Assembly (NCBI GenBank): GCA_030824035.1
Contig: JAVBYL010000011.1
Span: 1 to 33,092, forward strand
DNA length: 33,092 nucleotides
Direction: 5' to 3'
Source of the DNA: Humidesulfovibrio sp.
GTDB taxonomy: Bacteria; Desulfobacterota; Desulfovibrionia; Desulfovibrionales; Desulfovibrionaceae
Numbering within the stretch: position 1 is the stretch's first letter; each line of letters begins with the position of its first letter. The notes beneath the pieces are model-generated. The model saw nothing but the letters and a program-made list of their open reading frames with translations, was not told the origin of the DNA and did no database searches. The position numbers were made by a program, and so were the translations under genes. Shown piece after piece: positions 1 to 33,092 of the stretch.

Positions 1-297
1 CACATGGGCGCGCCAGCACTTGGTTGCACCCTTTGGCCAACGCCCACCGGCATCGGCCGCCACCCTGCCCCTCGGGGCAGGGTGCTCCCCCTGGGGACCA
101 CCACTAGACTCAAGGAGTCCGTCCAGACTAACATAATAGTGGTACAACTCGTGGGGGCAGGTCAGTTCACCACGCTTAGGAGGGGTAATATCAAGCCCTG
201 GATGACCTTGTATATATCCTGAACCAGGACGTACTATCCCTCCCTTTACGGGGAACAGAACAGGGATATCGATTCTAGGCATTGCATTAGGTTCCAT
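1..297 (-). CDS. Partial ORF of unknown function, running off the window edge
   Basis: An open frame starts at an ATG at 297 and stays open to base 1, giving at least 99 residues; the C-terminus is outside the window. A GGAG motif lies 5 bases upstream of the ATG, and the start is only 10 bases after the stop of the gene at 308-1378, so the two may be one operon. The first 55 or so residues are AT-rich in codon use, like that neighbour. The last 40 are GC-rich and include a perfect palindrome, so the true gene could end or change frame there. I do not recognise the product. Confidence 0.35.
   Translation of the reverse strand, partial: MEPNAMPRIDIPVLFPVKGGIVRPGSGYIQGHPGLDITPPKRGELTCPHELYHYYVSLDGLLESSGGPQGEHPAPRGRVAADAGGRWPKGATKCWRAHV
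61..84. repeat. Perfect 11-bp inverted repeat (hairpin)
   Basis: Two 11-base arms (CACCCTGCCCC and its complement) flank a 2-base loop. No T-run follows on either strand, so a simple intrinsic terminator is not supported. It lies inside the partial open frame at 1-297, near the change from AT-rich to GC-rich sequence. Confidence 0.6.
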
Positions 298-307
298 ACA
301 TACTCCA

Positions 308-1378
308 CTAATTAAGATTCAGCAGATACGCCGCACTAGACGAAGTGCTATTATTGTCTGTGGAATCAGCTATGTAGACACACTTGTCACCACTTGGAGA
401 GATAGAAAACATCGCTGTTCGAATACCGATGAACTTTTTCATTGCTCTGCCATGCCGGTCTCGTAAGACAAGTTCATCGTCATTCATCCGTGCATTATAT
501 CGCGTGTACGCCAAGATCCCTGCATCGCTCACATATTGCAATTTCCAACTAACAACCATATCATCGACTTTCGTGTACCCACTTTCGTCAGTATATAAAT
601 ACAAATCAGAATATTTCATGCCACCATTCAACACTCTAAATAATCCAAACTCTGTTCCTACAGCTGGGCCAAATCCGTTTGCAGGCTTATTTAATGTAGT
701 AGTAAAAAAATTTGATTCTGCAACTAGCTTGTTTGTATTACTTCCGTTGATTGTGAAGGCATCTTTGGAACACAGCAAATATTGCACACCTTTATAGATT
801 GCGACTGACGCAAACACTCCATGGCAATTATTGTTTATCAACTCAAATTTGACACCTGGAATATTTACAAACTCACGCGTATCATTGCGAGACAGAAATA
901 CTGTCCTACTACTCTTATCAAATGAAATGAATGCATGCTCAGTACCTCGAAATATCATCTTTTTTTTCATCGTCTCAACATCGTAAACAAAATAGTCGAC
1001 TATATTACTTTTTGATGCTCCCTTGTCCATGTATACAGGCTTTCCATCACCAAACAAAAATACAGGAATAACAAAAGGTGAATTCGAAACAATATGAGCA
1101 GCTGTTTTACCGTTTGTAGAAATAATATACACACCAGACTCTCTATTTATGCTTACCATGTTGTTGTCTACCCATAGCGGATAATTGTCTGTAACATTGT
1201 CAATGAGCTGCAAACCTTGAGTGTGCGCAGTTTTTGTAAATACAAACACAAAAAGAAATATTGCAGTAAAGATACAGCGGAATACAATTGAACGACACTG
1301 AGTATAATCATTGACTGGCTTTCTCGCCATTATATCAATACATAACGAACGCCGAAGTGCTGCTTGTTTTTTTAGCAT
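308..1378 (-). CDS. Predicted secreted protein, unknown function
   Basis: 356 residues. The start at 1378 is favoured by a GGAG motif 6 bases upstream; an internal Met at residue 17 has no ribosome site. A hydrophobic stretch at residues 33-47 (rich in Phe, Ile and Val) followed by AHTQG resembles a signal peptide with an unusually long N-region, so export is likely. The rest is rich in beta-type segments with repeated short motifs ending in polar turns, which resembles TolB/WD-like propeller proteins, but I see no diagnostic motif. Codon use is AT-rich compared with genes from 1600 onward, which suggests horizontal transfer. The partial ORF at 1-297 follows closely on the same strand. Confidence 0.7.
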   Translation of the reverse strand: MLKKQAALRRSLCIDIMARKPVNDYTQCRSIVFRCIFTAIFLFVFVFTKTAHTQGLQLIDNVTDNYPLWVDNNMVSINRESGVYIISTNGKTAAHIVSNSPFVIPVFLFGDGKPVYMDKGASKSNIVDYFVYDVETMKKKMIFRGTEHAFISFDKSSRTVFLSRNDTREFVNIPGVKFELINNNCHGVFASVAIYKGVQYLLCSKDAFTINGSNTNKLVAESNFFTTTLNKPANGFGPAVGTEFGLFRVLNGGMKYSDLYLYTDESGYTKVDDMVVSWKLQYVSDAGILAYTRYNARMNDDELVLRDRHGRAMKKFIGIRTAMFSISPSGDKCVYIADSTDNNSTSSSAAYLLNLN

Positions 1379-1596
1379 TATAATCTCCGCAATAAATGTA
1401 TATTGTTCACAAACATATGATCTTTCCTATTGCTCGCTCTAGGCCACTTCTTCCTTTGAGGCATATTGACAGGCTATATTCGTCTCGCCTCAGACAGTAT
1501 AAGAATCATCCAAACAGAAGAAATTCCCGTTGATGGCAATTCCACGATTCACAACTACTGCCCGCCTATACAAGCCGGAAGCTGCAGTTGAACGGT
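1379..1596. other. Intergenic stretch, little content
   Basis: No RNA gene or clear terminator is visible. On the plus strand a 25-codon open frame (1533-1610, starting MAIPRFTTTARLYK) has no convincing ribosome site and overlaps the end of the convergent gene; it may be a gene remnant or chance. GC content rises rightward through this stretch, marking the edge of the AT-rich patch. Confidence 0.4.
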
Positions 1597-1809
1597 TCAT
1601 TCAGCGCTAGACACTATTTCCTGCAGCATATGCACCGCCTTCCCCGCAAATATCTTCGCCTTCACTTCCTCCACCACCTGCTCCGCCCCGCCAAAGGGCG
1701 CAACAACCCCCATGAGCACCACATGCTCCCCGCTGTTCCACTCCCTGGGCCGGATGCGCGCGCCGAGCTTCTTCAGCCGCGCCAGCGCCCCCGGCTCGGG
1801 TCCGGCTAG
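1597..1809 (-). pseudogene. Out-of-frame 3' part of the small gene at 1806-2063
   Basis: This segment reads as about 70 convincing residues (LAGPEPGALARLKK onward, ending IVSSAE) in a frame shifted by one base from the upstream ORF. It has no start codon with a ribosome site of its own. The frames join exactly at a run of five G (1810-1814, minus strand): one extra G would give a continuous protein of about 155 residues. Either a single-base deletion disrupted the gene, the run is slippery or phase-variable, or there is a sequencing error. Function is not recognised. Confidence 0.5.
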
Positions 1810-2063
1810 CCCCCGTCCCTGGAAAGCAGGGCCAGGCACTGCGCGCATACGTTGCCGCCGTAAGAAAGCGTCCTGCCCCACATCCGCTCCCCGCTCAGGC
1901 ACATGAACTGCTCAACGCCGACGGTCTCCGCCGTGGCGACCTTTTGGCACAGAGACTTGGGCAGGCAGATGCAGCCCTTTCCCGCGCCCGGCTTGGCCTC
2001 AAAAATGTGCGCGTCCGCCTGCGAGGCTTTGTCCTTGGGCATGCGCAGCGTATAAATAGGCAT
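1806..2063 (-). CDS. Small Cys-containing protein, unknown; probably truncated by frameshift
   Basis: 85 residues from an ATG at 2063, preceded by GAGG at 4 bases. The protein holds scattered cysteines, including a C-x-C pair (CIC) near residue 31 and CAQC close to the end, which could bind metal. The stop TAG comes immediately after a five-G run, and the reading continues plausibly in another frame (see 1597-1809), so the intact protein was probably about 155 residues. It is the last gene of a leftward group after the acetyltransferase at 2142-2705. I do not recognise the family. Confidence 0.55.
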   Translation of the reverse strand: MPIYTLRMPKDKASQADAHIFEAKPGAGKGCICLPKSLCQKVATAETVGVEQFMCLSGERMWGRTLSYGGNVCAQCLALLSRDGG

Positions 2064-2141
2064 CGGTCCTCACTTTGTTATTACTATCGTTGGTGTTCCA
2101 CTTCCGCAGGCAGGCCCGGCGCTCCCCAAAAGCGGGCGGCC

Positions 2142-2705
2142 CTAGCCAAGGTGGAGCACGAAGCGCTGCTCCAGCACCACCGTGCCCCATTGGCTGCCCT
2201 CGCGCTCCTCGGCCAGGCGGAAGCCGTGCTTCTCGTACAGGTGCCGCGCCGCGTCCAGCCCCTGGAAGGTCCACAGGAAGACGGACGGATGCCCGCAGCG
2301 CCGGCAAAAGTCCACGGCCTCGCGCATCAGGCGGCCGCCCACGCCCTGGCCGCGCAGCTCCTCCGCGAGGATGAACCAGCGCAGGTGCGCGCCCTGTGCA
2401 CCATTTTGTTCGCCATTTTGTTCGCCATTGTGCGCGCCGCTCTGTACATCGGAACTGACCTGACCGCCGTGTGCCGCCGTCATGCCGTCTATGGCCAGCG
2501 CGCCCAGCACACGCCCACCCCGGCTCACGGTCCAAAAACCGTCGTGCTCCGGGTTGAAGCGCTGCAAAAATTCCGCGAGCTTGGCGGCCACCTGGGCCTC
2601 GAAAAACAGCCCAAAGCCCCAATGCGCGCTGTAATACCGGGCGTGCAGCTCCGCCACGCGGCCAATGGCCCCGGGCACATACCCCGCGATGACGATATCA
2701 TCCAT
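2142..2705 (-). CDS. GNAT family N-acetyltransferase
   Basis: 187 residues. The start at 2705 has GGAGG 5 bases upstream; a longer frame begins at 2735 without one. The acetyl-CoA binding motif A is seen as RGQGVGGR at residues 118-125, followed by the amphipathic helix and, near 158-168, the LYEKHGF motif B typical of the fold. It should transfer an acetyl group from acetyl-CoA to an unknown amine substrate in the cytoplasm. An odd insertion rich in Gly, Asn and Gln (residues 90-105) is encoded by a 12-bp tandem repeat. It lies 36 bases downstream of the EVE-domain gene and is probably co-transcribed with it. Confidence 0.85.
   Translation of the reverse strand: MDDIVIAGYVPGAIGRVAELHARYYSAHWGFGLFFEAQVAAKLAEFLQRFNPEHDGFWTVSRGGRVLGALAIDGMTAAHGGQVSSDVQSGAHNGEQNGEQNGAQGAHLRWFILAEELRGQGVGGRLMREAVDFCRRCGHPSVFLWTFQGLDAARHLYEKHGFRLAEEREGSQWGTVVLEQRFVLHLG
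2399..2434. repeat. Three tandem 12-bp units inside the GNAT gene
   Basis: Units of 12 bases with the shared core CCATTTTGTT (third copy degenerate) keep the reading frame and encode a repeated NGEQ-type tetrapeptide. The position is a surface loop just before motif A of the acetyltransferase, so copy number changes would be tolerated. Confidence 0.7.
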
Positions 2706-2741
2706 ACGTCCCTCCTCGCCCCGCCACGCCGCCACGGGGGC

Positions 2742-3221
2742 TCAGCCCGCCTCGGACGCTTCGCCCATGCGGCACACGGTGTCGAACTCCGCCTTGGTGA
2801 TGGGCATGACCGACAGCCGGGACCCCTTGCGCAACAGCTCCATGCCGGACAGGGCGGGCACCACGCGCATGACCTTGAGCGGCACCGGCGTGGCGAACTT
2901 GCAAACGAAGCGCACATCCGGCGCGAACCACAGGGGCCTTTCCGGCGTGGACCTGGGGTCGAAGTGGCTGTCCTGCGGGTCAAAGGCGGTGGCGTCCGGC
3001 TGCCCGGCCCGCACAATGCGCGCGACGCCCACCGCCGAGGGGTCGGTGACGCTGTGGTAGAACAGCGCCATATCGCCCTCGGCCATTTCGTCGCGGATGT
3101 AATTGCGCGCCTGAAAATTCCGCACGCCGCTCCAACTGGTGGTCTGGTCCGGCTCGGCGGCAAGGTCGTCGATGGAGTAGCAGCCCGGCTCGGACTTCAG
3201 CAGCCAGTATTTGGTTCCCAT
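2742..3221 (-). CDS. EVE domain-containing protein
   Basis: 159 residues, the usual length of stand-alone EVE proteins (PUA-like superfamily). The N-terminal YWLLKSEP signature, the W-S-G-V-R-N segment near 30-35 and the FYHS segment near 54-57 are hallmark positions. EVE domains bind modified bases in DNA or RNA through an aromatic cage; the ligand here is unknown. The start at 3221 is chosen because it gives the family N-terminus and has a G-rich ribosome site upstream; a much longer open frame in phase is an artefact of high GC. It heads a short leftward unit with the acetyltransferase. Confidence 0.9.
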   Translation of the reverse strand: MGTKYWLLKSEPGCYSIDDLAAEPDQTTSWSGVRNFQARNYIRDEMAEGDMALFYHSVTDPSAVGVARIVRAGQPDATAFDPQDSHFDPRSTPERPLWFAPDVRFVCKFATPVPLKVMRVVPALSGMELLRKGSRLSVMPITKAEFDTVCRMGEASEAG

Positions 3222-3305
3222 GGTGCGCCCCCCTGCATAGCAATGGCACGATAATGCGCGATGGCGCAACGGAAGGCAACCGCCGCCCAGAGAAACAGCG
3301 CCCGC

Positions 3306-3350
3306 AAAAAGGCCTGCGCCCCTCCTCATTGCTGAGGCGAAGCGCAGGCC
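3306..3350 (-). terminator. Rho-independent terminator of the transport operon
   Basis: On the minus strand, GGCCTGCGC pairs with GCGCAGGCC, with an inner CCTCA/TGAGG hairpin between them, and five T follow. It sits just past the stop of the TauE/SafE gene and would end the five-gene leftward transcript. Confidence 0.85.
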
Positions 3351-3376
3351 GGGGCTAAGGGCTGGGGAAGGGAGTG

Positions 3377-4438
3377 TTAGGCCTGCCCGTAGGCCGCCTC
3401 TTCCTTGGCGCTGGCCTTGCGCGCCTTGTACATGCTGCCCAAAATGATCACCGCGCCCATGAGCAGGGCGGCGCACATGATGAGGAAGCTGGCCTTGTCC
3501 ATGAGGGCCACGTTCTCCGGGGCCACATCCAGCAGGCCAAGCTCGGCCAGGTACTTGGGCACGGCCAGGGCGCGGCTCACGGCCACGATGAGCATGATGG
3601 AGCCCATGACGAACTTGATCATGGATTCCTTGACGATGGTGGTGCCGATGGCACCCAGCTGCACGCCCAGCAGCGAACCCGCCAGGATGATGAGGGTGAG
3701 GCGGATGTCGACCATGCCGTGCATGGCCCAGTTGATGGTGCCGCCCAGGCCCATGGCGAAGGCGATGACCAGCTCCGTGGCCGAGGCCACCAACCCGCTG
3801 GCGCCGATGACGTAGATCATGCCCGGCACGCCGATGAAGCCGCCCACGGCGATGGTGGCGGCCAGCATGCCGGTGGCGAAGCCCACGGGCACGGTGAACC
3901 ACATGGAGATGCGCACTCCGGCGGTCTTGAAGGTCATCATGGGCCACAGCTCGATCTTCTGCAGGCGCTTGGCCAAGGGGGCCATGGGCTCCGCGCCGCC
4001 GTCGTCCTTGGAGGTCATGGCGTCGTAAAACACGTAACCGCCCACGATGACCAGCACGGCCACGAAGGACAGGCTCACATACAGGTTGGAGCCGGACTGG
4101 CCCCATTTGTCCAGAATGAAGTTCTGCAGCTTGATGCCCACCTGCACGCCCACACCGGCGCTGGCAGCCATCACCAGGCCGAGCTTGATGTCCACCTGGC
4201 CGTAGCGGAAGCGCTTGATGGCGCCCACCAGCGCCTTGGGGAACTTGTGGCACATGTTGCTGGCCACGGCCACGGTTCCGGGCACGCCCAGGCTCATCAT
4301 GCCCGGGGTGAGCACAAAGGCCCCGCCGGAGCCGATGAAGCCGCTGACCAGACCGCCGATGAAGCCGACGATGAACAGGAAGGCGATGGAGGAAGCGGAC
4401 AGGTCGATGAATTTCAAGGTGTCGAGGGCGATGTCCAT
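3377..4438 (-). CDS. TauE/SafE family sulfite/anion exporter
   Basis: 353 residues with about eight hydrophobic membrane segments. The N-terminal half contains FIGGLVSGFIGSGGAF and the second half GGFIGVPGM, the paired glycine-rich repeats of the TauE/SafE (DUF81) family, whose members export sulfite, sulfoacetate or similar anions across the inner membrane. A cytoplasmic loop near residues 145-165 is charged. It is the last gene of the operon that starts at 7862, and the presence of a SulP carrier two genes upstream supports a role in sulfur oxyanion traffic, though the substrate is inferred. Confidence 0.9.
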   Translation of the reverse strand: MDIALDTLKFIDLSASSIAFLFIVGFIGGLVSGFIGSGGAFVLTPGMMSLGVPGTVAVASNMCHKFPKALVGAIKRFRYGQVDIKLGLVMAASAGVGVQVGIKLQNFILDKWGQSGSNLYVSLSFVAVLVIVGGYVFYDAMTSKDDGGAEPMAPLAKRLQKIELWPMMTFKTAGVRISMWFTVPVGFATGMLAATIAVGGFIGVPGMIYVIGASGLVASATELVIAFAMGLGGTINWAMHGMVDIRLTLIILAGSLLGVQLGAIGTTIVKESMIKFVMGSIMLIVAVSRALAVPKYLAELGLLDVAPENVALMDKASFLIMCAALLMGAVIILGSMYKARKASAKEEAAYGQA

Positions 4439-4466
4439 TGGTGTCTCCTTCAGGCTTGCGCGCAGA

Positions 4467-4763
4467 CTAGGCGTTGAGGGTGGCGCGCACTTCGGGGCGC
4501 TTGGTCTTGGTGGGCTGCGCGGTCTTGGCCGGCTGCTTGGCGGTTATGCCCAGCGCGCTCCACAGGTTGGAGGCAAAGCCGCCGTGCACGTAGGAGACCA
4601 GGAACACGGTGGCGATGGGCATGGCCGCGTACACCCCCCCGCGCGAGAACATCTCGGTGATGGGGGTTGCGAACTGGAACACCGCGCCATACACGACCGT
4701 GCTGGCCGCGCCGAATCCGATCATTCTGATGAAGGCCTGTTTTTTGGTGATTTCCTGAGCCAT
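4467..4763 (-). CDS. Small inner-membrane protein, unknown function
   Basis: 98 residues. The start at 4763 is preceded by GGAGG. Two hydrophobic segments (about residues 14-32 and 44-60) are followed by a basic, Lys/Thr-rich tail, so a two-pass membrane protein with a cytoplasmic C-terminus is likely. It lies between the SulP carrier and the TauE/SafE exporter with short gaps, so a helper or subunit role for the exporter is plausible but not shown. I do not recognise a family motif. Confidence 0.7.
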   Translation of the reverse strand: MAQEITKKQAFIRMIGFGAASTVVYGAVFQFATPITEMFSRGGVYAAMPIATVFLVSYVHGGFASNLWSALGITAKQPAKTAQPTKTKRPEVRATLNA

Positions 4764-4841
4764 TGTTTCCTCCGGGTAGTTATGTTTCTGGCGATTGCCC
4801 CGCCATTTGGATCATTGCGTGCGCCGCGTGCGCGTTCGGTG

Positions 4842-7055
4842 CTAGTGTTTTGCCGCGTATGCCCGCGGGCGCAGTCGTTGCGCCAGGCCCGGAGTGGCCG
4901 GGGCCTTGTCGCGCGGGCCGCCCCGGGGCCGCTGCCTGGGCAAGAACGACAGCAGCGGGCAGGCGCCTCCGCAGGCCGGGTCCTTGGCCTGCTCGTGCAC
5001 CACCCGGATGGCCGTGGCGGCGGTGGGGAAAAAGTGGTCCAGGCCGAGCTTCTCCACCAGGTGGCTGCGGCGCAGCACGCCCATGACGGACTCGTTGACG
5101 CCCGCCAGGGAGACATCCACGCCCACGCGGCGGCAGGCGTCCACAATGCGGCCCAGGGCCTCCATGCCGGAGGCGTCCATGTCGTTGATGCCCTTGGCCA
5201 CGATGATGATGTGCCGCAGGTTGGGCTTGGTCAGCCGCCGGTCGCTCACCGTGTCTTCCAGGTGGCTGGCGTTGGCGAAGAACAGCGGGCCCTCAAAGCG
5301 GATCACGTCCACGTGCTCGCACTCGATGAGCTCGTATTCCTCCGCGCAGCGCAGGATGTTGTCCTCGGCCAGGGAGAGGGAGCGGACCTTGGGGCGCATG
5401 CTCTTGTACAGGAACACGCCCAGGGAAAGCGCCACGCCGATCATGATGCCTTTGTCCAGGTGCGGGGCGAAGGCCAGGGTGGCGGCGAAGGTGACCACGG
5501 CCACCACGCCGTCGTACCATTGGGCCTGCCACGCGTGGACCACGCCGGAAACGTTCAGCAGGCCCACCACGGCCATCATGATGACCGCGGCCAGCACGGC
5601 CTGCGGCAGGTGATACAAAAGCGGGGTGAAGAACAGCAGCACGCCGAGCACCACCACGCTGGTGATGACGCTGGACAGGCCCGTCAGCGCCCCGGCCTGC
5701 AGGTTGACGGCGGAGCGGGAAAACGAGCCGGACACTGGGTAGCTGCTGGTGGCCGCGCCCAGAATATTGGCCAGCCCCTGGCCGATGAGCTCCTGGTTGG
5801 GGTCCAGGCGCTGGCCGGTCTTGTCGGCTATGGCCTTGGCGATGGAGATGGCCTCCATGAAGCCCAGGATGGCGATGATGACCGCGTAGGACAGCAGGTG
5901 CAGGGCCATGCCGGACTCGAACTTCGGCACGGCGAGGCTGGGCAGGCCCTCCGGAATGGCGCCCACCACGGCGCCGCCGCCGCTGAGCGGCAGGCCCTCG
6001 GCCTTCAGGGGGGCGTTGCCCACCTTGAACCGCCAGGTGCGCCCGTCGGTCTCGGCCCCGGTGGGCAGTTGATCCGCCGGGTACACCCCGGCGGCCTCCG
6101 CAGGCTGCCGCACGGTGGCGAACAGCATGCCGCGCAGGGCCGCGCGCTGGTGGCGGGCCGCCAGCTTCTGCTGCTCCATGTCGTGGTTGATGCGCATCAG
6201 GTCGCTTTCGGCGATGATCTGCGCCGCAAAGTCCCCCTGCTGCTTGGACTGCTCCAGGGCGGCGGTGGCCTGCGTGCGCTGCGCGGCAAGCCGGCCCACA
6301 CGCTCGGTAGCCTCGTTGAAGGCCGTGATGGCGGCAACGGCCGGGGCGGAATGGACGGCCGAGAGCTCCACCGTGGCGGTGCGCTCAAAACCCGTGGCCC
6401 AGGAAATGACCGAGGTGACCACCACGGCGGCGAGCACGGCGGGAACCTTTGGCGAAAGCCGCTTCAGCCCCACCATGATGGCAAGCGCCAGCAGGCCCAT
6501 GCCCAGCGTGGGCCAGTGGGTGTAGTGCAGTGCCGAGGACAGCACATTGCGCACGGTCTCGTAGTGGTGTTCGGCGTTGTCTACGGAAACGCCGAACATC
6601 TTGGACAGCTGGCTGGAGGCGATGATGAGGGCCGCGGCGTTGGTGAAGCCGTTCACCACCGGGTGCGAGAGAAAGTTCACCACCAGGCCCAGGCGCAACA
6701 CGCCGAGGGAAAGCTGGAACAGGCCCACGAAGACCGACAGCAGGATGGCGTAGGCTATGTAGCTCTCGCTTCCGGCCGTGGCCAGGGGCTCCAGGCTGGC
6801 AGCCGTCATCAGGGAAACCACGGCCACGGGACCGGTGGCCAGCTGGCGGCTGGAGCCGAACAGCGAGGCGACCATGGGCGGGAGGAAGGCCGCATACAGC
6901 CCGTAGTACGCTGGCAGCCCCGCGAGCTGGGCATAGGCCATGCTCTGCGGAATTAGCACCAGCGCGACCGTCATGCCCGCCGTGGCGTCACGCTTGAGCG
7001 TGGCGAGGCTCATGTCCTTGAACCAGGCGAGAAAGGGCAGCAGTTTCGTGAGCAT
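4842..7055 (-). CDS. SulP family inorganic anion transporter with STAS domain
   Basis: 737 residues from the second of two adjacent ATGs, which gives the better spacing (4 bases) to GGAGG. The N-terminal SulP signature region (ALVLIPQSMAYAQLAGLP, about residues 31-48) and the repeated membrane segments to about 550 mark a sulfate, bicarbonate or related anion carrier of the inner membrane. A cytoplasmic STAS domain at about 575-690 carries the DMDASG motif. Unusual is an insertion of about 130 residues (roughly 228-360) with a strongly charged, heptad-like helical part, placed between two transport segments where most SulP proteins have a short loop. The C-terminus has a CGGAC motif and a basic tail. 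The operon context also includes a TauE/SafE exporter. Confidence 0.92.
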   Translation of the reverse strand: MLTKLLPFLAWFKDMSLATLKRDATAGMTVALVLIPQSMAYAQLAGLPAYYGLYAAFLPPMVASLFGSSRQLATGPVAVVSLMTAASLEPLATAGSESYIAYAILLSVFVGLFQLSLGVLRLGLVVNFLSHPVVNGFTNAAALIIASSQLSKMFGVSVDNAEHHYETVRNVLSSALHYTHWPTLGMGLLALAIMVGLKRLSPKVPAVLAAVVVTSVISWATGFERTATVELSAVHSAPAVAAITAFNEATERVGRLAAQRTQATAALEQSKQQGDFAAQIIAESDLMRINHDMEQQKLAARHQRAALRGMLFATVRQPAEAAGVYPADQLPTGAETDGRTWRFKVGNAPLKAEGLPLSGGGAVVGAIPEGLPSLAVPKFESGMALHLLSYAVIIAILGFMEAISIAKAIADKTGQRLDPNQELIGQGLANILGAATSSYPVSGSFSRSAVNLQAGALTGLSSVITSVVVLGVLLFFTPLLYHLPQAVLAAVIMMAVVGLLNVSGVVHAWQAQWYDGVVAVVTFAATLAFAPHLDKGIMIGVALSLGVFLYKSMRPKVRSLSLAEDNILRCAEEYELIECEHVDVIRFEGPLFFANASHLEDTVSDRRLTKPNLRHIIIVAKGINDMDASGMEALGRIVDACRRVGVDVSLAGVNESVMGVLRRSHLVEKLGLDHFFPTAATAIRVVHEQAKDPACGGACPLLSFLPRQRPRGGPRDKAPATPGLAQRLRPRAYAAKH

Positions 7056-7123
7056 CATTCCTCCAAAAAACAGTCAGCGGGCGGAACGGGCGAAATGTGG
7101 CGACGATGCGCCACGTGTCGCCG

Positions 7124-7663
7124 TCAGCACTTCAGGCAAAATTCCGGCACCATCAGGGCCGCCTGCCGTCTTTCGGCCTCCGGCCTGCGGGTGATGACGA
7201 ACTCCACGCGCCGCAGCTCCAGGGTCACAGCGTTGAGCACCTCGTCGCGCTGGCCCTGGCGAAGGATGTGCGCGCAGCGCACGCCCCGGCGCTGGGCCTC
7301 GTCGAGCAGGGGCTGCCCGGCGGCGCGGGCCCGGGCCTCGAAGTCTTCCTGGCGGCGTTCCGGCGCGCTTACGCTCAGCAGCACCAGGTCGAAGCAGAGG
7401 CGCTCGGCCAGGTTCACGCTGTAGGTGACCATGGCCCCGGGCACGCCGTCCTGCTCGGCCAGCACCAGAATCTTGCGGTGCTCGGCGTGGAAGTCCCCCA
7501 AAATCTCGCGCGCCAAAGCGTTCTCGCCCGCCTCGGCCAGGGAGAGCGCCTCGCCGTAGGTTTCCATGGCCTCGCGCCAGCCACCCCGCTGCCGCAAGGC
7601 GATTCGCGGCTGCTTGAGCGGGAGTTCCATCGCTTCACGAACCTTATGGCTGGGCTTGGGCAT
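7124..7663 (-). CDS. Universal stress protein (UspA-like)
   Basis: 179 residues. The start at 7663 has GGAGG 6 bases upstream; the frame is open further, but that extension is Pro/Arg-rich shadow sequence. Residues 1-60 are a helical extension; from about 63 (KILVLAE) the alternating strand-helix pattern of the Usp fold appears, with RQGQRDEVL and a final FVITRR strand. The glycine-rich ATP loop of ATP-binding Usp proteins is not evident. It sits 22 bases after the 58-aa gene and upstream of the SulP carrier, so it may couple transport to stress; ligand unknown. Confidence 0.7.
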   Translation of the reverse strand: MPKPSHKVREAMELPLKQPRIALRQRGGWREAMETYGEALSLAEAGENALAREILGDFHAEHRKILVLAEQDGVPGAMVTYSVNLAERLCFDLVLLSVSAPERRQEDFEARARAAGQPLLDEAQRRGVRCAHILRQGQRDEVLNAVTLELRRVEFVITRRPEAERRQAALMVPEFCLKC

Positions 7664-7685
7664 GGCGCGCCTCCGCAGCTGTGGG

Positions 7686-7862
7686 CTAGGCTTTGAGGCT
7701 GGGGCGCGGACGTTTGGCCTTGGCGGCGGTCCGCTTGGCCTGGGTCTGGAGCTGATTGGCGTCATCCTTGCCAAAAACCTCGCGGGCTTCCTTGTCCAGG
7801 TTGCGCTCGGCAAAGGCGGCGGCGGCGTATGCGGTTTCCATGGTGTCACGCAGGCTTTTCAT
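7686..7862 (-). CDS. Small conserved-looking protein, unknown function
   Basis: 58 residues from an ATG at 7862 with GAGGGG 5 bases upstream. The N-terminal half is an amphipathic, Ala-rich helix (AYAAAAFAERN) and the C-terminal half is Lys/Arg/Ala-rich. It is the first gene of the leftward operon containing the Usp-like protein and the SulP carrier. No function can be assigned. Confidence 0.65.
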   Translation of the reverse strand: MKSLRDTMETAYAAAAFAERNLDKEAREVFGKDDANQLQTQAKRTAAKAKRPRPSLKA

Positions 7863-7938
7863 AACGACCCCTCGGGTTGGCGTTTGTGTTGGCCCGCTTA
7901 TTTCAAGGGATGTGCCGCAGGGGGGATGCAGCGTAACA

Positions 7939-7964
7939 TGCTGGCATTTAACAACTTGCCAGCA
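7939..7964. promoter_or_regulatory. Perfect 8-bp inverted repeat, candidate operator
   Basis: TGCTGGCA and TGCCAGCA are separated by 10 bases. Its position about 75 bases upstream of the 58-aa gene suits an operator for the leftward transport operon. The spacing does not fit a sigma-54 promoter. Confidence 0.45.
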
Positions 7965-7993
7965 CAGGCCCCACCAAGGCCGGCGAGGAAACA

Positions 7994-8097
7994 GTTGCAT
8001 ATCGCAACACGCGGACGAAACATAACGCCCATCATGCTAATATTAAACGTTTTTTATTGTGCAACACAGAACACGGGAGGCCGTTGCAAATAGCAAC
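7994..8097. promoter_or_regulatory. Pair of GTTGC-N5-GCAAC palindromes
   Basis: Two copies of the palindrome lie at 7994-8008 and 8083-8097, 89 bases apart centre to centre, with a related half-site (TGCAACA) at 8060-8066. Repeated identical arms with different 5-base centres suggest two binding sites for one dimeric regulator, possibly with looping. The regulator is unknown. Confidence 0.5.
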
Positions 8098-8138
8098 AGA
8101 CCACAAGAAGCGATGGGATGACACTCTGTGAATCCGCT

Positions 8139-8168
8139 TTGACATGGGGTGAAATGCGGGGGTAAGCA
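8139..8168 (+). promoter_or_regulatory. Possible sigma-70 promoter of the Lon-like gene
   Basis: TTGACA at 8139-8144 and a weak TAAGCA at 8163-8168 are 18 bases apart, about 55 bases before the start codon. The -10 element is poor, so the call is tentative. Confidence 0.3.
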
Positions 8169-8221
8169 GCAGGGTGACGCATGGAAGACACGCCGCCACA
8201 GGGCGTTCAGGAGGCCGTTTG

Positions 8222-10279
8222 ATGATTTTTTTCCGCAAGCCTGAAGAAGAAAGCGCGGGCCCGACTAAGGGGCTGGCCGATTTGCGGGCCCAGGTGAAGG
8301 GTGCCGCGCTGCCGGAGCATGTGGCCGCCGTGGTGGCCAAGGAGCTGGAGCGCCTGGACAAGACCGACCCCTCGGTGGGGGAGTACGCCATCGGGCTCAA
8401 CTACATCGATTGGCTGAGCGCCCTGCCCTGGCGCACCGCCACGGAGGACTGCCTCGACTTTGCCCGCGTGGAGCGCACCCTGAGCGACCGGCACTTCGGC
8501 CTGGACCACGTGAAGGAGCGCCTGCTGGAGTATCTGGCCGGGCGCACCCTGGCCGCCTCCGCCCCGCCCCATGTATTGGTGGTGGACGATGAAGAGATCG
8601 CCCGCACCAACCTGGAGCATGTGCTCAAAAAGGAAGGCTACGCGGTGCGCACCGCCGTCAACGGGCTGGATGCCCTGGAGATGGTGCGCGCCTGGAGCTT
8701 CGACCTCATCATCACCGACCTGAAGATGGACAAGATGGACGGCATGACGCTGCTGGCGGAGGCCGGGCGGCTCTCGCCGGCCACGCAGATCATCATCGTC
8801 ACCGGGTTCGCCACGGTGCAGTCCGCCGTGCAGGCCATGCGCACCGGCGCGGCGCACTACCTCACCAAGCCCATCAGCCTGGATGATTTGCGCGGCACCG
8901 TGCGCGAGGTGCTGGGCAAGCGCAAGGCCCTGGCCCCGGCGCGCGGCCCCGTGCTTTGCTTCACCGGGCCTCCCGGTACGGGCAAAACCTCCATCGGCAT
9001 GGCCATAGCCGAGGCCCTGGGCCGCAAGTTCCACCGCATGTCCATGGCGGGCATGCGCGACGAGGCCGAACTGCGCGGCCACCGCCGTACCTACGTGGGA
9101 GCCATGCCCGGCAAGATCATCCAGGCCATCAAGCGGCTGGGGGTCAACAACCCCGTCATCATGCTCGACGAAATAGACAAGGTGGGCCAAGACTTCCGCG
9201 GCGACCCGGGCGCGGTGTTCCTGGAGGTGCTGGACCCGGAGCAGAACTGCCAGTTCGTGGACCTGTTCCTGGATGTGCCCTTCGACCTCTCCCAGGTGAT
9301 GTTCATCGCCACGGCCAACGACCTTTCCCGCCTGGACGCGCCCCTGCAAGACCGCCTGGAGGTGGTGCATTTTCCCGGCTACACCGAGACCGAAAAAGAG
9401 CAGATCGCCCTGAGGCACATGGTTCCCCGCCAGTGCGCGGAGCATGGCCTGACGCACCCCTTCCCGAACTTTACCCCGGAGGCGGTGCGCACCATTGTGC
9501 GCGACTACACGCGGGAGGCGGGCGTGCGCAACCTGGACCGCGAGATTGGCAGCGTGTGCCGCAAGCTGGCGCGGCTGGCCCTCAAGGAGGCCGCCCCCGA
9601 CGCAGGCACAGACCCGCCGCAGGCCGGAGCGTACCCCCGGCCCGGCGCCTACCCGCACACCGTGGACGCGGCACTGGTGACAAACCTGCTTGGCCCCCGG
9701 CGGCATACCCACGAATCCGCGCACCCGGCGCAGCGCCCCGGCGTGGTCACCGGGCTGGTTTGGAGCGATACGGGCGGCGAGATTGTGCTGGTGGAGGCGG
9801 CGAAGATGCGCGGCACCGGCCAGCTCTTGCTCACCGGCTCGCTGGGCGCGGTGCTCAAGGAGTCCGCCCAGACCGCCCTGAGCTACATCCGGGGCAACGC
9901 CGAGCGCTTCGGCCTGGACCCGGACTTCTTTGCCAACCAGGACCTGCACATCCACATCCCGGCCGGAGCCATCCCCAAGGACGGCCCCTCGGCGGGGGTC
10001 ACCATCCTCATGGCGCTGCTCTCGCTTTTGACAGGCCGACCAGGCAAGCCTGGGGTGGCCCTCACCGGGGAGATGTCGCTTGGGGGAACCCTGCTGCCGG
10101 TGGCGGGCATCCGCGAAAAGATCCTCGCGGCGCAGCGCGGCGGCGTACACACCGTGGCCCTGCCCGAGGGCAACAGGCCGGAGGCAGAGGCCCTGGAAGC
10201 GGACCTCCGCGCCGCGATACACGTTGTGCTGGCCCGCGAGGCCCTGGAGCTTGTGGACGTGGTGCTGGAAGGGAAGTGA
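8222..10279 (+). CDS. Lon-type ATP-dependent protease with an inserted response-regulator receiver domain
   Basis: 685 residues from the ATG at 8222, which has AGGAGG 7 bases upstream. The usual Lon N-terminal substrate domain is absent; residues 30-106 match the helical linker just before the AAA+ core (YIDWLSALPW). A complete receiver domain (about 117-232) follows, with acidic pair D122-D123, phospho-acceptor D166 in LIITDLKM and conserved K216. AAA+ elements then resume: Walker A GPPGTGKT at 249-256 and Walker B VIMLDEID at 312-319. The protease domain has catalytic S590 in PKDGPSAG and K633. Phosphorylation probably gates unfolding or proteolysis in the cytoplasm; this is inferred. A kinase/regulator pair lies 3 kb downstream. 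Confidence 0.92.
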   Translation: MIFFRKPEEESAGPTKGLADLRAQVKGAALPEHVAAVVAKELERLDKTDPSVGEYAIGLNYIDWLSALPWRTATEDCLDFARVERTLSDRHFGLDHVKERLLEYLAGRTLAASAPPHVLVVDDEEIARTNLEHVLKKEGYAVRTAVNGLDALEMVRAWSFDLIITDLKMDKMDGMTLLAEAGRLSPATQIIIVTGFATVQSAVQAMRTGAAHYLTKPISLDDLRGTVREVLGKRKALAPARGPVLCFTGPPGTGKTSIGMAIAEALGRKFHRMSMAGMRDEAELRGHRRTYVGAMPGKIIQAIKRLGVNNPVIMLDEIDKVGQDFRGDPGAVFLEVLDPEQNCQFVDLFLDVPFDLSQVMFIATANDLSRLDAPLQDRLEVVHFPGYTETEKEQIALRHMVPRQCAEHGLTHPFPNFTPEAVRTIVRDYTREAGVRNLDREIGSVCRKLARLALKEAAPDAGTDPPQAGAYPRPGAYPHTVDAALVTNLLGPRRHTHESAHPAQRPGVVTGLVWSDTGGEIVLVEAAKMRGTGQLLLTGSLGAVLKESAQTALSYIRGNAERFGLDPDFFANQDLHIHIPAGAIPKDGPSAGVTILMALLSLLTGRPGKPGVALTGEMSLGGTLLPVAGIREKILAAQRGGVHTVALPEGNRPEAEALEADLRAAIHVVLAREALELVDVVLEGK

Positions 10280-10370
10280 GGACGCCAGGGCCTGAGCGAA
10301 TGGGCCTGGACGAATGGGGAGGGCGCATTATCTTGGGGGCAGGCCCGCATGGCGCGGGCATTGGAGGCAT

Positions 10371-11849
10371 ATGAATCCTCGCAGCACCAAGGCGACGCCC
10401 CGTACGGGCTGGAACTTCGACAACAGCTACGCCCGCCTGCCCGGAGCCCTGCATGTGCGGATGAGCCCGGAGCCGGTGCGCGCGCCGCGCCTGGTCCTGT
10501 TCAACCGTCCGCTCGCCGGGGATTTGGGCCTGGACCCGGAAACCCTGGCTGGAGAACAGGGCACAGCAGTCTTTGCGGGCAACCGCATTCCCGCTGGAGC
10601 GGAGCCCCTGGCCCAGGCCTACGCCGGGCACCAGTTCGGGCACTTCACCATGCTGGGCGACGGCCGAGCCATCCTGCTGGGCGAGCACGTCACCCCAGCT
10701 GGCGAACGCTTCGACATCCAGCTCAAGGGCGCGGGCCAGACGGCGTTTTCCCGCATGGGCGATGGTCGCGCCGCCCTGGGCCCCATGCTGCGGGAGTACC
10801 TCGTCAGCGAGGCCATGCACGCCCTGGGCATTCCGACCACCCGCAGCCTTGCCGTGGCTTCCACCGGCGAATCGGTGTACCGCGAAGACGCGCTTCCCGG
10901 CGCCATCCTCACCCGCGTGGCGGCCAGCCACATCCGCGTCGGCACGTTTCAGTACGCCGCCTCGCTCGGGGACAGGCAGGTTCTCCAGGCCCTGTTCGAC
11001 CACACCCTGCACCGGCACTACCCGGAGCTGGCCACGGCGGCGAATCCCGCAGCCGCGCTCCTGCGCGCAGTGGTGGAGCGGCAGGCGTCGTTGGTGGCCC
11101 AGTGGCAGCTTGTGGGCTTCATCCACGGGGTGATGAACACGGACAACATGTCCCTGTGCGGCGAAACCATCGACTACGGCCCGTGCGCGTTCATGGACGC
11201 CTACGCCCAGGACACGGTGTTCAGCTCCATCGACCAGCATGGCCGCTACGCCTACGGCAACCAGCCGTACATGGCGCAGTGGAATCTGGCCCGCTTCGCC
11301 GAAACGCTCCTGCCCCTGCTGCATGCGGAAGAAGAGCAGGCCATCGCACTGGCCGAGGAAAGCCTGCTTTCCTTTGCGGATGCTTTTCAGCGTTTCTGGC
11401 TTTCCGGAATGCGCGGCAAGCTCGGGTTGTTCACTCGGGAGGACGGCGACCTGGAGCTCGTCCAGGAGCTGCTGGCCTGCATGCAGGCGATCCACGCGGA
11501 CTACACAATCACCTTCCGCGACCTGACGGCGTCCGTGCTCGCAGATTCGCCGGTGTTTCAGGACGCGGCCTGCGCCCAGTGGCACACGCGCTGGCAGGCG
11601 CGGCTGGCGCGACAGCCGCAGTCCGGGGAGGACGTGCGCAGGCTGATGCAGGAGCGCAACCCTGTGGCCATTCCCCGCAATGCGTTCGTGGAGGAAGCGC
11701 TTAGAGCCGCCGTGGAGAACGGCGACTACGCCCCGGTGGAGCGGCTGCTCATGGCCGTGTCGCGGCCGTACGAGGATGGGCCGGATCAGGCTGCCTATCG
11801 CACGCCGCCGCCGCCAATCGCAGGCTACAAGACCTTCTGCGGCACCTGA
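10371..11849 (+). CDS. selO: Protein adenylyltransferase SelO
   Basis: 492 residues, normal for the SelO (YdiU/UPF0061) family of pseudokinase-fold enzymes that transfer AMP from ATP to protein hydroxyl groups. Family signatures are clear: GHQFGHFTMLGDGRA, QLKGAGQTAFSRMGDGRA, GVMNTDNMS with the metal-binding Asn/Asp, and IDYGPCAFMD. The C-terminus ends YKTFCGT, with a cysteine in the region where some eukaryotic members carry selenocysteine. The start at 10371 follows GGAGG at a short 3-base spacing. It lies 91 bases after the Lon-like gene on the same strand and may share its transcript. Confidence 0.95.
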   Translation: MNPRSTKATPRTGWNFDNSYARLPGALHVRMSPEPVRAPRLVLFNRPLAGDLGLDPETLAGEQGTAVFAGNRIPAGAEPLAQAYAGHQFGHFTMLGDGRAILLGEHVTPAGERFDIQLKGAGQTAFSRMGDGRAALGPMLREYLVSEAMHALGIPTTRSLAVASTGESVYREDALPGAILTRVAASHIRVGTFQYAASLGDRQVLQALFDHTLHRHYPELATAANPAAALLRAVVERQASLVAQWQLVGFIHGVMNTDNMSLCGETIDYGPCAFMDAYAQDTVFSSIDQHGRYAYGNQPYMAQWNLARFAETLLPLLHAEEEQAIALAEESLLSFADAFQRFWLSGMRGKLGLFTREDGDLELVQELLACMQAIHADYTITFRDLTASVLADSPVFQDAACAQWHTRWQARLARQPQSGEDVRRLMQERNPVAIPRNAFVEEALRAAVENGDYAPVERLLMAVSRPYEDGPDQAAYRTPPPPIAGYKTFCGT

Positions 11850-11892
11850 TGCGTTCACCCGCTGGGGGCACCTGAACCGCGCTGCCGCAGGG

Positions 11893-13250
11893 CTAGTTCA
11901 GCCCGGCCCGCTTGAGCTTGCGCCAGAGCGAGGCGCGGTCGATGCTGAGGATCTCCGCCGCGCGGGACTTGTTGCCGCCGGTTTGCTCCAGCACCCAGAG
12001 GATGTACTGGCGCTCGTTCTCCTCCAGGGTGGACAGGCCGCCCTGGCGCGTGGTTCTGAGCTGCGGCTGCGCCGCCTGCAGGTCCGGGGGCAGGTGGACC
12101 ACCTCCACGGTGTCGCCCTCGGCCAGCACCACGGCACGCTCCATGAGATTTTCCAGCTCGCGGATGTTGCCGGGGAAGGGATAGGCGGCGAGGATCTCCA
12201 GCACCTCGGGCGAGATCTCGCGCACCTCGCGCCCCAGCAGTTCGGAATACTTGAGCAGGAAGTGCCGGGCCAGCAGGGGGATGTCCTCGCGGCGCTCCGC
12301 CAGGGCGGGCAGGCGCAGGGTGATGACGTTCAAACGGTAGTACAGGTCGAGGCGGAAGCTCCCGGACTCGGCCTCCGCGGCGAGGTCCTTGTTGGTGGCG
12401 GCGATGACGCGCACATCCACGGGAATATCCACCGTGCCGCCCACCCGCAGCAGCTTGCGCTCCTGCAGCACGCGCAGCAGGCGCACCTGCATGGCCGGGG
12501 TCATCTCCCCCACCTCATCCAGAAAAAGCGTGCCGCCCTCGGCGGCCTCGAACAGTCCGGCCTTGCGCTCCATGGCCCCGGTGTAGGCCCCTTTCTCGTG
12601 GCCGAAGAGCTCCCCGGCCAGCAGCTCTTCGCTGAAGGCCCCGCAGTTGACGGCCAAAAACCGCTTGCCCGCGCGCTGGCTGGACTGGTGCACGGCACGG
12701 GCCACCAGTTCCTTGCCGGTGCCTGTTTCGCCCAGCAGGAGCACCGTGGACGAGGTTGGAGCCACCTGGGCTATGGACTTGAGCAGGCTGGCCATGGCCG
12801 GGCCCTTGCCCACCAGCAGCGGCGGGGAGTCGCGATCCTTCAGCCGCTGGCGCAGGTCCAGCACCTCCCGGCGCAACCGGCTCGACTCCACGGCCTTGGC
12901 CGTGAGGGCGCGCACCTCGTCGAGGTTGAGGGGCTTGGCCAGGTAGGAGTACGCGCCGCGGTTCATGGCCATCACGGCACCGGGCACCGTGGCGTAGCCG
13001 GTCATCACCACCACCTCCAGCCCAGGGTGCAGCTTGCGCGCGCGCTCCAGCAGGCCGATGCCGTCCAGCTCGCTGGCCTCGCCCAGGCGCAGGTCCGTCA
13101 GCAGCAGGTCGTATTCGGCCTTGTCCAGCTCGGCCAGGGCCGCGCGGGAATCGCCCACGGACTGGGCCTGGTAGCCCGCCCGCGCCAAAATATGCGCCAG
13201 GTTCTCCCGGGCAATGGTTTCATCATCCACCACCAGCACGCGCCCGGCGC

Positions 13251-13254
<4 letters not shown>
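11893..13254 (-). CDS. Sigma-54-dependent response regulator (NtrC family)
   Basis: 453 residues in three parts. A receiver domain (1-120) has the DD pair at 10-11, phospho-acceptor D54 and K107. A sigma-54-interacting AAA+ domain follows with Walker A GETGTGKE at 175-182, the sigma-54 contact loop GAYTGA at 222-227 (Tyr in place of the usual Phe) and LFLDEVGEM. A Fis-type helix-turn-helix occupies about 410-450 (NKSRAAEILSIDRASLWRKLK). It should activate sigma-54 promoters when phosphorylated. Its start overlaps the stop of the kinase gene by 4 bases (ATGA), so the two form a translationally coupled pair. Confidence 0.95.
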
Positions 13255-14705
<1,451 letters not shown>

Positions 14706-15063
14706 GGTCACTCCTCTTGGGCGTGGCCGCGCCTGCGGGCAGCCGCCCTTTGCATATGCCCAAGGGGAAAGCACCGTCAACTGCCCTGGCGGCTGCACTG
14801 CGCTGCTTCTTGCTGATTGTATGCACGGATGCGCCACGTATCGGCCTGAGCCCTGCGCGCCTCCCGGTATTCATCGCGACCAGCCGCTTGCCGAACTGAT
14901 GCCCTCCGTAAGCTTGCGGGGCTTGCCCGTAGGCTTGGCGTTCCTGATCGCAGTGCCCATAAGCTTTCCGGCCATTTTGGGGTAACTCCTGATGCCGTTT
15001 CGGGGTCAAAACGCCCCGTTACCCCAGCAGTTTCCCCGCTGTTACCCCAGAGGCCAACGCGCC
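14706..15063. other. Intergenic scar between the kinase gene and the left repeat
   Basis: No intact gene is visible. The stretch holds a truncated integrase start (14871-14975) and a frame reading GRDEYREARRAQADTWR on the minus strand that looks like the tail of a lost gene, joined without a clear boundary. This is consistent with decay of an earlier insertion. Confidence 0.5.
14871..14975 (-). pseudogene. Truncated P4-type integrase (5' remnant)
   Basis: An ATG at 14975 with AGGAG upstream opens a frame whose first 25 residues (MAGKLMGTAIRNAKPTGKP, then RKLTEG) match the N-terminal arm-binding motif of P4-type integrases, as in MSLTDTAVRSAKPGPKPYRL of the intact integrase at 30796-32016. 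The match stops after TEG and the frame ends in TGA nine codons later. The distance from this ATG to the tRNA-derived repeat (15151) is 176 bases, the same as for the intact integrase on the right side. It is therefore a remnant of an earlier element at the same tRNA. Confidence 0.75.
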
Positions 15064-15173
15064 ACAAAAGACAACCCCGGACATCACATCCGGGGTTTAT
15101 CGTTGAAGCTCTAAGCTTCCTGGACAGTCTTGGACCGTGTCGAATTGTCTTCTGGTACGGGAGGGGGAATCGA
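15064..15173. repeat. Left direct repeat / attachment site (tRNA-Leu 3' end plus terminator region)
   Basis: 110 bases match 32103-32213 in direct orientation with scattered substitutions and one gap. The last 15 bases (GGGAGGGGGAATCGA, 15159-15173) are identical to the T-arm and acceptor part of the tRNA-Leu gene and are the likely recombination core; similarity stops right after them. The sequence left of the core carries a copy of the tRNA terminator, which is expected if a homologous element lies there. Confidence 0.85.
15066..15097 (-). terminator. Rho-independent terminator in the left repeat
   Basis: On the minus strand, AACCCCGGA pairs with TCCGGGGTT across a 7-base loop, followed by GTCTTTT. 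It is a copy of the tRNA-Leu terminator at 32105-32136 and could also stop transcripts leaving the island leftward. Confidence 0.75.
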
Positions 15174-15481
15174 TTCATATCGGCAACATGCCGGAATTAC
15201 TACTGTTGCACAGAGACAATGACAGCCAGTGCCCCCAAAGTTGCCCCTATGCAGCCCTAGCTGCCTTATTCCGGTGCCAAGAGTAAGAGTTGAGACACTA
15301 CTCGCTATGTTCATCCACGACGAGTCGCCCCCCAAAACAAGTGCAACCAATTGCACACACATGTACGACACAACTCGGCCCAATAACTCCCACACTCACT
15401 TCTGCCTATACTTCGCTCCGCCTGGAGCCCAGACCATCATAAGCAAGGTGTAGATTACCCAAAGGGTGGTCACACAAAATC
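15174..15481. other. Gene-free stretch at the island's left end
   Basis: 308 bases. There is a GTGCAA-CCAA-TTGCAC inverted repeat at 15341-15356. I see no clear terminator for the operon ending at 15482, no RNA gene and no convincing ORF. It may contain arm-type integrase sites, which I cannot identify. Confidence 0.4.
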
Positions 15482-17983
15482 TTAAGAGTTCTCTTCGACA
15501 ATGCTCAAATATTCGTCGCTATCGTTTTCTGTTGCCTCAATGTCATATTGCCATGTTGCTGGTCTAACCAGCCGAGCACCGACCGAATGCAACGCGCCGT
15601 ATATGCACCTCTTGTCAACAAAGCGCCTGATTCTATTCTCAGCGTGGGCCACAATCATATCCACCGTCAGAGGTTGGCCAGCAGCTTCTTGCATGATAGC
15701 CTTAACTGCGTCGGTTACTGTTTCACGACGTGGCTCACCCCACTCATTCAGGTATAGGTATTGGCCTTGGCTTACCGATAATCGGCTATCCAAAAAAGAT
15801 AGGCCGAAGACTTCCTCTGCAGGGATCTCGAAACTAAGTTTAAGGCTCTGGTCCAATTCAGATATATGGATCCCTTTTCTGCGCTGTTCCAATGCCCGCA
15901 CAATCTCGTCGAACAGAAAAGGCTGCATGTCCCTCTTAACAGCTACGTCCCTGTCGTTAATTCCCCACCGCGCAGAGCCGATTTTTAAAAGGGGATCATC
16001 TGCCACTATCTGAAAAGTGCTGCTAACGCCTCTAATCGCGCAGAGGCGTTGCTTGATTTCTTCCCCCTTTAAGGGGCGGCCAGCCGTTCTCAGCAGAGTC
16101 AAGATCGTCTCACGGACTTCAAGCCGACTCGCCTCCGAGAGAACTCCGGGGATTGCCCAAACCATCCGCCCTAGCCCCCGCAAATTGCTGCGCTCTCTTA
16201 AAGCGATATCGAGATGATATTTATCTGCGCCTTCTGGCACGCTCTCTGGTGAACGCTCTGACAACAATTCAAGGATCTGGCCACAGTGCCATTGTCGATC
16301 TTGCCCATCTTCGAGGATCATCTCTTCTGCGGCCTGAGCTAAGGCTTCCATTTCTGTAGCGCTAAGCTTCAGGTGCTTACGAATGCCAAAAATTCCAGGC
16401 CCCAAAAGTAGGCCAACTTGGGTCGCCGCCGAATGTGCTCTCCTGACATCCAAAGCTCGACCGCCAAAACTTGAAGCCTTCGCCGCGATTTCACTGTAGT
16501 GAAGAGGCTCAAGGCTCTCTTCCAACACACCAGTACAAATTTTCTCAGCACCTCGCCCATGAGCTCGCAATATCCGCGTCTCATCGGATGTAACAAAAAT
16601 ACAACGCTCGGAAGCCTTCTTCCATAGAAGTAACGCAAACTCTGCCGCCTCTCCAGGAAGTAGTGCACCTACGATTGACTTACAATATTCTTCTGTGCAT
16701 TGCCTCTCAGCACTGGCAGCAAGCAAAAGTTTTGCTTCTTTTACAATTGATTCCCACCGAAGAGGAGACATAAATGAAAAATACTCGACTCCATCAACTT
16801 CAACAAGTGACACTCGTGAGTCCGTTACGTTACTGAGCAAGTATCGCACAGCCTCAGCGTGTTCCCCAATCCCCTCAAACCAGGGATCGACAGCCTCAAT
16901 GCCAAGTAGAGGAAGGGGATAGCGTCTGCCGACAAGAAGAATCTTAAGTTTCATTGCGAGCAAGTCATCCCACAACTCTACAGAAATCAATCTCTTAAGA
17001 GTTTTTGCCTCAATCTGCCGGATACGCTCACGGGTGAGCCCATAAAGATCTCCGACCCCCGCTAGGGTTTCTGGGCGCCCGTTCAACCCCATACGACGCC
17101 TCAAGATGTCGCCCACACGAGGGGAGAGAGAGGCTAAAGTCCTTTCAATCGCTGCCAACAACGTAGTGTCCGTCTGTACGGGCAGCCCACCATCTGATGG
17201 CGACCCCGCAAGAGGGCCTTTTGCCAATGCACTCCGCAGTATGCTCAAGAGGTCTACTTGTGACGTTCTGCCAAAATTTTTAAAGCGGCAGAGCTCGGAT
17301 AGGCGGAGCTTGCGCAGGTCGGCAACCTTATAGATTTCATTCTGCCTAAAAACATTTGAAAGCCGAACAGTCATGTTCATCGTGCTAAACTCTTGTTCAG
17401 CGAGCCAAGGTGGAGCAGCCTGTGCCAAAGCACACGGATCATCACGATCAGCCCCAATTAGACTGCTATAGCGATAAAGACCAGTCTGCTCTCTTAAATC
17501 TCTGGAGAGATGATGTTCGTTACTTTGGTAGGAAGTATCATCGAATATTTCTGCACTTAGTAAGGCGTCAACGTGCTCAGGATGCTCAGCGACATATGTT
17601 GATACCCACCCGCTGAAGTCACTCTTGTGGCGGGGCAGGCGCGGAATGTTTAGATGACTTGCATCATATCCCCACCCTTTTGTGGCGAGATGTATGCTAT
17701 GCCCCTCAACCTCAGCAACAGGGTTAGAACTGGCATCATACCCCGGTGGCAACGCATGCATAGCTGCGGCTGTAAGCAAAACTCGGCCTGGAAACAGTTT
17801 TGCGCAGTCTTCATAAGTATGAGAAGGGCTCCGACTGAAACCCACGTGCACCACAGCACTCGCCTGTTCCTCCGATCGAGACGACCAAGCTTTCAGCAAA
17901 GGCTCAAGGTCCTTATGCACCCCGACCTCCCAGCCCCCACAAACACTACGAAGCATCAAAAAGGCTCTAAGTGGGGTCGACAC
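15482..17983 (-). CDS. Multi-domain DNA-binding protein with RNAP alpha-CTD-like and sigma-70 region-4-like parts
   Basis: 833 residues from a GTG at 17983, directly after the stop of the upstream gene, with AAGGTGG upstream. Residues 1-200 are unrecognised. Residues 203-252 resemble the RNA polymerase alpha C-terminal helix-hairpin fold (LRLSELCRFKNFGRTSQVDL). Residues 275-332 strongly resemble sigma-70 region 4, including LTRERIRQIEAKTLKRL. The remainder contains several winged-helix-like units; two (around LHYSEIAAKASSFGG and GRPLKGEEIKQRL) resemble HARE-HTH modules, known in restriction and chromatin proteins. It probably binds DNA, perhaps recognising modified bases or promoters for the system. 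It is the last gene of the defence operon. Role is inferred only. Confidence 0.75.
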   Translation of the reverse strand: MSTPLRAFLMLRSVCGGWEVGVHKDLEPLLKAWSSRSEEQASAVVHVGFSRSPSHTYEDCAKLFPGRVLLTAAAMHALPPGYDASSNPVAEVEGHSIHLATKGWGYDASHLNIPRLPRHKSDFSGWVSTYVAEHPEHVDALLSAEIFDDTSYQSNEHHLSRDLREQTGLYRYSSLIGADRDDPCALAQAAPPWLAEQEFSTMNMTVRLSNVFRQNEIYKVADLRKLRLSELCRFKNFGRTSQVDLLSILRSALAKGPLAGSPSDGGLPVQTDTTLLAAIERTLASLSPRVGDILRRRMGLNGRPETLAGVGDLYGLTRERIRQIEAKTLKRLISVELWDDLLAMKLKILLVGRRYPLPLLGIEAVDPWFEGIGEHAEAVRYLLSNVTDSRVSLVEVDGVEYFSFMSPLRWESIVKEAKLLLAASAERQCTEEYCKSIVGALLPGEAAEFALLLWKKASERCIFVTSDETRILRAHGRGAEKICTGVLEESLEPLHYSEIAAKASSFGGRALDVRRAHSAATQVGLLLGPGIFGIRKHLKLSATEMEALAQAAEEMILEDGQDRQWHCGQILELLSERSPESVPEGADKYHLDIALRERSNLRGLGRMVWAIPGVLSEASRLEVRETILTLLRTAGRPLKGEEIKQRLCAIRGVSSTFQIVADDPLLKIGSARWGINDRDVAVKRDMQPFLFDEIVRALEQRRKGIHISELDQSLKLSFEIPAEEVFGLSFLDSRLSVSQGQYLYLNEWGEPRRETVTDAVKAIMQEAAGQPLTVDMIVAHAENRIRRFVDKRCIYGALHSVGARLVRPATWQYDIEATENDSDEYLSIVEENS

Positions 17984-18352
17984 TTAGACTACCACCTTGT
18001 CCACTTGCTCAAGTAGCCCAATAAAGTCAATTTCCCCAGCTTTTACTTGATCATGAAGCTCGTTCACGCCCCAGTCGGCCAACCGCTCAATTAAGCGGTA
18101 AGGCGTTGTTTGCTCAAGATGCTCACTCATTAGCGCTTCGACGCTTCGCTTTAAGATTTGCTCGGGATCAAGAGAACCGATGTTTAGAAAAGGCTTCCGC
18201 TTGCCAATTTCCGGGGGGACAACGCCCTGAGCAATAGCCAGGGCTACCGCAAACCGATAACCGTCCATCTTCTCGGCAAAGATGCCTCGTTCCTTCAATT
18301 CGTCGAGTTTTGCATCGCCAGCTTCGGACAAACCGATTGTCGTCAGTTCCAT
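17984..18352 (-). CDS. Defence-operon protein, unknown function
   Basis: 122 residues. The ATG at 18352 overlaps the stop of the ATPase gene by one base (TGATG) and has GAGG 8 bases upstream; a GTG one codon earlier is possible. The N-terminus (TIGLSEAGDAKLDELK, then FAEKMDGYRFAVALAIAQG) looks like a small helical DNA-binding or dimerising protein of the kind that accompanies DndD-like ATPases, superficially like DndE, but I see no firm motif. The tight coupling suggests a fixed ratio or a complex with the ATPase. Confidence 0.7.
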   Translation of the reverse strand: MELTTIGLSEAGDAKLDELKERGIFAEKMDGYRFAVALAIAQGVVPPEIGKRKPFLNIGSLDPEQILKRSVEALMSEHLEQTTPYRLIERLADWGVNELHDQVKAGEIDFIGLLEQVDKVVV

Positions 18353-20334
18353 CACTGCTTCCTCACAATCTTGGACTGGGTGTCCGTCACTTCGACTATC
18401 TCATATACCAATCCGACCTTATGGTTTACCATGGCAAGATCAGTTTCTAATCTTATTTCTCCTCCATGCACTAAAAGGACGAACTGGCTTGATACTGTGG
18501 GGAGATACGTCAGGATATTGGTTCGATGATTTGGATCGAGTCTCCCAAAAGGGGTATCCATTATGATCGGCCCAATTGCACGCCCTGTTCGATTCAACCC
18601 ATCTATCAGTGAAAGTGCAACAACATGCTCAGCTCCGGCGCTTCGTATTGATACTTTCCGCCCTTGGCTATCAAAAATACTGAGACCATACCTGTCGTTG
18701 ATTTCAAGGCCTCGATAGGCTTTTTGCGTTGTCATTTGCTTAAATGCTGCACTCGCATAGCTTTCTACTTTCATTCTCAGTCTGTCGCGCAAGCGTTCCA
18801 CACTCGCCTGAAATGTCTTTTCCAAGTCTGCAGCAAGCTTTGCCTTCTGTGTGCTCTTGTGGGTACGAGCCCCCGCCAGACCTTCGATGGCCTTCTGTGC
18901 TATTGCCAACTCGGACTTTGTGTTTTGAATACGCTGCGCCACGTTTTTAATTGACTCTGTAAGGCGCCCTTCTTCCTTCAGTTTCTCCGCAGCCAGCACT
19001 CTTTTACGAGCGAGTTCTGCAGTATCCTGCCCAGCGATTTCATCCGAGATTCGCTCGGCCTCATTTTCAGCTTTTTGGGATGCGACTTCAGCAATCCGGA
19101 TATCACGATCAATAGACACTAAGCGCTCACGCGCTCTTACCCCCCGAATCTTACTGAGTGTATTAATCTGGGCAGATACGTCGTTTAGATCGTGTAACAC
19201 ATCACCAGACTGCGCGGCCTCCACTTCAAGCCTGCCTTGGTCTGCGCCTAGTTGATCACGCTTTTCCGCAAAGAGAGGTTGATGACAGGTCGGACATTCA
19301 TTGGTGCCCAGAAGCTTCTTGATATCTTTAATCTGTCCCTCAATTCGCGACCGCTTTTCAAGCGCCTGAATAAGATCCTGCTGGCGCACGGTAAGTATTG
19401 CCAGCTTAACGCTTAGCTTCGCGGAGAGGAGATCTTTCCAGGCTTCCGCAAGGAGCTCTTTACGCTCTTCATGCTTACGTTCAGCAATGTCAATTTGTGT
19501 CCTCAACGCTGCACGTGCGATGTCTAGGTTTGCCTTCAAGGCAAGGACTCTGGCACCACTTTCAAGCTCATCTTCTAGCTTCGCTCGCTCATCACGAGTC
19601 TCTGCCAACTTTCCCTGAAGCGCACTAATGTCAGACTCTAAAGTATCGAGTTGGGTTGTGAGGCGTGTGGTATTATCAGCCTGCGCTTTGAGCCCTGCAA
19701 CATGGGTCAAATCATGTGCCTGCCGCTTCTGCGCAGCTTTCAGTATAGCACCCAGCTCATTACGCCCATTGATTAGGGCTGGCACACCCAAAACTTGTTC
19801 AATAGCCTCTTTGATTAAACGGCCTTGCTCGCTTCCTTCGACAAGAAGTTCTTCATACTGATCAAGCAACTCACCATCAAACAGGAAGAAACGCGAAACC
19901 TGCTCTGGGGCGATCTGGTTAAGTTCAGCCTCATATACGCTTCCACTCAGGACATGCCCATCTCGCGAGAGATGCAAAGACACGATAAAGTCCTCTGGCT
20001 TAGTTGGAGTTGTAATTTGTGGACGCCGCTCCGCAGTTCGCCGCAACTCATACGTGTGCCCATCTGCCTCAAATTCGATGTAGACCTCTACACGCCAGTC
20101 ATCCTGCGCCGCAGCATCCTTGTTTACAATGTCTTGCAAAAGAATTGGTCTCGAGTGCCTACTGAGTGCCTTGTTGTAGAAACCCCAGCGGATAGCATTC
20201 ATCAAAGACGTTTTGCCGCGCATATTGTCGCCGAGCACGAGCATAATGTTCTGAGTCTCGTCTGTTGGGAACTCAATAACATTATCTCCTTTATATGGCA
20301 TAAAATTCGTGACTGTTAGCTTCAAGAGTTTCAT
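18352..20334 (-). CDS. DndD-like SMC/Rad50-type ATPase
   Basis: 660 residues; the start at 20334 has GGAGGAG upstream and lies 2 bases after the previous stop. The N-terminal head has Walker A GDNMRGKTS at 35-43 and the Q-loop region FFLFDGE at 149-155, which is typical of DndD. Two long coiled coils (about 200-340 and 360-520) flank a zinc hook C-P-T-C at 347-350 as in Rad50. The C-terminal head has the ABC signature SAGAEH at 565-570 and Walker B region IIMDTPFGRLD at 590-600, in which Thr-Pro follows the aspartate, as in DndD relatives. It should bind DNA and hydrolyse ATP. DndD proteins belong to phosphorothioation systems, but no DndA, DndB or DndC genes are near, so another modification, probably methylation, is the partner here. 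Confidence 0.88.
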   Translation of the reverse strand: MKLLKLTVTNFMPYKGDNVIEFPTDETQNIMLVLGDNMRGKTSLMNAIRWGFYNKALSRHSRPILLQDIVNKDAAAQDDWRVEVYIEFEADGHTYELRRTAERRPQITTPTKPEDFIVSLHLSRDGHVLSGSVYEAELNQIAPEQVSRFFLFDGELLDQYEELLVEGSEQGRLIKEAIEQVLGVPALINGRNELGAILKAAQKRQAHDLTHVAGLKAQADNTTRLTTQLDTLESDISALQGKLAETRDERAKLEDELESGARVLALKANLDIARAALRTQIDIAERKHEERKELLAEAWKDLLSAKLSVKLAILTVRQQDLIQALEKRSRIEGQIKDIKKLLGTNECPTCHQPLFAEKRDQLGADQGRLEVEAAQSGDVLHDLNDVSAQINTLSKIRGVRARERLVSIDRDIRIAEVASQKAENEAERISDEIAGQDTAELARKRVLAAEKLKEEGRLTESIKNVAQRIQNTKSELAIAQKAIEGLAGARTHKSTQKAKLAADLEKTFQASVERLRDRLRMKVESYASAAFKQMTTQKAYRGLEINDRYGLSIFDSQGRKVSIRSAGAEHVVALSLIDGLNRTGRAIGPIIMDTPFGRLDPNHRTNILTYLPTVSSQFVLLVHGGEIRLETDLAMVNHKVGLVYEIVEVTDTQSKIVRKQ

Positions 20335-20336
20335 GG

Positions 20337-20549
20337 CTACTCCTCCCGCCCAACGGCCATCGCATCAACAATTTCGTCAATAAGACGTTCCATCGCAGCT
20401 GATGGCTGGTCGCGTTTCAGGCTGAACTGGTGGCGACGCTGAATCTCAAAACAGTTTCGCAGTAAAGTTTCGTCAAGATCTGGTGCCACCGCCGCTCTCA
20501 CCTCAAGCAGGACCTCAAGGATAAGGTTATCCTGGTTGTTATCACTCAT
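20337..20549 (-). CDS. Small acidic defence-operon protein
   Basis: 70 residues. The ATG at 20549 overlaps the helicase stop by 8 bases and has GGAG 8 bases upstream; an in-frame GTG at 20558 is less likely. The sequence is helical and acidic, with LLEVRAAVAPDLDETLLRNCFEIQ in the middle (shown here only as its key part) and ends GREE. Comparable short proteins sit between a helicase and a DndD-like ATPase in other modification-linked clusters, from memory. It may bridge the two large subunits. No enzymatic motif is visible. Confidence 0.65.
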   Translation of the reverse strand: MSDNNQDNLILEVLLEVRAAVAPDLDETLLRNCFEIQRRHQFSLKRDQPSAAMERLIDEIVDAMAVGREE

Positions 20550-22650
20550 CTTCTTCACTCCCCGCGTTGTCGATCATCTCCTCAGGGTCAAGCCCCATAC
20601 TGATCGCGATAGAACGAAGCTCGGCCCCCCCCATTTGATTAATTGCATGGCTTGCGAACTCAACCGCCCTAAGCAGCTCTGCCTTTAGCAGGCCAATCTG
20701 TTCGGGCTCCTTCTCGGTGCTCACAGGAACAACAATTGCGTCGTGGATGACTGCCAGATGCTTGCCGGGCGCCTTGCGTAGCACACGACCGCGTCGTTGA
20801 ATAAATTGTCTGGGATTTTGTGATGAAGCAAGAATCAGTGCATGCGAAACGGCGGGGATATCCACCCCTTCGTCAAGACATTTTATTGAAACAAGAATGC
20901 CACCAAAAGTTCGAAACCATTCCATCGTAGCGTCGCGATCCCCAGCCATACTAGAGTGGTACTCTATCGGCTTAAAACCTCTCTCGCGGAGCGCGATCAT
21001 AACATCAGCTAGTTGTCCCCCATCTTCGCAGTATATTAACCAACTTTGGTTCTCCTCATAGACAGAGCCAATAACATCCGCAGCGAGTTGAATTTTCGCG
21101 AGGGCTTTCTTAGCTATTCTTGAACGTTTTATAAGCAGCATCTTCGCCCGATCACTTAATGGTCCGCCACCGTCAAGACCTTTATTATGCTTCGCCAGCT
21201 CAAAGCGAATCGCTCGAGTTTCCTTTAGCCACTCCTCAGCCTCACTAGTGGTCAAATGGATCGGGTGGGGATGATACTCGTAGGGAACCAAGCGTCCTGC
21301 TGTCACTGCATCTTGCAGCGTTATCGGCGGAGGGACAACTCCACCGAAATAGGCAAGCAGTCGAGCGGTGCCCTCAGGATCTCCGTATCGTTTAGGAGTC
21401 GCACTAAGCCCAAGCCGAGCGCCTGCGTTGAGAATGAATACGCTGGAGTTCTTGGGGCTCCCGACTTGATGCACTTCATCAACAACCATCAGCAGGTGTT
21501 GACCATCAAACACTCTAGCGCAGAAGTCAGGTAGGGAGGCTGTAGGCATCATCGCCAGTGTAATCCGAGGCCCAAGCGCAGGATCTGGTGCTGTCATGTT
21601 GCGGAGTCGCCCTGATAGCCGCCACCGCTGATGTCCTCCACCAGCGAGAAGCAACACAGCCTCTGGGATCTCGTCAGCTACCTCCTTCGCCCACTGCTCA
21701 AGAAGCAGCGTACTTGGAACAAGAACTAGGACAGGAAGCCCCAGGGCAACATGCTTACGAATCGCGAGTATAGCCGTGAATGTTTTCCCACTTCCTGTGG
21801 CATGTTCAAAAATACCACGCTTACCAAGTGCTTCCCATGCAGCAATCGCTGACTTTTGGTGGGGAAGCGCCTCTCTGCGAAGCGATTCGCATGGTGGTTC
21901 CGGATTCACGAGATCCTCCAGGCTATGCGAAGCAAATCTCCGAATGTACTCCTCAACAGACTGGGGAAAAACAGTAACTGCCACATCAGGATCAGTCCCC
22001 GACCATAGTGACTCAAAATGACGCTCATGGCGGCGAACGCGTTCTGCTTCAAGGCCGCCCCTCCAGTTGCAAAAGACCTCAATCGATTCGAAGTTACCGT
22101 TGTCGTGCCAGCCGCTCCAGGTTTCATTGCTCGATCCCTTAAAGCTTACCATATTCCCAAGAGTGTCCTCAAAAAGGCCAAGCTTTTCGTGGTACAACCC
22201 CTGCAGCCCGACACGCTCAGCAATTTTTATTTCGAGTGCACCAGTTGCGATTAATGTTGCCAGCGTTCTGGCGCCAAAAGCAGTTCTAGGATCAGCTAAC
22301 AAGGCATCAAACTGTGAGACCAATGACTGCTCAAGCATCTCTGCTCGTCGAGCGTATCCGAGAGCGATGTGCTCTACATCAATAGGCTTGAGGTGTGGCG
22401 AGCATATTAGCCGTATTTTGCAACCTCGCCTTGCAAATTCTACAATCGGAGCCCCAACAACGACATATACGGTTGAGCAGAAGTAACCCACAGCACGACG
22501 GTAAAGCGCCGAATTTCGCAGACATTGAACGTAAAAACGTCCCACCGGGTCGTCTTTGAGTGAACGGTACTCGGTATCGAAGTTTCCAGCGCTTAAGTCA
22601 CCACAAAATACGCCTTCCACAGCATGGTCGGGCAAAAAGTCCGTCGACAT
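20542..22650 (-). CDS. PLD-type nuclease fused to an SF2 helicase
   Basis: 702 residues from the ATG at 22650, with GAGG 5 bases upstream. The N-terminal part (about 20-220) is a phospholipase D-like nuclease domain with H153-x-K155 (YHEKLGLF) and downstream GSSNET at 172-177. The helicase follows with Walker A ATGSGKT at 284-290, DEVH box at 391-394, LGLSATP at 413-419 and motif VI QRRGRVLRK at 618-626. A single HxK motif implies dimerisation for catalysis, as in other PLD nucleases. It probably translocates on DNA and cuts foreign DNA. It starts 13 bases after the methyltransferase stop. Confidence 0.92.
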   Translation of the reverse strand: MSTDFLPDHAVEGVFCGDLSAGNFDTEYRSLKDDPVGRFYVQCLRNSALYRRAVGYFCSTVYVVVGAPIVEFARRGCKIRLICSPHLKPIDVEHIALGYARRAEMLEQSLVSQFDALLADPRTAFGARTLATLIATGALEIKIAERVGLQGLYHEKLGLFEDTLGNMVSFKGSSNETWSGWHDNGNFESIEVFCNWRGGLEAERVRRHERHFESLWSGTDPDVAVTVFPQSVEEYIRRFASHSLEDLVNPEPPCESLRREALPHQKSAIAAWEALGKRGIFEHATGSGKTFTAILAIRKHVALGLPVLVLVPSTLLLEQWAKEVADEIPEAVLLLAGGGHQRWRLSGRLRNMTAPDPALGPRITLAMMPTASLPDFCARVFDGQHLLMVVDEVHQVGSPKNSSVFILNAGARLGLSATPKRYGDPEGTARLLAYFGGVVPPPITLQDAVTAGRLVPYEYHPHPIHLTTSEAEEWLKETRAIRFELAKHNKGLDGGGPLSDRAKMLLIKRSRIAKKALAKIQLAADVIGSVYEENQSWLIYCEDGGQLADVMIALRERGFKPIEYHSSMAGDRDATMEWFRTFGGILVSIKCLDEGVDIPAVSHALILASSQNPRQFIQRRGRVLRKAPGKHLAVIHDAIVVPVSTEKEPEQIGLLKAELLRAVEFASHAINQMGGAELRSIAISMGLDPEEMIDNAGSEEDE

Positions 22651-22663
22651 GCCAGCCTCACAA

Positions 22664-23737
22664 CTAAGTATTTACGATGCCAGCGGTTAGGTCATCATCA
22701 GCCATGCGAAGTGAATCGAACCGGCCGCGAGAACCTGCGATGTATTCTAAGTTAGCTTCTACACCGACCCACTTGCGCCCCATCTCTTCTGCAACTGACC
22801 CGGTTGTATTTGAACCAGCAAATGGATCGAGTACCAAATCATTTTCATCAGTTAAAAACTGGATAAAGAACGCAGCGAGAGCCGACTGCATCCTAGCGGG
22901 ATGAGCAGCCAGCCCCCTCTCTTTACAATAACCTCTATAGTTCGAATCCCACTTTGTGCCGGTGAACTTAAGCAAAGCTTCTGGGTAGTGTTCACCAGTG
23001 AAATCGAGCACATTCGGGCCGATCGCACCGCCGTGATCCGCAAGAAAACCCGTTTTAGAGATCACGTGCCCCGATGGACGGACCCCTGCATTGTACTTTT
23101 GAGACTTCAAAAGTCGCTTCATATCTTGGCTGTATGGGTTAAGGACTCTTCGGTTATCCGCCTTAGGATACTCTGTCTTCGACATCCACCAAGCGTGAGT
23201 ATACGAATCTTTGAGCCTGATGCGGTTAACGTTCACCCACGCAGCAGGACCTGGGAGACGCGCGGGGTTATGGCAAATAATATGCTGACAAAGATGAAGA
23301 TTAGCGGCCTTCTTGAATGCAAGCAATGCCTCAAGAGGCAGCGTTGACATTACCGGGACACCCTCTTCCCAGGCATTCCCGATTTCAATAACAATAGATC
23401 CTTCATCTGCTAACATATCAGCAAGTCCTGGCGCGAGTGACTGGAGCCAGTGTATGTAAGCATCACCAGTTTCATTCCCGTATTTCTTCTTGCGGACTAA
23501 TGGAAATGGTGGAGACGTTACAATAAGATCAACCATCCCCTTCATTTTACAAAGCATTGAACTCTGTAGCGCGTTTTCAATACGCCCGTGCAACATTTGT
23601 CCCAAATCAGTACTATATCCGACGCTAACAGCATTATCTTCTGTCGAAGGTACAGATACACCGGCACTACTCTCTTCAGACGCCTCTACGCTGACTGATG
23701 CTTTGTGACAAAATTTATTTACAGGCTTAGAACTCAA
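22664..23737 (-). CDS. DNA methyltransferase, beta class (probably N4-cytosine or N6-adenine)
   Basis: 357 residues if it starts at the TTG at 23737, which has a strong AGGAGG 4 bases upstream; an ATG at 23839 would add 34 residues but lacks a well-placed ribosome site. Motif IV TSPPF lies near residue 74 and motif I DPFAGSNTTG near 304, an order (IV before I) that defines the beta class. The aromatic after SPP fits amino-methyltransferases; S-P-P is common in N4-cytosine enzymes but the base is not certain. It uses S-adenosylmethionine to mark host DNA, presumably protecting it from the nuclease-helicase encoded next. It is the first gene of the operon. Confidence 0.9.
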   Translation of the reverse strand: MSSKPVNKFCHKASVSVEASEESSAGVSVPSTEDNAVSVGYSTDLGQMLHGRIENALQSSMLCKMKGMVDLIVTSPPFPLVRKKKYGNETGDAYIHWLQSLAPGLADMLADEGSIVIEIGNAWEEGVPVMSTLPLEALLAFKKAANLHLCQHIICHNPARLPGPAAWVNVNRIRLKDSYTHAWWMSKTEYPKADNRRVLNPYSQDMKRLLKSQKYNAGVRPSGHVISKTGFLADHGGAIGPNVLDFTGEHYPEALLKFTGTKWDSNYRGYCKERGLAAHPARMQSALAAFFIQFLTDENDLVLDPFAGSNTTGSVAEEMGRKWVGVEANLEYIAGSRGRFDSLRMADDDLTAGIVNT

Positions 23738-24045
23738 AACGCCTCCTCGCAGACCATGCTGACGGCTAACTGAACATGTGTAGCCTTGACATATCGAAAG
23801 CTTTGTGTCCAACCCTATAAGGGAAGGGCGAGCGCACATGCCTAGCCCCAGACATGCGCATCATGGTCCCAGCGAAGCAGAAACCCATGATCGCCAACCA
23901 TCACCCATAAGGTGGTGTTGAAAACCTAATCATTTCAACAAAACCGCTCCGTTAAGGGACATTCCCTGCAAATCACTTCAAACTCCTCTGCCCCAGGTTG
24001 ACCACGCCACATGCCTACAATCTGACGCACGCCCACATGAACAAC
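23738..24045. promoter_or_regulatory. Divergent control region between the defence operon and sfsA-like gene
   Basis: 308 bases between oppositely directed starts. The main feature is the perfect 8-bp inverted repeat at 23916-23940; a near-palindromic CCCTATAAGGG is at 23813-23823. No convincing -35/-10 pair with good spacing was found for either direction. Confidence 0.45.
23916..23940. promoter_or_regulatory. Perfect inverted repeat, candidate operator of the defence operon
   Basis: TGTTGAAA and TTTCAACA are separated by 9 bases. It is placed between the methyltransferase and sfsA-like genes, as an operator for a regulator controlling one or both would be. The operon encodes its own DNA-binding protein at 15482-17983, and the island also carries an AlpA-type regulator. 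Confidence 0.45.
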
Positions 24046-24747
24046 ATGATATTACTGCCGTTTACTGGCCAACAAGTCGACGCAACATTCCTCAGAAGAC
24101 CTCAGCGTTTCTTAGTTGACATGGCCCTTGCCGACGGCACCGAAGTCGTTGCATACTGCTCAAATCCCGGCTCTCTGCACGGCTGCTTGTCCCCCGGAAG
24201 CGAAGCCCTTCTCTGGGACAGTGGGGATGACAAGAGAAAACGCCGACATACGTGGAGGGCCATACGCGTAAACGGCACACTTGTCGGAACAGATACGCAC
24301 ATTGCAAACAAAATAGTAAGCATGGCAATCACAAATAGTGCAATACCATGCTTACTTAATTACGTTAAAATATCCCGCGAGGTCGCAATTAGCGGAATGC
24401 GCGCTGATTTTGTCGTAAACTTTCTCGACAGTACCTGCATAATCGAGGTAAAAAGTGCAACTGTCGTTGAAAATGGAATTGCAAGATTTCCAGATTCAAT
24501 TACACCACGTGGCGTTCGACAACTCCATGAGCTTATAGCCCTTCGCAAACGTGGATATCGCGCTGTATTATTATTTGTAACACAGCGCGATGATGCTTAT
24601 GCGTTTCAAGTCACACCAATGTTTGATAGAAATTATCACGACACATACACGCGCGCAATTTGCAGTGGAGTAGAAAGTCTCGCGCTATCAGTTGAAGTCA
24701 CAAAACAAGGAATCATGTTCCCAAAGTTCTTACCGATCCTAAGCTAG
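24046..24747 (+). CDS. sfsA: SfsA family DNA/RNA nuclease-like protein
   Basis: 233 residues from the ATG at 24046, chosen because family members begin close to an MLLPF-type start; two in-frame starts upstream (23998 TTG, 24037 ATG) also lack ribosome sites. The family pattern is clear: FLRRPQRFLVDM, then CSNPGSLHGC, an HTWRAI segment, and the PD-(D/E)xK-like core with MRADFVVNF followed by IIEVKSATV, and FPDSITPRGVRQLHEL. SfsA combines an OB-like nucleic-acid binding part with a nuclease fold; its cellular role is poorly known. Codon use is more AT-rich than the core genes. It is divergent from the methyltransferase, which may mean a shared control region. Confidence 0.88.
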   Translation: MILLPFTGQQVDATFLRRPQRFLVDMALADGTEVVAYCSNPGSLHGCLSPGSEALLWDSGDDKRKRRHTWRAIRVNGTLVGTDTHIANKIVSMAITNSAIPCLLNYVKISREVAISGMRADFVVNFLDSTCIIEVKSATVVENGIARFPDSITPRGVRQLHELIALRKRGYRAVLLFVTQRDDAYAFQVTPMFDRNYHDTYTRAICSGVESLALSVEVTKQGIMFPKFLPILS

Positions 24748-24971
24748 TTCGGGGAGGAGTACTATTGCCTCGCATCCTCGGAGCGCATGTACTCTTGATC
24801 CGATTTGTCACATCCCCTTCGCTTCTTCACTCTCCATCAAACCGTCTGGCCACCAAACATGTGCCCAAGAGCAACTAGATCCCCCCGCTAATTTGGCCGG
24901 TTTCCTGTCGGTAAACATTCGCGGCCTTTGCTGATGACAATTCTTCCCATAACGGACTAGACTTCTTAAAT
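24748..24971. other. Convergent intergenic stretch
   Basis: 224 bases between the ends of the sfsA-like gene and the unknown gene at 24972. No strong hairpin-plus-T terminator, RNA gene or repeat stands out. Confidence 0.4.
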
Positions 24972-25565
24972 TCACGTGTTCCAGCGTAAATCTGTCGGTG
25001 AATCCTTTATGGCCTCAAGGCGATCCGCCAAGTCAAACTCTTCCTTCCCCCACATCATGCGCAGGCTTTCGTACTGACCAGAGTCGTCCACAGGGCACCC
25101 CTCTCTCATGGCCGTCCGCTTGAGTAATCCGTCAACATAAGGTCCGCCAAACATTCTCGCCGTGTCCATAAAGGCCGCGCCGGTTTCCTTATCCAGCCTT
25201 GCCAAGGCCGTGATCCACGCTTCAGCGTCCTGCTCTGCCAGTTCGATCTTTTCGCGCGCCGAAGCTACGACAGATTCAATCGTCTCCCCCTTCTTTCTCG
25301 CGACCACATCTCTGGCAATGAATGCGGCATGGTAGTAGTGCAAAGACTCTGCCTTCAGCGACTCCGTCAACGCGAATCCGGCAATGGTCAGAAACGCGCC
25401 CGTGATAGCCGCTTCGTGCAGGGCATCTTTGGTGCTGTACGCGCGAAGGGCTTCATGCGGGACGTCCCACTTATTGGTGGCGGACTGGCGCATCCTGATA
25501 ACCGCGCGTTCAAAGGCCGTAAGCGCCGTGTAGCTCTTCCGAAGACCACTAAGCCCGCTTGCCAT
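24972..25565 (-). CDS. Unknown protein of the island replication module
   Basis: 197 residues from an ATG at 25565 with GGAGG 7 bases upstream; the start overlaps the DUF5681 gene by 17 bases. The sequence is largely helical and Ala-rich with a possible hydrophobic helix near residues 55-75, and no catalytic motif is recognised. Overlap with upstream genes shows that it belongs to the leftward module starting at the AlpA-like gene. Confidence 0.65.
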   Translation of the reverse strand: MASGLSGLRKSYTALTAFERAVIRMRQSATNKWDVPHEALRAYSTKDALHEAAITGAFLTIAGFALTESLKAESLHYYHAAFIARDVVARKKGETIESVVASAREKIELAEQDAEAWITALARLDKETGAAFMDTARMFGGPYVDGLLKRTAMREGCPVDDSGQYESLRMMWGKEEFDLADRLEAIKDSPTDLRWNT

Positions 25566-25968
25566 TCCGATTCCTCCTTGCTTCTAAAACGGCCCTCAAC
25601 GAGGCCAATTCATCACGAAGACTATCCACTTCCTCCACCTTGGCCGCCAGCGCGATGATGTTCGCAACTTCAGCCGCTGTCGTAGGCGAAAGTTCGCCTC
25701 CGGCGACTCCACGAAGAAGTGCCCGCACCTGATCGACGAAGTTACCATCCGGCAACAAGACAGCCTCAGACGGAGACACAGGCCGCAGCTTCGGGACCGC
25801 ACGGTCCAGGATGAGGCGCTGTGCCTCTGCATCTCCGGCCTTGGCCCGCTGGATCACAAGCGGCAAAATTTCACCGGCAGCATCCCGCAGAAGGCGCAAG
25901 CCCGAGCTGACGCTGCCCAGCTTGCGACCTGCCGGGTTCCCACTTTGACCTTTCTTGAACTTAGCCAT
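25549..25968 (-). CDS. DUF5681 domain-containing protein
   Basis: 139 residues. The N-terminus FKKGQSGNPAGRK is the hallmark of DUF5681, a short basic motif found in phage and island proteins, often next to terminase or packaging genes. The C-terminal third (about 100-139) is predicted coiled coil. The function is not established; DNA binding is likely from the basic N-terminus. Overlaps on both sides (8 bases upstream, 17 downstream) show tight coupling within the module. Confidence 0.8.
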   Translation of the reverse strand: MAKFKKGQSGNPAGRKLGSVSSGLRLLRDAAGEILPLVIQRAKAGDAEAQRLILDRAVPKLRPVSPSEAVLLPDGNFVDQVRALLRGVAGGELSPTTAAEVANIIALAAKVEEVDSLRDELASLRAVLEARRNRNGKRA

Positions 25969-26281
25969 GCCTGCTAAACTCCTGCTTTTTACAGAGCACG
26001 TGACCCGCCGTAGGCCTCATAGTGTCGAAACAGCGAACCCGGCAGTACCGCTTATTCTCGTCCGAAGGCATGAACGGCTGTCCGCACCCCATGCACGGGC
26101 AAGCCGGGAGGCCCGAAGGCCCCCCAAGCTCATTAAGCAACTGCAACTTGTTCTCGCGTGCAAAGGCCACGATCTCAGCAGCGCGCTGCGGTCCGAGAGC
26201 GGCCAAACCTTCAAGCGTGAGGCAGTCCCCATCGGCCCAGACCCGAACACCATGTGATGCAATCCACCGGGCTGCGCTCAT
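25961..26281 (-). CDS. Small zinc-finger protein with TubC-like N-terminal segment
   Basis: 106 residues. The start at 26281 overlaps the primase stop by 4 bases (ATGA). Residues 10-50 (GVRVWADGDCLTLEGL, then ENKLQLLNEL) resemble the TubC-type docking fold seen in other primase-linked proteins. A cysteine cluster follows (C-P-C-M-G-C, then YCRVRC), consistent with one zinc site. It may act as an adaptor of the adjacent primase-helicase. This is inferred from position and fold resemblance. Confidence 0.65.
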   Translation of the reverse strand: MSAARWIASHGVRVWADGDCLTLEGLAALGPQRAAEIVAFARENKLQLLNELGGPSGLPACPCMGCGQPFMPSDENKRYCRVRCFDTMRPTAGHVLCKKQEFSRHG

Positions 26282-29193
26282 ATCGTCACCACATCGGGCA
26301 CTGCGCCCATGTCATGCACCGCGCCCAAACAAATTGCTGCGTCAGAGCCGTTTTGTGCGGCAACAGCGGCAACAGCGGTAACATTACTGTAATCGTTGAC
26401 ATTAGTCTGGGGCCGCTCCAGTTCACGAGACCAGCAACAGCGGTCCCGCTCCCCCGCTGCTACCGGCTCCGCTACCGACGGGACCGGCAGAGCTCCCGCC
26501 ATCGGCCCCACGTTTTCCCCCGCGTTTTCAGGGCTGTTGCCGCTGCTATCGGTGGAGCCGCCCAAAATTGCAGAAGTCAGAACATACATGCGGCGTTGGC
26601 CGTCCGGGAGCCGCACGTTCTTGGTGTTGTGCCCGGTCCCGGGGCGCAGGATGCCCAAGCGCTTCAGTTCGGTGCAGATCATGGTTATGTTAAAACCAGC
26701 GCAAACTTCGGCTTTGAAAGTCTCTGAGAACACCCAATATACGGTCTCGCCCCCCTCCCGACGGCGATAGCCAGCGCGATTTATCACAGTGCGAGACTCA
26801 GTCGTTTCCAACTCCTCAAAGCGAGCAGCCCCGTGCGCCTGAAAGAAGCGCCGTACCTGTTCAAGCCCAGCCGTCACTTCCGCCGCTCCGGTGCCACCGC
26901 GCTGCCTAACCCAGGCGCGAAGGCACGTTGCAGCGGCTTTAGCTGCCTCACCAGGTACCCAGAGCAACACGCCCAGGGAAATGCCAAGCTCTCCGGCTGC
27001 GGCCAGCAGCGCAAAACGCCCGCAAACCCGCTTAACCTGTCCGTCGGCTTCCTCGGGGCAGTTTTCATTCTCAAAGGTGTGCATGAACTTCTGTACCTGG
27101 AGGGTAAGGGCGTCGCGGTCCGCGACGAGGGCTTTCAGGAAGGCCCTGAAGGGCGTTCCGTAGTAGTTGTTCGAAGCTTCTTTCAACTGCCGTGCGAGCA
27201 AGTCAGCGCTCGCGCAGCTATGCAGCATTTCAAACAGTCCGAGCCCGGCCCCAGCATCGGCGGGGATATCCACCACCCGGACCGCTTGCCCGGCTTTGAC
27301 GCGACTTTTCCCGTCCTCCGCCAGTTTGTCAGCAAGCGTGATCTCGCCAGTGGACAGGAAGAGCACCCGCCACGTGTGCGATTTGCGAGCCAAGCCGTCC
27401 CGAGAGGCCCGGCTTTTGCCCTGGCCGTTGGCGAGCATATAGGCCACTTCCGAGACGACTTTGCCCCCGGCCTGCCCCATTTCATCCAAGCACAAGAGCG
27501 CATCGCAATGTGCCGCTGCGATGCTCTCAAGCCCGTTGTCGGTGGCACGCCACTGTTTGATAAACCCACTCGAACCGCCACCACACACCGAACCGGCCAC
27601 ACGTAGCGCCGTCGTTTTGCCCAGGGAAGAGCCACCCACCAAGTGGAGTCCCCCCGACTCCTGGCCCAAAGGGTCCAGAAGCGGTGCGGCAAATGCGGTG
27701 CACACGGCCAGAACAAGCCGGGAGTTTCCCGCGCAGAGACTACCCACATGTTCCTGCCACTCTCCAAGGGTTCCCTTCTGGCGGAACGGGTTTTCAGTAG
27801 GAATGCCCTGAGGCACAATCGGCTCATCCGTAGCCTTCCCGTACACGGCATCGGGCAAGACAAAGGTGCGCCCGTGCCAACCGAGACGATCCACACACCG
27901 TGCAAAGACATCCACCTTCGCCGTGCCCAAGTAGCGGTCCAGCCGCTGCTTGCTCTTCAGGCCAGGGGCAATATCCAAGCCCATGCTCAGCAGTTCAGAG
28001 CGGTAGCCGTCTCCATTGCCCGCCTTCAGGCTCGCAGGCATAGCCCAGCGATGCGCGCGGCCTTCGGGGTCGATCACTTCTAACAGGTAGCCCCAGTCTG
28101 CACTGTCAGTGTTCCTGGTACGAGCGAGAACGCGGAGCATGGAACAGACCCAAACGGGGTACACCTCGCCGTCCTTGCCTTCTTCAAGGTAGTGGACACC
28201 ATCGGCCTTGATGAGGAACGGCCCCCCAGGGCTATCCTGCACGCTCTTTCCAGAGGCCTGATTCGGCAACGGTTCGGGTTTGGCCGCCCGAGCCAGTTGT
28301 TCACGCACCCGATCCACGCCTTCCGCTTGCTGCAAGTCGTTGAAGTCAGTCCTGGGCTTACCACGACTGTCAAAAGGTTCTTCAAAGCTCGGCACGGCCA
28401 GGAGAGCATTAACAGCCAGCGCCGCCGCCGTTGCCTTGCTCACGCCGGGATTGCCAAGAGTTGCATGGTCATCATCGGCGCAGAGCACAATCTCGCGATC
28501 GGGGAATTTCTGGCGGACAAAGGCAGCGACCGGCTCCAGGTTTACAGCGTTAAAGGTGCAGATGACGGAATGCCCGGTAGCATCTCTGATGCTCAGTCCC
28601 GTTGCCAACCCCTCGCAGATGCAGAGGCGCTCCGCGTTGCCCTTGATCAAAAAGTACCCGTTCTTGGTCCGCCCACCAGGGAGAAACCGTTTTTCTCCAT
28701 CCTCAGCGATGTACTGTAAAGTCATCGGCTTGCCGTCCTGCCCATTCACGGGCACCACCAGTCTCCCGTCATGAGCCAGCTTGAGGCCCGAGCAGGGGGT
28801 CAGCCCCTTGCCCGACAAATACGCATGTGCGGTACACTCCGAAGCCGCTGCAATAATCCTCCGAGCCGCCTCTGCGGCCTCCGCCTGACGTTTGGTTTCT
28901 TCTTCACGCCGGATGCGGCGATCAACCTCAATGCGCTCCTTAAAAGCCTGCTGCTCGGACTTGCTCAGCTTGCGCCCAGACTTCGTCGTCCATGTCCTCG
29001 ACTCGCCAGTGCGGTAGTTCTTCCACCAGCCAGAGGCAGGATAGTCCAGATGGAGCACATACACCCCGTCTTGCGCGTGGGGCTTACCTTCTACCGGGCA
29101 CCGGTGAAAATTATCGTCTGCAAGAATGGCATCGGGGCGCAGGCCCGCAGCTTCAATTTCTGTGCGGAAAGCAGTTATATTCTCCGTGAACAC
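26278..29193 (-). CDS. DUF927 / TOPRIM primase-helicase of the island
   Basis: 971 residues from a GTG at 29193 with AGGAGG upstream. Residues 1-80 are a primase-type N-terminus. A TOPRIM domain at about 185-260 has ICEG (E194) and the acidic CADDD at 238-242. From about 330 the DUF927 region follows, containing a helicase-like ATPase core with Walker A GGSSLGKTT at 520-528 and Walker B ALLCLDE at 565-571. Such proteins drive autonomous replication of integrated phage-like islands and plasmids. Together with the AlpA-like regulator and integrase, it suggests that the element excises and replicates. The far C-terminus has a winged-helix-like part (about 850-905). Confidence 0.9.
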   Translation of the reverse strand: MFTENITAFRTEIEAAGLRPDAILADDNFHRCPVEGKPHAQDGVYVLHLDYPASGWWKNYRTGESRTWTTKSGRKLSKSEQQAFKERIEVDRRIRREEETKRQAEAAEAARRIIAAASECTAHAYLSGKGLTPCSGLKLAHDGRLVVPVNGQDGKPMTLQYIAEDGEKRFLPGGRTKNGYFLIKGNAERLCICEGLATGLSIRDATGHSVICTFNAVNLEPVAAFVRQKFPDREIVLCADDDHATLGNPGVSKATAAALAVNALLAVPSFEEPFDSRGKPRTDFNDLQQAEGVDRVREQLARAAKPEPLPNQASGKSVQDSPGGPFLIKADGVHYLEEGKDGEVYPVWVCSMLRVLARTRNTDSADWGYLLEVIDPEGRAHRWAMPASLKAGNGDGYRSELLSMGLDIAPGLKSKQRLDRYLGTAKVDVFARCVDRLGWHGRTFVLPDAVYGKATDEPIVPQGIPTENPFRQKGTLGEWQEHVGSLCAGNSRLVLAVCTAFAAPLLDPLGQESGGLHLVGGSSLGKTTALRVAGSVCGGGSSGFIKQWRATDNGLESIAAAHCDALLCLDEMGQAGGKVVSEVAYMLANGQGKSRASRDGLARKSHTWRVLFLSTGEITLADKLAEDGKSRVKAGQAVRVVDIPADAGAGLGLFEMLHSCASADLLARQLKEASNNYYGTPFRAFLKALVADRDALTLQVQKFMHTFENENCPEEADGQVKRVCGRFALLAAAGELGISLGVLLWVPGEAAKAAATCLRAWVRQRGGTGAAEVTAGLEQVRRFFQAHGAARFEELETTESRTVINRAGYRRREGGETVYWVFSETFKAEVCAGFNITMICTELKRLGILRPGTGHNTKNVRLPDGQRRMYVLTSAILGGSTDSSGNSPENAGENVGPMAGALPVPSVAEPVAAGERDRCCWSRELERPQTNVNDYSNVTAVAAVAAQNGSDAAICLGAVHDMGAVPDVVTI

Positions 29194-29619
29194 CTATTCC
29201 TCCTTCTCTTTGCTGAAGGGCAGCAGGGACAGAAAAACAGGGGCTGCGCCAGCCTTCTCGCGCTGCTTCAGGGCCTGTGCTCTCCGCTCTGCCCGGTACT
29301 CGGGAGAGACATTGCGCTTGCCTTCACGATGAGGCCAAAGCGGACACTCAGGCTGCGACAGGATAGGTTTGTAAGCCGTACAGGTGCGCACAGCCTCGGC
29401 ACTTCCAACACAGTCCAGGCAGCGGGCGCGAATGGCCCGCAACGGGCTCACCTTGGCTTCAGGCACGGCTTGGGAACTACGAAGGGTGAACAGGGAACAA
29501 GAAGGGGACGCACAGGTTGTCGCGCTCCCACCATTGCACCAGCGACAATGCTTGGGGATTGCGGCGCGAGGCGTAAGACGGTCGCCATTAAACTTAGGGG
29601 TAGTCCCTTTGGCCTTCAT
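29194..29619 (-). CDS. Cys-rich zinc-binding-like protein
   Basis: 141 residues from the ATG at 29619, which has GAGG 8 bases upstream; a GTG at 29637 would add six residues and overlap the upstream gene. Cysteines are spaced as C-x2-C, C-x4-C, C-x2-C and further single ones (HCRWCN, CASPSC, RCLDCVG, ECPLW), consistent with one or two zinc sites. The C-terminal third is basic and helical. Small Cys-rich proteins like this commonly accompany DUF927 primases in tRNA-borne islands, but I cannot name a family. It ends exactly where the primase gene begins. Confidence 0.7.
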   Translation of the reverse strand: MKAKGTTPKFNGDRLTPRAAIPKHCRWCNGGSATTCASPSCSLFTLRSSQAVPEAKVSPLRAIRARCLDCVGSAEAVRTCTAYKPILSQPECPLWPHREGKRNVSPEYRAERRAQALKQREKAGAAPVFLSLLPFSKEKEE

Positions 29620-29629
29620 GCAACCTGCC

Positions 29630-29845
29630 TCACTCACTCAACCTGGCGGCAAGGGCCAGAAGGTCAGAGCCACGCCAAAAGGTCATGGAGCCGTGGCGGA
29701 CAGGCGCAGGAAAGCGGCCAGACTTGACCCCCGCCCACCAAGTTGCCGCGCTGACATCGATGAACGGGGGACTGCCCCCCTTCGTGCGTACAATGGCTTT
29801 GACGCGGTAAAGGCCGCTGGGGTCGATCCGAGAACCGTGATGCAT
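29630..29845 (-). CDS. AlpA-like excisionase/regulator
   Basis: 71 residues from an ATG at 29845 with GGAGG 10 bases upstream. The layout fits the AlpA/excisionase helix-turn-helix family: a VSAATWWAGVKSGRFPAPV recognition part followed by the wing-type TFWRGSDLLAL. AlpA proteins promote excision by controlling the integrase gene, so it may regulate the leftward integrase and the replication genes. It is the first gene of the replication module. Confidence 0.75.
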   Translation of the reverse strand: MHHGSRIDPSGLYRVKAIVRTKGGSPPFIDVSAATWWAGVKSGRFPAPVRHGSMTFWRGSDLLALAARLSE

Positions 29846-29917
29846 GATGGGATATCCTCCAAGAGTTATGTCCTCGGAAGATATTTGGAAATTGCAGAAT
29901 TAAAACTGGGGGATCAT

Positions 29918-30001
29918 ATGAAACTCAAGCTGAAACGTAAGAAACACAGGGACCACAAATCAGCCCGCTCGGGCTGCTGCTGCCTGCAAACGCTGGCATG
30001 A
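29918..30001 (+). CDS. Possible 27-aa basic peptide
   Basis: An ATG at 29918 is preceded by GGGGGA at 4 bases and opens a 27-residue frame (MKLKLKRKKHRDHKSARSG, then CCCLQTLA). It lies opposite to all neighbouring genes, between the AlpA-like gene and the gene at 30026. The run of lysines and arginines and the three adjacent cysteines are unusual. A CAGCCCG/CGGGCTG hairpin (29961-29976) falls inside. It may be chance; the ribosome site is the only support. Confidence 0.25.
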   Translation: MKLKLKRKKHRDHKSARSGCCCLQTLA

Positions 30002-30025
30002 CAGAGGATTACAGTAATTCTGATG

Positions 30026-30646
30026 TTATTTTTTTGTAACCGGCCTGCCCCCGGTGCGGATGTACTCCTTTGGCAATTCTTCCCGGAGAATCTTCATTGC
30101 TTCTTCATTCAACCTTTCACGCTCAAGACTGCGGCACAAATGATATAGCTCCTCCGTGGTGAACTTCTTGCCTTTCCCAATGACGTGTACCGCCAAAGCC
30201 AAGCTAGTCCGCAAATTTTCCTTCCACCTCTCTCGGGTATTCTTGTCCCTTCCGCCTTCAACTATTGCCGGAAAGCCATCGGATGCCCCTCTGAGCGTGT
30301 CTATCTCAGAACGCAGCTTAGCGTTTTCCGCCTTTAACGCCGCAAGCTCAAACACAAGACGAGCATTGTCCTCCCGCAACCGAGGCCCGTCCTTGGCTAG
30401 CACAGGTCCGTTGTGAATTCTGTCTCCATTATCAGCCTCCCAACGCCTGAGGTCTACAATATGCACCTCAGCGTCCATAAGCTCTCCAATCGGAGGTGCT
30501 CCGTCTCCAAATTCTCTCCTAAATCGAAACAATCCTGTTTTCAGCAATTCCACTACATCAAACGGGCTCCAGTCCCACCGATCAGCCAATGTATCACACC
30601 GAACCCACTTCTCTGCGCCACGATCACGATCTATCTTAGACGTCAT
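30026..30646 (-). CDS. Unknown coiled-coil protein
   Basis: 206 residues from the ATG at 30646 with a weak AGGCGG; a frame start at 30661 lacks a ribosome site. Residues 85-115 form a coiled coil (REDNARLVFELAALKAENAK). The C-terminal part (about 140-200) is basic and helical, ending RTGGRPVTKK. No enzymatic motif is seen. The gene stands alone between the integrase and the replication module, with a palindrome just upstream that could control it. Confidence 0.65.
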   Translation of the reverse strand: MTSKIDRDRGAEKWVRCDTLADRWDWSPFDVVELLKTGLFRFRREFGDGAPPIGELMDAEVHIVDLRRWEADNGDRIHNGPVLAKDGPRLREDNARLVFELAALKAENAKLRSEIDTLRGASDGFPAIVEGGRDKNTRERWKENLRTSLALAVHVIGKGKKFTTEELYHLCRSLERERLNEEAMKILREELPKEYIRTGGRPVTKK

Positions 30647-30664
30647 ACTACCGCCTAGCATTTA

Positions 30665-30680
30665 CAATACCGTTGTATTG
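30665..30680. promoter_or_regulatory. Palindromic operator-like site
   Basis: CAATAC and GTATTG flank CGTT, 18 bases upstream of the start at 30646. The position close to the start of the coiled-coil gene suits autoregulation. Confidence 0.35.
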
Positions 30681-30795
30681 CGAAGAATTATTCTCAGCAG
30701 CAAAACCATAATTCCGAGCAGGCCTTGAGGCGCGGCACTGCCAAGCGCCTCACACTTCAGGATTGAGCAACTTAAAATTAGCAAGACCTGAAGAA

Positions 30796-32016
30796 TTAGC
30801 AGCCGCCGACCTTCTTAAACAATGGTACGATCATCCCCCCCTCCCGCTGCGCGTCCAAATAATCTGCCCAAGCCTGCATCATTTTTCGACGTTCCGGCAG
30901 ATAGTCCGCACGGTTATAGGCATCCCTCACGCTGTTGCTCTCGGCATGAGCAAGCTGACGCTCAATCGCGTCACGGTTCCAGCCCTGCTCGTTCAACAGT
31001 GTCGATGCCATTGAACGGAAGCCGTGCCCCGTCATTTCTTCTTTTGAATACCCTAGACGGCGTAGCGCCCCGTTCACAGTGTTCTCGCTCATAGGGCGAT
31101 CTGCGGATCGTTCCGAAGGAAACAAATAGCGCCCCCCGCCAGTAAGAGGGCGAAGAACCTTCAGGACAGCCAAGGCTTGCCGGGAGAGCGGGACGATGTG
31201 CATGGCCTTCATTTTCATCTTGGCAGCGGGAATGCGCCAATCTGCGGCCTCTTCATCGAATTCGGACCATTCAGCGTGGCGAAGCTCACCAGGGCGCACG
31301 AAGGTCAAAGGAGCAAATTGCAGGGCCAGAGCCACCACAGGCGAGCCCTCATAGCCCCACAAGGCACGCAGAAGCGGGCCAACAGCCTTAGGATCGGTAA
31401 TACTGGCCCGATGCTTTGAGGTGACGGCCCGGAGCGCCCCCCTCAATGCGGGGGTAGGGTCAATCTCGACATAGCCAGCGGCAACGGCATAGCGGAATAT
31501 CTGCCCAGTGCACTGCAAAATGCGCCTCGCCGTTTCGTGGCACTCCCGTTCTTCGATCTTCTGGACGGCGTTGAGAATGGACCTGGGGGCAACTTGCTTG
31601 ATTGGAAGGGCTCCAAGCGGGGGCAACAGCTCGCGCTCCAACTGGCGCATCTTGTTGTAAGCGGTGCTCTCGGTCCAGCCGGGTCGCTTCTTTTCGTACC
31701 ACTCCAAGGCCACTACCCCGAAAGTCAGCGCATCCTCTGCTTCTTTCGCCTGCTCTTCCTTACGCAGCGCGCTAGGGTCAATGCCTTGCGCCAATTGCTT
31801 GCGGGCGGCTTCACGACGTTCTCGCGCGTCTTTAAGGCTAACATCTGGGTACACGCCAAGGCTCAACCGCTTTTCTTTGGCGGCAAAACGAAATTTAAAC
31901 CGCCACCACTTGCCCCCGCTTGGAGCGATCTCCAAGTAAAGCCCTCTTTCATCGTACAGGCGGTAGGGTTTCGGGCCGGGTTTAGCGCTACGTACTGCTG
32001 TATCCGTCAACGACAT
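30796..32016 (-). CDS. int: P4-type tyrosine integrase (DUF4102 arm domain)
   Basis: 406 residues. The start at 32016 gives the family N-terminus MSLTDTAVRSAKPG and has AGGAG 8 bases upstream; the longer frame from 32106 runs through the tRNA terminator and is not used. The arm-binding domain (1-90) precedes a core-binding part (100-190) and the catalytic domain with R241 (FVRPGELR), H331-x-x-R334 (HGFR), H357 and nucleophile Y367 (RDAYNRADYL). It should catalyse integration at the tRNA-Leu 3' end and, with an excisionase, excision. It begins 176 bases from the tRNA 3' end. Confidence 0.95.
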   Translation of the reverse strand: MSLTDTAVRSAKPGPKPYRLYDERGLYLEIAPSGGKWWRFKFRFAAKEKRLSLGVYPDVSLKDARERREAARKQLAQGIDPSALRKEEQAKEAEDALTFGVVALEWYEKKRPGWTESTAYNKMRQLERELLPPLGALPIKQVAPRSILNAVQKIEERECHETARRILQCTGQIFRYAVAAGYVEIDPTPALRGALRAVTSKHRASITDPKAVGPLLRALWGYEGSPVVALALQFAPLTFVRPGELRHAEWSEFDEEAADWRIPAAKMKMKAMHIVPLSRQALAVLKVLRPLTGGGRYLFPSERSADRPMSENTVNGALRRLGYSKEEMTGHGFRSMASTLLNEQGWNRDAIERQLAHAESNSVRDAYNRADYLPERRKMMQAWADYLDAQREGGMIVPLFKKVGGC

Positions 32017-32102
32017 GGGGGCAACTCCTGAGGTGTTCCGAGGGCCAACCTGACCCCCTGCCCCAAGACTTGCCCCCAGTTGCTCCCGGATGTCAATGGA
32101 CA

Positions 32103-32213
32103 ACAAAAGACAACCCCGGACATTACATCCGGGGTTTATCGTTGAAGCTCTAGGCTTCTTGGGCGGTATTGGACTGTGCTGGATTTGTGCCTGGTACCGG
32201 GAGGGGGAATCGA
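32103..32213. repeat. Right direct repeat / attachment site
   Basis: This is the right copy of the repeat at 15064-15173. Its last part coincides with the 3' half of the T-arm and acceptor of tRNA-Leu, which stays intact after integration, as is usual when the element supplies the 3' end of the gene. Confidence 0.85.
32105..32136 (-). terminator. Rho-independent terminator of tRNA-Leu
   Basis: On the minus strand, AACCCCGGA and TCCGGGGTT form a stem with a 7-base loop, followed by GTCTTTT, 56 bases past the tRNA 3' end. Confidence 0.85.
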
Positions 32214-32278
32214 ACCCCCAAGGCCTTGCGACCGGTGGATTTTGAGTCCACTGCGTCTACCAATTCCGCCATCCCGGC
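32192..32278 (-). tRNA. tRNA-Leu(CAA)
   Basis: 87 bases with encoded CCA. The acceptor stem GCCGGGA pairs with TCCCGGT (one G-U at the end). The anticodon stem GTGGA/TCCAC encloses the loop CTCAAAA, giving anticodon CAA for codon UUG. A long variable arm (CGGTCGCAAGGCCTTG) marks a class II leucine tRNA. The T-arm GGGGG-TTCGATT-CCCCC is canonical. It is the integration site of the island. Confidence 0.97.
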
Positions 32279-32290
32279 ATGAGCTTCGTC

Positions 32291-32319
32291 TCTTAGGGGA
32301 AGGACCCCCCGCCTGTCAA
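32291..32319 (-). promoter_or_regulatory. Promoter of tRNA-Leu
   Basis: On the minus strand, TTGACA (32314-32319) and CTAAGA (32291-32296) are separated by 17 bases; the -10 element lies 12 bases before the tRNA 5' end. The -35 is consensus and the -10 is moderate. Confidence 0.55.
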
Positions 32320-32402
32320 GGCAGTGGTTTCTTGCCAGGAGCCCCCCCGCATGCTAGCCAAAACCCGCGCGTTTCAAAATCCCTGCGCCACAGGAAGTGC
32401 AC

Positions 32403-33089
32403 ATGGTTCTGCCCACCGGCTCCCTCGTCAATGCCGCCGCCATCATCGTCGGAAGCCTCGCGGGCATGGCCCTGCACGGGCGCTTTCCGGAGCGGTTCCG
32501 CCTCATCGTGTTCCAGGGCCTGGGCCTGTGCGTGCTGCTCATCGGCCTGCAGATGGCCCTCACGGTCAAAAACCCGCTCATACTCATCTTCAGCATCCTG
32601 CTGGGCGGCCTGGCGGGCGAGGCCCTGCGCCTCGACGCGGCCTTCGAGCGCCTGGGCGAAGGCGCCAAAAACATGATCCGCTCCAAAAACCCCGCCTTCA
32701 CCGAGGGGCTGGTCACCGCCTCGCTCATCTTCTGCATCGGGGCCATGGCCATTGTGGGCTCCTTTGACGAGGGCATACGCGGCGACGCCACCGTGCTGTA
32801 CACCAAGAGCATCCTCGACGGCTTCGCCTCCGTGGCGCTGGCGGCCACCTTCGGCTCGGGGGTGCTGTTCTCCTTTGTGCCGGTGCTCTTGTACCAGGGC
32901 GGGCTCACCATCTTCGCGGGCATGTTCCAGCAGCACTTCACCCCGCTGCTCATCAGCCAGCTCACCGCAACGGGCGGCCTGCTCATCCTGGCCATCGGGC
33001 TCACCCTGCTGGACATCAAGCGCATCAATCTTTCCAACCTGTTGCCCTCGCTGCTGGTGGTGGTGTTGCTCACCCTTATTTTCGGCTAA
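32403..33089 (+). CDS. DUF554 family membrane protein
   Basis: 228 residues. The ATG at 32403 follows AGGAA at 6 bases; a GTG at 32397 overlaps the ribosome site and is unlikely. About seven hydrophobic segments with conserved glycines (GSLVNAAAIIVGSLAG at the start, and FCIGAMAIVGSFDEG in the middle) identify the DUF554 (YdfK/YqgA) family of inner-membrane proteins, possible transporters of unknown substrate. It is a core gene to the right of the tRNA and reads away from it. Confidence 0.92.
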   Translation: MVLPTGSLVNAAAIIVGSLAGMALHGRFPERFRLIVFQGLGLCVLLIGLQMALTVKNPLILIFSILLGGLAGEALRLDAAFERLGEGAKNMIRSKNPAFTEGLVTASLIFCIGAMAIVGSFDEGIRGDATVLYTKSILDGFASVALAATFGSGVLFSFVPVLLYQGGLTIFAGMFQQHFTPLLISQLTATGGLLILAIGLTLLDIKRINLSNLLPSLLVVVLLTLIFG

Positions 33090-33092
33090 ACC

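Follow-up and report, generated by a model that had tools for sequence, protein, structure and literature searches.

A Lon protease with a receiver domain inserted before its AAA+ module, encoded beside an NtrC-type regulator and a histidine kinase in Humidesulfovibrio sp.

The window analysed here (the whole stretch of 33,092 nucleotides at positions 1 to 33,092 of contig JAVBYL010000011.1, Humidesulfovibrio sp.) encodes a Lon-type protease, called RR-Lon below, in which a complete response-regulator receiver domain precedes the AAA+ core, and this architecture is real and conserved. On balance the protein is likely to be a response regulator with a Lon protease output, working in a branched three-component system together with a histidine kinase and an NtrC-type regulator. 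An earlier note on this DNA had proposed a protease switched by phosphorylation, and this is still the most economical reading of RR-Lon; it is partly supported, by invariant receiver residues and by a receiver helix alpha-1 matching that of the NtrC partner, and phosphorylation control of proteolysis is what these sequence comparisons suggest. The idea itself is not new, as this kind of protein has been known since 2011 and is little studied. New here are the helix common to the RR-Lon and NtrC receivers, a conserved pair of palindromes, and the description of RR-Lon as a natural 'delta-N Lon'. The gene and its parts are as follows.

8222..10279, plus strand: RR-Lon gene, 685 amino acids, three-helix (3H) bundle, receiver, AAA+ and Lon protease (ORF, Pfam, phmmer, orthologues)
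8273..8560, plus strand: Lon three-helix bundle, residues 18-113 (phmmer against MtaLon 236-339; AlphaFold2 helices 18-113)
8570..8926, plus strand: receiver domain, residues 117-235, with D122, D123, D166, T194 and K216 (Pfam PF00072, AlphaFold2, invariance in 34 orthologues)
8942..9589, plus strand: AAA+ module and Lon lid, residues 241-456, Walker A K255, Walker B D316/E317 (Pfam PF00004, PF22667)
9662..10267, plus strand: Lon proteolytic domain, residues 481-682, with the Ser590-Lys633 dyad (Pfam PF05362; S590 and K633 invariant)

The reading frame was intact when counted from the ATG, and Pfam matches covered a Response_reg domain (residues 118-227, E 1.6e-28), an AAA domain (245-382), a Lon_lid (407-456) and a Lon_C domain (481-682, E 5e-68). 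Residues 13-112 were aligned by phmmer with the three-helix bundle, and residues 238-683 with the AAA+/protease core, of B. subtilis Lon (3m6a) and MtaLon (7fd4), and these alignments leave the receiver as an insertion separating the two. The placement of the receiver before the AAA+ core was thereby borne out by both Pfam and phmmer, with D166, K216 and S590 as the earlier note had given them; the segment that it had called a linker does precede the receiver, but is not just a linker, since its roughly 112 residues form the Lon 3H bundle. Its further statement that the Lon substrate domain is missing also held: the N-terminal globular (LAN) domain and the long helix are absent, with no PF02190 match by Pfam, and the alignment to MtaLon starts at MtaLon residue 236, the missing part being roughly the first 240 residues of a normal Lon. 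A short MxFFxK-type motif often opens RR-Lon orthologues (here at window positions 8222-8245, plus strand). In the AlphaFold2 model, built with 26 aligned sequences (mean pLDDT 81), the receiver was a full (beta-alpha)5 fold, with pLDDT mostly 84-92; it follows the last 3H helix (95-113) and precedes the first AAA+ strand (244), linked to them by short connectors, of which 234-237 was modelled at low confidence. The remainder of the model resembled Lon cores such as MtaLon by Foldseek (TM-score up to 0.89 by target length).

RR-Lon thus shares with the LonA enzymes (E. coli Lon, MtaLon, B. subtilis LonA) the 3H bundle, AAA+ module, lid and Ser-Lys protease, about half of the residues of the shared core being identical and the fold being the same in the AlphaFold2 model (Foldseek E in the region of 1e-49), and differs from them in having no N-terminal globular domain or long helix and in carrying a receiver between 3H and AAA+. 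In its AAA+ core and its Ser-Lys protease domain (PF05362, TIGR00763) it agrees with LonA (MEROPS S16), and its receiver holds the response-regulator residue set of an acidic pair, a phospho-accepting Asp, a Thr/Ser and a Lys. As the protein scored 651 bits against the NCBI lon equivalog model TIGR00763 (cut-off 608), annotation as 'endopeptidase La' is to be expected, and under this name the regulatory nature of a gene that is widespread among sulfate reducers is easily hidden. The NCBIfam models for RssB and CpdR matched RR-Lon in the receiver only. RssB and CpdR, themselves response regulators, serve as protease adaptors and couple two-component phosphorylation to AAA+ proteolysis, and it is mostly through adaptors that proteolysis regulated by two-component systems is known; these two are separate adaptors for ClpXP, whereas in RR-Lon the receiver and a Lon protease share one polypeptide.

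The same architecture, which the earlier note had suggested looking for in related genomes, was found as near-colinear matches of nearly full length (49-89% identity) in 28 of 59 relatives. The orthologue matches listed contained no internal stop, and RR-Lon matches were present in 48 of the 395 sampled species of the phylum (about 12%). A frame of artefactual origin, including a frameshift fusion, was ruled out by these matches and by orthologues across several orders and in a bin titled Nitrospirota. In one genome (G003) the RR-Lon gene was recovered by tblastn in two pieces about 17 bases apart (L140, around 3167-3185), which suggests a frameshift or assembly error. Other Lons with an inserted domain were sought among the distant matches, and five candidates (L085, L087, L089, L105 and L074; Chloroflexi, Bacteriovoracaceae and a Proteobacteria bin) were rejected, as tblastn placed the receiver match outside an ordinary Lon, downstream of it and no more than a few hundred bases away. 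None of the homologues compared had lost a key receiver residue: D122, D123, D166, T194 and K216 were invariant in the 34 full-length orthologues. The same held for the ATPase residues K255 and D316 and the protease residues S590 and K633, while the Walker B E317 was kept in 33 of 34 (Asp in one). E525 and L620, read from the phmmer alignment as the counterparts of MtaLon E613 and L708, were invariant in the 26-row alignment; the MtaLon residues are conserved interface residues that were mutated to obtain monomers (PMC10643698), so the ring interface of RR-Lon is kept. Selection thus acts on receiver, motor, protease and ring interface alike.

The genes around RR-Lon in the window comprised the two putative signalling partners, an intervening gene and a divergent operon.

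11893..13254, minus strand: NtrC-type response regulator (receiver, sigma-54 AAA+ with GAYTGA, Fis helix-turn-helix), DVU3305-like partner (Pfam)
13251..14705, minus strand: histidine kinase (N-terminal membrane segment, HAMP, HisKA, HATPase_c), DVU3304-like, start codon provisional (Pfam, synteny)
10314..11849, plus strand: SelO-type protein adenylyltransferase, between RR-Lon and the NtrC/kinase partners
7686..7862, minus strand: small 58-amino-acid ORF, first of the divergent operon (weak conservation in relatives)
7124..7696, minus strand: Usp-like protein, divergent operon (positional homologue in L042 with a sub-threshold Usp match, E 0.007; no Pfam match of its own)
4842..7058, minus strand: SulP/STAS anion transporter, probable counterpart of DVU3299 (Pfam PF00916, PF01740)
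4467..4763, minus strand: conserved 98-amino-acid ORF, divergent operon (synteny)
3377..4438, minus strand: TauE/SafE-type transporter, divergent operon (Pfam PF01925, synteny)

The kinase and NtrC partner shared a contig with RR-Lon in 25 of 28 genomes, and in the remaining three a contig end lay close to RR-Lon or its neighbour kinase. Two genomes of the same genus (G001 and G008, 99% complete) had neither RR-Lon nor a close NtrC partner (best 46% identity). The TauE gene, the 98-amino-acid ORF and the Usp-like gene were syntenic across relatives, and SulP was present in some loci only; SelO was seen at the equivalent place in only two other loci examined (L118 and L119). These data bear on the reading of the receiver as a constitutive structural spacer in an ordinary quality-control Lon, which would agree with the match above cut-off to TIGR00763 but which we consider very improbable, since the phosphorylation residues are all invariant, a kinase and an NtrC regulator accompany the gene, and the genome has a second, separate Lon-family frame without a receiver (C135, 843 amino acids).

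A response regulator with a Lon protease, DVU3303, has been described in Desulfovibrio vulgaris Hildenborough together with the kinase DVU3304 and the NtrC-type response regulator DVU3305 (Rajeev et al. 2011, PMC3333781). DVU3305 controls its own operon and DVU3302-3298, and its binding to its own locus has been published; a sigma-54 promoter has been reported for DVU3302-3298 and none for DVU3303-3305 (PMC4641369). The two loci are alike in encoding a receiver with Lon protease, a kinase and an NtrC-type partner, and in a divergent membrane/Usp-type operon that includes an anion transporter; they differ in that the kinase/NtrC pair of the window lies outside the RR-Lon operon, downstream and on the opposite strand, with SelO between. 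Judged by published description and locus content, the best explanation is that RR-Lon is an orthologue-type counterpart of DVU3303. In a 2023 mutant screen, the DVU3303-3305 genes were detrimental in chlorate with cofitness above 0.9 and the same sign (PMC10102598), which argues that RR-Lon does not simply oppose the pathway. A literature search found no paper testing any RR-Lon protein biochemically, and this has apparently never been done.

Five candidate regulatory elements were located between RR-Lon and the divergent operon.

7994..8008, no strand: putative operator palindrome 1, GTTGCATATCGCAAC (half-sites kept, N5 changing in the genus)
8083..8097, no strand: putative operator palindrome 2, GTTGCAAATAGCAAC, 89 bp from palindrome 1 (half-sites kept, N5 changing in the genus)
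8060..8067, plus strand: conserved half-site TGCAACAC between the two palindromes (genus alignment)
7903..7917, minus strand: sigma-54-like element CGGCAC-N5-TTGA (GG-N10-GA), CGGCACATCCCTTGA, before the divergent operon (genus alignment)
8139..8167, plus strand: promoter-like element TTGACA-N17-GTAAGC before RR-Lon (genus alignment)

Both palindromes have the form GTTGC-N5-GCAAC and no other exact copy occurred in the assembly (2.65 Mb, 82% complete), in which no wider regulon was traced by the palindrome beyond these two intergenic copies; about 0.003 exact copies were expected in the window by base composition, a rough figure, reasonable estimates being well below one. Six related genomes contained two to seven copies each, one or two at the RR-Lon locus and the others elsewhere, and a reversed control pattern occurred two to three times in the same genomes. 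The motif alone is therefore not rare genome-wide, and the weight of the palindromes rests on their paired, conserved position: in the genus alignment the half-sites were constant and the inner five bases varied, with a single change in one of 13 copies of palindrome 2. The element before the divergent operon lies about 85 bp from palindrome 1 and resembles a -24/-12 element, and is termed only sigma-54-like because GA replaces GC at -12. Before RR-Lon, TTTGACA-N17-GTA (8138-8167) was conserved across the genus and was not picked up by a consensus promoter scan; no sigma-54 element was seen there in the genus alignment, and a canonical sigma-54 site was likewise not found, the window-wide consensus scan giving no more hits than shuffles. 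A sigma-54-like element at the divergent operon and none before RR-Lon matches the promoter split published for D. vulgaris.

The kinase-docking region of a receiver includes helix alpha-1 and the beta5-alpha5 loop, as established in work on two-component specificity. Over alpha-1 (residues 125-137), RR-Lon was 48.5% identical to the NtrC partner receivers, which had been picked by adjacency and not by helix, the corresponding values being 20.6% for other NtrC-type paralogues and 24.6% for the remaining receivers in these genomes. Outside alpha-1 the gap was far smaller, with 43.7% identity to the partner and 35.6-40.7% to these two comparison groups. The signature common to RR-Lon and partner receivers was I-A-R-x-N-L-x-H-x-L, and because the kinase-recognition helix is common to both, one kinase is predicted to phosphorylate both receivers. 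Overall receiver similarity is not decisive for a shared kinase as far as these sequences go: within the genus the partner receiver was 40-45% identical to that of RR-Lon, and some unrelated receivers were slightly higher. In a poorly resolved receiver tree the RR-Lon and partner receivers did not form one clade, so the claim is limited to alpha-1 similarity; a recent duplication of the partner's receiver as the source of that of RR-Lon was unsupported for the same reason. The common helix would also fit a protein acting mainly as a phosphate sink or scaffold, its receiver competing with the NtrC partner for the kinase and its Lon part being minor. We regard this as highly unlikely, since a scaffold needs none of Ser590, Lys633, the Walker A/B residues and the ring-interface residues, all kept across deep divergence, and since a sink predicts a mutant phenotype opposite in sign to those of the kinase and NtrC mutants, where in D. 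vulgaris the sign is the same.

In the preferred reading, as a branched three-component system, a single membrane kinase would phosphorylate the receivers of both RR-Lon and the NtrC partner. The phosphorylated partner would then bind the palindromes and activate the divergent operon from the sigma-54-like promoter, and may also act on the RR-Lon promoter. Once phosphorylated at D166, the receiver, lying between 3H bundle and AAA+ ring, would change in a way that lets the Lon ring assemble or open. MtaLon forms a pentamer tethered by its long helices, its N-terminal globular domain is the part that binds substrate, and the ring is activated by substrate-dependent entry of a sixth subunit (PMC10643698); in NtrC-type regulators, phosphorylation of the receiver controls assembly of the AAA+ ring, negatively or positively (PMC4878744). 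RR-Lon resembles NtrC and NtrC1-type regulators in having a receiver directly ahead of a ring-forming AAA+ ATPase, and differs from them in that its AAA+ module is of the Lon clade and not a sigma-54 activator, its output is proteolytic, its receiver follows a 3H bundle and it lacks a DNA-binding domain. Its receiver may thus replace the assembly or access control of the missing Lon domains, as in NtrC1 and NtrC rings. A natural 'delta-N Lon' that keeps its hexamer-interface residues suggests that phosphorylation controls ring assembly, which by this analogy is possible, if somewhat short of probable, and the receiver could repress or activate.

A fuller version, to be taken as tentative, is that the globular domain and long helix were swapped for an NtrC-like receiver, so that one kinase initiates transcription of a stress/anion-transport operon and at the same time activates a Lon dedicated to removing specific proteins. 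It is rather unlikely that the receiver is instead a docking domain that, phosphorylated or not, recruits substrates in place of the lost N-terminal substrate domain while the ring is not switched, for example by binding a partner protein, or its own kinase or NtrC partner, and feeding it to the pore. Docking alone leaves the full conservation of the phosphorylation residues unexplained unless docking is phospho-dependent, and the same-sign cofitness of the three D. vulgaris genes argues against destruction of the kinase or NtrC partner by RR-Lon as an off-switch. A directly phospho-switched AAA+ protease, if true, would offer a simple test of AAA+ ring gating, and RR-Lon may supply a natural Lon controllable by phosphorylation.

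Elsewhere in the window, a defence-type island (15482-23839, minus strand) encoded PbeC (18352-20334, E 5e-270), PbeA (20542-22650, E 2e-203), a type II-like DNA methyltransferase (22664-23839) and an 833-amino-acid protein (15482-17983) that matched MzaA weakly and contained a sigma-70 region 4 domain and an RNA polymerase alpha-CTD-like domain. Adjoining it were phage or integrative-element genes (26278-32106, minus strand), among them an integrase (30796-32106) and a DUF927/Toprim protein (26278-29193).
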